Below are positions 1-64,000 of a DNA stretch of 64,000 nucleotides, one piece after another. The notes under the pieces were generated by a model. That model made no database searches and had not been told where the DNA came from. It saw only the letters and a program-made list of their open reading frames with translations. Location: the NCBI RefSeq assembly GCF_020103725.1, contig NZ_JAHXBG010000005.1, positions 124,001 to 188,000 on the forward strand, in the 5' to 3' direction. Origin of the DNA: Hyalangium gracile (lineage in GTDB: Bacteria; Myxococcota; Myxococcia; Myxococcales; Myxococcaceae). Each line of letters begins with the position of its first letter. The first letter of the stretch is position 1. The position numbers and the translations under genes were made by a program.

Positions 1-1
1 A

Positions 2-3000
2 CTCACGCCTCGGGCCTCCAGCGTGCCGATCTTCTCCACCGTGACCGGGAAGCGGATTGCCGGTGAGGAGCTGAGCCCCGCGTACTGGGCGGACAACCTG
101 CGCCAGCCCGTGCGGTTCTGGCCGGCCATCGAGCAGGCGCTCGAGAGTGGACCGATCGACTTCATCGAGATCGGTCCCCACCCGGTGCTGCTGCCCGGCT
201 TGGCGACGGGCCTCGATGGCGTGCGCGAGGCGAAGCGTCCCGCGCTGCTCATCCCATCGATGCGCCGCGATGAGTCGGGCCGGCGTGTGCTCCTCGAGTC
301 CCTGGCGCGGCTGTACGCCTCGGGACGCGACGTGAACTGGGAGGCGCTCCAGGAGCCCGGCGCCGTCCTCACGCTGCCTGCCATGCCCTGGCGGAAGCAG
401 CGCTTCTGGTTCGACGACAGCACGGAGGCCCAGTCGGCCCGCCCTCCCACGGAGCGGCCCGTCGAGAGCCGTCCCTCCACAGACCAGGACACCGTCGCTC
501 GCTTCTACGACGCCATCGCGCCACTGCACGAGGGCTCGCTGCACGGTCGAGACTCGGCGCCCGCGCTGCTCACCTTCGGCCTGCTGCCCCAGCGCGTGCC
601 TGGGTTCTCCTGGTCCCTGGGGTTGTTCCAGCCCGACGCGCACCCGGAGATCCACCGCCAGCTCGTGGAGGCCCAGCGAGCCCTGCGCGAGATCGCTTTC
701 GGCTCGGTGGACCTCTCCACCGTGACGCAGGCGCTCGACATCGGCTGCGGCTACGCGACCGATCTGTTCGACCTGGCGCAGCGGCACTCCCAGCTCCAGC
801 TCGACGGCTTCACGCTGTCACCCCGGCAGGCCGCGCTCGCCCAGCAGCGACTGAGCGCCGCGAGGCTGGATTCCCGTGTCCGGGTGCGCGTGGCCGACAG
901 CGCCCACACGGACTTCCCCGGCACGTATGACATGGCCTTCGGCTTCGAGGTGGCCGGGCTGGTCCGTGACAAGGCCGCGCTGTTCTCCAACATCGCTCGG
1001 CATCTGCGCCCCGGGGGCACGCTGCTGCTCGCGGACCTCGTCGCCAATACGCGCTCGGGCCTGGAGGTGGACACCACCTCCACGTTCGCCTCGGCCCGCT
1101 CCGAGTGGGGCGAGCTGCTCGCCGACCAGCGCCTGCGCCTGTCCGAGTGCGTGGACGTGAGCGCCCAGGTGATGAACTTCCTGGACGATCCCACCGACGC
1201 ACGGGAGCTCCGGCGACTGGCCGAGAAGCGCTCCCTCGACGAGGAGGCCATCCAGGCGCTGGAGTCCTGGGCCAACATCCGCCGCTCTCTCGAGCGCGGA
1301 CTGCTGAGCTACGTGGTGCTCATCGCCACGCTGGACCGGCACGCCTCCCGCGCCTCGGTGCTGCGCACGAACCAGGAGCGGCTCGCGACGGCCTCTCCTC
1401 CCTCCGAGGTTTCTCGGACGGCGGCCGCCCCGGGGCCTGCCTCCACCTCCTCGAGCACTCCCGCGGAGCTGCTGCATCGCATCGAGTGGCAGCCCCAGGA
1501 GCGTCCTGCTTCGCCAGTCGCCTCGGCCCGTGAGGGCGCGTGGCTGCTCTTCGCCGATGCAGGTGGCGTGGCAGGACGGCTGGCCGCGCGGCTCGAAGCC
1601 CAGGGCCAGCGGGTGGTGGTGATCCGTCGGCCTCCTTCCGACGCGCGGTCGGGCGACCGGCTGCGCGAGGCGCTCCTGGATGCGCTCGGTCCACACCGGA
1701 CGTGCAAGGGCGTGCTCTTCCTCTCGGGTCTCGATGCCGGGGCAGCCGAGGATGGCGGCCCGGAGCAGCTCTCCGCCGCGCTCGATGCAGGAGCGTTGGC
1801 GCTGCTGCCTCTCGCTCAGCGCATGGCTACCGAGCCTCTGCCAGGAACTCCCCGGCTGTGGGTGCTGACCCAGCGCGTCTGGGACAAGCTCCCGGCCGGA
1901 CAGCGCGGCACCCCGGCGCAGGCTCCGTTGTGGGGCCTCGGGCGGACGCTGATGCATGAGGCTCCGGGGCTCCAGACGACCCTGGTGGATCTCGGCGGCT
2001 CCGATGAGGACCTGCGCGCGCTGGTCTCGGAGCTCGAGGCGCCCAGCTCCGAGGATCAGCTCCTCTTCAGGGATGGCCGGCGCCATGTGGCGCGCCTGCA
2101 CCGAGGGGAGCTTCCGGGCGAAGCGAGGGCTGGAGCAGTCATGCCTCCGGTCCGGTCGGATGCGACCTACCTCATCACCGGCGGGCTGGGCGGGCTGGGA
2201 CTGGCCACCGCGGGCTGGCTCTCGAGGCAGGGGGCGCGAAACCTGGTGCTACTCGGTCGCACGGCGCCCTCGGAAGCCTCCGCCCGAGCGGTGGAGGAGC
2301 TCCGAAAGAGCGGCGCGCGAGTGGAGGTCGCCACGCTGGACGCGGGAGAGCGCCCCGCCCTGGAAGCCCTGCTCACCCGCATCGACCGCGAGCTCCCGCC
2401 GCTGCGAGGCATCTTCCACGCCGCGGGAGCCCTGGCCGACGGCGTCGTCGCGGAGATGGATGCAACGCGCTTCCTCGTCCCTGCCCGGGCCAAGGTCCAC
2501 GGCGCCTGGAACCTCCACGTGCTCACGCGCGGGCGCGAGCTTGACTTCTTCGTCCTCTTCTCGTCCTTCGCCTCGCTGCTCGGCTCGCCGGGACAGGCCA
2601 ACCACGCGGCGGCGAACAGCTTCCTGGACGCCCTGGCGCTCCACCGGCGCGGGCTGGGGCTGCCAGCGACGAGCGTGCAGTGGGGCCCATGGGCCCGCGT
2701 GGGAGAGGTCGCCTCGCATCGCAAGCGGGAGGAGCTCCTCGTCCACCAGGGCTTCTCCAGCATCGAGCCCGAACAGGCCCTGGGCGCGCTCGAGTGGCTG
2801 CTGCGCCACGAGGTCTCCCTGGCGGGCGTGGCCGCCTTCGACTTCGACCGGTGGTCCTCCCGACAGGAGCGGCTCGCCGCCACCCCGCTCTACTCCCGGC
2901 TGCGCGCGCCGGTGCCGTCCACCACCCCAGCTCCTTCCGAGCCGGCTGCATCCCCGCCGCCGCGGGCGAGCATCGCCGAGCTCGCTCTCGGGCATATCGC

Positions 3001-3238
3001 GGAGGTGATGCGCATCCCGGCCGCCCAGCTCAACCAGGAGCGCTCGCTGATTGAGCAGGGCCTCGACTCGCTGATGGGCGTCGAGCTGAAGAACCGGCTG
3101 GAGCTGGAGCTCGGCGTCTCCCTGCCCATGGCCCGGCTGCTGTCGAACGTGTCCCTGTCCGAGCTGCTGGCGAACCTCTCCGCGGGAGCCAAGGCACCGC
3201 CGCCGAAGCCGGCCGGCTGGGAGGAAGGCGAGCTATGA
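2..3238 (+). CDS. Modular type I PKS, C-terminal part (AT-MT-KR-ACP), 5' truncated by window
   Basis: The frame is open from base 2, so the protein begins before the window. Visible order: end of an acyltransferase (residues 1-140, with YWADNLRQPVRF and EIGPHPVL), a SAM methyltransferase (about 165-440, LDIGCGYATDL near 244), a ketoreductase (about 490-960, NADPH loop TGGLGGLGLA near 725) and an acyl carrier protein (about 990-1065, GLDSL with the phosphopantetheine serine near 1023). It should extend a polyketide by one unit, methylate it and reduce the beta-keto group before transfer to the NRPS. The methyltransferase lies between AT and KR and could be C- or O-methylating; its FGLLPQRVPGFSW and FGFEVAGL motifs recall the beta-O-methyltransferases of myxobacterial synthases. 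The KR has His where the catalytic Tyr is expected (GQANHAAAN), so reduction is uncertain. The C-terminus ends in EEGEL, an acidic tail suited to the TubC-like domain of the next protein, whose start codon overlaps this stop by 4 bp. Confidence 0.93.
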   Translation, partial: LTPRASSVPIFSTVTGKRIAGEELSPAYWADNLRQPVRFWPAIEQALESGPIDFIEIGPHPVLLPGLATGLDGVREAKRPALLIPSMRRDESGRRVLLESLARLYASGRDVNWEALQEPGAVLTLPAMPWRKQRFWFDDSTEAQSARPPTERPVESRPSTDQDTVARFYDAIAPLHEGSLHGRDSAPALLTFGLLPQRVPGFSWSLGLFQPDAHPEIHRQLVEAQRALREIAFGSVDLSTVTQALDIGCGYATDLFDLAQRHSQLQLDGFTLSPRQAALAQQRLSAARLDSRVRVRVADSAHTDFPGTYDMAFGFEVAGLVRDKAALFSNIARHLRPGGTLLLADLVANTRSGLEVDTTSTFASARSEWGELLADQRLRLSECVDVSAQVMNFLDDPTDARELRRLAEKRSLDEEAIQALESWANIRRSLERGLLSYVVLIATLDRHASRASVLRTNQERLATASPPSEVSRTAAAPGPASTSSSTPAELLHRIEWQPQERPASPVASAREGAWLLFADAGGVAGRLAARLEAQGQRVVVIRRPPSDARSGDRLREALLDALGPHRTCKGVLFLSGLDAGAAEDGGPEQLSAALDAGALALLPLAQRMATEPLPGTPRLWVLTQRVWDKLPAGQRGTPAQAPLWGLGRTLMHEAPGLQTTLVDLGGSDEDLRALVSELEAPSSEDQLLFRDGRRHVARLHRGELPGEARAGAVMPPVRSDATYLITGGLGGLGLATAGWLSRQGARNLVLLGRTAPSEASARAVEELRKSGARVEVATLDAGERPALEALLTRIDRELPPLRGIFHAAGALADGVVAEMDATRFLVPARAKVHGAWNLHVLTRGRELDFFVLFSSFASLLGSPGQANHAAANSFLDALALHRRGLGLPATSVQWGPWARVGEVASHRKREELLVHQGFSSIEPEQALGALEWLLRHEVSLAGVAAFDFDRWSSRQERLAATPLYSRLRAPVPSTTPAPSEPAASPPPRASIAELALGHIAEVMRIPAAQLNQERSLIEQGLDSLMGVELKNRLELELGVSLPMARLLSNVSLSELLANLSAGAKAPPPKPAGWEEGEL

Positions 3239-6200
3239 GCGCGACCGAGCTGCTCGCCGACCTGTCGCGGCGGGGCATCGAGCTGTGGGTGGAGGGGGAG
3301 CGGCTGCGGTTCCGGGCTCCCGAAGGCGCGCTCACGCCGGTGCTCCGCGAGGCGATTGGTGCCCGCCGCAACGAGCTGCTCGAGCTGCTGCGCGAGTCGG
3401 CCCGTCCCACGAGCCGGACCGCGAGCGAGGGCCAGGGACGGATCCTCCCGCTGTCGCTCGGCCAGCAGCGGCTCTGGTTCGTCAACCAGCTCCAGCCGGA
3501 GACGCCGTTCCTCACGGTGCCGATCTCCCTCGACTTCGAGGGGACGCTCGACATGGGCGTGCTCCAGCGAGCACTCACGGCCCTGGTGCGCCGGCACGAG
3601 GCGCTCCGCACGGCGCTGTACCCCGTGGAGGGCCAGCTCTCCCAGGTGATCGCTCCCGCCAGCGAGGCGGTGTTGCAGGTGGTGGAGCTCGACCATCTGC
3701 CGGCGGAGGAGAGAGCGCGCAGGGCGGCCAGCGAGGCGGAGGGGGAGCTCGATCAGGTGTTCGATCTGGAGCGGGGACCGCTGGTCCGGTTCACGCTGCT
3801 GAAGTTCGGCCCCGAGCACGCCCGGCTGCTCGTCACCCTGCACCACATCGTGACCGATGCCTGGTCCAACGAGGTCATCGTCCGCGAGCTGAGCGCGCTC
3901 TACCGTGCGTTCGCCGCGGGCAAGGCGGACCCGCTCCCGCCCCTGCCGCTCCAGCCCGGAGACGAGGCGCTGCGTGAGCGAACCCGCCTCCAGGACGAGC
4001 CCCTGCGCGCGCAGCTCTCCTGGTGGCGCGAGCGGCTGCAGGGCATGGAGGAGCTGCGGCTGCCCACCGACTTCACGCGCCCCGCCGTCCAGAGCTTTCA
4101 CGGAGACGTGCTCCGCTTCTCGATGTCCCCGGCGCTGACGGAGCCACTGGCACGGCTCGCCCGGGAGGAGCAGGCCACGGCCTTCATGACGATGCTGGCG
4201 GGCTTCTACGCACTGCTCGCCCGGCTCACCGGCCAGGAGGATCTGGTCGTGGGCTCGCACATCACCGGCCGCAGCCGCCCGGAGCTGGCGGGCCTGGTGG
4301 GCTTCTTCGTCCAGAACCTCGTGCTGCGACTGGACGCCTCCGGCAACCCCAGCTTCCGCGAGCTGGTGCGCCGCGTGCGGACCCTGGCGCTCGGCGCCTA
4401 TGAGCACGCGGACATCCCCTTCGAGCGCATCCTCGAGGAGCTGAAGGTCGAGCGGCACCGGGGCAAGAACCCGCTCTTCCAGACGACCTTCGCGCTGCAG
4501 CAGGCGCCGCTGCCCGCCACCCACGTGCCTGGGGTGACGACGATCCGACCGACGCCCGCGATCCTCGCCGGCCGCTGGACGCGCTTCGACCTGGAGCTGC
4601 ACGTCTGGGAGGAGGGCGGCGCCTGGCACGGAGGGCTCGTCTACAGCACGGACCTCTTCGAGGGCTCCACCATCCGCCGCACCGTGAATCAGTTCCAGCG
4701 GCTGCTGGAGGCAGCGCTCGACGATCCGTCCCGACGCCTGTCGGAGCTTCCGCTCCTCTCCGAGGACGAGGAGGCCCAGCTCGTCTCCGCCCCCCGTGTC
4801 CCACCGAGCCGCTGGCAGAGCGGCAAGGGCGTCCATCAGCTCGTCTCGGCCCAGGCGGCGCGCTCTCCGCGGGCCCCGGCGGTGGTGTCCCCGGATGGCG
4901 GCATCCTCACCTACGGCGAGCTGGAGACGCGGGCCAACCGGCTGGCGAACCACCTGCGCTCGCTGGGCGTCGGCCCCGAGGCTCGAGTCGGGCTCTGCCT
5001 GGAGCGCTCCGCGGACCTGGTGGTGTGCCTCCTGGGCATCCTCAAGGCTGGCGCGGCCTACGTCCCGCTGGACCCCGAGTACCCGGCCGAGCGCCTCGCG
5101 CTCATGTGCGAGGACGCGGGGATCGAGGTGCTCGTCACCGACTCGCGCCACTTCGACGCCTTCCGGTCACGCCCGGTGAAGGCCGTGCTCCTGGACCAGG
5201 ATGCGGAGCTGCTGGCTCGGGCCCCCTCGCACGCGCCCGAGGTGGACGTCAGCCTCGAGAGGCTCGCCTATTTGATGTACACGTCCGGCTCCACCGGCAC
5301 GCCCAAGGGCATCGGCGTCGTCCACCGGGCGATCCTCAACCTCGTGCTCGACACCGAGTACGTGTCGCTGGGCACCCAGGACGCGGTGGCGCAGGCCTCC
5401 AACACCTCCTTCGACGCGTCGACCTTCGAGATCTGGGGCGCGCTGCTCAACGGGGCCCGCCTCGTCATCCTGCCTCGTGAGACGACGCTCGACCCGGACG
5501 CGATGGAGCAGGCGCTGGTCCGTCACGGCGTCACCACGCTCTTCGTCACCACGGCGCTGTTCCAGCAGCTCACCAGCGTCCGCCCCACCGTCTTCCAGAG
5601 CCTGCGCGTCCTGCTCTTCGGAGGGCAGGTGGTGGACCCGCTCCGCGTCCAGCAGGTGCTCGAGGAGGGCTGCCCGCAGCGGCTCCTCCACGTGTACGGG
5701 CCGACGGAGTGCACCACCTTCTCCTCCTTCTACCCCGTCCGATCGCTCGACTCGCGGAAGGCCCACGTCAGCATCGGCAGGGCCCTGGACGGAGCGTCGC
5801 TGTACGTGCTCGACAAGCGGCTGCGGCCGGTGCCGTACGGCGTCATCGGGGAGCTGTACATCGGTGGGAGCGGCGTCGCGCGGGGCTACCACAACCGTCC
5901 CGCGCTGACCGCCGAGCGCTTCCTGCCCGATCCGTTCGCCTCCGAGCCGGGAGCGCGGATGTACCGCACCGGGGACCTCGTATGCTGGCGAGTCCCGGGC
6001 AACCTGGAGTTCCACGGCCGCGTCGACCAGCAGGTGAAGATCCGCGGCTACCGCATCGAGCCCGGAGAGATCGAGGCCACGCTGTCCAAGCACCCGGGCG
6101 TCCGCCAGGTAGCGGTGGTCGTCCGCGAGGACACGCCGGGAGACCCGCGGCTCGTCGCCTATGTGGTGCCTCACGGGGCGCTCACTCCGGCCGACCTCCA

Positions 6201-8013
6201 CGCGTACCTGGCCACGCGGCTGCCTGGCTACATGGTGCCTGCGGCGTTCGTGCTGCTCGACGCGCTGCCCCTGACGCCGAACGGGAAGCTGGATGTCCGC
6301 CGCCTCGAGGCGCCCCCCGAGGCCGGCCTCGCGCGCCCGCCGTACGTGGCGCCTCTGACCGAGCGCGAGCAGGCGCTGGCCACCATCTGGCAGGAGGTGC
6401 TGCGAGTCGAGCGCGTGGGCCGCGATGACGACTTCTTCCAGCTCGGAGGAGACTCGATCCTCGGCATCCTCGTCATCTCGAGGGCCAGCCAGAAGGGAAT
6501 CGGGCTCACGCCCCGGCAGCTCTTCGATGCGCCGGTGCTCCGGAACCTGGCCGCCTCGGCGCGTGAGGCTGGACCGAAGCGCGCCGAGCAGGGACTGGTG
6601 CGGGGACCGGTGGAGCTCACCCCCATCCAGCGCTGGTTCTTCGAGCAGGGCCTGCCGGAGCCGCACCACTTCAACCAGGCGCGCATGTTGGAAGTCCCCG
6701 CGGACTTCGTCGCCGTGGAGCTCGGAAGTGTCGTGCGCCGGCTCCTCGAGCATCATGACGCGCTCCGCCTGCGCTTCGAGCGAGCGGGCGACCAGTGGCG
6801 GCAGCGGATCGCTCCACTGGAGGGCCGCATGCCCGTCATGACCCTCCTCCTCGATGAGGACACCCCGGGACGGCACCCGGAGGAGATCCTCGAGTTCGCG
6901 GTCGCGGCCCAGCGGGGCATGAATCTCGCCGAGGGGCCCCTGTTCCGCGCGGTGCACTTCCATCGCGGACCTCGGCTCCCGGGACGGCTGCTCCTGGTGA
7001 TCCACCACCTCGCCGTGGACGCGGTCTCGTGGAGCATCCTCCTGGAGGATCTGGAGCGCCTGCTCGGTCCGGAGCCCGTGCAGCTCCCCGCGAAGACCAC
7101 CTCGTTCCGAGCCTGGTCCGAGGCGCTCACCCGTGCCGCCCGGAGCGAGGCCACGGAGGCCGAGCGCCCCTACTGGCTGAATGTGGCGAAGGCGCTGCGC
7201 CCCACCCTCCCCGTCGACCACGCGGAGGGCGAGGACACGCAGGACGCCGAGGCCGTGCACACGGTGGAGCTGGACCCGGAGCTGACGCGACAGCTGCTCC
7301 AGGCGGCGCCCGCCGCCTACGGAATGCGCGTGGACGAGGTGCTGCTCACCTCGGTGCTGATCGCCCTCCACCGCTGGAGCGGGGCCAGCACGCTCGGCGT
7401 GGCCCTGGAGAACCACGGGCGCGAGGAAGTGGCCGAGGGGCTCGATGTCAGCCGCACGGTCGGCTGGTTCACCACGCTGTTCCCAGCGATGCTGCGCCTC
7501 GAAGGCGCGGGAGAGCCTGGAGCGGCGCTGCGCGGCGTGAAGGATCAGCTCCGAGCCGTGCCCCGGCGCGGGCTGGGCTACGGCCTGCTCCGTTACCTGT
7601 CCCCCACCCCGCCCCCGGAGCTGGTGGCGGCACCGGAGCCGGACCTGCGCTTCAACTACCTGGGCCGCATCCACCCGCCGGCGAGCGACACCTCGCGGCT
7701 GACCTTCACCGACGATCCCGTGGGTCCGATGTGGAGCGACAAGGGCCGCCGCCGCTACCTGCTGGCGCTCGACGCGATGGTGGTCGATGACCGGCTGCGC
7801 CTGCTCTGGTCCTGGAGCCGGCGGCGCCACGAGCCAGGGACGATCTCACGCTTCGCGGACGGCGTGCTGACCGCGCTCCGCGAGCTCATCGCGCACTGCC
7901 GCGCCCCCGGCGCTGGAGGCTACACCGTGTCGGACTTCCCGGACGTCGACCTCTCGCAGGACGAGCTCGAAGCCGTGCTCGCCGAAGTCGATCTCGGAGA
8001 GGGGAAGGCATAG
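3235..8013 (+). CDS. NRPS, TubC docking-C-A-PCP-E (1592 aa)
   Basis: Adds the first amino acid to the polyketide and epimerises it. Residues 1-55 form a TubC-like docking domain (starts MSATELLADLSRRGIELWVE). C domain at about 70-500, with HHIVTDAW near 203 (Ala instead of the usual Gly). A domain at about 530-1020, with YTSGSTGTPKG near 682. PCP at about 1030-1105, with GGDSI near 1074, the form typical of carriers facing an epimerase. E domain at about 1120-1560, with HHLAVDAVSW near 1257 and FNYLGR near 1474. The ten-residue pocket code read from the A4-A5 region is D-A-F-F-L-G-V-T-F-K, closest to beta-branched aliphatic codes (Ile/Val), so a D-aliphatic residue is expected. The start is fixed by a 4-bp ATGA overlap with the PKS stop and a good GGAGGAAG site upstream. 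The C-terminal tail (LSQDELEAVLAEV) resembles donor docking tails after E domains. Confidence 0.95.
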   Translation: MSATELLADLSRRGIELWVEGERLRFRAPEGALTPVLREAIGARRNELLELLRESARPTSRTASEGQGRILPLSLGQQRLWFVNQLQPETPFLTVPISLDFEGTLDMGVLQRALTALVRRHEALRTALYPVEGQLSQVIAPASEAVLQVVELDHLPAEERARRAASEAEGELDQVFDLERGPLVRFTLLKFGPEHARLLVTLHHIVTDAWSNEVIVRELSALYRAFAAGKADPLPPLPLQPGDEALRERTRLQDEPLRAQLSWWRERLQGMEELRLPTDFTRPAVQSFHGDVLRFSMSPALTEPLARLAREEQATAFMTMLAGFYALLARLTGQEDLVVGSHITGRSRPELAGLVGFFVQNLVLRLDASGNPSFRELVRRVRTLALGAYEHADIPFERILEELKVERHRGKNPLFQTTFALQQAPLPATHVPGVTTIRPTPAILAGRWTRFDLELHVWEEGGAWHGGLVYSTDLFEGSTIRRTVNQFQRLLEAALDDPSRRLSELPLLSEDEEAQLVSAPRVPPSRWQSGKGVHQLVSAQAARSPRAPAVVSPDGGILTYGELETRANRLANHLRSLGVGPEARVGLCLERSADLVVCLLGILKAGAAYVPLDPEYPAERLALMCEDAGIEVLVTDSRHFDAFRSRPVKAVLLDQDAELLARAPSHAPEVDVSLERLAYLMYTSGSTGTPKGIGVVHRAILNLVLDTEYVSLGTQDAVAQASNTSFDASTFEIWGALLNGARLVILPRETTLDPDAMEQALVRHGVTTLFVTTALFQQLTSVRPTVFQSLRVLLFGGQVVDPLRVQQVLEEGCPQRLLHVYGPTECTTFSSFYPVRSLDSRKAHVSIGRALDGASLYVLDKRLRPVPYGVIGELYIGGSGVARGYHNRPALTAERFLPDPFASEPGARMYRTGDLVCWRVPGNLEFHGRVDQQVKIRGYRIEPGEIEATLSKHPGVRQVAVVVREDTPGDPRLVAYVVPHGALTPADLHAYLATRLPGYMVPAAFVLLDALPLTPNGKLDVRRLEAPPEAGLARPPYVAPLTEREQALATIWQEVLRVERVGRDDDFFQLGGDSILGILVISRASQKGIGLTPRQLFDAPVLRNLAASAREAGPKRAEQGLVRGPVELTPIQRWFFEQGLPEPHHFNQARMLEVPADFVAVELGSVVRRLLEHHDALRLRFERAGDQWRQRIAPLEGRMPVMTLLLDEDTPGRHPEEILEFAVAAQRGMNLAEGPLFRAVHFHRGPRLPGRLLLVIHHLAVDAVSWSILLEDLERLLGPEPVQLPAKTTSFRAWSEALTRAARSEATEAERPYWLNVAKALRPTLPVDHAEGEDTQDAEAVHTVELDPELTRQLLQAAPAAYGMRVDEVLLTSVLIALHRWSGASTLGVALENHGREEVAEGLDVSRTVGWFTTLFPAMLRLEGAGEPGAALRGVKDQLRAVPRRGLGYGLLRYLSPTPPPELVAAPEPDLRFNYLGRIHPPASDTSRLTFTDDPVGPMWSDKGRRRYLLALDAMVVDDRLRLLWSWSRRRHEPGTISRFADGVLTALRELIAHCRAPGAGGYTVSDFPDVDLSQDELEAVLAEVDLGEGKA

Positions 8014-11000
8014 ATGGCACCGAGAAACATCGAGGCGATGCATGTGCTCTCCCCCTCCCAGCGGGGCATGCTCTTCGAGAGCGTGGCCACGCAGGGCTCG
8101 GGGCGGTTCGTGGAGCACTCGGCCTGGGAGTGGCAGGGGCCGCTGGACGTGGCCGCCTACCAGCAGGCGTGGCGAGAGCTGCTGCGGAGGCACTCGGCGC
8201 TGCGCACCTGCTTCGCGTGGCGCGAGAAGGGCGAGCCGCTGCAGGTCATCGCGAAGGAGGTTCCGTTCAGCGTCGCCGAGCAGGACTGGCGCGCCCTGAG
8301 CCCCGAGGAGCGACAGGCCCGGCTGCGCACGCACCTGGCCGACGCCTGGCGCGAGGGCTTCGAGCTGAACAAGCCGCCCCTGCTTCGGGTGAGCGCCCTG
8401 CGGGTGGAGGATGAGCGCACCTGGATCGTCTGGAGCTACCACCACGTCCTGATGGATGGCTGGTGCCTGCCCATCCTGCTCCGCGAGCTCGATGCGCTGT
8501 ATGAGGCGGCCCGAAAGGGCCGGGACGCGCAGCTGCCGCCCGCACGGCCCTTCCACGACTACATCACCTGGCTGAAGCGGCGGGACCCGAGCACCTCGCA
8601 GGCCTTCTGGAAGGAGCGGCTGCACGGGCTCGATGCGCCAACGCCGCTGGGCGTGCCACGCCCCGCCGAGCTCTCCAGCACCGCCGAGGACTTCGGTCAG
8701 GTCTCGGGGTCCATCCCGGAGGCCCAGGCGGCCCGGCTCCAGGCAGCGGCTCGCCGAGCAGGGACGACGCCGGGTGCCGTGGTGCAGGCGGCGTGGGCCC
8801 TGCTGCTGTCGCGCTTCAGCGGACGCGACGACGTGGCCTTCGGCGCGACCGTCGCGGGCCGTCCTCCGGAGCTGGCCGGCGTGGAGAGCATGGTCGGCCT
8901 GTTCATCAACACGATCCCGGTGCGCGTGCGGGTTCCCGCGGAGGGCTCGTTCGGGACGCTGCTCCAGGGAGTGCATGCGTGGCACTCGGCGGCGGTGGAG
9001 CACCAGCACTGCTCCGCCGGGCAGATCCAGTCCTGGAGCGAGGTGCCCGCCGGACGCGAGCTCTTCCAGAGCCTGGTGGTCTTCGAGAACTACCCGCTCC
9101 AGGATCAGGTGATCGGTGGCGCCGGAGCACGGCTGCGCGTGCTCGAAGCGGGCTTCCAGGGCACCCGGACGCGCTACCCGCTCACCCTGCTCATCGTCCC
9201 GGTGGATGGCCTCCAGCTCCGGCTGGTGCATGACCGCGCGAGGGTGGACGACGCCGCGGCCTCGGCGGTGCTGGAGAACCTGAAGGTCGCGCTGGCCACC
9301 GCGGCGGCCGAGGAAGACGTGTCGCTGAGCGCGCTCCGTCGTGCCCTGGAGGCGCTGCCCGTCCCCCATGTGGCCGAGCCTGTCACCGCCGTGGAGGAGG
9401 TGCGCGAGGAGAAGCCCCGGGGAGCCATCGAGGAGCTGGTGGCCGAGAGCTTCCGCGCCCTGCTGGGCCTGCCGAAGACACCGGGAGCCGATGCGAGCTT
9501 CCTGGAGCTGGGAGGCCACTCCCTCGTGGCGACGCAGCTGCAGTCACGGCTGCGAGACGTGTTCCGCGTCGAGCTGCCCCTCCGAGCCCTGTTCGAGACT
9601 CCCACCGTGCGTGGGATCGCCGCACGCGTCGAGCGGGCTCGAGGCCCGGAGGCGACCGCCGGCAAGCCCCCACTCGTCAAGAGGGAGCGCGGAGAGCTCT
9701 CACCTCCGTCGTTCGCCCAGCAGCGGCTGTGGTTCCTCGACCGCCTGACGCCCGGGAACTCCTTCTATACGATGTCCGGCGGCCTGCTGCTCCGGGGAGA
9801 GCTCGACGAGGCCGCCCTCACCCGCGCGCTGCGGGAGATCGTCCGGCGCCACGAGGTGCTGCGGACCTGCTTCGTGGAGCGCGACGGAACGCCCTTCCAG
9901 CGCGTGCTGCCCGAGGTGACTGTCCCCCTCCCGCGCGTGGACCTGCGCGCCCTGCCCGAGACCGAGCGCCGGGCAGCGGCGCAGCAGCATGTCCTCGACG
10001 GGGTGCGCCAGCCCTTCGCCCTCGATCAGGCGCCCCTGTTCCGAGCCCACCTCCTCCAGCTGGGTGACCAGGAGCACATCCTCCTGATGATCGCTCACCA
10101 CATCATCTCGGATGGCTGGTCCACCGGCATCTTCGCCCAGGAGCTGCTGGCGCTCTACGGCGCCTTCACACGGAGCGAGGCCAGCCCCCTGCCCGAGCTC
10201 ACCGCGCAGTACGCCGACTTCGCGCTCTGGCAGCGCGAGTGGCTGCAGGGTCCGGCCCTGGACGGCCTGCTGGCGTACTGGAAGCAGCAGCTCGCCGACC
10301 TGCCCACGCTCGCGCTGGCCACGGACAAGCCTCGGCCCTCCGTGCAGAGCTTCCGTGGCGCGACGGAGCAGCTGCACATCCCAGCCGAGGTGGTCTCCCG
10401 CCTGCGGACCCTGGGCCTGGAGGAGAACGCCACCCTCTTCATGACGATGCTGGCGGCGTTCCAGGTCCTGCTCTTCCGCTACACGGGGCAGGAGGACGTG
10501 GTGGTCGGCACGCCGGTGGCCGGGCGCAACCTGAGCGGCCTGGAAGGACTGCTCGGCTTCTTCGTGAACACGCTGCCCCTGCGCACCTCGCTCGCGGGGG
10601 GCCCCACGTTCCGAGAGCTGCTGCGGCGCGTGCGGGACACGGCGCTCGACGCCTACGCCCACCAGGATCTGCCCTTCGAGCGGCTGGTGGAGGAGCTGCG
10701 TCCCGAGCGGCACCTGGCGATGAACCCCCTCTTCCAGGTGCTGTTCGCGCTGCAGAACGCGCCCATGCGGCTGGAAGGCGGGCCCGAGCTGACGCTCACC
10801 ATGCTCGACCAGGAGATCGGCACCACCCGCTTCGATCTCGAGCTGCACGCGCTGGAGGACGTGGGGGGCGTCACCTGCTCCCTCTCCTTCAGCACCGATC
10901 TGTTCCACCGCGAATCCGCGCGCCGGATGCTCACGCACTTCCAGGCGTTGCTCACGGCCATCGGCCAGACGCCGGATGCGGCCCTGTTGGACCTGCACCT

Positions 11001-14000
11001 GGAGGATCCAGCCCAGACACAGGCGCTCCTCTCCCTGGCGGGGTTCAGCACGCCCTACCCGAGGGACCGAAGCCTGGCGGACCTGTTCGAGGAGCAGGTG
11101 CGGCTCCGCCCGGACTCTCCGGCGCTGCGCTGGGACGAGGGCGTCCTCACGTACCGGCAGCTCCACGAGAAGGCGAGCCGGCTGGCATCCAGCCTCGCGG
11201 CCCGCGGCGTGGGCCCAGACGTGCTCGTGGGCGTGCTGGAGGAGCGCTCGCCCGAGCTGATCCTGGGCATGCTGGGCGTCATCCTCGCGGGCGGAGCGTA
11301 CGTGCCGCTCGATCCCGCCCACCCGCGCGAGCGCCTCGCCGCCGTCGTCGAGCGGGCTAAGATCCGCGTCATCGTCGAGGGCCTCGGCGCTCCCAAGGGG
11401 GAGCTGTGCCCGCATGTCCCGCGAGTCCCGGTGTACGCGCCCGAGACCATTGCGCTCCTGTCGGCGGAGCACCCGAGGCCGTCTCCGCGACACCTGGCCT
11501 ACGTGCTCTTCACCTCGGGCTCCACCGGCGAGCCCAAGGGTGTCTGCGTGGAGCAGCGCTCCGTGGTGCGGCTGATCCGCGACACCGACTTCATCCACCC
11601 GCGCCCCGAGGACGTGTTCTTCCAGTTCTGCCCCTCCACGTTCGACGTGTCGACGATGGAGATCTGGGGCCCGCTGCTCACCGGTGGGTGCCTCGCCTTC
11701 CCGCCTCGGGGGCGGCTGTCCCTGGAGGAGCTGGGCGCCTCCATCCGTCGCCAGGGTGTCACCATCCTGTGGCTCACCTCCGGCCTCTTCTCCCAGATGG
11801 TGCGTGAGCGGCTGGACGATCTGCGCGGGCTGCACACGCTGCTCGCCGGCGGCGACGTCGTGGACCCGGAGGATGCGGCCACCGCGCTCCGGGGCCTGCC
11901 CGGAGTCACGCTCATCAACGGGTACGGCCCCACGGAGAACACCACCTTCACGAGCTGTCACACGATGCGCTCGGTCAGCGAGCTGGACGGGGGCTCCATC
12001 CCCATCGGGAAGCCCATCGCCAACGGCCGCACCTACGTACTGGACGCGGCGCAGCGGATGCTGCCGGTGGGAGTCCCCGGAGAGCTCTACGCGGGAGGCG
12101 ATGGCGTGGCCCGCGGCTACCTGAACGATCCGGTGGCCACCGCGCGCCAGTTCGTTCCGGACCCTTGGGGCGAGCCGGGCTCGCGCATGTACCGCACGGG
12201 AGACCGCGTGCGCTGGCGAGCCGATGGCACGCTGGAGTTCTTCGGCCGCATCGACCGGCAGGTGAAGATCCGCGGCGTCCGAGTGGAGCCCGGAGAGATC
12301 GAGAGCGTGCTCCTGGCCCATCCCGCCGTCCGCGAGGCGGTGGTCAACGTCTACCGGCATGGCGAGGACCGGCGGCTGGCGGCCTACGTGGTGTGCCGGC
12401 CCGAGGCGGCCACGTCTCCCCAGGGAGAGCGTCCCCCGGCCGAGGCGCTCGTGGGCGACTGGCAGCGGCTCTATGACGAGACCTACGCCGAGCCCCCGAA
12501 CCCGGAGGCGGGAGACTTCATCGGCTGGGTGAGCAGCTACACGGGAGAGCCCATCCCTCGAGCGGAGATGGAGGAGTGGCTCGCGGACACGCTGCGCCGC
12601 CTGGAGCGCCGGGCCCCTGCTCGCGTACTCGACATCGGCTGCGGCGTGGGCCTGGTGCTCTTCGGCCTCGCGCCCCGGTGCCAGCTCTACCACGCGCTGG
12701 ACTTCTCCGAGACCGCGCTGGCGCACGTGGCCTCCCGGCTGAAGGATGCACCGCTGCCGCAGGTCCGCCTCGAGCGGCGGAGAGCGGATCAGCTCGACGG
12801 CATCCCGCACCAGGGCTTCGACCTCGTGGTGCTGAACTCGGTCATCCAGTACTTCCCGTCCATCGACTACTTGATCCAGGTGCTGGAGCAGGCCGTGCTG
12901 CGGACGGCGGATGGTGGCGCGGTGGTCATCGGCGACGTGCGCAACTTCGCGCTCCTGGAGGCCTTCCACGCCTCGGTGGTGCTCACCCGCTCCCCCGAGA
13001 GCCTGTCCCGCGAGGAGCTGCGGAGCCGGATCCGCCGCGCCATCGAGCAGGAGGAGGAGCTCACGGTGGCGCCCGCCTTCTTCGAGGCACTGCGGGCCCG
13101 CATCCCTCGCATCCGCCGGGTGCAGGTGGAGCTGAAGCACGGGCGCGCGGACAACGAGCTGAGCGGCTTCCGCTACGCGGTGACGCTCGAGGTCGGACCG
13201 CCGGAGCGCCTCGCCGAGCCGCCCACCCAGGTGGCCTGGGGCGAGGGCTGTTCCGATCTGACCCAGCTCGCACGGCGCGTGGAGACCACCGCTCACCTCC
13301 GGGTGACGGGCATTCCCAACAGCCGCGTCCAGCGCTGGGCCGAGGCCCTGGCGCTGCTGTCCGATCCCCGAGGCCCTCAGGACTGTGGCGAGCTGCGGCG
13401 CCGGCTCGCGGCCAGAAGCGATGGTGGAGCGCTGCACCCGGACTCCCTACGTGAGCTGGCCGGGAGCTTCGGCCGTCAGGCCACGGTGACGTGGTCACGC
13501 ACGGGCCCGGCGGGAACGATGGACATCGACCTCTCTCCGAGCACGAACACGAACGCCCTGCCCGAGCGACCGCCGCCTCCCCTGCCCGCGTCCTGGCAGC
13601 CCTTCGCCAACGTGCCGGTACAGGCGCGCTTCGCCCGACAGCTCGTCCCGGAGCTGCGTGCCCACCTCGAGTCTCGCCTGCCGCCCCAGCTCATCCCGAA
13701 CGCCATCCTGGTGCTCGATGCGCTGCCGCTCACGCCTGTGGGCAAGGTGGACCGCCGCGCCCTGCCCTCTCCGGAGCCCCGGCGCGAGCACCGCCCCTTC
13801 GGCGAACAGCCGCCGCGCAACGACACCGAACGCCGCATCGCGGAGATCTGGGCGCGCGTGCTGGGCGTGGAGCGCGTGGGCATCGGTGACGACTTCTTCG
13901 CGCTGGGCGGTCACTCGCTCCTGGCGACGCAGATCGTGTCCCGCATCCGGGATGCGCTGGGCGTGGACCTTCCGCTGCGCTGCGTCTTCGAGGCTCCGTC

Positions 14001-14121
14001 AGTGGAGAAGCTGGCCGCCGAAGTCACGCGCCGCACCGAGGCCCGCGCCGCGGCGCCCCAGCAAGCCCCGCCGCTCGTCCAGGTTCCCCGCCAGGCCCGC
14101 GGACGGAGGGAGGCCAAGTGA
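8014..14121 (+). CDS. NRPS, C-PCP-C-A(nMT)-PCP, first module lacks an A domain (2035 aa)
   Basis: Starts directly after the preceding stop codon (TAG then ATG). First C domain at residues 1-450 has HHVLMDGWC near 143, the form usual for DCL condensation domains that accept a D-residue, matching the epimerase upstream. It is followed immediately by a carrier domain (about 470-545, LGGHSL) with no adenylation domain between them. A complete second module follows: C (about 560-1000, HHIISDGWS near 696), A (about 1030-1470 and 1800-1915), an N-methyltransferase inserted between A8 and A9 (about 1478-1790, SAM motif [13 protein letters not shown] near 1538, NSVIQYFP) and PCP (about 1945-2015, [10 protein letters not shown]). 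The pocket code is D-V-M-W-L-G-G-T-F-K, nearest to valine-type codes, so an N-methyl small aliphatic residue is expected. The A-less module must be loaded in trans or by another A domain, or be passed over. Confidence 0.94.
14105..14120 (+). promoter_or_regulatory. Ribosome binding site deciding a GTG start
   Basis: A purine run GGAGGGAGG (14105-14113) lies about five bases before GTG at 14118. This GTG overlaps the preceding TGA (GTGA), supporting coupled translation and this start rather than a later ATG. Confidence 0.6.
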
Positions 14122-17100
14122 AGCCCGAAGCAGCACAGACCGCGTCCGCTCCGGCGAGCGGCGAGGAGTACGTCCTTCCCGCGTCCTTCGCGCAGAGCCG
14201 GCTCTGGTTCCTGGATCGGCTCCAGCCGGGAGGCCGCGCCTACAACGTCCCCACGGCCGTCCGTCTCACCGGTCGGCTCGACGTGGAGGCGCTGCGTCGC
14301 GGGCTCGAGGCGCTGGTCCACCGGCACGAGACGCTGCGCACCCGCTTCGAGGTGGAGAACGAGGAGGTGGTGCAGGTCATCTCCCCGCCCGCGCCCTTCC
14401 CGCTGGAGGTGGTGGATCTCACCGCCCTTCCCTCGGAGGGCAAGGAGGCGGAGGTCGAGCGCCGGGTCGAGGAGACCGCGGGCTTCCTGTTCGATCTGGC
14501 CCGAGGCCCCATCGTGGTGGCGCGCCTCATCCTCGTCGCTCCAGGCGAGAGCGTGCTCGTGGTGACGATGCATCACATCGTCTCGGACGGCTGGTCCATC
14601 GGCGTCTTCCTGCGCGAGCTGGCGGCGCTCTACAACGGCTTCGCCCGAGGCGTTCCGGCCCAGCTGCCCGAGTTGACCATCCAGTACGGCGACTTCGCCG
14701 AGTGGCAGCGCAAGCTGCTCCAGGGGCCCGTGCTGGCGGAGCACCTGGCCTTCTGGCGCAAGGAGCTGGAGGGCGCACCACAGCTCCGGCTCCCGACGGA
14801 TCGTCCCCACCCGGCCACCTCCACCCAGCGGGGCGGCATGGTGCCGCTGCACTTCGCCCCCGCGCTGGCCCACCGCATCCAGCAGCTCGCCCGCTCCAGC
14901 GGGACGAGCCTCTACATCACGCTGCTCGCCGCCTTCCAGGTGCTCCTGTCGCGCTACAGCGGACAGGACGACTTCACGCTCGGCTCGCCCATCGCCAACC
15001 GCAACCGCAGCGAGCTGGAGCACCTCATCGGCTTCTTCGCGAACAGCCTCGTCATCCGCGCCGACACCCGAGGCAACCCCACCTTCTCCGAGCTGGTGCG
15101 CCGCGTCTCCCAGCGGGCGCTCGCTGCCTATGCGCATGAGGACATGCCCTTCGAGAAGCTCGTGGAGGAGCTGCGCCCCGAGCGGCAGGTGGGCCGCAAC
15201 CCGCTCTTCCAGGTGGCGTTCGCGGTGCAGAACGCTCCGACCGATCGGCTCCAGCTCCATGACCTGACCGTCAGCCCCGCGGCCTTCCGCAAGGGCGTGG
15301 CGCGCCTGGAGCTAGAGGTCCACATCTGGGAGCGCCCCGAGGGCCTCGACGGCGTGTACTGGGAGAAGACGGATGGCCTGCGAGGCATGGTCATCTACGA
15401 CGCGGAGCTGTTCGACGAGTCCACGGTCCAGCGGCTCGTGGAGCACTACACCGCCCTCCTCACGGCCATCGTCGATGCACCGCACCTGCCCATCTCCCGC
15501 CTGTCGTTGATCACACCGGCCGAGCGGCAGCAGCTCGCCGGCTGGAACGCCACCCACCGCGCCTTCCCGAGAGATCGGACGATCGGCGAGCTGTTCGAGG
15601 CCCATGCGCGCCGTGCTCCGGACGCCATCGCGCTGCGGTTCGGCTCCTCGGCGCTCACCTATGGGGAGCTGGACAGGCGCTCCAACCGGCTCGCCCACCG
15701 GCTGCGTGCGCTGGGCATCGGCGCCGAGTCCGTGGTCGCGGTGTGCCTGGAGCGCTCCGCCGAGCTGATCATCTCCCTGCTGGGCGTGCTCAAGGCGGGT
15801 GGCGCGTACATGCCGCTGGACACGCGCTATCCCCGCAAGCGGCTCGCCTTCATGCTGCGGGATGCGCGAGCCTCCGCGGTGATCGCCTCCCCCACCGAGG
15901 CGGCGGCGCTCCCCGAGTTCGACATTCCCCAGCTCCGGGTGGAGGCGGAGCGCACGGGCTGGGAGGGCGATGATGACAGTCCCCTCCCGCCGTCAGCCGG
16001 TGCGGAGAACCTCGCCTGGGTCCTCTACACCTCCGGCTCCAGCGGCATGCCCAAGGGCGTCATGGGCACGCACCGGGGCGTGGCGCGGCTGGTGGTCGGC
16101 ACGGACTACATGACTGTCTCGCCGGGAGACCGCTTCGCCCACGTGTCCAACGTCTCCTTCGACGCGGGCACCTGGGAGATCTGGGGCGCCCTGCTCAACG
16201 GCGCCACCCTGGTGGGGCTGACGCGCGAGGAGGTGAGCGCCCCCGAGCAGCTCGAGGCGAAGCTGCGCGCCGAGCGCATCACCCACCTGCTGCTGACCAC
16301 GGCCCTCTTCAACCACGTCGCGGCGGAGCGTCCCGGGGCGCTGTCCTCCGTAGGGACGCTGCTGTTCGGCGGCGAGCAGGCGGACCCCGTCGCCGTCCGA
16401 GCCATCCTCGCCGCGAGCCAGCCCGCGCGGCTCCTCAACGCCTACGGCCCCACGGAGATCACCACCATCGCGAGCACGCACACCATCCGCGAGCTGCCCG
16501 CGGAGGCGCGCGCCGTGTCCATCGGCCTGCCCATCTCCAACACGTCCATCCACCTGCTCGACACCGAGGGCCGGGAGGTGCCGGTGGGCGTCGTCGGAGA
16601 GCTCCACATCGGCGGAGAGGGACTCGCGCGTGGCTACATCCACCGCCCGGAGCTGACCGCGGAGAGGTTCATCCCAGATGCGGTGAGCGGCAACGCCGGG
16701 GCAAGGCTGTACCGCACCGGAGATCTCGCCAGGCGCCAGTCCGACGGCACCCTGGAGTTCCTGGGCCGGGTCGACCAGCAGGTGAAGATCCGCGGCCACC
16801 GCATCGAGCCGGGCGAGGTGGAGGCCGTGCTGGCCTCGCACCCCGTGGTGAAACAAGCGGTCGTCGTGGACCGGAGCGATCTGGTGACCGGGCGCGGGCT
16901 CGTGGCCTACGTGTGCCCGTCGCCCGAGCAGCTCGACGGCCAGCGCCGCACCGGGGACGAGGCCACCCTGCGAGAGGAGCGCGTCTCCCAGTGGCAGGGC
17001 TTCTTCGATAAGCGCATCTACCAGACCGAGCGCGATGACACCCCGGCGGACTTCGACATCATCGGCTGGAACAGCCTCTATTCCGGCGAGCCGATTCCGC

Positions 17101-18737
17101 CGGAGCACATGCGCGAGTGGCGCGACGACGCCGTCTCCTCCATCGCCCGGCGACGGCCCGAGCGCGTGCTGGAGCTGGGGTGCGGCACGGGCATGATGCT
17201 GTTCGGCCTGGCGCCCCAGTGCCGGACGTACGTGGGCACGGACTTCTCCGCGACGGTGCTGGCGCGGCTCCAGCGGCGTGTCGACGAGGCGGGCCTGAAG
17301 ACGGTGTCCCTGCTGTGCCGCACCGCGGACGACTTCTCCGGCTTCGAGCCCGGCTCGTTCGACGCGGTGGTGTTGAACTCGGTGGTGCAGTACTTTCCGG
17401 ACCTCGACTACCTGCTGCGCGTGCTGGAGGGAGCCACCTCCGTCGTGGCGGATGGGGGCTTCATCTTCCTGGGAGACCTGCGCAGCCTGCCGCTGATGGA
17501 GACGCTGCAGGCCTCCATCCAGCTCTTCCGAGCCAGGGCCGAGGACTCGCTGGAGGCCCTGCGCGCCCGGGTGGCCCGGGAGCTGGGTCGCGACGAGGAG
17601 CTGCACCTGGACCCGGCGCTCTTCTCCGCCCTGCGCGAGCGCCTGCCGAGACTCCGGGGCGTGCGCATCCGGCTCAAGCGAGGGTGGCACCAGAACGAGC
17701 TGACCCGCTTCCGGTATGCTGCGGTGCTCGAGATCGGTCCGCGTCAGCCAGCCGGGCCGGCACCGGTGCGCCTGGACTGGCGAGCCGATGGGCTCGATGA
17801 GGCCCGACTCGGAGAGCGGCTGCGCGCCCATCCGAGAGAGGCGGTGCTGGTGCGCAACATCCCCAGCCACCGGCTGGACGGAGAGCGGGAGCTGCTGCCC
17901 GTGCTGGCGGGAACATCCGGGCTGGCCGACGTGGCCGAGCTGCGAGCCGCGCTCGCTCGTTCCAAGGATGCCACCCCAGGCGTGGATCCCGAGGCGCTCG
18001 GGAGGCTCGGCGAGTCGCTGGGCCGGGCCGTGGGCCTGGGCTGGTCGGACTCGGGAGCGCAGGGTGCGTTCGACGCCCTGTTCGGCGCGGAGGGCCAGCC
18101 CGAGGCGGCGCTGCCCCACCTCCCCATCGAGGTGGAGTCACGGCCCCGCGAGCTGCGCAGCCATGCCAGCGACCCGCTGCGCAGTCGCCTCACCCGGCTG
18201 CTGCTGCCGCAGCTGGCGCAGTGGGCCTCGGAGCACCTGCCTCCTTATATGGTGCCGCAGCAGTATGTCGTGCTGGACCGGCTGCCGCTCACGCCCAACG
18301 GCAAGGTGGACCGGCGGGCGCTGCCGGCACCGGATGACAGCCGTCCCGGGCTCGCGGGAGCCTACGTGGCCCCGCGCACGCCGCTCGAGCAGGACATCGC
18401 GGACATCTGGACGGACGTGCTCGGCGTGGAGCGTGTGGGCATCCACGACAACTTCTTCGAGCTGGGCGGGCACTCGCTGATCGCCACCCGCATCGTCAGC
18501 CGGATCGGCGAGCGCCGCGGCCTCGAGTGTCCCCTCTGGATGCTGTTCGAAGCCCCCACCGTCGCCGGGCTCGCCGTCCGGCTGTCCCAGCTCGAGAACG
18601 AGCGCCGGGACATTCCAGACGAGCCCATTCCGACCCAGGACCGAAGCGCGGCCGCCGACCTCGCACTGGACGAGCTGTCCGATGCGGAGGTGGCGGCCCT
18701 CCTCGGCGCCATGAGAGCAGAGGCACAGAAGTCATGA
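14118..18737 (+). CDS. NRPS single module, C-A(nMT)-PCP (1539 aa)
   Basis: One elongation module. C domain at about 20-460 ([12 protein letters not shown] near 24, HHIVSDGWS near 152). A domain at about 490-945 and 1290-1400, with YTSGSSGMPKG near 638, a Thr-to-Ser variant of the phosphate loop. N-methyltransferase inserted between A8 and A9 (about 950-1280, VLELGCGTGMMLF near 1018, NSVVQYFP). PCP at about 1420-1490 (LGGHSLIATR). The pocket code is D-A-W-L-L-G-A-T-I-K; it matches no code I know exactly, but is hydrophobic and leucine-like. The protein should add one N-methylated residue. The last 50 residues form an acidic tail with LDELSDAEVAALLGAM, a common NRPS/PKS C-terminal docking helix; the next protein has no TubC domain, so a different docking pair acts here. 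GTG start overlapping the previous stop; 4-bp ATGA overlap with the next gene. Confidence 0.95.
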   Translation: MKPEAAQTASAPASGEEYVLPASFAQSRLWFLDRLQPGGRAYNVPTAVRLTGRLDVEALRRGLEALVHRHETLRTRFEVENEEVVQVISPPAPFPLEVVDLTALPSEGKEAEVERRVEETAGFLFDLARGPIVVARLILVAPGESVLVVTMHHIVSDGWSIGVFLRELAALYNGFARGVPAQLPELTIQYGDFAEWQRKLLQGPVLAEHLAFWRKELEGAPQLRLPTDRPHPATSTQRGGMVPLHFAPALAHRIQQLARSSGTSLYITLLAAFQVLLSRYSGQDDFTLGSPIANRNRSELEHLIGFFANSLVIRADTRGNPTFSELVRRVSQRALAAYAHEDMPFEKLVEELRPERQVGRNPLFQVAFAVQNAPTDRLQLHDLTVSPAAFRKGVARLELEVHIWERPEGLDGVYWEKTDGLRGMVIYDAELFDESTVQRLVEHYTALLTAIVDAPHLPISRLSLITPAERQQLAGWNATHRAFPRDRTIGELFEAHARRAPDAIALRFGSSALTYGELDRRSNRLAHRLRALGIGAESVVAVCLERSAELIISLLGVLKAGGAYMPLDTRYPRKRLAFMLRDARASAVIASPTEAAALPEFDIPQLRVEAERTGWEGDDDSPLPPSAGAENLAWVLYTSGSSGMPKGVMGTHRGVARLVVGTDYMTVSPGDRFAHVSNVSFDAGTWEIWGALLNGATLVGLTREEVSAPEQLEAKLRAERITHLLLTTALFNHVAAERPGALSSVGTLLFGGEQADPVAVRAILAASQPARLLNAYGPTEITTIASTHTIRELPAEARAVSIGLPISNTSIHLLDTEGREVPVGVVGELHIGGEGLARGYIHRPELTAERFIPDAVSGNAGARLYRTGDLARRQSDGTLEFLGRVDQQVKIRGHRIEPGEVEAVLASHPVVKQAVVVDRSDLVTGRGLVAYVCPSPEQLDGQRRTGDEATLREERVSQWQGFFDKRIYQTERDDTPADFDIIGWNSLYSGEPIPPEHMREWRDDAVSSIARRRPERVLELGCGTGMMLFGLAPQCRTYVGTDFSATVLARLQRRVDEAGLKTVSLLCRTADDFSGFEPGSFDAVVLNSVVQYFPDLDYLLRVLEGATSVVADGGFIFLGDLRSLPLMETLQASIQLFRARAEDSLEALRARVARELGRDEELHLDPALFSALRERLPRLRGVRIRLKRGWHQNELTRFRYAAVLEIGPRQPAGPAPVRLDWRADGLDEARLGERLRAHPREAVLVRNIPSHRLDGERELLPVLAGTSGLADVAELRAALARSKDATPGVDPEALGRLGESLGRAVGLGWSDSGAQGAFDALFGAEGQPEAALPHLPIEVESRPRELRSHASDPLRSRLTRLLLPQLAQWASEHLPPYMVPQQYVVLDRLPLTPNGKVDRRALPAPDDSRPGLAGAYVAPRTPLEQDIADIWTDVLGVERVGIHDNFFELGGHSLIATRIVSRIGERRGLECPLWMLFEAPTVAGLAVRLSQLENERRDIPDEPIPTQDRSAAADLALDELSDAEVAALLGAMRAEAQKS

Positions 18738-21700
18738 GCTCCACGAACTCCACTCCCAAGCCTCTTCCCGAGGACCAGCGCGCGGAACTGGCGCGGCTGC
18801 TCCGCGAGCGCAAGCAGCAGCTCCACCGCTTCCCGCTGTCCTCGGCCCAGCAGCGACTGTGGTTCCTGGACCAGCTCAGCCCGGGCAACACCAGCTACGT
18901 CGTGCCCGTGTACTACCGCCTGCGAGGCACGCTCGACACGGCGGCGCTCGGCGCGGCGCTCGACGGCATCGTCCGGCGGCACGACGTCCTGCGCACCCGC
19001 TTCATCGGCGCGGAGGGAGCCGGCGCGCAGATCGTCTCCCCCACCGGAAACGCCCCCCTGGAGATCACCGATCTTGCGGGCCTGCCCGCCGAGGAGCGGG
19101 AGCGGCGCATCGAGGCGCTCATCACCGCCGAGCTGGAGCGGCCTTTCGATCTGACGAGCGGGCCGCTGTTCCGCGCGCGCCTCTTCGTGGTGGACGCCGA
19201 GGAGAGCCGGCTGCTGCTCACGATGCACCACATCATCTCCGACGGCTGGTCCATCGGCGTGCTCGTCCGGGAGATGGCGGCGCTCTACACGGCGGCGCTC
19301 CAGAAGGGCCCGGAGCCCCTGCCACCGCTGCCCATCCAGTACGCGGACTTCGCCGTGTGGCAGTCGCGCAAGCTGCGCGAGGGCGGGCTGGAGGCCCAGG
19401 CGGCGTACTGGAGCCGGCAGCTCGCGAATCCTCCCTCGGAGCTGGCGCTGCCCGCGGACAAGCCCCGGCCTGCCGTCTGGGCTCCTCGCGGCGCGGCGCT
19501 CACCTTCGAGCTGCCCGAGGCGCTCACGCCCCGCGTGCAGGCCCTGGCGCAGGAAGAGGGCCTCACGCCGTTCATGCTCTTCCTGGCGGCCTTCCAGGCG
19601 CTGCTGTCCCGCTACACCGGACAGGAGGACATCTGGGTCGGCTCGCCCATCGCCAACCGAAACCGCAAGGAGCTGGAGGGGCTGATCGGCTTCTTCGTCA
19701 ACAGCCTGGTGATGCGCGGGGACCTGTCGGGAGATCCGACGGCGAGGGAGCTGTTCCGCCGCACCCGGCGCGTGGCGCTCGACGCCTACGCCCACCAGGA
19801 CTACCCCTTCGAGAAGCTGGTGGAGGAGCTGAGCCCGGAGCGAGGCCTGGGCCTGCACCCGCTCTTCCAGGTGATGTTCGCCGTGCAGAACGCGCCCTAT
19901 GAGGGGCTGAACCTGCCCAGGCTCGCGCTGGAGCAGCTCCTGCTGCCCATCACGAGCACGCGGTTCGATCTGGAGATGCACCTCTGGGACGACCGGGGCC
20001 GCTTCAAGGGCATCCTCTTCTACTCGGCCGAGCGCTTCCTCCGGGAGACGGCGACCCGCATCATCGGGCACTTCGTGACCCTGCTGGAGGGCATGGTGCG
20101 AGAGCCCGACCGGCGCCTCTCCACCTTCTCCCTGGTCACCCCGAGCGAGCGGGCCGCGCTCCAGCGCTGGAACGAGACTTCCCGGCCGTTCCCCTCGGAC
20201 CGGAGCCTGGCCTCCCTCTTCGAGGAGCAGGTGCGCCGAGCCCCCGAGGCCGTGGCGCTCCGGTGTGCCGGGACCACGCTCACCTACGCCGAGCTGAACC
20301 GCCGAGCGAACCGGCTGGCTCGCTGGCTCCGGCTCCAGGGCGTGCGCCCCGACGACACCGTGGGCCTGCGCCTGGAGCGCGGGGTGGAGCTGGTGGTGGC
20401 GCTCGTGGCCATCATCAAGGGGGGCGGAGCCTATGTGCCGCTCGATCCCGACCTGCCTCCCGAGCGCCTGAGGACCGTCCTGGAGGACGCACGCGTCCGG
20501 CTGGTGCTGGACTCCGCCACGGTGGTGCCAGAGGACCTGGACAGCGCGGACCTGCCGGACGTCGTCTCTCCGGACAACCTCGCGTACATCGTCTTCACGT
20601 CGGGCTCGACGGGGCGACCCAAGGGCGTCGGGGTCTCCCACCGCTCCATCGTCCGGCTGGTGAAGGAGACGGACTACGTCCAGCTGGGGCCGGACGACTG
20701 CGTGCTCCAGGGCTCGACCGTGTCCTTCGACGCGGCCACCTTCGAGATCTGGGGGCCGCTGCTGAACGGCGGGCGGCTGGTCATCGTCCAGAAGGACGAG
20801 CTGCTCACCCCCACACGGCTGCGCGCCACGCTGCGTGAGGAGCGCGTCACGGCGATGTTCCTCACCACCGCCGTGTTCAACCAGTTCGCCCGCGAGTCGG
20901 TGGATCTCTTCGCGGGCATCCCGAACGTCCTCTTCGGCGGCGAGGCGGCCGACACCTCCCTGGTGCGCCGAGTGCTCCAGCACGCCGCGCCAGGGCGCCT
21001 GCTCCACGTCTACGGTCCCACCGAGACGACGACGTACGCGACGTGGGCCTGGTTGCGCGAGGTGCCTCCCGAAGGCTCGCTGCTGCCCATCGGCCAGCCC
21101 CTGGCCAACACCGAGGCCTGGCTGCTCGACGCGCGCATGCAGCCGGTGCCGCCCGGAGTGCCGGGAGAGCTGTACCTCGGTGGCCCTGGTGTGGCGCGCG
21201 GCTATGTCGGCCGGCCGGACCTCACCGCCGAGCGCTTCGTCCCCCACCCTCTCGGCCCTCCGGGCAGCCGGCTCTACCGCACGGGAGACATCTGCCGCCG
21301 CCGCGCCGATGGGGCGCTCGAGTTCCTGGGGCGCAGGGATCATCAGATCAAGGTCCGCGGCCACCGCATCGAGCTGGGCGAGGTGGAGGCGGTGCTCCGG
21401 AGCTGCCCGGCTGTCTCGGACGCGGTGGTGCTTCTGCGCGAGGATCTGCCCGGAGGCCCGGGGCTCGTCGCCTACGCGGCCCCAGCGGCCGAGGCCACTG
21501 CCAGCACCACGGCCGGCACGGACCAGCGAGTCTCCGAGTGGAGGATGGTGTTCGAGGAGCGCATCTACGGCCAGGAGCGCGAGCGCCCGGTCGGCTTCGA
21601 CACCATCGGGTGGAACAGCAGCTATACCGGCGACCCGCTCCCCGCCGGACAGATGCGCGAGTGGCTCGATGACACGGTGAGCCGCGTCGCCTCCCTGCGG

Positions 21701-24700
21701 GCCCGTCGGGTGCTGGAGCTCGGCTGCGGAACGGGGATGATCCTCCTCGCCCCCGAGGTCCGGTGCGAGCGGTACGTCGGCACGGACATCTCTCCGGGCG
21801 TGCTCGACACGCTGCGGGGCCAGGTGGACGCGCTCGGCTTGAGCGGCGTGACGCTGCTGTGCCGCTCGGCGTCGGACTTCTCGGGGCTCGAGCCTCGCGC
21901 CTTCGACGCGGTGGTCCTCAACTCCGTGGTGCAGTACTTCCCCGATCTCGGCTACCTGCGCGAGGTGATCGAGGGCGCCATCGACCGGCTGGCGGACGGC
22001 GGCTCGCTCTTCCTCGGAGACCTGCGCAGCCACTCGCTCCTGGAAGCCTTCCACGCCTCCGTGCAGCTCTTCCGCGCAGCGCCGGACGAGCCCGCCCGCC
22101 AGGTGCGTGCCCGGGTCGAGCAGGCCATCGATGGCGAGCGCGAGCTGTTCGTCGACCCAGCCTTCTTCGCCGCGCTCGCGCGTCGCCACCCCCGGGTGCG
22201 CTCGGTGCGCATCCGCCTCAAGCGGGGCCCGAGCCGCAACGAGCTCACGGCCTTCCGGTACGCGGCCATCCTGGAGATCGGCGAGCGTCAGTCCGCCCCC
22301 GCCTCGCCGCCCACCCTGGACTGGGCGACGCGGAAGCTCACCCTGTCCACGCTGCGAGGCCTCATCCAGGCGGAGCAGCCTGAGCGCGTCCTCGTGACCA
22401 ACGTGCCCAACCGCCGAGTGTGGCGGGAGGTCCGGCTGGCCGAGGCGCTCGCTATCCCGGGCTCCCGCTCCACCCGCGAGCTGCTGGAGTCCCACGCGGA
22501 GGACGGCGTGGAGCCGGCCCACCTGCGCGCCAGCCTGGAAGAGCTCGGCTACGAGGTGGAGATCGGCTGGTCGCCCGCGCGCGACCGGGTGGACGTGGCG
22601 CTGCGCCGGTCAGGAGCGGCTCCCGTGCCGCTGCCCATCGAGGTGCTCGACGAGAGCGCCCGCGCCTGGGAGACGTTCGGAAACGATCCGCTGCGCGCGT
22701 GGAAGGATCTGCGCCGCATGGGACAGATCCGCGAGCACCTGGCCCGCTCTCTCCCGGACTACATGATCCCCGCGCGCATCCAGGTGCTACCGAGCCTGCC
22801 GCTCACGGCGGTCGGCAAGGTGGACCGCATGCGGCTGGCCGCCATGGAGCTGCCGGGCCACGGCGGAGACCGGGCCTTCACGCCACCGCGCACCGCCACC
22901 GAGTCCACGCTCGCCACGCTCTGGGCGGACCTGCTCGCCATCGACCGGGTGGGCGTGGGGGACGACTTCTTCGCGCTGGGCGGACACTCGCTGCTGGCCA
23001 CCCAGCTCGTGGTGCGTGTGCGCGAGCGCTTCGGGGTGGAGCTGCCACTGCGCAGCCTCTTCGAGGATCCAACCCTGGAGGGGCTCGCCGCGCGCATCGA
23101 CCGCGAGCGAGGCTCCGCGCCGTTGCCCACCATCGCTCCGGCCTCCCGGACGGGCTCCCTGCCGCTCTCCTTCGCGCAGCAGCGCCTGTGGTTCCTGGAC
23201 CAGCTCTCGCCCGGCAACCCCTTCTACAACGTGTCCTGGAGCATCGCCCTGGACGGCCGCCTGGACCACGAGGCCCTCCGCGCCGCGCTGCGGGAGATCG
23301 TCCGGCGCCACGAGTCCCTCCGCACGGTGCTGCGCGCCTCGGACGGCGAGCCAGTGCAGGTCATCCTCGAGACGGTGGATGTCCCGCTGCCGATCCACGA
23401 TCTGCGCGGCCACACTCCCGAGCAGCGGCGCCAGGAGGCCCGACGCCTGGCGATGGAGGAGGCGCACCGTCCCTTCGAGCTCTCCCGCGGGCCGGTGTTC
23501 CGCGCGAGCCTCACCCGGCTGGACGAGGAGTCCCACGTCCTCACGCTGGCCATGCACCACATCGTCTCGGATGGGTGGTCCATCGGCGTGTTCAACCGCG
23601 AGCTGGCCGCGCTCTACCGGGCCTTCCGGCTGGGCCGTCCGTCTCCCCTGCCGGAGCTGCCCATCCAGTACGCGGACTTCGCCGTGTGGCAGCGCGCGCA
23701 CCTGGAGGGTGAGCGGCTGAAGCCGCACCTGGACTACTGGCGCTCGCGGCTCGACGGCGTCCCCGCGCTCGAGCTCCCCACGGATCGGCCGCGCCCCTCG
23801 GTGCAGACGTACCGGGGCGCCACGCTGGTGCTGTCGCTCGGGTCCGAGCTGAGCCAGGCGCTGGAGTCCCTCACGCAGGCCCGGGGCTCCACGCTCTACA
23901 TGGCGCTGCTCGCCGCCTTCCAGACGCTGCTCCACCGCTACACCGGGCAGCAGGACATCGCCGTCGGCTCGCCCATCGCCAACCGCAGCCGCCAGGAGCT
24001 GGAGGGCCTCATCGGCTTCTTCGTCAACAGCCTGGTGATGCGCGGCGATCTCTCCGGAGACCCACGCTTCACGGACCTGCTGGAGCGGACGCGCGAGGCC
24101 GCGCTCGGCGCCTTCGCGCACCAGGATCTGCCCTTCGAGCGGCTGGTGCAGGAGCTCCAGCCCGACCGCGAGCTGAGCCGCAACCCGCTCTTCCAGGTGA
24201 TGTTCGCCGTGCAGAACGCGCCCTCGGTGGCGCCGGACCTGGAGGGCCTGACGCTGAGGCCCCTCACCGACCTGCCGGCGACGACCCGCTTCGACCTGGA
24301 GCTGCACGTCTGGAAGGCCGAGCAGGACCTGCGCTGCATGCTCGTCTACAGCACCGACCTGTTCGACGAGCCCACCATGCGTCGGTTCGCCGGCCACTAC
24401 CGCACGCTGCTGGAGGGCATCGTCGCCGCGCCGGAGCGCCGCCTCTCGGAGCTGCCCCTGCTGAGCGATGACGAGCGCGCGGAGCTGGTGCTCTGGAACG
24501 AGACGCGCCGCTCCCAGCCGGAGCTTCCGGACATCGGCGCGCTCTTCGCCGAGCAGGCCCGGGCCACCCCCGAGGCGCTGGCGGTGGAGTACGGCGCGAA
24601 GCGGCTGACGTACCGGGAGCTCCACCAGCGCGCGGAGCGGCTGGCCCGTCACCTCATCCAGCTCGGCGTCCGCCCGGACGAGCCCGTGGCGCTGCTGCTG

Positions 24701-27609
24701 GACCGCTCGGAGCAGCTCATCACCGCCATGGTCGCGGTGGTGCGAGCGGGCGCGGCCTACCTCCCCATCGATCCATCGAACCCGCCAGCGCACTCCACGT
24801 TCCTGCTGCGCGATACCGAAGCGCGCCTGGTGCTCACCGAGGCTGCGCACGCGGCCAGCGCGGCGGCCCTCGTGGAGGCACTGGCCCCCGCGTATCCGAC
24901 CGTGGTGAGGGTGGACGCGGAGCTGCCCGAGCCCCCAGCGCTCCCCCTGCCCCCTGGAGATCCCGACCGGCTCGCCTATGTCACCTACACCTCTGGCTCC
25001 ACGGGCCGTCCCAAGGGCGTGGCGGTCACCCATCGGGGCGTGGTGAGGCTCGTCCGCAACGCGGGCACCTTGCAGATCCAGGTCGGGGAGCGAGTGGCGC
25101 AGCTGGCCAACGTGGCCTTCGACGCGGCGACGTTCGAGGTCTGGGGCTCGCTGCTCAATGGCGGAGCGGTGGTGGGCATCTCCCGGGAGCAGGTGCTGTC
25201 ACCGCAGGAGCTGTCCTCGGCACTGAGGGAGCTGCGCATCCAGTCGATGTTCGTGACGAGCGCCCTGTTCTCCCAGGTCGTGCGAGAGGAACCGGAGGCC
25301 TTCGCCTCGGTGGAGCGGCTGCTGGTGGGCGGCGAGGCCATGGATCCCCGCTGGGCGCGCGAGTGCCTCCAGCGCGGGGCGCCTCGGCGATTCTTCAACG
25401 CCTACGGCCCCACCGAGACGACGACCTTCGCCACCCTCCAGGAGGTCTCCGAGGTGCCAGAAGGCGTGGGCTCGATTCCCATCGGACGGCCCATCGCCAA
25501 CACCACGGCGCACGTGCTGGACGAGCACCTGCGCCCGGTGCCCACGGGAGTGCCGGGCGAGCTGTACCTCGGCGGCCCTGGCCTGGCGCGCTGCTACTGG
25601 CGCCGTCCGGAGCTGACCGCGGAGCGGATGATCCCTGATCCCACCGGGAGCACTCCCGGGGCGCGGCTCTACCGCACGGGAGACCTCGTGCGACGTCGAG
25701 CGGACGGCTCCCTGGACTTCCTGCGCCGCCTGGACGCGCAGGTGAAGATCCGCGGCCACCGCATCGAGCCGGGAGAGGTGGAGGCGCTGCTGACCGAGAG
25801 CCCCCAGGTGGCCCAGGCCGCCGTGGTCGTCCGAGACGATCTGCCGGGAGGACGTGGACTGGCGGCCTACGTGGTGGCCCGCGACGAGGCCTCACCCGCG
25901 CACGAAGCCAGCGAAGGCACGGGAAGCACCGTGCGCGACCACGTGGACGCCTGGAGCATGGTCTTCGACGACCGGATCTACGGCTCCGGCGAGCCCGCCG
26001 CGGAGGTCGGCTTCGATCTCTCCGGCTGGCGCAGCTCCTACACGGGCGAGCCCATCCCCGCGGAGCAGATGCGCGAGTGGCTCGACGACACGCTGACCAC
26101 GCTGCGGAGCCGCCAGCCGTCGCGCATCCTCGAGCTCGGCTGCGGCACGGGCATGCTCCTGCTGGGGCTGGCGCGCGAGTGCCAGTCCTACGTGGGCACG
26201 GACATCTCCTCGGTGGTGCTCGGGCGGCTCGGGTCGCAGGTGCAGGCGCTCGGGCTGGGCGGCAAGGTGCGGCTGGCGCGGCGCTCGGCGGATGACTTCA
26301 CCGGGCTGGAGCCCCGGGCGTTCGACGCGGTGCTCTTGAACTCCGTGGTGCAGTACTTCCCCAGCGTCGACTACCTGGTGGACGTGGTGGAGAAGGCCGT
26401 CGAGCGGCTCGCCGACGGTGGCTTCCTCTTCCTCGGAGACCTGCGCAGCCATCCGCTGATGGGAGTGTTCCACCAGTCCGTGCAGCTCCACCGGGCGGCG
26501 GACGACACTCCGGCGGACGTGCTCCAGGCCCGCGCTCGACGCGCCGCCGAGGAGGACGAGGAGCTGTACGTCGACCCTGCCCTCTTCGCCACCCTGGCCA
26601 CCCGGCTGCCTCGCGTGCGCGGCGTGCGCATCCGCCTCCAGCGTGGGCACGCCCACAGCGAGCTGACCCGCTTCCGCTACAGCGCCATCCTCGAGGTGGG
26701 CGCCGCGTCGAGCGGGCAGGAGCCGCGCCCCGTGCGCTGGCTCGACTGGGGCACCGAGGTCCGCACCACCGAGGCGCTCCAGCGCCTGCTCTCCTCGAAC
26801 GGGTCCGAGACAGTGGGGCTGCTGCGTGTGCCCAACGCGAGGCTCGCGAGCCTGGTTGCCGTGGCGCACCGCTTGGACGGAGAGGATCCGAGCCTCACCG
26901 CCGCCGACCTGCGCCCCCTGAAGGACGACACCGCGGTGGATCCCACCTGGCTACAGGAGCAGGGAGAAGCGCGCGGGTGGCGGGTGGATGTCGCGTGGTC
27001 GGCCGGAGACGCGGAGGGGCGGATGGACGTGCTCCTCACGCAAGGGCTCGGACCGGCGGAGCTGCCGCGCCTGCCGGTGGAGCACTCGGCGCGCCCCTCG
27101 GCCAGCACCGCGAGCTTCGCCAACCACCCGATGCGCGCGCGCCGGGACAAGGCGCTGGTGGCCCGGCTCAAGCAGGAGCTGTCCGCCCGCCTGCCGGACT
27201 ACATGGTGCCCCGTCACCTCGCCGTGCTGGAACGGATGCCGCTGACGCCCCAGGGCAAGCTGGACCGGCGAGCCCTGCCCGCTCCCGACGGAGAGCGGCG
27301 CCAGGTGTCGCGGGACTTCGTGGCGCCTCGCACGCCCCTGGAGCGCACCATCGCACGCATCTTCGAAGAGGTGCTCGGCGTGGAGCGCATCGGCGCGCGA
27401 GACGACTTCTTCCTGCTCGGCGGACACTCGCTGCTGGCCACCCAGGTGGTGTCCCGGCTGCGAGAGGCCGTGGGGCTCCAGCTTCGCCTGCAGACCCTCT
27501 TCGAGCACTCCGTGGTGGAGCGCCTCGCCCAGGCCGTGGAGAACCTGCGCTGGGTGACGGACACCACCACGCCTCCCCCTTCCTCCGCCGACTACGAGTC
27601 AGGTGAGCT

Positions 27610-27613
<4 letters not shown>
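18734..27613 (+). CDS. NRPS two modules, C-A(nMT)-PCP-C-A(nMT)-PCP (2959 aa)
   Basis: Adds two consecutive N-methylated residues. The frame stays open to about 18527, but the start is taken at ATG 18734, which overlaps the previous stop (ATGA) and gives the usual short helical lead (LPEDQRAELARLLRERK). Module 1: C (HHIISDGWS near 165), A (FTSGSTGRPKG near 621), nMT (VLELGCGTGM near 994), PCP ([10 protein letters not shown] near 1412). Module 2: C (HHIVSDGWS near 1608), A (YTSGSTGRPKG near 2086), nMT (ILELGCGTGMLLLG near 2466), PCP ([10 protein letters not shown] near 2896). Pocket codes are D-A-F-F-L-G-V-T-Y-K (close to isoleucine/valine codes) and D-A-F-F-L-G-A-T-F-K (aliphatic, not resolved). 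The C-terminus ends YESGEL, an acidic tail that fits the TubC-like domain at the start of the next protein. Confidence 0.95.
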
Positions 27614-32252
<4,639 letters not shown>

Positions 32253-32256
<4 letters not shown>

Positions 32257-35200
32257 CCCTCATCGACTTTCTGTCCCACCTGCGCGGGCTGGACGTCCAG
32301 GTCCGCGTGGAAGGGGATCGCCTGCTGTGCAACGCCCCTCCCGGAGTGCTGACTTCGGAGCTGCGCAATCAGATCAGCGCGAGGAAGCCGGAGCTGCTCG
32401 CCTTCCTGAGAGATCTCACCGACGCGAAGCCCGAGCCGGTGAGCATCCCCACGGTGGCGCGAGGCGGGCTGCTGCCTGTCTCCTTCGCGCAGCAGCGGCT
32501 GTGGTTCCTGGACCGGCTGGTGCCGGAGAACCCCTTCTACAACGTGCCCTCCGCGCTGCGCCTGATGGGCGAGCTGGACGTGGACGCGCTGCAACGGGCG
32601 ATCTCCGCCATCGTCGAGCGGCACGAGGTGCTGCGCGGCACCTTCGAGGTGTCCGAGGGCCAGCCGTGGCTGCGCGTGCATCCGCCCGAGCAGGTGCCGC
32701 TGCCCATCCAGGATCTCAGCCACCTGCCCCCCACCGTGCGGGAGGAGGAGGCCGAGCGGCTGGCGACAGCCGAGACCAAGGCCGTGTTCGACCTGCGCAC
32801 CGGGCCGCTGCTGCGGGCGAAGCTGCTCCGGCTGGACGCGCGGGACCACATCCTGCTGCTGACGCTGCACCACATCGTGGCCGACGGCTGGTCCATGGGA
32901 GTGCTCAACCGCGAGCTGGCGGCGCTGTATGGCACGAGCCGGCGCGGGCAGCCCTCCTCGCTGCCGCCGCTACCCATCCAGTACCCGGACTTCGCGGCCT
33001 GGCAGCGCAAGCGCGTCTCCGAGGAGCTGTTCCAGACACAGCTCGGCTACTGGCGCGAGCGCCTCGCGGGCCTCTCGCCCGTGGATCTGCCCTCGGATCG
33101 TCCCCGCTCCGCGACGCCGGGCTTCCGTGGCCGGACCTTCCACAAGATCCTGCCGGCGTCCCTGGCCTCCTCGGTGCGCGAGCTGTCCCGCGATCGAGGC
33201 GCCACGCCCTTCATGACGATGCTGGCGGGCTTCCAGGCGCTGCTGGCGCGCTACACGGGCCAGCCGGATGTGGCCATCGGCTCGCCCATCGCCAACCGCA
33301 ACCACTCGGACGTGGAGGGGCTGATCGGCTTCTTCGTCAACACGCTCGTGCTGCGCACGGACGTGTCCGGAGACCCGAGCTTCCTGGAGCTGGTGGACCG
33401 GGCGCGCGACACGGCGCTGGGCGCATACGCCCACCAGGATCTGCCCTTCGAACGGCTGGTGGCGGAGCTGCGCCCCGAGCGGAACCTGGGGCGCAATCCG
33501 TTCTTCCAGGTGGTCTTCGCGGTGCAGAACGCGCCGAGGACGGACCTGGTGCTGGAGGGCCTGCGGGTGGATCCCCAGCCCTTCCAGACCTCCAGCACCC
33601 GCTTCGATCTGGAGGTGCACGTCTGGGAAGTGGACGGCGCGATGCACTGCGTGGCGATGTACAGCGCGGACCTCTTCGACGAGTCCACCATCCAGCGGCT
33701 CCTGACGCACTACGAGACGCTGCTGCGTGAAGCGCTGAAGGCGCCCCACCGGCCCATCGGCATGCTGTCCATGCTGAGCGCCGAGGAGGAGCGCACGCTG
33801 CGCCGCTGGAACGCCACCTCGCGCAACTATCCGAGGGACACGGGGCTCGCCGAGCTGTTCGCCGCGCACGTGGAGAAGACGCCCGAGGCGCTCGCGGTGC
33901 GGCTGGGAGACGAGACCCTCACCTACGCCGAGCTGGACCGACGCGCCAACCGCCTGGCCTGGGCGCTCCGGGGCAAGGGCGTGAGGCCCGGAGATCGGGT
34001 GGGCGTCCACCTCGGCCGCTCGCTCGAGCTGCCCGTGGCGCTGCTGGCGACGGTGAAGGCGGGGGCGGCCTACGTGCCGCTCGACCCCGAGCACCCCACC
34101 CAGCGCACGGCCTGGACGCTCCAGGACGCGGGCATCCAGGTGGTCCTCACGGGCCCGGGCACCCCGCTGCCGGTGGAAGCCCCCAGCGTGCTGGCGCTCC
34201 ACGAGTCAGGCGCGCTGCTGGCCGAATGCCCCGACACGGTTCCGCCCGTCTCCTGCACGGGGGACTCGGTGGCCTACGTCATGTACACCTCGGGCTCGAC
34301 GGGGCAGCCCAAGGGCGTGGAGGTGAGCCACCGGAACGTCGTGCGCCTCGTGGTGGGCACGGACTACGTCCAGCTCGGCGGCACCGACGCGATCGCCCAG
34401 CTGGGCAGCCCCGCCTTCGACGCGCTCACCTTCGAGCTGTGGGGAGCCTGGCTCAACGGCGGGCGGGTGGAGCTCATCCCCCAGGACGTGCTGCTGGATC
34501 CCCGGCGACTGGCCGACACCCTGCGCCGCCAGGGCGTGACGGCGATGTTCGTCACCGCCTCGCTGTTCAACGAGGTGCTGCGCTCGGTGCCCCAGGCCTT
34601 CGCGCCGGTGCGGCAGGTGCTCGTGGGAGGCGAGGCGCTGAACCCGGCGGCCTGCCGGTTCGCGCTGTCCCAGGAGGGCGCGGGACGGCTCATCAACGGC
34701 TACGGCCCCACGGAGAGCACCACCTTCGCGGTGGCTGGCGCCGTCGAGACGGTGGAGGAAGGCGCGCGCTCGATTCCCCTCGGGCGCCCGATCGCCAACA
34801 CCACGGCGTGGATCCTCGATGGACACCTGCGCCCGGTACCTGTCGGCGTGGTGGGCGAGCTGTACCTGGGAGGAGACGGGCTGGCGCACGGCTACCACAA
34901 CCGCCCGGCGCTGACGGCGGAGCGCTTCGTGCCGGATCCGTTCGCGGAGACACCGGGAGCGCGCCTGTACCGAACGGGAGATCTGTGCCGGTACCTGCCG
35001 GACGGCCGCATCGACTTCCTGGGCCGCGTCGATCACCAGGTGAAGATCCGCGGCCACCGCATCGAGCTGGGAGAGATCGAGGCGGCGCTGTCCGAGCACC
35101 CGGCGGTGGCAGCCTCGGCCGTGGTCGCCCGGGACGATCTGCCGAGCGGGCGCGGGCTGGTGGCGTACGTGGTGCCCGACCTGAGCCGGGACGCGGAGAG

Positions 35201-38200
35201 CGCCGAGGTGAAGGCCTCCACCGCGCAGGCCCAGGTGGAGCACTGGCGGGGAGTCTTCGATCAGAGCGTATATAAGGATGCGGCCGCGACGCCGGACCCG
35301 CGCCCCGACTTCACGGGATGGATCAGCTCGTACACGGACGCGCCCATCCCCGAGCCAGAGATGCGCGAGTGGCTGGAGGACACTCTGGAGCAGCTGCGTC
35401 CCCTGCCCCACTCGCGGGTGCTGGAGCTCGGCTGCGGCACGGGCATGCTGCTGTTCGGGCTCGCGCCGGGCTTCGGGCGGTACACGGGGCTGGACATCTC
35501 GGACTCCGTGCTGGCGCGGCTGCAGGAGCGCGTGGCGGCGGCTGGAATCCAGGGTGTGAGCCTCCGGCATGGCGCGGCCACGGATCTGCAAGGCGTGGAG
35601 CCCGGCTCGGCGGAGCTGGTCCTGCTGAACTCGGTGGTCCAGTACTTCCCGAGCGTGGACTACTTGATCGACGTCATCGAGCGAGTCCTGCCAGCGGTAG
35701 CGGATGGGGGAGCCATCTTCCTGGGGGATCTGCGCTCGCTGCCACTGTTGGAGACGTTCCAGGCCTCGGTGGTGCTGCATCGCTCCGCGGGCGAGGAGTC
35801 GCGCCAGGCGGCGCACCGGCGAGTCCGAGACGAGGTGACCTGGGAGCGGGAGCTCGCGGTGGATCCCGCGCTCTTCGAGGCGCTCCGGACCCGCTTCCCA
35901 CGAATCCAGGCCGTGCGCGTACGGCCCAAGTCCGGGCGGGCGCACAACGAGCTCACCGGGTACCGCTACAGCGCCATCCTCCAGGTGAGCGATCATCCCG
36001 TCACGCCCCGAGCCTGCCGCTGGCAAGCCTGGAGTGAAGGCCCCGAGGCGCTCGCACTTCTCCGAGAGGAGCTGGCCCACACCACCGAGGAGTGCCTCGG
36101 CTTCCGAGGCATCCCCAACGCGCGGCTCCAGCAGGCCCTCGCCGCCCGTGCGCTGCTGGCCGATCCGACGGGGCCCGAGACGGTCGAGGCCATCCGGACC
36201 GAGCTGGCCAGTCGGACCTGGCCCGAGAGCATCGAGCCGCAGGATCTCATCGAGCTGGGCACGGAGTTGGGCTTCGCCGTGGAGCTGAGCTGGCTCTCCG
36301 CGGATGCCCGAGGCACCTTCGATGTCGTCTTCCGGCGCGGCGCCGACCGTCCGCTCCTGGAGCCCATCGCCTGGCCGGGTGAGGCCCGAGCGCCGCGGGC
36401 CTGGGCGAGCTACGCGAACGATCCGCTCCGGGGAGCGGTGTCCCGGCGGCTCATGCCCCTGCTCAAGGCGCACCTCTCCGCGAACCTGCCGCCGTACATG
36501 GTGCCGCCGAGCTTCGTCTTCCTGGATCAGCTCCCGCGCACATCCACGGGCAAGGTGGATCGTGCCCGGCTGCCGCCTCCGGAGTGGGCCGTCCGGGAGC
36601 GCGCCACGGAGTTCGTGCCTCCGCGAACCGTCGTGGAGGCCGCGCTGGCCCGCATCTGGAGCGAGCTGCTCGGCGTGCCCGCGGTGGGGGTGAACGACGA
36701 CTTCTTCGAGCTGGGCGGGCACTCCCTCCTGGCCACGCAGCTGGCCTCCCGTGTCGGCGACGTGCTGGGGACGGACGTGCCCCTGCGCTGGGTGTTCGAG
36801 GCCCCCACCATCGCGCGCCTCGCGGAGCGCTTCCGGAGCGCCCCTACCCCGGAGGAACGAGGGCGAAACACCTCCATCCCGAGGGTCAGCCGCGACGCGG
36901 AGCTGCCGCTGTCCTACGCACAGGAGCGCCTCTGGTTCCTGGACCGGCTCTTCCCGGGCAACGCCTTCTACAACATGCCCGCGCACAGCCGTCTGCGCGG
37001 GCAGCTGGACGTGGCTGCGCTGCGCCGCGCGCTCCAGGAGATCGTCCGCCGCCACGAGGCCCTGCGCACACGGTTCGTCGCGGAGGACGGAAGCCCGCGC
37101 CCGAGGATCGACCTGGAGGCCACCCTCGAGGTTCCCCGGATCGATCTCACCGGCCTGCCGCCCGAGGCCCGACGAGCGGAGGTGGAGCGGCTGGCCCACG
37201 AGGAGACGTGGCGCCCCTTCGATCTGGAGAAGGGCCCGCTGCTGCGAGCCACGCTGATCGCCATCGAGCCCCAGGAGCACGTGCTGCTGCTGACGATGCT
37301 CCACATCGTGTCGGATGGCTGGTCGCTCGGCGTGCTCAACCGCGAGCTGGCGCTGCTGTACGAGGCCTTCGCGGCGGACCGTCCCTCTCCGCTGCCGCCG
37401 CTGCCCATCCAATACGCCGACTTCGCCGTCTGGCAGCGCCGGTGGATGGAGAGCGAGGGGCTGGAGGAGCAGCTCGCCTACTGGCGTCGCCAGCTCTCGG
37501 GCCTGGAGTCACTGGAGCTGCCGCTCGACCGTCCCAGGCCGGCCACGCCGGACATGCGGGGCTCCTTCTGCGTGCGGCCCCTGCCGAAGCTGCTGAGCGA
37601 GCGCATCACCGAGCTGGGGCGGCGCCACGGCAGCACGCTGTTCATGACGCTGCTGGGCGCCTTCTCCACGCTGCTGAGCCGCTACAGCGGCCAGGACGAC
37701 ATCGCCATCGGCACGCCCATCGCGAACCGCAACCGAGGCGAGATCGAGGGGCTGATCGGCTTCTTCGTCAACAGCCTGGTGATGCGCTGCCGGCTCGACG
37801 GGGATCCGACGTTCGAGGAGCTGCTGGGACGGATGCGCGAAGTGGCGCTCGGAGCCTACGAGCACCAGGACCTGCCCTTCGAGCGGCTCGTGGAAGAGCT
37901 GCAGCCGGCGCGGGATCTGCGCAAGAACCCGCTCTTCCAGGTGATGTTCGCGGTGCAGAACGCGCCCATGGGGACGCTGAAGCTGGGAGGGCTCCACATC
38001 GAGCCCTTCCCGCTCGAGGTGGTCACCGCGCGCATGGACCTGGAGCTGAACGTCTGGGAGGGCCGGGACGGACTGACGCTGCTGATGTTCTACAGCACGC
38101 GGCTCTTCGACGAGGCCACCATCCAGGCCCTGCTGGAGCAGCTCGAGCGGCTCCTGTCCGGCATGGTGGAGGCGCCCAACCGCCGCCTCAGCCAGTATGC

Positions 38201-41200
38201 GCTGGGCACCGAGCCGGCCCGCCCCACCCCGCGTCCGCCGCCGCCGCTACCGGAGGCCACGCTCTTCTCCCTCTTCGAGCGTCAGGCCTCGCTCCGCCCG
38301 GAGGCCACGGCCCTGGTGGAAGGCGAGACGCGAGTGACGTATGCCGCGCTGGAGCGGAGAGCCCGTCAGCTCGCACGCCGCCTGAGGGCCCACGGCGTCC
38401 GCCGAGGCGATCGGGTAGCGCTGTACCTCGAACCCTCGGCCGAGCTGATCGCCGGCATCCTCGCGGTGCTCCGAGTGGGCGGCACCTACGTCCCACTCGA
38501 TCCGGCGTACCCGGGTGAGCGCGTCCGCTTCATCCTGGAGGACTGCGGGGCCGCGAAGGTGCTCACCACCCGAGCGCTGCGAGAGAAGCTCCCCGCGAGC
38601 CGCACGGAACCGCTGGAGCTGGACGTCCCGGACGCGGCGGAATCCTCCCCAGGGAACGACCCCGCGCCCGTGCCGGTCTACGGAGAGGACGGCGCGTACA
38701 TCATCTATACGTCGGGCTCGACCGGGCAGCCGAAGGGCGTGCGGGTCACCCACGCCAACGTCGTCCGGCTGTTCGAGTCCGCCACGACGTGGTTCCCCCT
38801 GGGCCCGGAGCAGGTGTGGACCCTGTTCCACTCCCCGGCCTTCGACTTCTCCGTCTGGGAGATGTGGGGAGCGCTGCTGCACGGTGGCCGGCTGGTCATC
38901 GTGCCGTACCTCGTGGCGCGCTCGCCGCGAGAGTTCCACCGGCTCCTCACCTCCGAGCAGGTGACGGTGCTCAACCAGACGCCCTCGGCGTTCCAGCAGC
39001 TCGCCCGCGCGGACGAGGAGCTGGGAGGCTCCGGCCTGGAGGCGCTGCGCTGGGTCATCTTCGGCGGCGAGGCGCTCGACTTCGGGAGCCTGGTGCCGTG
39101 GTTCGAGCGGCGGGGAGATCGCCAGCCCACGCTCGTCAACATGTACGGCATCACCGAGACCACCGTGCACGTCACCTGGCGGCCCGTCACGCTCGAGGAT
39201 GCAAGGCGAGGAGGCAGCCTCATCGGCCAGCCGCTGGCGGACCTGCAGCTCCACGTGCTCGACGCGCAGGGGCGGCCCACGGCCATCGGAGAGCCAGGAG
39301 AGCTCTACGTCGGAGGCGCGGGAGTCTCGCAAGGCTACCTGGGCCGGCCGGAGCTCACGGCCACCCGCTTCGTCCCGGATCCGTTCTCGGGCATCCCCGG
39401 GGCGAGGCTCTACCGGAGCGGAGATCGGGCCAGGAGACGCTCGGATGGCGAGCTCGAGTTCATCGGCCGCATCGACGGCCAGGTGAAGCTGCGCGGCTAC
39501 CGCATCGAACTGGGAGAGATCGAGGCCGCGCTGCGTACCCACCCGTCCGTGGCGGACGTGGCCGTGTCGCTGCACGGGCGAGGCGGCGAGGACGCACGGC
39601 TGGTGGCCTACGTGGTCTCCCGGGAGGACGCCCTGGTGCCCGAAGCGCTGCGCACCCACCTGCGCACGCGCCTGCCCGAGTACATGATCCCCTCCGCGTG
39701 GGTGCCGCTGGAGGCGCTGCCTCTGACGCCCCACGGGAAGCTGGACCGCCGCGCGCTGCCCGAGCCACGCCTCCAGGCGGAGCCCCAGGCAGGCGGCTCT
39801 TCGGAGGAAGCAGCGAACCGGACCCCGACGGAGCAGGTGCTCGCGGGGCTCTGGACGGAGCTGCTCGGCCTGCAGAGAGCCATCGGACGTCGGGCCGACT
39901 TCTTCTCACTCGGTGGGCACTCGCTGCTCACGGTGCGAATGCTCCACCGCCTGGAGGAGACCTTCGGCGTCACCCTGCCGCTCCAGGCCATCTTCGAAGA
40001 TCCTTCGCTGGAAGGGCTCGCCGCGCGCATCGACGCGGCGAAGCTCACCCATCAGGCCCTGCCCCCGCTCATCCGCGCGCAGCCAGACGCGGGGCCCGCG
40101 CCGCTGTCTCACGCCCAGGAGCGGGTGTGGTTCCTCGAGCAGCTCGCTCCAGGCAACACGGCGTACAACGTCCCCATGGCCCTGCGCCTGGAGGGCGAGC
40201 TGGATGTCTCGGCGCTGGAGCGAGGCCTGAGCGAGCTGGTCCGCCGTCACGAGGCACTGCGCACCGTGGTGCAGTCGCGGCAGGGAGTGGCCACGCAAGA
40301 GGTGCGCCCGGCCACGCCGCTGAAGCTGCCCTGCACCGATCTCTCCTCGCTGTCGCGCGAGGAGCGCGAGCTCCGGGCCCGAGCCCTGGCCACCGAGGAA
40401 GCGGCGCGCCCGTTCAACCTGGAGAAGGGACCACTGTTCCGGGTCCAGCTGCTGCGGCTGTCCTCCGAGGACCACGTGCTGCTGGTGGGCATGAGCCACC
40501 TCGTATGCGACGGCGTGTCACAGGGGGTGTTCCTGCGAGAGCTCGCGGCCCTCTACGAGGCCTTCAAGGCTGGCCAGCCCTCCCCCCTGCCCGAGCTCCC
40601 GCTGAGCTTCGGGGACTACGCGCGCTGGCAGCGGGAGTGGCTGCGCGGCAAGGCGCTCGACTCGCTACTGGGCTTCTGGCGCGAGGAGCTGAAGGACCTT
40701 CCCACCGTGGAGCTGCCCACGGACCGCCCGCCTCCGCCCATCCAGACGTGGCGCGGCGCGGCGGTGTCGGCGGCACTGCCCGCGGAGCTGTCGGAGCGCC
40801 TGCGAGCCCTCGGACAAGCCGAGGGGGCCACGTCCTTCATGACGCTGCTGGCGCTCTTCGAGGTCGTCCTGCACCGCTGGACCGGGCAGGAGGATCTGGT
40901 GGTGGGCACACCCATCGCCAACCGAGAGCGCAAGGAGACGCAGGGCGTGGTCGGCTTCTTCGCCAACACGCTCGTGCTGAGGACGAGGCTGGAGGGACGG
41001 CCGAGCTTCCGCGAGGTGCTGCGGCGAGTCCGGAGCGGCGCACTGCGGGCCTACGCGCACCAGGACCTGCCCTTCGAGAAGCTGGTGGAGGAGCTGCAGC
41101 CGGAGCGGGATCCGAGCCGCAACCCCCTGTTCCAGATCCTCTTCGCGCTGCACCGGGAGTCTCCGCTGCTGGAGAGCTGGGACGAGCTGACGGTGAAGCC

Positions 41201-44165
41201 CCTGCCCTTCGACATCCAGGCGGCCAAGCTCGCGCTCGAGCTGCATGTCACCGAGACGTCGCAGGGCCTCTCGCTCTACGCGCTCTTCAACACGGACCTC
41301 TTCGACGACTCGACGATCCTGCGGCTGCTGGAGCACCTCTCGAGCCTCGCCGCGGAGGTCTGCGCCCGACCGGACGCGCCGATCGGCCGGCTCGCGATGC
41401 TGTCTCCGGAGGAGCGCCTGAGGCTCGTGGCCGGCAACGCGCCCCAGGTGCCACGCGCTCCGGGGCTCCGCCTGCACGATCTCCTCACCCGGCAGTTCGC
41501 CCTCACGCCTGACGCCATCGCCGTGGAGCTGGGCGGGCAGCAGCTGACGTACGCGGAGCTGGACCGCCGCTCCGCCGACATGGCGAAGCGCCTGCGAGCG
41601 CTCGGAGTCGGTCCCAACGTTCGGGTGGGCATCCACCTGGAGCGCTCGCTCGAGCTGATGGTCTCGCTCGTGGCGACGCTGCGAGCCGGCGGGGCCTACG
41701 TCCCCCTGGAGCCCTCGCTGCCCCGGGACCGGCTGGCCTTCATGATCGAGGACAGCGAAGTCGCCGTCATCCTCGCGCCAGCCAGCGCCGAACTGCCCAC
41801 GGGAGCGGCGACACGACTGGATCCGCTGGAACAGGGAGAGGCTCCCGCCGCCGTGCCCGCGCACGAGCCCGACGAGGAGGATCTGGCCTACGCCATCTAC
41901 ACCTCGGGCTCGACGGGACGGCCCAAGGGAGCAATGAACACCCACCGGGCCATCGTCAACCGACTCCTCTGGATGCAGGAGGCGCTCGGCCTCACGGAGA
42001 CGGACGCCGTCCTGCAGAAGACGCCGATCGGCTTCGACGTCTCGGTGTGGGAGCTGTTCTGGCCGCTCATGACGGGCGCCCGGCTCGTGCTCGCCCCTCC
42101 CGGCGCGCACACGGATGCGGCGCGGCTGGCGGCGCTGGTCCGCGACCACGCCATCACCACGCTGCACTTCGTGCCCTCGATGCTGCACTTCTTCCTGGAG
42201 GAGCCAGGACTCGGAAGGCCAGCCGCGCTCCGGAACATCGTCTGCAGCGGCGAAGCACTCGGGGCGGAGCTCCGGGATAGGTGCCTGAAGGCCCTGCCCA
42301 AGGCCACCCTGTGGAACCTCTACGGACCCACCGAGGCAGCCGTGGACGTGACGTGGTGGCGCTGTGCTCCCGAGGACCAGCGCCGCTTCGTGCCCATCGG
42401 CCGTCCCATCGCCAACCTCCGCCTCTACGTGCTGGACGCGGAGCTGGAGCCCGTCCCCGTGGGCTGCCCCGGAGAGCTCTACATCGCGGGAGTGGGTCTG
42501 GCGCGCGGCTACCTCGGCCGGGCGGACCTCACCGCCAGCAGCTTCCTGCCCGATCCCTTCTCCCCCGAGCCCGGTGGCCGCATGTACCGCACCGGTGACA
42601 TCGGCGCTGTCCTGCCGGATGGCTCCCTGCGCTACCTGGGCCGGAGGGATCACCAGGTCAAGGTGCGCGGCGTCCGCATCGAGCTGGAGGAGCTCCAGTC
42701 GGTGCTGTCCACCCATCCGGACGTGCGCGACGCGGTGGCGCTGGCCCTGGACGCGGGTGGTGCCGAGGCGCGCCTGGTCGCCTGGTACCGCCCGAAGGAC
42801 CCCGCTCGGAAGCCGGACGCGGAGGCACTGCGAGACTGGCTGCTCGAGCGGCTCCCCGAGCCCATGGTGCCGTCCACGCTGCTGCCGATCGAGCAGTACC
42901 CGGTGACGAACAACGGCAAGCTGGACCGGCGAGCGCTGCTGGCCGAGGCGGGCCGAGCCCCCCGCACGGGTCCCCGCAAGGCCACGATTCCACCGCGCAC
43001 GCCGGAGGAGAAGGCCATCGCCGGGATCCTGGCGGAGCTGCTGGGCGTGGAGCAGGTGGGGGTGAAGGACGACTTCTTCGAGCTGGGAGGCCACTCGCTG
43101 CTGGCGCTCCAGCTCCTGGAGCGGGTGCGCAAGGAGTTCGGACGGACGCTGCCACTGGCGGCCATCTTCCAGGCTCCGACGGTGGAGGGCATGGCGAAGC
43201 TCCTGAAGGACGATCGAGGAGGGCTCGCCTTCAGCCCGCTGGTCCCCATCCGAGCCAAGGGCCGAGGCGAGCCCCTGTTCTGCCCGGCGCCGGTGGTGGG
43301 CATCGTCTTCCCCTACTTCGAGCTGGCGTCGCTGCTGAAGACGGATCGTCCCATCTACGGCCTGCAGCCACGAGGGCTGGACGGTCGCGAGCCGGCCCAC
43401 CGCACCATCGAGGAGATGGCGGCGTGGTACGTGGACGCGATCAAGCTCGTGCAGCCACGAGGGCCCTACCACCTGTGCGGCTGGTCCTTCGGCGGACTCG
43501 TCGCCTTCGAGATGGCGCGCCAGCTCAAGGCGCGTGGCGAACAGGTGGCGAGGCTGGTGCTGCTGGACACGCCCTCCCCGTCTCGGCCGAGCCTGCGGGG
43601 ACTGGCCACGGAGGGCCGCCTGCTCTGGGGCATCGTCTCGCGGCACCTCTGGACATACCTCAGCGGGTACGCGGCGCTGCGACTGCTCGGGAAGTCGGAC
43701 GCGCCCGAGGTGAAGAAGGACAGCGCGCTCTGGCGCGATCTCTTCCCGAAGCTCCAGCAACTCGTCGCCGAGTCCGCCATGGCCCCGGTCATCCCCGAGG
43801 AGTCCCGGGTGCTGATGTTCCAGCAGGCGGAGATGGACCAGCTCTTCCGCGTCTTCCTCTCCAGCGCGATGGCCTCGGCGCGCTACCGGGGAGGCTCCTA
43901 CGGAGGGCCGATGTACCTGATCCGCGCGAGCGAGGACGCCGACCCGAAGGAGGATCAGGCGCTGGGCTGGACACGCATCGTGCGGGGGCAGGTGCACCGC
44001 CGGCCGGTCTCAGGCAGCCACATGACGCTGCTGCGAGCGCCCCACGTCCAAGAGGTGGCGGCGGTGCTGGACGAGGTGCTCCGGCCCCGAGAGCCCGCCT
44101 CGAAGAAGGCCCCTGAGGCCACGTCCTCCGAGGCCGGACCTCACGCGAACCGGAGGGCGTCATGA
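32253..44165 (+). CDS. NRPS three modules with terminal thioesterase, TubC-C-A(nMT)-PCP-C-A-PCP-C-A-PCP-TE (3970 aa)
   Basis: Final assembly-line protein. TubC-like docking at 1-55. Module 1: C (HHIVADGWS near 206), A (YTSGSTGQPKG near 679), nMT (VLELGCGTGMLLFG near 1057), PCP near 1490. Its code D-A-F-F-L-G-G-T-F-K is valine-like. Module 2: C with LHIVSDGW near 1690 (first His replaced by Leu), A near 2030-2500 without MT, PCP (LGGHSLLTVR near 2553). Its code D-F-W-N-I-G-M-V-H-K is the classical threonine code. Module 3: C with SHLVCDGVS near 2749 (first His replaced by Ser), A near 3100-3560, PCP ([10 protein letters not shown] near 3610). Its code D-V-W-H-V-S-L-V-D-K is serine-like. The thioesterase (about 3670-3950) has GWSFGG near 3743 and a likely catalytic His in GSHMTLL. 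It should release the peptide, by hydrolysis or by lactonisation onto a Thr, Ser or polyketide hydroxyl. Confidence 0.96.
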
Positions 44166-44827
44166 AGCGACTGGGGGACACCTGGGGCACCACGGGCGTC
44201 GCGATGTTCGTGTTCCTGAAGGGGCTGGATCACGTGCTGGGCAAGGAGGGCTCCGAGGCGGCGTTGCCAGCGGCCTGGCGCCTCTACGAGCGGTTGCAGA
44301 GGACGTTCACGGCCGCCGAAGACATCGCCCGCCTGAGACAGTTCGAGCACCTGCCCGCGGGCTCGCTGGGGCGGGAGTTCTGGGAGTACTGCCAGCGGCA
44401 CGGGTTCCCGCTACCGGGACAGCCGGGAGCCATCCCCTTCGACGCGGTGCGGCACGACGTCATCCACCTGATGGCGGGCTACGGCCCCGACAGGGAAGGC
44501 GAGCTGCTGCTGGTCGCCTTCTGCTGTGGCTTCTTTGGCAAGCGGCGGCCCCACTCGACGGGCAGACAGGTCGTGGGGCCGGGCCGGCTCATGTACACGC
44601 TGCGCCTGCCTGGGGATGAAGTCCCCGCCACCGTCCGGCACATGCGGCGAATCGCGCGGGAGCTGGGGCGCCGCGAGGGGGCGACTGTCTCCGAGGCCCG
44701 TGTCGAGCGGGCCTACGAGCGGGGCCGGGCCATGACGGTGGACCTGCTGAACGGCTGGGACTACCTGCTCGTGGCGCACCGGCCGCTGGAGGAGCTGCGG
44801 CGGCGCTACGGCATCCTGCCCGAGTAG
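44162..44827 (+). CDS. Coq4-family protein
   Basis: A 221-residue protein whose ATG overlaps the stop of the last synthetase (ATGA) with GGAGGG upstream, so it belongs to the same operon. It carries the Coq4 metal-binding signature H98-D99-x2-H102-x11-E114 (HDVIHLMAGYGPDREGE), with Coq4-like surroundings (GREFWEYCQRHGFPLPG before, LLLVAFCCGFFG after). No signal peptide is seen. Family knowledge: Coq4 proteins act in ubiquinone biosynthesis and are reported to catalyse oxidative decarboxylation/C1 hydroxylation of the ring precursor, binding a metal with this motif. Its place here suggests a tailoring or release step on the lipopeptide or its polyketide part, or a quinone-linked self-resistance role; neither can be shown from sequence. 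Family assignment is fairly secure, function in the cluster is unknown. Confidence 0.78.
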   Translation: MKRLGDTWGTTGVAMFVFLKGLDHVLGKEGSEAALPAAWRLYERLQRTFTAAEDIARLRQFEHLPAGSLGREFWEYCQRHGFPLPGQPGAIPFDAVRHDVIHLMAGYGPDREGELLLVAFCCGFFGKRRPHSTGRQVVGPGRLMYTLRLPGDEVPATVRHMRRIARELGRREGATVSEARVERAYERGRAMTVDLLNGWDYLLVAHRPLEELRRRYGILPE

Positions 44828-44847
44828 GAGGGCGAGCCCGGGCCCTC
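44828..44847. terminator. Possible bidirectional hairpin between convergent genes
   Basis: GAGGGC (44828-44833) pairs with GCCCTC (44842-44847) around an eight-base loop, right between the stop codons of the operon and the convergent radical SAM gene. There is no T-run on either strand, so intrinsic termination is only a possibility. Confidence 0.3.
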
Positions 44848-46444
44848 AGCGGGTGACGGCGGCGCTGGCCGGAGTGCCGACCTTGAGGGGCACGGGCATG
44901 GGCGCGGCGGCGCGGGACAGGTGGGGCTCCCAGAGGCCACCTTCCTTGTACATGTGCCGGATGCTCAGGTACTGCAGGAGCACGGTGCTCACGAAGCTGA
45001 TGGACTGGGGCTTCGTCCGGGCGTACCGCATGACGGAGCTGAACATGGCGGTCTCCTCGCGGCCGAGGCGAGGCAGGGCGCTCATCAGCTCCATGCTGTC
45101 CATGTCGAGCTGGCGCACGAAGGGGGGCTCGCCAGCGGACAGGTGACGCGGATCGCGGCGCTCGCCGAGCGAGTCGATGAACTGGCGGATGCGCGCCTCG
45201 AAGGAGGCGGGGCTGTAGAGGTTGTTGGCCAGCCACTGGATGCCGGCCATGAGCTGCTCGCGGCTCATCTGGCGAGGGACGATGTTGGTGCTCCAGGGCA
45301 CGGAGGCGCCCTTCACATCCTCGGACTCGAGCAGGCGGCCCTCGGCACGCATACGGGCATGCAGCGGCGTGGCGGCCGGAGCCACCAGCGCGCCGAGCGT
45401 GAAGACGGGGATGGTGGTGGCGGAGGCGAAGCGGAACTGGCGCTCGAAGATGTCGGGGCCATCCGAGTCGAAGCCGACCATCATCCCGCCGATGACGAGG
45501 ATGCCATGCTGGGCGAAGCGGCGGATGCGCTCGACGAGATCGATGCCGGTGTTCTGGCGCTTCTTGGTCTCGCGGAGGCTGTCCTCATTGGGCGTCTCGA
45601 TGCCGATGAAGACGTTGGTGAGGCCGGCCTCGGCGCACATGCGAAGCATCTCCTCGTCCGCGGCGGCGTCGATGGAGATCTGGGTGACGAACTCCACCTT
45701 GCCCTGTCGCTGGGAGAGGTTCCACTCCTTGAGGGCCTGGAGCAGCTCCTTGGCGCGAGAGCGGTAGATGGTGAAGTTGTCGTCGCAGAGGAAGACGACG
45801 CGGTAGCCGTAGCGGTAGACGATGTCGAGCTCGGCGAGCACCTGGCCGACGGCCTTGTGGCGCTGCTTGCGGCCCAGGTACTGGATGACGTCGCAGAACT
45901 CGCACTGGAAGGGGCACCCGCGAGAGGTCTGCACGCTGGCCATGAGCGCGCGGTCGTTCGGGTAGAGATCCCACCGAGGGAGGGGCGAGGTGGAGAGCTC
46001 CGGGCGGGTGCCGGTGTAGCGCTCCTTGAAGCGGCCCTCGGCGAGATCGGAGAACACCTGCTCGGCGATCTCCTCCATCTCCCCGACGACGAGGATGTCG
46101 GCGTGGGGCTGGACGAGCTCGGGGCTGAGGCTGGCGTGAGGGCCACCGATGAGGACCTTCTTGCCACGCTTGCGGAACTCGGCGGCGAGGACCTGCATGC
46201 GTCCCCACTGGCTGACCTTGCCGGTGAGGCCGACGTAGTCGGCGGGAGTGTCGAAGTCGATGTCCTGGATGAACTCGTCGCACAGGGTGACGTCGAGCTT
46301 GTGCTGGGCCATGGCGGCGACGGTGGGGAGGGCGAGGTCCGCCACGACGGCCGTCCGGGGGAGGCCCCAGGCGGAGTAGGCCTCACCGCTGAGGTAGCTG
46401 GGAATGTCGCACCGCGGGTTGATCAGATAGAGCGACTTGGCCAC
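44846..46444 (-). CDS. Cobalamin-binding radical SAM protein
   Basis: 532 residues from GTG 46444, chosen because it starts the conserved KSLYLINPRCDIPSYLSG segment and has GAGG about nine bases upstream; the frame stays open further to 46525. The N-terminal half (about 1-160) looks like a B12-binding fold (YVGLTGKVSQW, KKVLIGGPHAS, ILVVGEMEE). The radical SAM cluster motif is C177-x3-C181-x2-C184 (RGCPFQCEFC), followed by DVIQYLGRKQRHK and further TIM-barrel motifs (FIGIETPNEDSL). Proteins of this class include methylases acting on unactivated carbons (the HpnR type) and cyclases. It is convergent with the NRPS operon, 18 bp from its last stop, and divergent from the DUF6484 gene. It could add C-methyl groups to the peptide, or be a neighbour without a link. 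Fragments of its 5' end recur further downstream. Confidence 0.85.
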   Translation of the reverse strand: MAKSLYLINPRCDIPSYLSGEAYSAWGLPRTAVVADLALPTVAAMAQHKLDVTLCDEFIQDIDFDTPADYVGLTGKVSQWGRMQVLAAEFRKRGKKVLIGGPHASLSPELVQPHADILVVGEMEEIAEQVFSDLAEGRFKERYTGTRPELSTSPLPRWDLYPNDRALMASVQTSRGCPFQCEFCDVIQYLGRKQRHKAVGQVLAELDIVYRYGYRVVFLCDDNFTIYRSRAKELLQALKEWNLSQRQGKVEFVTQISIDAAADEEMLRMCAEAGLTNVFIGIETPNEDSLRETKKRQNTGIDLVERIRRFAQHGILVIGGMMVGFDSDGPDIFERQFRFASATTIPVFTLGALVAPAATPLHARMRAEGRLLESEDVKGASVPWSTNIVPRQMSREQLMAGIQWLANNLYSPASFEARIRQFIDSLGERRDPRHLSAGEPPFVRQLDMDSMELMSALPRLGREETAMFSSVMRYARTKPQSISFVSTVLLQYLSIRHMYKEGGLWEPHLSRAAAPMPVPLKVGTPASAAVTR

Positions 46445-46546
46445 GTGTCTGCCTCGCACAGCAGCGGATGGACCGGCTCGCGGAGTGTACATGGGCGCAC
46501 TCCGAGTCCACCACTGTCGATTCACCGCTTGGTATACGCTAGGGGC
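46445..46546 (+). promoter_or_regulatory. Divergent intergenic region, putative DUF6484 promoter
   Basis: The 102 bp between the divergent radical SAM and DUF6484 genes. A block ending in TATACGCTAGGGGCATG (copies 2 and 3: GATACACTAGGGGCATG) is conserved in all three copies. The TA-rich hexamer lies only a few bases before the ATG and AGGGG sits one base from it, so the mRNA leader may be very short. No clear -35 box was seen. Activity is inferred from conservation only. Confidence 0.35.
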
Positions 46547-47092
46547 ATGACTTCAGCGCCCTCCTCGAAACCTGGAGCCGCGGCCACCGAGACGCTCGAG
46601 CTCATCACGACGCCGCGAACAGGCTGGCTCGTGGGAGTGGATGGCGAGGGGCGACCGCTGGTGGACTTCGAGGGCAACCGCCATGGCCCCAGCGCCGCGC
46701 GAAGAACCCTCCCGCTGGAGCCGGAGGCCCTGCGGAGCGCGGTAGCCCAGCGCCAGGGCGTCATGCTGCTCTTCGAGAACGGCGACCCGCGCCTGCCGGT
46801 GATCATCGGCCTCTACCAGGCGGAGAGCGCCACCCCACTGCTGGACGCGATGCTCGAGGAGCCCAGCCCGGAGGCCCCACCCGAGCCCGAGCCCTCCCCA
46901 ACGCAGCCCATGGAGGCCCACGTGGACGGCAAGCGGGTGGTCATCGAGGCAGCCGACGAGGTCGTCCTGAAGTGTGGCCAGGCCAGCATCACCCTGCGCC
47001 GTAACGGCAAGCTCATCCTCAAGGGGACCTACGTCGAGACGCACTCGACGGGGGTGAACCGCATCAAGGGCGGCAGCGTCCAGATCAACTGA
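46547..47092 (+). CDS. DUF6484-like, gp5/VgrG-type OB-fold protein, copy 1
   Basis: 181 residues. The N-terminal part (about 20-95: GWLVGVDGEGRPLVDFEGN … GVMLLFENGDPRLPVIIGLY) has the pattern of the OB-fold domain of phage gp5/VgrG spikes. A proline/glutamate-rich linker (EEPSPEAPPEPEPSP) leads to a C-terminal stretch (LKCGQASITLRRNGKLILKG … NRIKGGSVQIN) that resembles the beta-prism end of VgrG proteins. I recognise this as the DUF6484 type, found near type VI secretion and polymorphic-toxin genes; exact biochemical role unknown. A small spike or adaptor that carries the Rhs effector is a reasonable guess. An upstream frame stays open from 44921 but is antisense to the radical SAM gene; the ATG at 46547 is shared by all three copies. 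Two paralogues follow at 48331 and 54951. Confidence 0.75.
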   Translation: MTSAPSSKPGAAATETLELITTPRTGWLVGVDGEGRPLVDFEGNRHGPSAARRTLPLEPEALRSAVAQRQGVMLLFENGDPRLPVIIGLYQAESATPLLDAMLEEPSPEAPPEPEPSPTQPMEAHVDGKRVVIEAADEVVLKCGQASITLRRNGKLILKGTYVETHSTGVNRIKGGSVQIN

Positions 47093-47109
47093 TCCACCTC
47101 CGCAAAGCA

Positions 47110-47349
47110 TCACTCGAGCGCCTCGAGTTCCGTCCATTCGTCGTAGATGTCTGCCTCCCAGCCGCGCTGGGCCCATTGTCCCGCACGCCACGCAGCCGTG
47201 AGGTGGGATTTGCCCTTCTCGGCGACCCGTCGTTTGTCGACGAAGAAGAATACGAGCGCCCAGATAGCCACACTGCCGTCGTCCATCCGAGTCGTCAGCA
47301 ACTTCACGAGGAGTTCAATCATGACTCCTGTGTGCGGCGGCCCGATCAC
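47110..47349 (-). CDS. Small hypothetical protein, possible membrane anchor or immunity protein
   Basis: 79 residues if GTG 47349 is the start, 70 from ATG 47322 (MIELLVKLLTTRMDDG). One hydrophobic stretch (SVAIWALVFFFV) near the N-terminus, then a basic and aromatic C-terminal half (KSHLTAAWRAGQWAQRGWEADIYDEW). I do not recognise the family. It is convergent with DUF6484 copy 1 and lies in the same position relative to it as other immunity-like genes do to copies 2 and 3. Composition looks protein-like on this strand and less so on the other. Confidence 0.5.
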   Translation of the reverse strand: MIGPPHTGVMIELLVKLLTTRMDDGSVAIWALVFFFVDKRRVAEKGKSHLTAAWRAGQWAQRGWEADIYDEWTELEALE

Positions 47350-47450
47350 GCCCCTGAGCGTCCCGGCGGAAGCTCTGGGGTTGATGCTCTCGCTTCCTTC
47401 AACGAACTGTAGCTGAAGGACGCAGGCGGGTGAGTTGCAAGGTAATTAAT

Positions 47451-47500
47451 GAGACCCTCCTCAAGTGCGACCACGCCAGCACCATCCTGCGCCGCATGGG
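47451..47500 (+). pseudogene. Relic of a DUF6484 C-terminus
   Basis: Read in one + frame this gives LLKCDHASTILRRMG, which lines up with LKCGQASITLRRNG of the three DUF6484 proteins; the DNA matches over about 50 bp with scattered changes. It is a decayed trace of a fourth copy. A short open frame around it (47430-47612) is unlikely to be functional. Confidence 0.5.
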
Positions 47501-47582
47501 CTTATGGATCTCGCACAACAGTCAGATTGGCCGTTCCCTCGACATAAGGGAATCCAAGGGAATAGTAAAATCAACACTGGAA

Positions 47583-47948
47583 TCAGCCCAAACCCGCGAA
47601 CTCACTTGGTAGTTCCCATACAAGAACAACGCGCAAAGGGCTCGCCCTCCCAGACTCCAAGACATAGGACCCTTCCGGCAAATCAGCCACATCCCCGGTG
47701 GACAAGTTCACCGACTCCACTCCGAAGTCGTATCTACAGGATCCTTCGAGCACGTAACAAACCCCGGCCCGCATCGCACCACTCAACCGCACCCCCGCCG
47801 GATAGACATGAGCCCTAAGCATGAATCTCCATGGCTGCCCATAAAGATCGCGAACCCCCTGCTCAGTAAGCGGTCCATCTGAAACACTCTCCCACCGACG
47901 CACCTCTATCGCACGTGGCCTCACTCTAGCCTCACGGGAAGACCACAC
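47583..47948 (-). CDS. Cupin-like small protein, putative immunity protein
   Basis: 121 residues from GTG 47948. The middle reads like a single cupin barrel: YPAGVRLSGAMRAGVCYVLE, then a stretch with glycine turns (STGDVADLPEGSY) and a final strand (LRVVLVWELP). No metal-binding His cluster is evident. The gene overlaps the end of the orphan toxin-tail gene upstream by 17 bp, the arrangement expected of a toxin/immunity pair, so an inhibitor role is inferred from context. The start could be an internal GTG (VRPRAIEVRRWE). Other possibility: a small-molecule-binding cupin unrelated to the toxin. Confidence 0.55.
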   Translation of the reverse strand: MWSSREARVRPRAIEVRRWESVSDGPLTEQGVRDLYGQPWRFMLRAHVYPAGVRLSGAMRAGVCYVLEGSCRYDFGVESVNLSTGDVADLPEGSYVLESGRASPLRVVLVWELPSEFAGLG

Positions 47949-48198
47949 CGACTCGCGCGAACGCCTCTTGAGCGATTTTCAAGGTGTCCTCAGTAGGCAT
48001 GAAATGTCCACTGTGGTTGCTAATGTCGGTTCCGAAGAAAGCCCCACGATAGCCGGCAATATTAGCCTGCCCCGCCGCGAGCACTGGGCGGCCTCTGGAG
48101 AGCACTGCATGTGAGATCTCTACTCCCCCCCACGTATGAGGAGCGACAATGAGCTGCCCTGAATCGGTGATCACAAACTTTATTGTTCCATTGTTCAC
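47932..48198 (-). CDS. Orphan C-terminal toxin-type domain (detached Rhs tail)
   Basis: 88 residues from GTG 48198, but the frame is open upstream to about 48245 (…GRAWFRKIVNNGTIKF), as expected for a fragment of a longer protein. It reads VAPHTWGGVEISHAVLSRG, PVLAAGQANIAG and HSGHFMPTED, the pattern of a C-terminal domain I recognise from bacterial polymorphic toxins (GxEISHAxLxxGxPVLAAG … HSGHF). Here it is separated from any Rhs core: directly upstream the DNA switches into the repeat unit that carries DUF6484 copy 2. It is therefore read as an orphan toxin tail left by recombination, followed by its likely immunity gene. Whether it is expressed is unknown; activity of the family is not known to me. 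Confidence 0.6.
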   Translation of the reverse strand: MNNGTIKFVITDSGQLIVAPHTWGGVEISHAVLSRGRPVLAAGQANIAGYRGAFFGTDISNHSGHFMPTEDTLKIAQEAFARVGVVFP

Positions 48199-48259
48199 AA
48201 TTTTTCGAAACCACGCCCTCCCGCCTCTATGACTGGAGCGCGGACGCTAGCAGCTCTTG

Positions 48260-48876
48260 CAAGGCGGAGTGTACATGGACGCACTCCAGGACCACCACCG
48301 TCGATTCACCATTTGGGATACACTAGGGGCATGACTTCAGCGCCCTCCTCGAAGCCTGGAGCCGCGGCGACCGAGACGCTCGAGCTCATCACGACGCCGC
48401 GAACGGGCTGGCTCGTGGGAGTGGATGGCGAGGGGCGACCGCTGGTGGGCTTTCAGGGTAACCGCCATGGTCCCCGCGCCGCGCGAAGAACGCTCCCGAT
48501 GGAACCGGAGGCCCTACAGCGCGCGGTAGCCCAGCGCCAGGGAGTGATGCTGCTCTTCGAGAACGGCGATCCGCGCCTGCCGGTGATCATCGGCCTCTAC
48601 CAGGCGGAGAGCGCCACCCCGCTGCTGGACGCGATGCTCGAGGAGCCCAGCCCGGAGGCTCCACCCGAACCCGAGCCTTCCCCAGAGCAGCCCATGGAGG
48701 CCCACGTGGACGGCAAGCGGGTGGTCATCGAGGCAGCCGACGAGGTCGTCCCGAAGTGTGGCCAGGCCAGCATCACCCTGCGCCGTAACGGCAAGCTCAT
48801 CCTCAAGGGGACCTACGTCGAGACCCACTCGACGGGGGTGAACCGCATCAAGGGCGGCAGCGTCCAGATCAACTGA
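48260..48876 (+). repeat. Duplicated unit, copy 2 (upstream block + DUF6484 gene)
   Basis: Similarity with copies 1 and 3 starts at CGGAGTGTACATGG near 48262 and runs to the end of the DUF6484 gene. The radical SAM fragment is absent from this copy. Confidence 0.8.
48331..48876 (+). CDS. DUF6484-like, gp5/VgrG-type OB-fold protein, copy 2
   Basis: 181 residues, same architecture as copy 1 (OB-fold-like N-terminal half, proline/glutamate linker, beta-prism tail ending GGSVQIN). It differs from copy 1 at a few positions, for example VGFQGN for VDFEGN, and VVPKCG for VVLKCG; the Leu-to-Pro change in the first strand of the tail could affect folding. Start ATG 48331 is shared with the other copies, and the same ACTAGGGGC block precedes it. 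It is followed by a convergent group of small genes on the - strand. Retention of an intact frame suggests it is still selected or was copied recently. Confidence 0.75.
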   Translation: MTSAPSSKPGAAATETLELITTPRTGWLVGVDGEGRPLVGFQGNRHGPRAARRTLPMEPEALQRAVAQRQGVMLLFENGDPRLPVIIGLYQAESATPLLDAMLEEPSPEAPPEPEPSPEQPMEAHVDGKRVVIEAADEVVPKCGQASITLRRNGKLILKGTYVETHSTGVNRIKGGSVQIN

Positions 48877-48892
48877 CGTACGCCCCCCCAGC

Positions 48893-49327
48893 TCACTTCG
48901 GCAGGATCGGAGGCCCTTCGTATGCTCCGGAACGCTCGAACTCTTCGACCAATCGCCGGAACTCCTCGAACCGTGGCCAGAGGCGCAGATGGCTCCGGTG
49001 GAAGGGAAGATAGTTGAACTCATACAGCGGCGATGCGGGATCGTCCGTCAAGAAATCTGTGTTGTACCAATCCTCACGAATCCGTTCTCCACACACCACG
49101 CACCTGAGGGATGCGGACCGCACCTTCTTGTTTCGCTCTTCGCTTCGGCGCAGAGCCAACTCACGCAGTGGATGATTGGAGAAACATTCGCCATGGAACG
49201 CCCCGTCCGTCAGCGCGTAGAGCGGATCGCGGCGATTTCGCACAAAATTCGGGAGATAAGCACCAGGGGTCCCCTCAATAGGCTTGCGGCATATAGGGCA
49301 CGACATTCCGCGAACGAAAATGGGCAT
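48893..49327 (-). CDS. Protein with two zinc-ribbon-like Cys pairs
   Basis: 144 residues. Two CxxC knuckles (MSCPICRKPIEG near residue 10 and RCVVCGERI near residue 77) plus a Cys in FHGECFS, so one or two structural zinc sites are likely. The C-terminal part is helical and charged (RFEEFRRLVEEFERSG). The true start may be ATG 49306 (MSCPIC), because the first seven residues add nothing recognisable and no clear ribosome site is seen. Function unknown. It is the first gene after DUF6484 copy 2, in convergent orientation, and is a candidate immunity or accessory protein of a lost toxin. Confidence 0.55.
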   Translation of the reverse strand: MPIFVRGMSCPICRKPIEGTPGAYLPNFVRNRRDPLYALTDGAFHGECFSNHPLRELALRRSEERNKKVRSASLRCVVCGERIREDWYNTDFLTDDPASPLYEFNYLPFHRSHLRLWPRFEEFRRLVEEFERSGAYEGPPILPK

Positions 49328-49431
49328 AAGCGTCGTGGGAGAGACTCAGGCCCTCCCGCCAGCAGTGACTTCAGGTTCGAACATCGTTCGCCGCAAGACT
49401 CGAACGGCTCGCAAGCATACCTTCAACACAC

Positions 49432-49848
49432 TCACTCTGATGGAGTCTCATTTTGCCGTAACTTCTCCAACACCCACTGAGTAGGTCGGGAGGAAATCTT
49501 GCATTCATCACTATCCGGGAACCACCACACCGTCACCTCAGCCTCTCTTTCGCCCAACGAACACAGGACTGAAACATCCAACCAGACCTCAGCCACCGGT
49601 CCGTGCCTTCTTGGTCTGACATCCACGAACCTGACGATGGAGATCGAACGCATTTCGAACGGCGCCAACATGCCCATCGTATCCACATAGACATCGAGGG
49701 GTTTGTCGACCATTCCCCGAGGAAAGAACAACTGCTTGCGAGCCTCCGCCAGTCGGCCTTCATTGAGCAGGTCAAAGTGACTTCGCACCAAGGACAGCGC
49801 ACGCGAGAGAATCACCTGTTTCTTGTCATCATCCATGCATTCTCGCAC
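49432..49848 (-). CDS. NTF2/SnoaL-like small protein, putative immunity protein
   Basis: 138 residues, or 134 from the second Met (MDDDKKQ). Pattern of a helical N-terminus (LSRALSLVRSHFDLLNEGRLAEARKQLF) followed by four to five strands (MRSISIVRFVDV, VAEVWLDVSVLC, EAEVTVWWFPD), which suggests an NTF2-like cone fold. No catalytic residues are evident. Many immunity proteins of polymorphic toxins use this fold, and the gene overlaps its upstream neighbour in a chain of small - strand genes, so an immunity role is inferred. The fold call is from pattern only. Confidence 0.5.
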   Translation of the reverse strand: MRECMDDDKKQVILSRALSLVRSHFDLLNEGRLAEARKQLFFPRGMVDKPLDVYVDTMGMLAPFEMRSISIVRFVDVRPRRHGPVAEVWLDVSVLCSLGEREAEVTVWWFPDSDECKISSRPTQWVLEKLRQNETPSE

Positions 49849-50072
49849 GAGACTCCGCCGAACACGCCCGGCCTGATGACGGACGCGCTAGCAACCGGAG
49901 CACTCTTCACGTCGATAAGGCCTCTTCGCGCAAGCGCATCAGCCTGCTCCTCAGAGAGGCTTTCGCGACCGCCCCGGTTATCAACATAAGGGCCAACGAC
50001 AGCCATCGACTCGCTCTTAATCACCTTCAACTGTTGCTCGGAGAAGCGTCCACTCGCCTCCCTCGCGGTCAA
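49812..50072 (-). CDS. Small hypothetical protein in the immunity-gene chain
   Basis: 86 residues from TTG 50072, which overlaps the stop of the gene before it (TTGA), implying coupled translation. Sequence is moderately polar (FSEQQLKVIKSESMAVVGPY, ESLSEEQADALARRGLIDV) with no transmembrane segment or known motif. Its 3' end overlaps the start of the NTF2-like gene by 37 bp. Not recognised; may be an immunity protein or part of one. Confidence 0.4.
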   Translation of the reverse strand: MTAREASGRFSEQQLKVIKSESMAVVGPYVDNRGGRESLSEEQADALARRGLIDVKSAPVASASVIRPGVFGGVSCENAWMMTRNR

Positions 50073-50460
50073 CCACTGAATTCAATGAAGGCATCGCGAT
50101 TGCAGTAATGAGCCAGTGCCTCAACCAACTCTTGCTCACTGACGTTGGGCTTCTGCAGACGAGCATTATCAACGACCTCGAGCACCTGGGCAGCGGACAG
50201 AATCTTGACCAACCCATTGGCCTCGGCAAACGGAGGAAGGTCGTCCGAGTAGAGGTCGCGCTCCAGGATGCACGCCTCACTATGGGCTGCCCAAGGCAGT
50301 CCGCCTCGCATGTAGAGCGCATATCCTCTCGTCGGTTCCTTGATCGCGCGCAAAATCTTCCCCAGCGTCGTCAACTGACCTGAACTCAACGTCCGCCTCC
50401 AATATTTTCCATTCAAGCCCATCAACAACCCTCTTGGAGAAGTGCTCTAGACAAGCCCAC
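50069..50460 (-). pseudogene. Frameshifted immunity-like gene
   Basis: The 3' frame (ILRAIKEPTRGYALYMRGGL … EALAHYCNRDAFIEFSG) is clearly coding. Upstream of a run of four C at 50360-50363 the coding-like frame switches to EHFSKRVVDGLEWKILEADV and EFRSVDDAG, while the continuing frame gives an implausible GKYWRRTLSSGQ. Removing one base of the run would join the two halves. A start at TTG 50428 would give a 119-residue protein with a scrambled N-terminus. Read as a gene broken by one extra base, or a local sequence error. Family not recognised; position suggests immunity. Confidence 0.5.
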
Positions 50461-50638
50461 TCCTCGCCATGATCCTTCCAGCCTCCCGAAGATCAACCCC
50501 CTCAACATCGCGAATCGCCTTCATGACTGAAATCAGCCCCAGATTCATTTCCTTCATCGCACCCAAAGACTGCTCCAAGGACAGCCCCTGCCCCCGAAGC
50601 TGTCTCAGCACATCCAACGCCCGGCGATCGCTTTCCAC
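50447..50638 (-). CDS. Small protein with ribosomal L7/L12-like C-terminal motif
   Basis: 63 residues from GTG 50638 (the frame is open about 12 codons further, HREFVGAGG). A helical N-terminal half (ALDVLRQLRGQGLSLEQSLG) leads to VMKAIRDVEGVDLREAGRIM, which follows the L7/L12 C-terminal pattern (KxIRxxTGLxLKEAKxLV). Stand-alone proteins of this kind are small and often sit in immunity-gene stretches of toxin loci; they are not ribosomal. It lies between two immunity-like genes on the same strand. Confidence 0.5.
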   Translation of the reverse strand: MESDRRALDVLRQLRGQGLSLEQSLGAMKEMNLGLISVMKAIRDVEGVDLREAGRIMARSGLV

Positions 50639-50709
50639 AGCGCCCCCTGCACCGACGAATTCCCGATGGAATCATGCTCCGAGAGCCAGGATCAACATGC
50701 CTCATGAAA

Positions 50710-51237
50710 TCAGGGCCCAGCTCCTGGAAACTGGGTCAACACCTGCAACGTGACCATCGAGACACTGAGAAGATCAGCAGCATACTCCACCACGATCGCG
50801 CAATCCCCATATACGTACTTGTCGCTTGGTAGACTGAAGCCATAGAAAGGGATCTCCTCTCCCTCTCGGGCACTATCAGGCTTGCCCATGGCGCGACGCA
50901 CGGCCTCGCGATCGCTCGAAAAGCTCAAGCCCTCTGGCAACCCTTTGAAAAAAGCAGAGTGACCAGCAAGTCCCTCTGAGAACAAGAACAGTGCTGCGAC
51001 GCGACCATTCTCCACATCGACGTCGATCCCACGCCTCTTGAAGACATAGTACGTTCGATCTTCCACGGTACTTACTTCCGAGACTCCTCCCATCTCCAAC
51101 AAGAAACCAGCAACCTCTTGAGAAGAAAAGGCTCGTCCAAGAATAGATGTCAAATACAGAAAACCATCCGGCACCGAACGTGATCTCATCTCATGCACCA
51201 CCGGTATGAACATCAACACGCCTCGGGACAGGTCCAT
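50710..51237 (-). CDS. Hypothetical protein, putative immunity protein
   Basis: 175 residues from ATG 51237, immediately after the stop of the decayed gene upstream. The body alternates strands and loops (DRTYYVFKRRGIDVDVENGR, VAALFLFSEGLAGHS, GLPEGLSFSSDREAVRRAMG, DKYVYGDCAIVVEY), a pattern I associate with small inhibitors that have a LPxGLxFSxSRxxVxxxLGxP signature. Only this pattern and the location support an immunity role. A later start (MRSRSVPDGFLYL, 17 residues in) is possible. Confidence 0.55.
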   Translation of the reverse strand: MDLSRGVLMFIPVVHEMRSRSVPDGFLYLTSILGRAFSSQEVAGFLLEMGGVSEVSTVEDRTYYVFKRRGIDVDVENGRVAALFLFSEGLAGHSAFFKGLPEGLSFSSDREAVRRAMGKPDSAREGEEIPFYGFSLPSDKYVYGDCAIVVEYAADLLSVSMVTLQVLTQFPGAGP

Positions 51238-51764
51238 TCACACGGTTTTCAAGTCCTCCCACCAGTACTTCTCCGACGACGCTTTTTCTCCAACCAGAAT
51301 CATCAGGATGAACCCGCCGCCGGTCGAGGCTTGACCAGGAATAAATGCTCCACTCACCTGGGGACACCATGCCCATCTCCATCTCTCGGAGTTTCACCAC
51401 GGTACCCGCTGAAGAACGGCAGGTCGCCACATTCAACCACGCGCCCGCTTCAGGAACTCCTCTCGAGTCATCCCGACCTTCTCCAACCATTGCCACGCAC
51501 CCACTCCGGGGTAACTCAGAATCGCTTCGCCCAGGCGAGCACCAATCTCGCGACAAGATCATCGAGACTCGCGTCTGGGTAGTTCCTGACGGCATTCCAC
51601 CCGTGCGCCACGATAGCGAGGTCTCGTCCCAACGCCGCATCCGTCTCCTGCGCAAACACATCCTCATAGAGACGCTCTCCATCGGCCTCCACGTACCCGA
51701 TTGCGACTTGCTCCTCCTCAACCCACTTCACCCCCACGAACTCCTCGACCTCCTTATCGAACAT
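51238..51764 (-). pseudogene. Immunity-like gene broken by about three frameshifts
   Basis: Four coding-like pieces follow each other in changing frames: DLAIVAHGWNAVRNYPDASL … VLAW (start ATG 51764, stop at 51516); EAILSYPGVGAWQWLEKVGM … FLKRA (stop near 51433); VVECGDLPFFSGYRGETPRD (stop near 51354); and SGAFIPGQASTGGGFILMIL … KYWWEDLKTV (stop 51238). Single-base changes near 51525, 51440 and the C-run at 51357-51360 would restore one protein of roughly 175 residues. The synthetase frames stay open over 12 kb, so general sequence error is unlikely and true decay is favoured. The next gene starts directly at its last stop. Confidence 0.5.
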
Positions 51765-51811
51765 AGCTCACCGTCTCCCTCCAAAGCCGGTCCACTGGGT
51801 TCTCAAATCAT

Positions 51812-52063
51812 TCAGTACTCTACAGCGGCCCCGATTGAGCTGATGTTGGCCGTGTTCACGCACAAGCCCGGCAGCAGCAATCGGTTGAGCGTGGGATCAA
51901 CTGGGTTCCACAGTAGCTGCATCAAACACGTCAGTCCCCAAAGCGAGACGCTTATCCATGCGCCGGTCGGCCCCACGCCGTCCAAGGTTCCCCAGGTGGA
52001 GTAGGCCTCACCGCTGAAGTAGCCGGGACTTTCATCGTCCAGGCGCCCTCTTCTATCAGCCAT
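51812..52063 (-). pseudogene. Chimeric relic beginning with the radical SAM 5' region
   Basis: The open frame of 83 codons starts with a piece matching the radical SAM protein: PGYFSGEAYSTWG here against PSYLSGEAYSAWG there; the DNA GTGGAGTAGGCCTCACCGCT at 51999-52018 differs by one base from the parent. After that the sequence departs into an unrelated hydrophobic stretch (LTCLMQLLWNPVDPTLNRLL … ANISSIGAAVEY). It marks another end of the duplicated unit, joined to what may be a toxin tail. Probably not functional. Confidence 0.5.
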
Positions 52064-52074
52064 GCATCATGTGC

Positions 52075-52391
52075 TCACCTGGGCTGGGCAGCCCTTACCA
52101 GATCCTTGAGACGACCCGGCCCTCCCGAGATCCACCCTCGCACTTCGCATTCAGCGACGACCCGGGCCGCGCTCGCCACCAGCTCCCGCATGAATGCATC
52201 GAGCGGAACACGCTCCTCGAGAATAACCTGCTCGGCTCCCTGACTTCGCCGCTGGCACCGAACAACAAGTTCGCTGCCCTGCCGAGCTGCATCGAAGAAG
52301 AGTACGCAGCATCAATGATTCACCACTGCCCCGGGTTCATGACCGGGTCAACCAGAGCCCCACCGCGACTCACCTGGAGCACTCCAAAGAC
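52075..52391 (-). pseudogene. Truncated, frameshifted immunity-like gene
   Basis: Two - strand pieces without a proper start: VLQVSRGGALVDPVMNPGQW (stop 52320) and, in another frame, VLFFDAARQGSELVVRCQRR followed by VPLDAFMRELVASAARVVAE and CEVRGWISGGPGRLKDL (stop 52075). The second has a convincing helical, charged C-terminus. Joined by one shift near 52315 they would form one small protein whose 5' end is lost or overlaps the end of the gene upstream. Read as a relic. Confidence 0.4.
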
Positions 52392-53002
52392 TCACGATAT
52401 TCCAAGAATCCCAGAATACTCCGTCCCGTAGGGCGCAGAGCACGCATGACAGGGAGGCCCCCTCGTGCCGGATCAGTCAGCACAGTCAGTGCCTCCATCT
52501 CTATGCCGCTCAACCGATGAGGATCCACCATCCACTGCTGCTCCACCACCATCATTCTTCCCAGAAAATCATCCGACGGCTCGTCCGCAACGAGAACATT
52601 CACAGCACCAGATGCTCTCGCTACCTGAACCATCAATTGTTCGTATCTATTGTCCCCCGTCTCATTCAACTCACTCCACCTCTTGAGCGAAACAATAAGA
52701 AAGAAGATAGGCGTTGGGTGCGGAGATCCGAACACACAATTCATGAACAACGTGCGATCACGACATTCGACTTCAAAACTAAGCCCTTCCTGCAAGTAAT
52801 GGGAGACATTATGACCAGCAAGATTGCCCAACTTGATCTGTCGAGATCCAAAGGCGACCCCCCATTCATTCATCCCAGCGACGATAGCAGTGGAATCAAA
52901 CTCAAAACCTACGGCGCGCAGCGCGGCGATGACAGCACCCGGGTTCAAATCCACACCAGGCTCTGGAAGGAAAAAGAAGAACCGGCGGGATCCCACAATC
53001 AC
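52370..53002 (-). CDS. Hypothetical protein, putative immunity protein
   Basis: 210 residues from GTG 53002; a second GTG two codons on (52996) has better spacing from the AGGAGGGG upstream. Alternating strands and helices (SRRFFFFLPEPGVDLNPGAV, HNVSHYLQEGLSFEVECRDR, FGSPHPTPIFFLIVSLKRWS), no signal peptide, no catalytic motif. Not recognised. Its size, lower GC and place between other such genes suggest another immunity protein of a lost toxin. The 63-bp gap to the upstream gene allows one transcript. Confidence 0.5.
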   Translation of the reverse strand: MIVGSRRFFFFLPEPGVDLNPGAVIAALRAVGFEFDSTAIVAGMNEWGVAFGSRQIKLGNLAGHNVSHYLQEGLSFEVECRDRTLFMNCVFGSPHPTPIFFLIVSLKRWSELNETGDNRYEQLMVQVARASGAVNVLVADEPSDDFLGRMMVVEQQWMVDPHRLSGIEMEALTVLTDPARGGLPVMRALRPTGRSILGFLEYRESLECSR

Positions 53003-53065
53003 CCCTCCTGATGATACACAGGCGACAAGGACTCAACCGGCTTCCGCGAAGAGTCCTCGAAAGAA

Positions 53066-53692
53066 TCACCGAGTTTTTCGACACGCAATCAGCACTCGAG
53101 GGTTTCCCTCGTCGGCGAAGCCAAACCGAGCATCATGAACCACTTCCACCACCCCGATGGAGGGAAACACCATGTCATCCTGCTTTATTGGGTGCTCGGG
53201 GAGCCATCTCGACGGGAATTGTACCGCGAATTGGTACCGCTCGGGCATTTGCCTCATCAGCTCGTTCTCCCGCAGGACAGTCTCCTCAGGAAGCACTTCC
53301 CTGCCATCAATGGACACCCTGAACCGGCCACGCCGGAACGCGACGAGACTCATATCGCCACATAGGGCAAGCCCCGCTAACGACACCCCGCCGAGAGTTC
53401 CACCCGCGAGACCCGTCTTCGCCCCATAGGGATCGTTTGAGATCGCCACCTTCAAGCGATCGAGCACTCCTAGCAGGTCGCTCCCGTGCCCGCTCCATTC
53501 CACATGCGCGAGCATCTGCACCAGATTCCACGCGAGCGACATTTGGCCTTGAAGGGGAGCGTCCACCACAAAGGCCCAGACAATCCGCGCTCCCCCTACG
53601 TACACGCTATCGACAACATCGAACACTTGCCGCGACTCTTGCTCAGGGAACTGCACTGCTCGCCGAAACCTCCACACATCAGACCAAGCCAC
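53066..53692 (-). CDS. Hypothetical protein, putative immunity protein
   Basis: 208 residues from GTG 53692 with GAGG seven bases upstream. Beta-rich N-terminal half (ESRQVFDVVDSVYVGG, ARIVWAFVVDAPLQG), a middle with LAWNLVQMLAHVEWSGHGSD and a C-terminal half ending VVEVVHDARFGFADEGNPRV. No motif known to me. Head-to-tail with the 210-residue gene downstream, so the two may be co-transcribed. Context only supports an immunity or accessory role. Confidence 0.5.
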   Translation of the reverse strand: MAWSDVWRFRRAVQFPEQESRQVFDVVDSVYVGGARIVWAFVVDAPLQGQMSLAWNLVQMLAHVEWSGHGSDLLGVLDRLKVAISNDPYGAKTGLAGGTLGGVSLAGLALCGDMSLVAFRRGRFRVSIDGREVLPEETVLRENELMRQMPERYQFAVQFPSRWLPEHPIKQDDMVFPSIGVVEVVHDARFGFADEGNPRVLIACRKTR

Positions 53693-53704
53693 GTGCTACC
53701 TCGC

Positions 53705-53920
53705 CTAATTGGAACTAGAAGCCCTGTGGCACCTCATCGCTCTAACCCAGCGCCCATTCTCAGCCACCAGATATGTCATGATCTCCATTTTACCAATCGC
53801 ACACAACGGCTGGGGGAACAAGGCTTTTGCATAAGGGACCTCGGCATCGTTGAATGCTTTGAAGCAGCCACCCCATCCATATGCAGTACTCGCCCAGCAC
53901 TCCCCCGAATCACAAGCCCA
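53705..53920 (-). pseudogene. Open fragment without a start codon
   Basis: A 71-codon - strand frame bounded by stops and lacking a start near its 5' end. It reads GWGGCFKAFNDAEVPYAKAL and PLCAIGKMEIMTYLVAENGR and looks protein-like, with several Cys. Probably the 3' end of a decayed gene. Confidence 0.3.
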
Positions 53921-54510
53921 TCAAAAACACTCTGCTCGAAAAGCGCGCGTACCTATGCGAGGAGTTCAGCGACAGCCTCGTCCACGGGCGCAGGCACCAG
54001 ACACTCCTGCCTGCTGCTTGAGGGCTCGCCGTCCCTCCCTCCGCCTCTGGCCGCCACAGCCTTCGTTGCGCACGGCGCCCCGGCCGCACGGCGGAGCGTT
54101 GTCTCAGCACGCCTCGCTCTCACGCTCTCACAGAGCGCCTTCATGCAATCCTTGTATCCCTGTCGCCCCAGAACGCATCGGATCTGGCCACCCAGGCTCG
54201 TATTTACCACTGTCGCTGGGCTTCCTGCCGGAATTGCTCCAACTCTTTCTATCGGCTGCCTCCTGCAATGAGGTTCAGGAGACCTCACGAAAGGCTGGAT
54301 CCCGTCTCGAAGGGTCACGGCGAAGTCTTACGTAACGCTCAGGCGATCACCATCCGGCTGAAACTCGCCGTCAGCATCCACCGCGTCGAGCGCCCCTTGA
54401 GCGCGGCGACCCCTGTCCAAGCCCGCTTCGCGCATCGCCCAACAGGCTAACAAACCGGAATCTATTGCCTTGGCCCTTGCAAGAGTTCGCCTGACAGAAA
54501 ACCGGGACTC
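53921..54510 (-). other. Stretch without a confident gene; decayed coding traces
   Basis: About 590 bp in which no frame is convincing along its length. On the - strand a piece at 54328-54510 (AKAIDSGLLACWAMREAGLD then DAVDADGEFQPDGD) looks like coding sequence but lacks a start and ends at TAA 54328. The same frame continues after the stop as an arginine-rich frame to 53953 that looks less natural. A short inverted repeat GAGGT/ACCTC lies near 54270-54287. Taken as the remains of one or two genes. Confidence 0.35.
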
Positions 54511-54704
54511 TCATTCGCAAATCTCTCGATTTCGAAAATGAGTTGCTCCACCGATGCCTCCCGCAGCCCTTTTTCATACCCAAGCGTGTCTTCACAGCGA
54601 AGAATCAGCCACTCAATATCTAGGTATCGCGCATTAGGTCTATGCAACCCAGCCCTCAGTTCCTTCAACAATCGCTCAATCCATTCGGCCACAGGGTCAA
54701 GCAT
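54462..54704 (-). CDS. Small helical protein, putative immunity protein
   Basis: 80 residues from ATG 54704 (MLDPVAEWIERLLKELRAGL), preceded by GAGGTGGAG; the frame is open further upstream to 54758, but those codons overlap the toxin tail in another frame. Almost wholly helical and acidic (YLDIEWLILRCEDTLGYEKG, VEQLIFEIERFANESPG). It begins eight bases after the stop of the toxin-tail relic, the normal spacing of a toxin/immunity pair, so it is a good immunity candidate for that lost toxin. Family not recognised. Confidence 0.55.
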   Translation of the reverse strand: MLDPVAEWIERLLKELRAGLHRPNARYLDIEWLILRCEDTLGYEKGLREASVEQLIFEIERFANESPGFLSGELLQGPRQ

Positions 54705-54712
54705 ACTCCACC

Positions 54713-54784
54713 TCAAAATGAAATGTACCCACCCTTGTGCGTATCTCGAACCCTCCAATCAATCGCACTCCGCCCATCCTTCAG
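54713..54784 (-). pseudogene. Last residues of a lost toxin, joined to the repeat unit
   Basis: In one frame the - strand reads KDGRSAIDWRVRDTHKGGY then ISF and a stop at 54713, a typical charged C-terminal end of a secreted toxin. Just upstream, at about 54784, the DNA becomes the radical SAM 5' fragment of repeat copy 3. The rest of the toxin is missing. This is a direct view of a recombination junction. Confidence 0.5.
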
Positions 54785-55496
54785 CCTCACCGCTGAGGTA
54801 GCTGGGAATGTCGCACCGCGGGTTGATCAGATAGAGCGACTTGGCCACGTGTCTGCCTCGCGCAGCAGCGGGTGGACTGGCTCGCGGAGTGTACATGGCC
54901 GCACTCCAGGATCACCACCGTCGATTCACCGCTTGGGATACACTAGGGGCATGACTTCAGCGCCCTCCTCGAAGCCTGGAGCCGCGACGACCGAGACGCT
55001 CGAGCTCATCACGACGCCGCGAACGGGCTGGCTCGTGGGAGTGGATGGCGAGGGGCGCCCGCTGGTGGACTTTCAAGGTAACCGCCATGGTCCCCGCGCC
55101 GCGCGAAGAACGCTCCCGATGGAACCGGAGACCCTACAGCGCGCGGGAGCCCAGCGCCAGGGAGTGATGCTGCTCTTCGAGAACGGCGATCCGCGCCTGC
55201 CGGTGATCATCGGCCTCTACCAGGCGGAGAGCGCCACGCCGCTGCTGGACGCGATGCTCGAGGAGCCGAGCCCGGAGGCTCCACCCGAACCCGAGCCTTC
55301 CCCAGAGCAGCCCATGGAAGCCCAGGTGGACGGCAAGCGGGTGGTCATCGAGGCAGCCGACGAGGTCGTCCTGAAGTGCGGCCAGGCCAGCATCACCCTG
55401 CGCCGTAACGGCAAGCTGATCCTCAAGGGGACCTACGTCGAGACCCACTCGACGGGCGTGAACCGCATCAAGGGCGGCAGCGTCCAGATCAACTGA
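54784..55496. repeat. Duplicated unit, copy 3 (radical SAM 5' fragment + upstream block + DUF6484 gene)
   Basis: Matches 46379-47092 almost base for base, including about the first 65 bp of the radical SAM gene with its GTG start (near 54850), the spacer and the complete DUF6484 gene. The radical SAM fragment stops at the junction with the toxin tail. Confidence 0.85.
54951..55496 (+). CDS. DUF6484-like, gp5/VgrG-type OB-fold protein, copy 3
   Basis: 181 residues, again with the OB-fold-like half (GWLVGVDGEGRPLVDFQGN, GVMLLFENGDPRLPVIIGLY), the proline/glutamate linker and the GGSVQIN end. Differences include ATTETLE for AATETLE, RAGAQRQG for SAVAQRQG and EAQVDGK for EAHVDGK. It shares several changes with copy 2 against copy 1, so copies 2 and 3 are the closer pair. 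It is convergent with the Rhs/immunity genes and is the copy nearest the intact Rhs effector, hence the best candidate for its working partner. Confidence 0.75.
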   Translation: MTSAPSSKPGAATTETLELITTPRTGWLVGVDGEGRPLVDFQGNRHGPRAARRTLPMEPETLQRAGAQRQGVMLLFENGDPRLPVIIGLYQAESATPLLDAMLEEPSPEAPPEPEPSPEQPMEAQVDGKRVVIEAADEVVLKCGQASITLRRNGKLILKGTYVETHSTGVNRIKGGSVQIN

Positions 55497-55522
55497 TTCA
55501 CTTGCGTGCGGCGAGCGAGGGG

Positions 55523-56005
55523 TCATCGGCTTATTACACGAACCGGCACACGCGAAATACTGAGCGTTCTCAATTGCATTTCGCACTGCTCGACCATCAA
55601 CCGACCCTGCGCATCCGGCCGCATCACGGCCCAGCGAGCAACACTACTTGAAAGACAAGGATAGAAGGAATCAACATCATATCCTCTCTCAGCGGCGACA
55701 ACCGCTGTCAGGTCTCCTGGGATGATGAGCCTCCCTCCACCAGAAAACCGCGCAAACACCCCAGCAGCACGGGCCGCGTCTTTTTCAAACGCACGGCCAA
55801 TATCAACCCCAATGAACGAGAGGTGAGCCGCGAGATCATCCAAGTCCAAAAACTCTCGCTCTTCCTTCCACCTGAGCCGCAAGTACACTCTCAGGATCCG
55901 CTCAGGTTCATCATAGTTACGCGGACCTTCCTCAAAATCTCGACAGCATGCCAACTCAATAGCATCCCACAAAACAGAAGCCTCGACTTTTGTCCTGACC
56001 ATCAA
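55523..56005 (-). CDS. Putative immunity protein for the Rhs metallopeptidase toxin
   Basis: 160 residues from ATG 56005, three bases after the stop of the giant Rhs gene and on the same strand, the standard place of the cognate immunity gene. Mostly helical and acidic at the N-terminus (LWDAIELACCRDFEEGPRNY, ERILRVYLRLRWKEEREFLD, LDDLAAHLSFIGVDIGRAFE), then strands (GGRLIIPGDLTAVVAAERGY, MQLRTLSISRVPVRVISR). No signal peptide or membrane segment, so it should act in the cytoplasm. GC is lower than in the Rhs core, like the toxin end itself. Family not recognised; the role rests on position. Confidence 0.65.
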   Translation of the reverse strand: MMVRTKVEASVLWDAIELACCRDFEEGPRNYDEPERILRVYLRLRWKEEREFLDLDDLAAHLSFIGVDIGRAFEKDAARAAGVFARFSGGGRLIIPGDLTAVVAAERGYDVDSFYPCLSSSVARWAVMRPDAQGRLMVEQCEMQLRTLSISRVPVRVISR

Positions 56006-56008
56006 CCA

Positions 56009-59000
56009 TCACCATTTCTTGTCTACGCTCTCCGCCTTGTTGACCACACCCAGCGCTTCTTGAGGACTGAGGTCGGCCAGAGACCGCCTCCCATACTCCT
56101 TGTCTCGGATGGCATACGATGGGGTATCCATAATCATAATCGCCAACTCCTTCCACCCACTTTCGTATGTGTAATACTTGGCATCCTTGAAGTCATTGAA
56201 CTGCACAAACTCTATCATTGCCCGGTTTGCCCTGACTTCAGCAAGCAACTCCACCTCTGCGCCTGGATTTTTTTCTGGAATGATCTTGCAGCGCATATCC
56301 ATGCAGTGAGTGCCCTCATGGACAATTGCAGCCAGAACATCGCTCAGTCGTTGCGAATTATTGACTACAAATCCTTTCTTACCTCTCGTCTCTCCGCTCA
56401 AATAGAAGTTGGGATCGAACGTCATCTCTAGAGTTCCAAACTCAAGAGCTTTCAGAATCTTGGCGGACTTATTGGTGTGCTTAGCATCTCGGAAAGCCTG
56501 CATGATGTCTTTTGGATCATGAAGGAATCCCGACGAATACGGCTTGCCAGACGCAAAGTCGTTGAAACCATGCTCTCCGCGCCTAGCCCCCATCAATCCG
56601 CGCACACTGCTTGCCAGCGCGCCAAAGCCTACCGGAGCAAGATAATCGACACTGTCTTGAAGCCCAAGTTTGTAACCCAGAGCTTGGCCGATGAGGTCAT
56701 CGCTGACGCCCTCGACAAACTGCTCCACTCCTTCTTGAACCAGCGAGTTCGCTCCCATTCGAGCCGCATAAGCTCCCCCCACCTGTCCAGCGAAGTGGCC
56801 CAACGCGCCACCTGCGGCACCTATGGGCGCGGAGAACAAACCCATCCGAGCGGAATGTGCGATGGTCTTGCCCTGATAGTAACTACTCAGTGATGTTCCA
56901 GCGAACGCACCCACAGCGCCGCCTGTCGTCCCTGCAAGCAAAGCGCTACCGCCAACTGCCAGTGAAGCCCCGGCTGTCAGCCCTGCCGTAAAGCCGGTCA
57001 CCCCGCCAATGGCAGCACCTTGTCTGCAACCTGCCCAGCCACCTTCGATGGCGCCCAGCGCGCACCCACCAGCCCCACCTACCGCTCCGCCAATAACTGC
57101 TGTGACCAAGGTTGCCAACCGCCCATCCGAATCCACATAGCGTGTCGGATTGCCATTGGCATACGCCCACGGGTGCAGGCCGGCGGGCATACTCCGGTCC
57201 CCAGACAGAGAATCCTGAGAGAGGAAACGGCCCAACTGCGGCGCATACCAGCGCTGCTGCGCGTACACAAGGCCTGCATCCGCGTCGAAGGAATGTCCGG
57301 TGTACCCCAGGCTTGCCTGAGCTGCGTCAGGCACCGTCCAGTGAGTCTTGTCTGTCTGGTATCCACCCCACACGTCATAGCGGTGCCACATATCCGTAGC
57401 CCCCACCCTGCCAACCGCGCTCCCCAGTCCGTCATGTGCGATGCGCACCGTGCCCACCGACAGCGTCATTCCCGCTGCCTGCGTATACAACTGTGCCGGT
57501 TGGCCCGGGAGTCGCTCCTCAACCAGAGCCTCACCTGCCCACAGGTACCCTGTCGTCTGGCCCCCCACAGTACGGCTGACACGCAACCCATTCCACCCGT
57601 AGACGTACGTCGCGGTGGTGGTGCTACCCTCGCTGGCCGCTGGCTGGACGGTCACCCGCGTCAGCCGGCCCGCCGCGTCCCAGCCATATTGCTTCTGGCC
57701 GCTCGGCGTGACTTCCGAGCGCAGACGTCCCGCAGCATCCGTGACGTATGTGGCCAAGCGCTGATTGGTCTGATTCGCATCGTAGATGCCCTCAAGACCG
57801 CCGAGATCATCCAATCCGAAGACCCAGTGCCTCTGGGCCACAGCCGACGCAAATCCATCTGGCCCCAGTGTCCCGCCGTAGGCAGTTGCCTCCTTCTCGG
57901 CCTTCCGGGTCCCATCTCCTGTCAACTGGTACAGCAGTGCAACGCCATTCGGATAGCGGACTCCCGTCAATCTATCTGCTGCGTCATAGCCATACTGCGT
58001 CTCCTCCGCTGCCGGGAGTTGCGCGTCGCGATACACCTCTTTCAGCCGATTGCCGCGCCCGTCGTACGTATAGTCGAAGCGACTGTGCAGCCCCGATGCC
58101 GTATCCAGACTGTCACACGAGACGAGGCTCACCCCAGCATTGAGCACCGCCGACACCTGCCCGCGAGCGTTGTAGCAACGCCGCTCTCCCAGGCTCCCTC
58201 CCTTCACCCCTGTCAGTCGAGCCCCTCCCGGCTCCCATTCCAGGGTCGTGACGTCAGTCGAGCCCGGCCCGGTGATGGTCTTCAGACGGTCCAACTCATC
58301 GTAGCCGTAGGTCAGCGCTCCCACCGGGCTCGTCATTGACAGCCGCTGGCCACTCGGAGTGTAGGTGAATCCCACCGAGTCGCTTCCGCGTGTCGTCTGG
58401 GTGAGCAGCCGGCGCGCGTCGTAGGTGAAGAGGTTCTCCACCGGCCCGGACACCCGCTCCTCCATCACCTTCCACGGCTGATCCACCGCTGTGTACGCGT
58501 ACGTCACCCCCGTCAGGTCCGTGTTCGAAGCGCTCTGGGTGCTGGGGTGATACTTCACCCGTGCTACGCGCCCGCGACCATCCAGCAGCACTTCGGTCTG
58601 GCCCTGGTTGGGGTCCACCTGGGTCGCGAGCCCCGAGGTCCAGGTCGTGTGCCATGAAGCCGTGGTTCCCCGAGTTCGCAACGTCGGGCGGCCTAGATGG
58701 TCGTAGTCGAAAGTCTCCTCCGCAGTCCCGTTCCCAGGAGGGGTTACCTTCTTCAACCGCAGCAGCCCATCATAGGCATAGGTGAAGACTCCCGCTCCCG
58801 GCTGCGCCACGGCCAACAGCTCGCCTCGCGCTCCGCGCGTGTACTGCCACTGCTGCGCATCCTGGCTGCCCACCCCGTACGTCACCGACAGCAGGGCGCC
58901 GTTGGCGTCATAGGCAAAGCCTGTGGTCTGGAAATCACCGGACTTGCCGTAACGCGATTCCTTCACCATCCCACGCGGCCAGTAGTCGTACTGCATCTCG

Positions 59001-62000
59001 CGCAGATCCGGAGTCTTGCGGCTCTTCAGGCGGCCGTCCACGTAGTACGTGTAGACGGTCGTCTCTCCACCGAAGGACTCTTCCTCGAGCAGACCTTCCG
59101 TGTATGTGTACTGAGTGGCAAGCGTTCCCGCTGGTGTCTCTTTCGCGAGCACCCCCGCCGCGTCGTACAGCCACCTGTCCGTCTGCCCGTCTCGAGTCAC
59201 CTCCACCACATTACCGAGCGAGTCCACCTTCAGATAAGCGGTGCGCTCATCGTGCCGCCCACCCGCATCGTCCACGAAGCTCACGGTCGCGTTGCGCCCG
59301 GACCAGACAGTCGTGGTCGTGTAGTTGTAGGAGAGCCCTCCTGCCGACCACTCCTCCTCTTCATCGAGAGCGCGGCCACGATCATCTCGTGCGTTGTATT
59401 GGGTGCTCGCCTGCCAGCCAGAGCCCTCGCTCACCGTGCGAGACTTCTCCCAGGGCCCCTGGAAGTCCGCCGTCATCTCTCGGCTACCGCTCGCCGCTGA
59501 CACCACCTCTCTCACCAATCGTCCGCGGGCATTGGAGCGCCGCGTAGTGACGATCGTCCTCCCGCCGCCCAGGTCGACCGTCTCCTTCACCTCCTGCGCG
59601 GCAGGCAGATAATCGTACGTCCACGATGTCTCGGGCGTAGTGCCAGCAGCGGCCACTCTCTTGGACACCAACCGCCCCAGCTCATCGTACTCATACGTGC
59701 ACTGATAGCTCGGGTCTGGTCCGTGCTCCACGTGGACCCGCCCCTTGGCATCGAGTTCATACGTGGAGGTGTAGTTCTCCGCATCCTGCACCCGCACCAG
59801 ATGGCCCAACGGATCATAGAACCTCTGGGTAATGGCATTGCTCGGAGACTTGTGCCACCACACCTGCCCTCGCTCGGTGTACTGGTACTCGTCCACCGCA
59901 GGCTGCCCGTCCACCGTGCGCTCCACCTTGAGCACGCGTCCCATCGTATCCAGGGTGTACTTCGCCGTCTCCGTGCGTGAATCCTCTCCTGTCTCGATGG
60001 CGCGCAGCACCACCAGCGTGTGCGCCTGGTCATCGTAGGTGCGCGTCTCGTCGAGTTTCAGCTCACCCTCGGGGGTCGCCACCGTCCGGGAATGCTTCGT
60101 CGGACGCCCGAGTACGTCCTTGTACTCATAGGTCTCGACCAGCCCCAGTTCCTCATCCTCCAAGCGCGTGAGTCGGCCCGCGTCGTCGTAGCGCCGCTCC
60201 TCGTGCACTCCTCCGTTGGAGTTCTCGCTGTCCGTGCTCTGCGGGTTTCCGAGCGAATCGAAGGCTGTCATTGCCACGGCGTGCTTCAGCGTGCCGTCCA
60301 GCAATCGGCGCACAGGGCTCCCTTGTGCGTCCAATTGTACCTCTTCCTTGTCACCATTCCCCCAATCCCAGAACACCGGGCGTCCCAGCCCATCGTAGGC
60401 AATGGTGGTCTTCCGGCCCAGGTCGTCGGTAACGTAGGTGGGCTTCCCCTCCGCATCGAGCGTGTATTCCACCTCGGACAGCCCGTTGGCCGTCACCTGC
60501 CGGAGTCTGCCTTCCGAATCGTAGTGATAGACGTGCGGCGTCTCCTCCTCATCGATGACTCTCGCGAGCCGCCCATGCTCATATTCATACGCGCGGGACA
60601 CCTGCTGAGCTGGATCTCCAACGAAGAAGCTCTCGCCTTCCAGCCTCCCATCTTCGAAGTAGAGTGTCCGCTGATGCTGCGACGTCGTTCCGGGGGAGAC
60701 CTTCTCCAACGTCTCCGTGATGATGAGGGCGTTTTCCTGATCCTCGTACGCATACGTCCACGACTGCTGTGGCGTTCCCGAGACAATGCGCGTCAGCGGC
60801 CGGTTGAGCATGTCGAAAGTGGTGGACTCGAAGCCCTGGGTCTCTACGTCCTCCCAGTGCGTGAGTCGACCATATGGGTCATACGTCATGAGACGGGTGA
60901 TGGACTCCAGCCCACCGGTCGCTGCTTCGGGCAGCGCCATGATCAGCTTCTGAGGTTGGCCCAGTGCATTGAAGTCCTCGAACCGTACCTGGCGTCCCTG
61001 AGCATCGGTATAACTCTGCATCAGCCCGTCGGCGTCATACTGCGCGTTCTGCAGCAGTGAGCGCGTGCCCGCTTCATTGCTTACCGAGATGCTCGTCAGG
61101 TCGCCTGTGTCGCTGCGCGGGCTGTTGACGGTCGCGGTCCCGGTCCCCACCTTCACCCGGGCTTCGCTGGGCAGGCCGAATCGGTCGTCCAACGTGTAGT
61201 CCACCAGGGTCCCGCCGCTGCCCAGCCCTGCCACGGGCCTGCTGTTCTCCGGAGCTCGGGTCAGCTCCACCTTCTTCAACACCAAGCTGGGACCATGCGA
61301 CATCTGTATCTCGCGACCAGTTGGGGCGACCTGCTTCGTGGGGACGACGTTACCGTCGCGAGAATCGCTCCCCCAGAATGTCGTGGCGGCCCCCAGAGGA
61401 GAGAACTTGCTGCCCACATTGCCGGACTGATTGAGGCGCAGGGTCAGCGCCACGCCATCCGGTCTCGTCACTACGCGCTCGTTGGAGGCGGTGTAGCTGA
61501 TCTCGAGGCGCTCGCCCTGCATGCCCGTCGCCGACACGCCCGAGACCATCTCGTGTGCCTTGATGTGCCGATACGGAGCACTCTGGGATGAACGCCAGTA
61601 TGAGGCGCGCCAGTGCGTAGGCCCATTCGCCTCCAGCGTGTCACCATGGATGGTCCGTGCCACGGCCAGTTCGTTGAGCGCCTCCCACTTCTCGGTAGGC
61701 CCCATCGACAAGGCCGGTGGCCAGTAGTCGTACTCGTAGATCTGGAACGGAGTGCCCGGCCAGCGCGCCGCGCGCCTGAGATTCCCGGTCCGGTCACGTC
61801 TAAACGTGACGCTATAGTTGCCGCCGGTCTCGCTCGTCATCAACAAGGCTTTCATCCACTTGAAGTCCTTGTTGCGCGCGAGGAGGCGAATGTAGTCCGG
61901 CAGTTCTTCATCCTCCGTGTCCACGTCCTCGTACGTGAACAGGAGACTCATCGAGCCCACGTCCGCCAGCTGGATCACCTCCGAGAGACGATCGGTGTCG

Positions 62001-64000
62001 CCCTCATATTTGAGCTTCGTCCAGCCTACGTTCGAGTCCGACCTCGCGTGGCTGTCTCCGAACCGCGTGAGCATCCATTTGCGCTGCCCCTCCTCGCGGG
62101 GTCCCTTCACCGGTCGATTGAACTCGAACGTCCAGCCATCCGGCGTCTTGAGGATCACCTTGTCATCCGGCTGTGCACCGTCGGGCAGTTCCAGCGGTGC
62201 GTCCACCGTCAGCGTGAAGGCATGCGTCTTGTCCGTCATGCCCGGCTGCATGCACGTGGCGTTTCCTTCAAGGGCCGGATTGGGGTCCTTCTCACACTTG
62301 GGGAAGGCGAAGCCCTGGCCGCCGATCACCACGACGTAACGGCCGATCTTCTCCTCGAGCACCCAGCCATCGAAGTTGTGCGTCCAGCCCAGTCCCAGGT
62401 GGGTCGGCTGGTTGTTCTGGTTGTTGTAGATGCGCTTGAAGGCGAACGCACCGTTGAGGAACGGCACCTCGAAGTCGATGTGCTCGAACCCGAGGTGGCC
62501 ATCCGTCACATTGACACCCGCGACGACCTCCTGGCCCACGGCGCGTGCGTTGGCGCCATTGTACGAGCCCTCTGGTCTACCCAGGGCCATCACCAACCGC
62601 TCGGTGTGGGGCTCCACGGGCTCAAGCACCAGGTAGACAGGCACGGAGGTGTTCCCGCTGCCCGGCATGCTGGCCAGATGTGCTGGCAGTTGCAGTTTGA
62701 AGCGCCGCGCCCCCGTAGGAGTGGCGGCCTTGGATTGCAGCAACTTCTCCTTGACGATGCCGTTCTGCGTCTCCTCCACTTCATATCTGCCGTCAGGCTG
62801 CAACCTCAGTGTCGCTTCCTTGAGAAGGTTCTGCGTCCCCGCGCACGCCTCGTTGAGGCACACCTTCACCAACCCTCTTGTCAGGTGAGCGGGCTCGACG
62901 AAGAAGTTCGTCATCGCCGGCCGAGACACCGGTCGGCCAGGTTCGGGCTTGCCGTCCGACCGGTCTGCCTTCACCGCCGCCTCTGCGGTGTACTCCATTG
63001 ATGCCGTCAGCAGATCCCGCCGCGCTGCCAGGCCATAGAAATTGAAGCGGTAGAGGACGTTCTCCGCGTTCCCGCTCAGATACAGCTCGAGGTAGAGGAT
63101 GTCGCTCGCGCTGAGGACCTCACCGATGTACTCCCCGCCGCACGTCGCCGTGATGGACTGAGTGACCTCGTCAATCTTGAGCGGACAATCGATGCCGAAC
63201 TGGTCGCTGCCCAGCCGCACCCGGTAATCCCCGCTCAGCGTTCCCGCTCGCCCTGCCTCTGGCGCCAGCAGGCTCGCGAGGAATTCATAGGACAGGTCCC
63301 TCTCTTTTGCACCTGGCTCCGACTGCTCCCTCATGTCGCGCGATGAGCCATCTCCACGAGCCGTCACCTTCTGCGGCTCGAGCTTCAGGATGCGGAACTC
63401 GTGCTCGCGTGCCAGGTCGTACTGCTCCACGAGCGCCCCGTCGGCCCCGTAGCGCTTGAAGACGTTCTTCAAGTACAGGGCCTGGGCGGGCAGGCCCGCC
63501 GGGTACTCATCAGGGGGCGAGCTGGGTTCCTCGAAGTGTGGCGGCTTCGCCTCGTCCTCCGAGGGGCTCACGTAGCCATCGCCGTCCATGTCCCGCTCCA
63601 GCAACCGGTTACCCACCACATGGAGGTAGTAATTGGCGCTCACCAGGCTGTTGATCGTCTCGCGCTGGCCGTCTCCGTTGAGCCGGCGCAGGGAGGCCTG
63701 GACGTTCACCGTGTTCTGTCCCGGCGCCACCGGGAAGGTGGTCACCGCGGGCTGCTCCACCGCGCTGCCCGTCACGCGGATGATCTGGCCCGCGAGGGGA
63801 GGCACTCCTCTGGGCACATCCCCCAGTTGCTGGTCATCACGGAGGCAAGAGGCCCACTGCTGAGCCGTAGCCCCCGGCGGCAACTCGGAGCAGTACACCT
63901 CCAGCAACTCGCCGTCCTGACCGTCATCGTCCGTGATCGCTCCGGGACTGCACGAGCCGCCATCCGGCCGCAGACCCTTGTCGCAGACCTCTCCATGCCC
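56009..64000 (-). CDS. Rhs-repeat polymorphic toxin with C-terminal HExxH metallopeptidase-like domain, 5' end outside window
   Basis: The frame is open from the right edge of the window, so the N-terminus is missing; more than 2,660 residues are visible. The start has Asp-rich and Cys-bearing segments (DDDGQDGE near 63910; DMDGDGYVSPSEDE, an EF-hand-like loop, near 63570), suggesting a calcium-bound exported region. A DUF6531-type segment (FEHIDFEVPFLNGAFAFKRI, GLGWTHNFDGW) lies near 62340-62500. Many RHS/YD repeats (YDxxGRL type) run from about 61000 to 57500. The RHS core (DVWGGYQTD, GYTGHSFDADAGLVYAQQRW, GRFLSQDSLSG) is near 57190-57390. A glycine-rich hydrophobic stretch (57120-56870) could help entry into the target cell. 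The C-terminal domain has HEGTH at 56306-56320 followed by ELLAEVRA about 20 residues on, a gluzincin-like zinc site. Inferred role: toxin delivered to neighbours by a secretion system, killing by proteolysis. An immunity gene follows directly. Confidence 0.88.
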   Translation of the reverse strand, partial: GHGEVCDKGLRPDGGSCSPGAITDDDGQDGELLEVYCSELPPGATAQQWASCLRDDQQLGDVPRGVPPLAGQIIRVTGSAVEQPAVTTFPVAPGQNTVNVQASLRRLNGDGQRETINSLVSANYYLHVVGNRLLERDMDGDGYVSPSEDEAKPPHFEEPSSPPDEYPAGLPAQALYLKNVFKRYGADGALVEQYDLAREHEFRILKLEPQKVTARGDGSSRDMREQSEPGAKERDLSYEFLASLLAPEAGRAGTLSGDYRVRLGSDQFGIDCPLKIDEVTQSITATCGGEYIGEVLSASDILYLELYLSGNAENVLYRFNFYGLAARRDLLTASMEYTAEAAVKADRSDGKPEPGRPVSRPAMTNFFVEPAHLTRGLVKVCLNEACAGTQNLLKEATLRLQPDGRYEVEETQNGIVKEKLLQSKAATPTGARRFKLQLPAHLASMPGSGNTSVPVYLVLEPVEPHTERLVMALGRPEGSYNGANARAVGQEVVAGVNVTDGHLGFEHIDFEVPFLNGAFAFKRIYNNQNNQPTHLGLGWTHNFDGWVLEEKIGRYVVVIGGQGFAFPKCEKDPNPALEGNATCMQPGMTDKTHAFTLTVDAPLELPDGAQPDDKVILKTPDGWTFEFNRPVKGPREEGQRKWMLTRFGDSHARSDSNVGWTKLKYEGDTDRLSEVIQLADVGSMSLLFTYEDVDTEDEELPDYIRLLARNKDFKWMKALLMTSETGGNYSVTFRRDRTGNLRRAARWPGTPFQIYEYDYWPPALSMGPTEKWEALNELAVARTIHGDTLEANGPTHWRASYWRSSQSAPYRHIKAHEMVSGVSATGMQGERLEISYTASNERVVTRPDGVALTLRLNQSGNVGSKFSPLGAATTFWGSDSRDGNVVPTKQVAPTGREIQMSHGPSLVLKKVELTRAPENSRPVAGLGSGGTLVDYTLDDRFGLPSEARVKVGTGTATVNSPRSDTGDLTSISVSNEAGTRSLLQNAQYDADGLMQSYTDAQGRQVRFEDFNALGQPQKLIMALPEAATGGLESITRLMTYDPYGRLTHWEDVETQGFESTTFDMLNRPLTRIVSGTPQQSWTYAYEDQENALIITETLEKVSPGTTSQHQRTLYFEDGRLEGESFFVGDPAQQVSRAYEYEHGRLARVIDEEETPHVYHYDSEGRLRQVTANGLSEVEYTLDAEGKPTYVTDDLGRKTTIAYDGLGRPVFWDWGNGDKEEVQLDAQGSPVRRLLDGTLKHAVAMTAFDSLGNPQSTDSENSNGGVHEERRYDDAGRLTRLEDEELGLVETYEYKDVLGRPTKHSRTVATPEGELKLDETRTYDDQAHTLVVLRAIETGEDSRTETAKYTLDTMGRVLKVERTVDGQPAVDEYQYTERGQVWWHKSPSNAITQRFYDPLGHLVRVQDAENYTSTYELDAKGRVHVEHGPDPSYQCTYEYDELGRLVSKRVAAAGTTPETSWTYDYLPAAQEVKETVDLGGGRTIVTTRRSNARGRLVREVVSAASGSREMTADFQGPWEKSRTVSEGSGWQASTQYNARDDRGRALDEEEEWSAGGLSYNYTTTTVWSGRNATVSFVDDAGGRHDERTAYLKVDSLGNVVEVTRDGQTDRWLYDAAGVLAKETPAGTLATQYTYTEGLLEEESFGGETTVYTYYVDGRLKSRKTPDLREMQYDYWPRGMVKESRYGKSGDFQTTGFAYDANGALLSVTYGVGSQDAQQWQYTRGARGELLAVAQPGAGVFTYAYDGLLRLKKVTPPGNGTAEETFDYDHLGRPTLRTRGTTASWHTTWTSGLATQVDPNQGQTEVLLDGRGRVARVKYHPSTQSASNTDLTGVTYAYTAVDQPWKVMEERVSGPVENLFTYDARRLLTQTTRGSDSVGFTYTPSGQRLSMTSPVGALTYGYDELDRLKTITGPGSTDVTTLEWEPGGARLTGVKGGSLGERRCYNARGQVSAVLNAGVSLVSCDSLDTASGLHSRFDYTYDGRGNRLKEVYRDAQLPAAEETQYGYDAADRLTGVRYPNGVALLYQLTGDGTRKAEKEATAYGGTLGPDGFASAVAQRHWVFGLDDLGGLEGIYDANQTNQRLATYVTDAAGRLRSEVTPSGQKQYGWDAAGRLTRVTVQPAASEGSTTTATYVYGWNGLRVSRTVGGQTTGYLWAGEALVEERLPGQPAQLYTQAAGMTLSVGTVRIAHDGLGSAVGRVGATDMWHRYDVWGGYQTDKTHWTVPDAAQASLGYTGHSFDADAGLVYAQQRWYAPQLGRFLSQDSLSGDRSMPAGLHPWAYANGNPTRYVDSDGRLATLVTAVIGGAVGGAGGCALGAIEGGWAGCRQGAAIGGVTGFTAGLTAGASLAVGGSALLAGTTGGAVGAFAGTSLSSYYQGKTIAHSARMGLFSAPIGAAGGALGHFAGQVGGAYAARMGANSLVQEGVEQFVEGVSDDLIGQALGYKLGLQDSVDYLAPVGFGALASSVRGLMGARRGEHGFNDFASGKPYSSGFLHDPKDIMQAFRDAKHTNKSAKILKALEFGTLEMTFDPNFYLSGETRGKKGFVVNNSQRLSDVLAAIVHEGTHCMDMRCKIIPEKNPGAEVELLAEVRANRAMIEFVQFNDFKDAKYYTYESGWKELAIMIMDTPSYAIRDKEYGRRSLADLSPQEALGVVNKAESVDKKW

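Follow-up and report, generated by a model that had tools for sequence, protein, structure and literature searches.

The window, by which we mean the whole 64,000-nucleotide stretch of DNA analysed, ends in a giant Rhs gene on the minus strand, with a small gene placed directly behind it. The minus-strand reading frame at 56009..63907 runs past the window edge, and the full open frame in its contig (C5) encodes 4,969 aa. The genome comprises 11.7 Mb in 81 contigs. The features of the locus are as follows.

56009..64000, minus strand: Rhs protein, C-terminal 2,663 codons; the open frame leaves the window
57122..57358, minus strand: Rhs core end (NPTRYVDSDGR), before the variable part; TIGR03696 Rhs_assc_core, E 1.3e-16
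56582..57121, minus strand: glycine-rich linker; weak Gly-zipper match (PF13441, E 0.022, below the cut-off)
56012..56581, minus strand: predicted zincin-like tip, 190 residues; match to the HEGTHxxD tip family described below, AlphaFold2 model, GC 0.491
56306..56320, minus strand: HEGTH of the tip (H88, E89, G90, T91, H92), with the predicted catalytic Glu and two predicted zinc ligands; on helix 79-97
56237..56239, minus strand: E115 of AEVRA, third zinc ligand by prediction; lies on helix 107-128 and pairs with the family Glu in most alignments
55523..56005, minus strand: candidate immunity gene, 159-160 aa, directly downstream of the toxin

The other end of the window (1-44165) carries very long plus-strand frames, among which 3235-8013 encodes an NRPS module carrying a TubC docking domain. 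Three plus-strand frames closer to the toxin gene (44921-47092, 48229-48876 and 54642-55496) match DUF6484 at E 5.8e-20 to 9.3e-19 and lie on the strand opposite to the toxin genes.

Pfam analysis of 4,931 residues of the giant protein, starting just after the likely start Met, showed Ig-like repeats, DUF6531 (PF20148, E 1.6e-7) and RHS repeats (PF05593, E 4.2e-42). The TIGR03696 match spans residues 13-79 of the 449-residue C-terminal piece and ends at window position 57122. A reading of the sequence alone had placed a C-terminal domain after the RHS core and a glycine-rich segment, with the boundary at 57120, and the model match reproduces this layout. The GC content is 0.491 in the tip, 0.617 in the linker and 0.636 in the Rhs core, and the corresponding GC3 values are 0.574, 0.556 and 0.789; the tip is poorer in GC than the repeat region, as that reading had stated. 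Exchange of the tip was analysed using a query of 513 residues spanning the Rhs core end, which matches 26 of the 96 genomes of the host's taxonomic family at E <= 1e-60. The two best core relatives outside the own genome, with 64% identity over query residues 7-410 and 57% over query residues 3-499, carry other tips. The second of them also shares linker sequence, because its alignment covers query residues 3-499. Other tips on related Rhs cores were read in 8 genes, at the gene ends only; 21 of the 30 Rhs loci have no core end recognisable by the pattern used. The core-linker-tip layout, the low GC of the tip and the differing tips on similar cores fit an Rhs polymorphic toxin.

The tip forms the very C-terminus of the protein, and no further domain follows. 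Within the tip, H92 of the HEGTH motif is followed by E111 of ELLAE after 19 residues and by E115 of AEVRA after 23 residues, so the approximately 20 residues given earlier between HEGTH and ELLAEVRA, the spacing of a gluzincin, agree with the measured distances. When the tip is shuffled 200,000 times, an HExxH motif arises by chance in 1,619 cases, and one followed 10-60 residues later by E..A in 398. These odds are weak taken alone in a 64-kb reading; the motif is more than chance because the resemblance of the tip to other toxin tips extends beyond these residues.

Searches with the tip itself gave no name for it among the Pfam, NCBIfam, PHROG and PADLOC models. Pfam includes Tox-MPTase models, and none of the Pfam metallopeptidase models, these included and with matches followed up to E 10, reaches its cut-off. 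The Pfam matches at E <= 10 are YhdB (E 0.044) and DUF6782, a putative metallopeptidase (E 0.13), both far below the cut-off. The tip has no match at E <= 10 among PDB sequences and no relative in the viral contigs and plasmids searched, and its single match among phages, at E 9, was not taken as real. In 195 genomes of the phylum, the tip is found at E <= 0.001 only in its own genome and in none of the 194 others. A peptide scan of GTDB returned 16 stretches, none of which was confirmed as a relative. At a relaxed threshold of E <= 1, 22 of the 195 phylum genomes match; these matches were rejected as chance because the loci inspected (12 of 19) look by eye like unrelated proteins (hydrolase, GlyA-like, Lon-like, SAHase-like) or like frames interrupted by stops. 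As the searches with the tip were fruitless, genomes were scanned for a DNA pattern instead.

The pattern was DNA encoding HEGTHx[FILMV]D, with the codon of the preceding residue having T in the middle position. The GTDB genome scan gave at least 118 stretches, and a scan of viral contigs for the same pattern gave 15. A first set of 17 distinct sequences was chosen by eye together with a rule demanding a downstream E..A, and a model built from these 17 sequences added 6 more genome stretches. In total, 23 of the 118 genome stretches listed and 1 of the 15 viral stretches match the family model at E < 1e-9, 17 of them by construction. The family consensus reads TxQxxxIAxxIxxG, LGDxxF, IYxRxSS and LxSxxVHEGTHALD, followed by ExRAxxxERxFQ. 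Being the search pattern, HEGTHxxD is necessarily invariant; the downstream E..A is kept in the four unbroken members added by the model (L031, L083, L120 and L133) and in L187 and L229, the last of which was found later than the other loci. Record titles, known for only part of the loci, name Brevibacillus, Clostridium, Roseburia, Lachnospiraceae, Gilliamella, Aquabacterium, Methylibium, Chryseobacterium, Winogradskyella and others, which places the titled members in no fewer than three named phyla (Bacillota, Pseudomonadota and Bacteroidota).

In 21 of the 23 members listed the frame ends within 10 residues past the domain match, two of these (L074 and L122) being broken inside the domain; the domain is internal in the remaining two, L102 and L118. 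The tip of L028 lies directly behind an Rhs piece (PF03527, E 4.8e-9), and that of L031 behind a DUF4280 match below the cut-off. No peptidase match was found for the members scanned against Pfam (5 members) or NCBIfam (3 members), and neither the members used in two plasmid searches nor the alignment A3 in a viral scan found a relative. Beyond the centres, family matches at E <= 0.001 occur in none of the 397 genomes around G202 and in 2 of the 246 genomes around G207, one of them only at E 4.3e-5. The HEGTHxxD tip family is rare. A description of it was not found in the literature as represented by titles and abstract openings, and the family is apparently unnamed in Pfam, NCBIfam and the other libraries scanned.

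Two further observations were made during the scans. In a contig of the viral collection, L151, a family toxin frame (4615-5127) is the same as the one in the Chryseobacterium locus L093. Four phylum genomes (loci L158, L159, L160 and L162) contain a second HExxH group, with HEVNH, HETNH or HEVTH followed by EEYRAFY or a similar sequence; the family model matches them at E 8e-7 to 8e-4, and they were left out of the alignments as apparently another HExxH group.

The relationship of the window tip to the family was analysed using a family model of 21 rows (A2) built without the tip. L072 (E 1.9e-5), the broken frames L074 and L122, and L151, identical to L093, were left out of A2. On the own genome, the tip is the only match of A2 at E <= 10 (E 3.1e-4, 23.5 bits), a score to which the motif, shared by selection, contributes. 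In the phylum, 6 of 195 genomes match A2 at E <= 0.001; the best match, G119 (E 3e-9), is a giant protein with an Rhs core end, as judged by eye, and a family tip with HEGVH. When the motif was kept and the rest of the tip shuffled, HMMER ranked the tip second of 501, with one shuffle higher, and with the motif masked the tip scored 0.2 bits.

Alignment of the tip with the family by hhalign gave a score of 59.6 and a probability of 96.2 over tip residues 14-100. None of 300 motif-keeping shuffles reaches 59.6 (maximum 50.3, mean 34.4, s.d. 3.9). Similarly, none of 101 natural HEGTHxxD decoys from outside the family reaches it (maximum 51.6), many of these decoys being probably non-coding frames. 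L072, L074, L122 and L151 were left out of the first 100 decoys together with the family; L072, added as the 101st, stays at 48.9, lower than the tip. Masking the motif leaves the tip a score of 19.6, while the highest of 300 shuffles is 19.4, a thin margin. The HMMER shuffle test is weaker than the own-genome search with A2 and the hhalign tests. From these sequence comparisons we infer that the tip is a remote but real member of the family, mainly through its N-terminal helix (TNKSAKILKALEFGTLEMT) and the active-site helix.

The position of the third zinc ligand was derived from the family alignments. The family Glu aligns with E115 of the tip in A1, in A3, in HMMER and in three of four MAFFT modes, and with D133 instead in the global MAFFT mode and in A5. 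E115 is thus the predicted third ligand, an assignment that depends on the alignment method. A structural model was calculated by AlphaFold2 from A3, a remote-family alignment of the tip and 19 relatives; A5 (23 rows) was set aside because it moves the family Glu to another tip residue, a choice that favours E115. The model has a pLDDT of 70.8 and a pTM of 0.67, compared with a pLDDT of 39 for the single-sequence model. Predicted elements include the HExxH helix (79-97), the helix bearing E115 (107-128) and two strands (52-56 and 69-73). The block pLDDT is 79-90 for residues 81-130 and 46-69 for residues 51-80, which hold both strands. A fold devoid of a zinc site, the outcome that would speak against the zincin assignment, was not seen, as the model places HExxH and the Glu on successive helices, an arrangement typical of gluzincins.

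Structural searches had been proposed earlier as a check. With the tip model, Foldseek listed 21 PDB and 109 BFVD matches at E <= 10, none of them reaching E <= 0.001. In a VIA structure comparison, 168 chains were aligned and 46 rows shown. Judged by title or known character, 31 of these 46 are of zincin type, with proteins such as PPEP-1 and BlaR1 repeated, and 15 are not, including two phospholipases A2 and two prenyl synthases. The top row is the HExxH alpha-ketoglutarate oxygenase domain 8s5f (Z 7.6, r.m.s.d. 5.1 over 149), and the Z values, being at most 7.6, are in a range common for such models. Rows 2-4 are oligoendopeptidase F (2h1j, Z 6.8) and ArdC (6sna, Z 6.7; 6i89, Z 5.8), followed by the two phospholipases A2 at Z 5.0. 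Below Z 5 lie BlaR1, 6mdx (an entry on protease-dependent DPC repair), IrrE, vibriolysin, LasB, PPEP-1 and abylysin. Taken together, sequence, family alignment and predicted structure support what the sequence-only reading had proposed, namely an exchanged tip that is a zincin-like metallopeptidase.

The candidate immunity gene starts 3 bases (TTG) or 6 bases (ATG) past the toxin stop. Its product has nothing near the cut-off in Pfam or NCBIfam and no match in PHROGs or PADLOC. Comparison with 193 phylum genomes showed one clear outside relative, in G077 (31% identity, E 3.9e-16), and four other matches at E 7.8e-4 or weaker. The G077 relative sits among small frames on one strand, and the 7-kb stretch around it has no minus-strand frame with HExxH; judged from the sequence, this setting is what an orphan immunity gene would show. 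Downstream of the toxin pair in the window, small minus-strand frames (49812-54758) with a GC3 of 0.53-0.73, against 0.79 in the Rhs core, may form an orphan immunity gene array; one of them, 50072-50428, matches DUF7716 (PF24832, E 6.5e-20). A direct repeat of 29 bases with 86% identity (52005-52033 and 54784-54812) in this array may be left over from cassette exchange or be accidental.

The position downstream of the toxin was inspected in 20 family loci, comprising 19 of the 23 genome stretches and L229; L102, L118, L074 and L122 were excluded. A gene of 102-138 aa starts within 50 bases of the toxin end in 19 of the 20, and the contig edge follows in L112. The 19 genes are related to each other (leave-one-out E 3.6e-8 or better); those of L028 and L044 are identical, those of L039 and L109 are close, and that of L025 is truncated by the contig end. 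Among the loci with downstream room, 19 of 21 carry the related partner, the exceptions being the window tip and G119. A model of the 19 partners reports neither the product of 55523-56005 nor the G119 neighbour at E <= 1000. The immunity-position products of the window and the family have hydrophilic starts, with no signal peptide visible by eye. The tip may represent a divergent branch of a phylum-crossing zincin toxin family in which the enzyme was kept and the immunity partner wholly changed, a reading to which we give somewhat less than even weight. If true, the family would cut one conserved cytosolic target, and the partners would show immunity re-invented around a fixed toxin fold.

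On the sequence and the model, we hold with good confidence that the tip would be an exchanged gluzincin-type metallopeptidase toxin domain with 55523-56005 as its immunity gene. Other Rhs proteins free their tips at the core end. Similarly, the Rhs shell of the giant protein would carry and protect the tip, which would be freed at the core end. The tip would adopt a minimal zincin fold in which, by analogy with the gluzincin mechanism, H88, H92 and E115 hold a zinc ion and E89 activates a water molecule for the cutting of a peptide bond. In the producer cell, the product of 55523-56005 would bind and block the tip. A cytosolic protein of rival bacteria is the probable target, because the immunity-position products of the window and the family lack an apparent signal peptide.

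The same observation bears on the alternative of action beyond the cytosol or against eukaryotic prey. VgrG2b, a gluzincin tip of a T6SS, shows toxicity in the periplasm but none in the cytosol, according to the available portion of its description (PMC6899460). However, the immunity-position genes show no visible signal peptide by eye, and an immunity gene points to bacteria as the target, so that action elsewhere appears unlikely. That the HExxH fold serves another metal or reaction, such as that of an HExxH oxygenase, or is a catalytically dead binding zincin, we judge improbable. The best VIA row is indeed the alpha-ketoglutarate oxygenase 8s5f at Z 7.6, but the peptidase and ArdC rows that follow, at Z 5.8-6.8, are not clearly lower, and the tip, unlike a decayed site, has both His, the catalytic Glu and, in three of four alignment modes, the downstream Glu.

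The tip might also be a peptidase serving to process the Rhs shell, by release or trimming, in the manner of the releasing metallopeptidases known from PVC-type toxins. HExxH releasing metallopeptidases do occur in polymorphic toxins, but the accessible part of that survey describes them N-terminal to the toxin (PMC3482391), whereas nothing follows the tip of the giant protein, two similar Rhs cores end in other tips and a gene occupies the immunity position downstream; such a role is very improbable. The rare HEGTHxxD tip family, having one site, Rhs and other carriers and mostly one partner, is a compact set for finding both the target and the mechanism of immunity. The literature searched, as far as its consulted parts go, holds few proteolytic interbacterial toxins with a known target.

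Zincin toxin tips are already known in kind, and it is the HEGTHxxD family that is unnamed in the libraries scanned. Tox-MPTase1-5 are small zincin-like HExxH tips of polymorphic toxins on Rhs carriers, described as predicted toxins in the portion of the survey consulted (PMC3482391). The window tip resembles them as a small zincin-like HExxH tip on an Rhs carrier and differs in that it reaches no Pfam metallopeptidase cut-off and has HEGTHxxD followed by E..A. VgrG2b of Pseudomonas aeruginosa, as given in the available text, is antibacterial, has the site H935, E936, H939 and E983 and is followed by a downstream immunity gene (PMC6899460). The window tip shares with it the gluzincin HExxH and Glu and the gene in the immunity position. 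However, VgrG2b is carried by a T6SS VgrG and acts in the periplasm, and its H939 and E983 are 44 residues apart, compared with 23 in the tip. T6SS genes exist in the genome of the window, since it contains three full-length TssC (VipB) matches.

The start of the giant Rhs protein reads by eye as a lipoprotein signal (LALVVGC-SK), which fits a predicted surface display. Teneurin-like proteins have a large YD shell, are lipoprotein-type in Gram-negatives and carry a variable toxic C-terminus with an adjacent immunity gene; according to the part of their description consulted, they occur in over 20% of Myxococcota species with lipoprotein-type export there, and their predicted tips include proteases (PMC13018210). 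In the giant Rhs protein, nothing at E <= 0.001 corresponds to the Pfam models for teneurin NHL or TEN_YD-shell, and a TTR_TEN1-4 match stays below the cut-off; the protein is therefore compared with, rather than classed as, a teneurin-like protein. As far as the consulted part of that description allows, it resembles the bacterial teneurin-like proteins in its large shell, its lipoprotein-like start, its variable tip and the adjacent gene.
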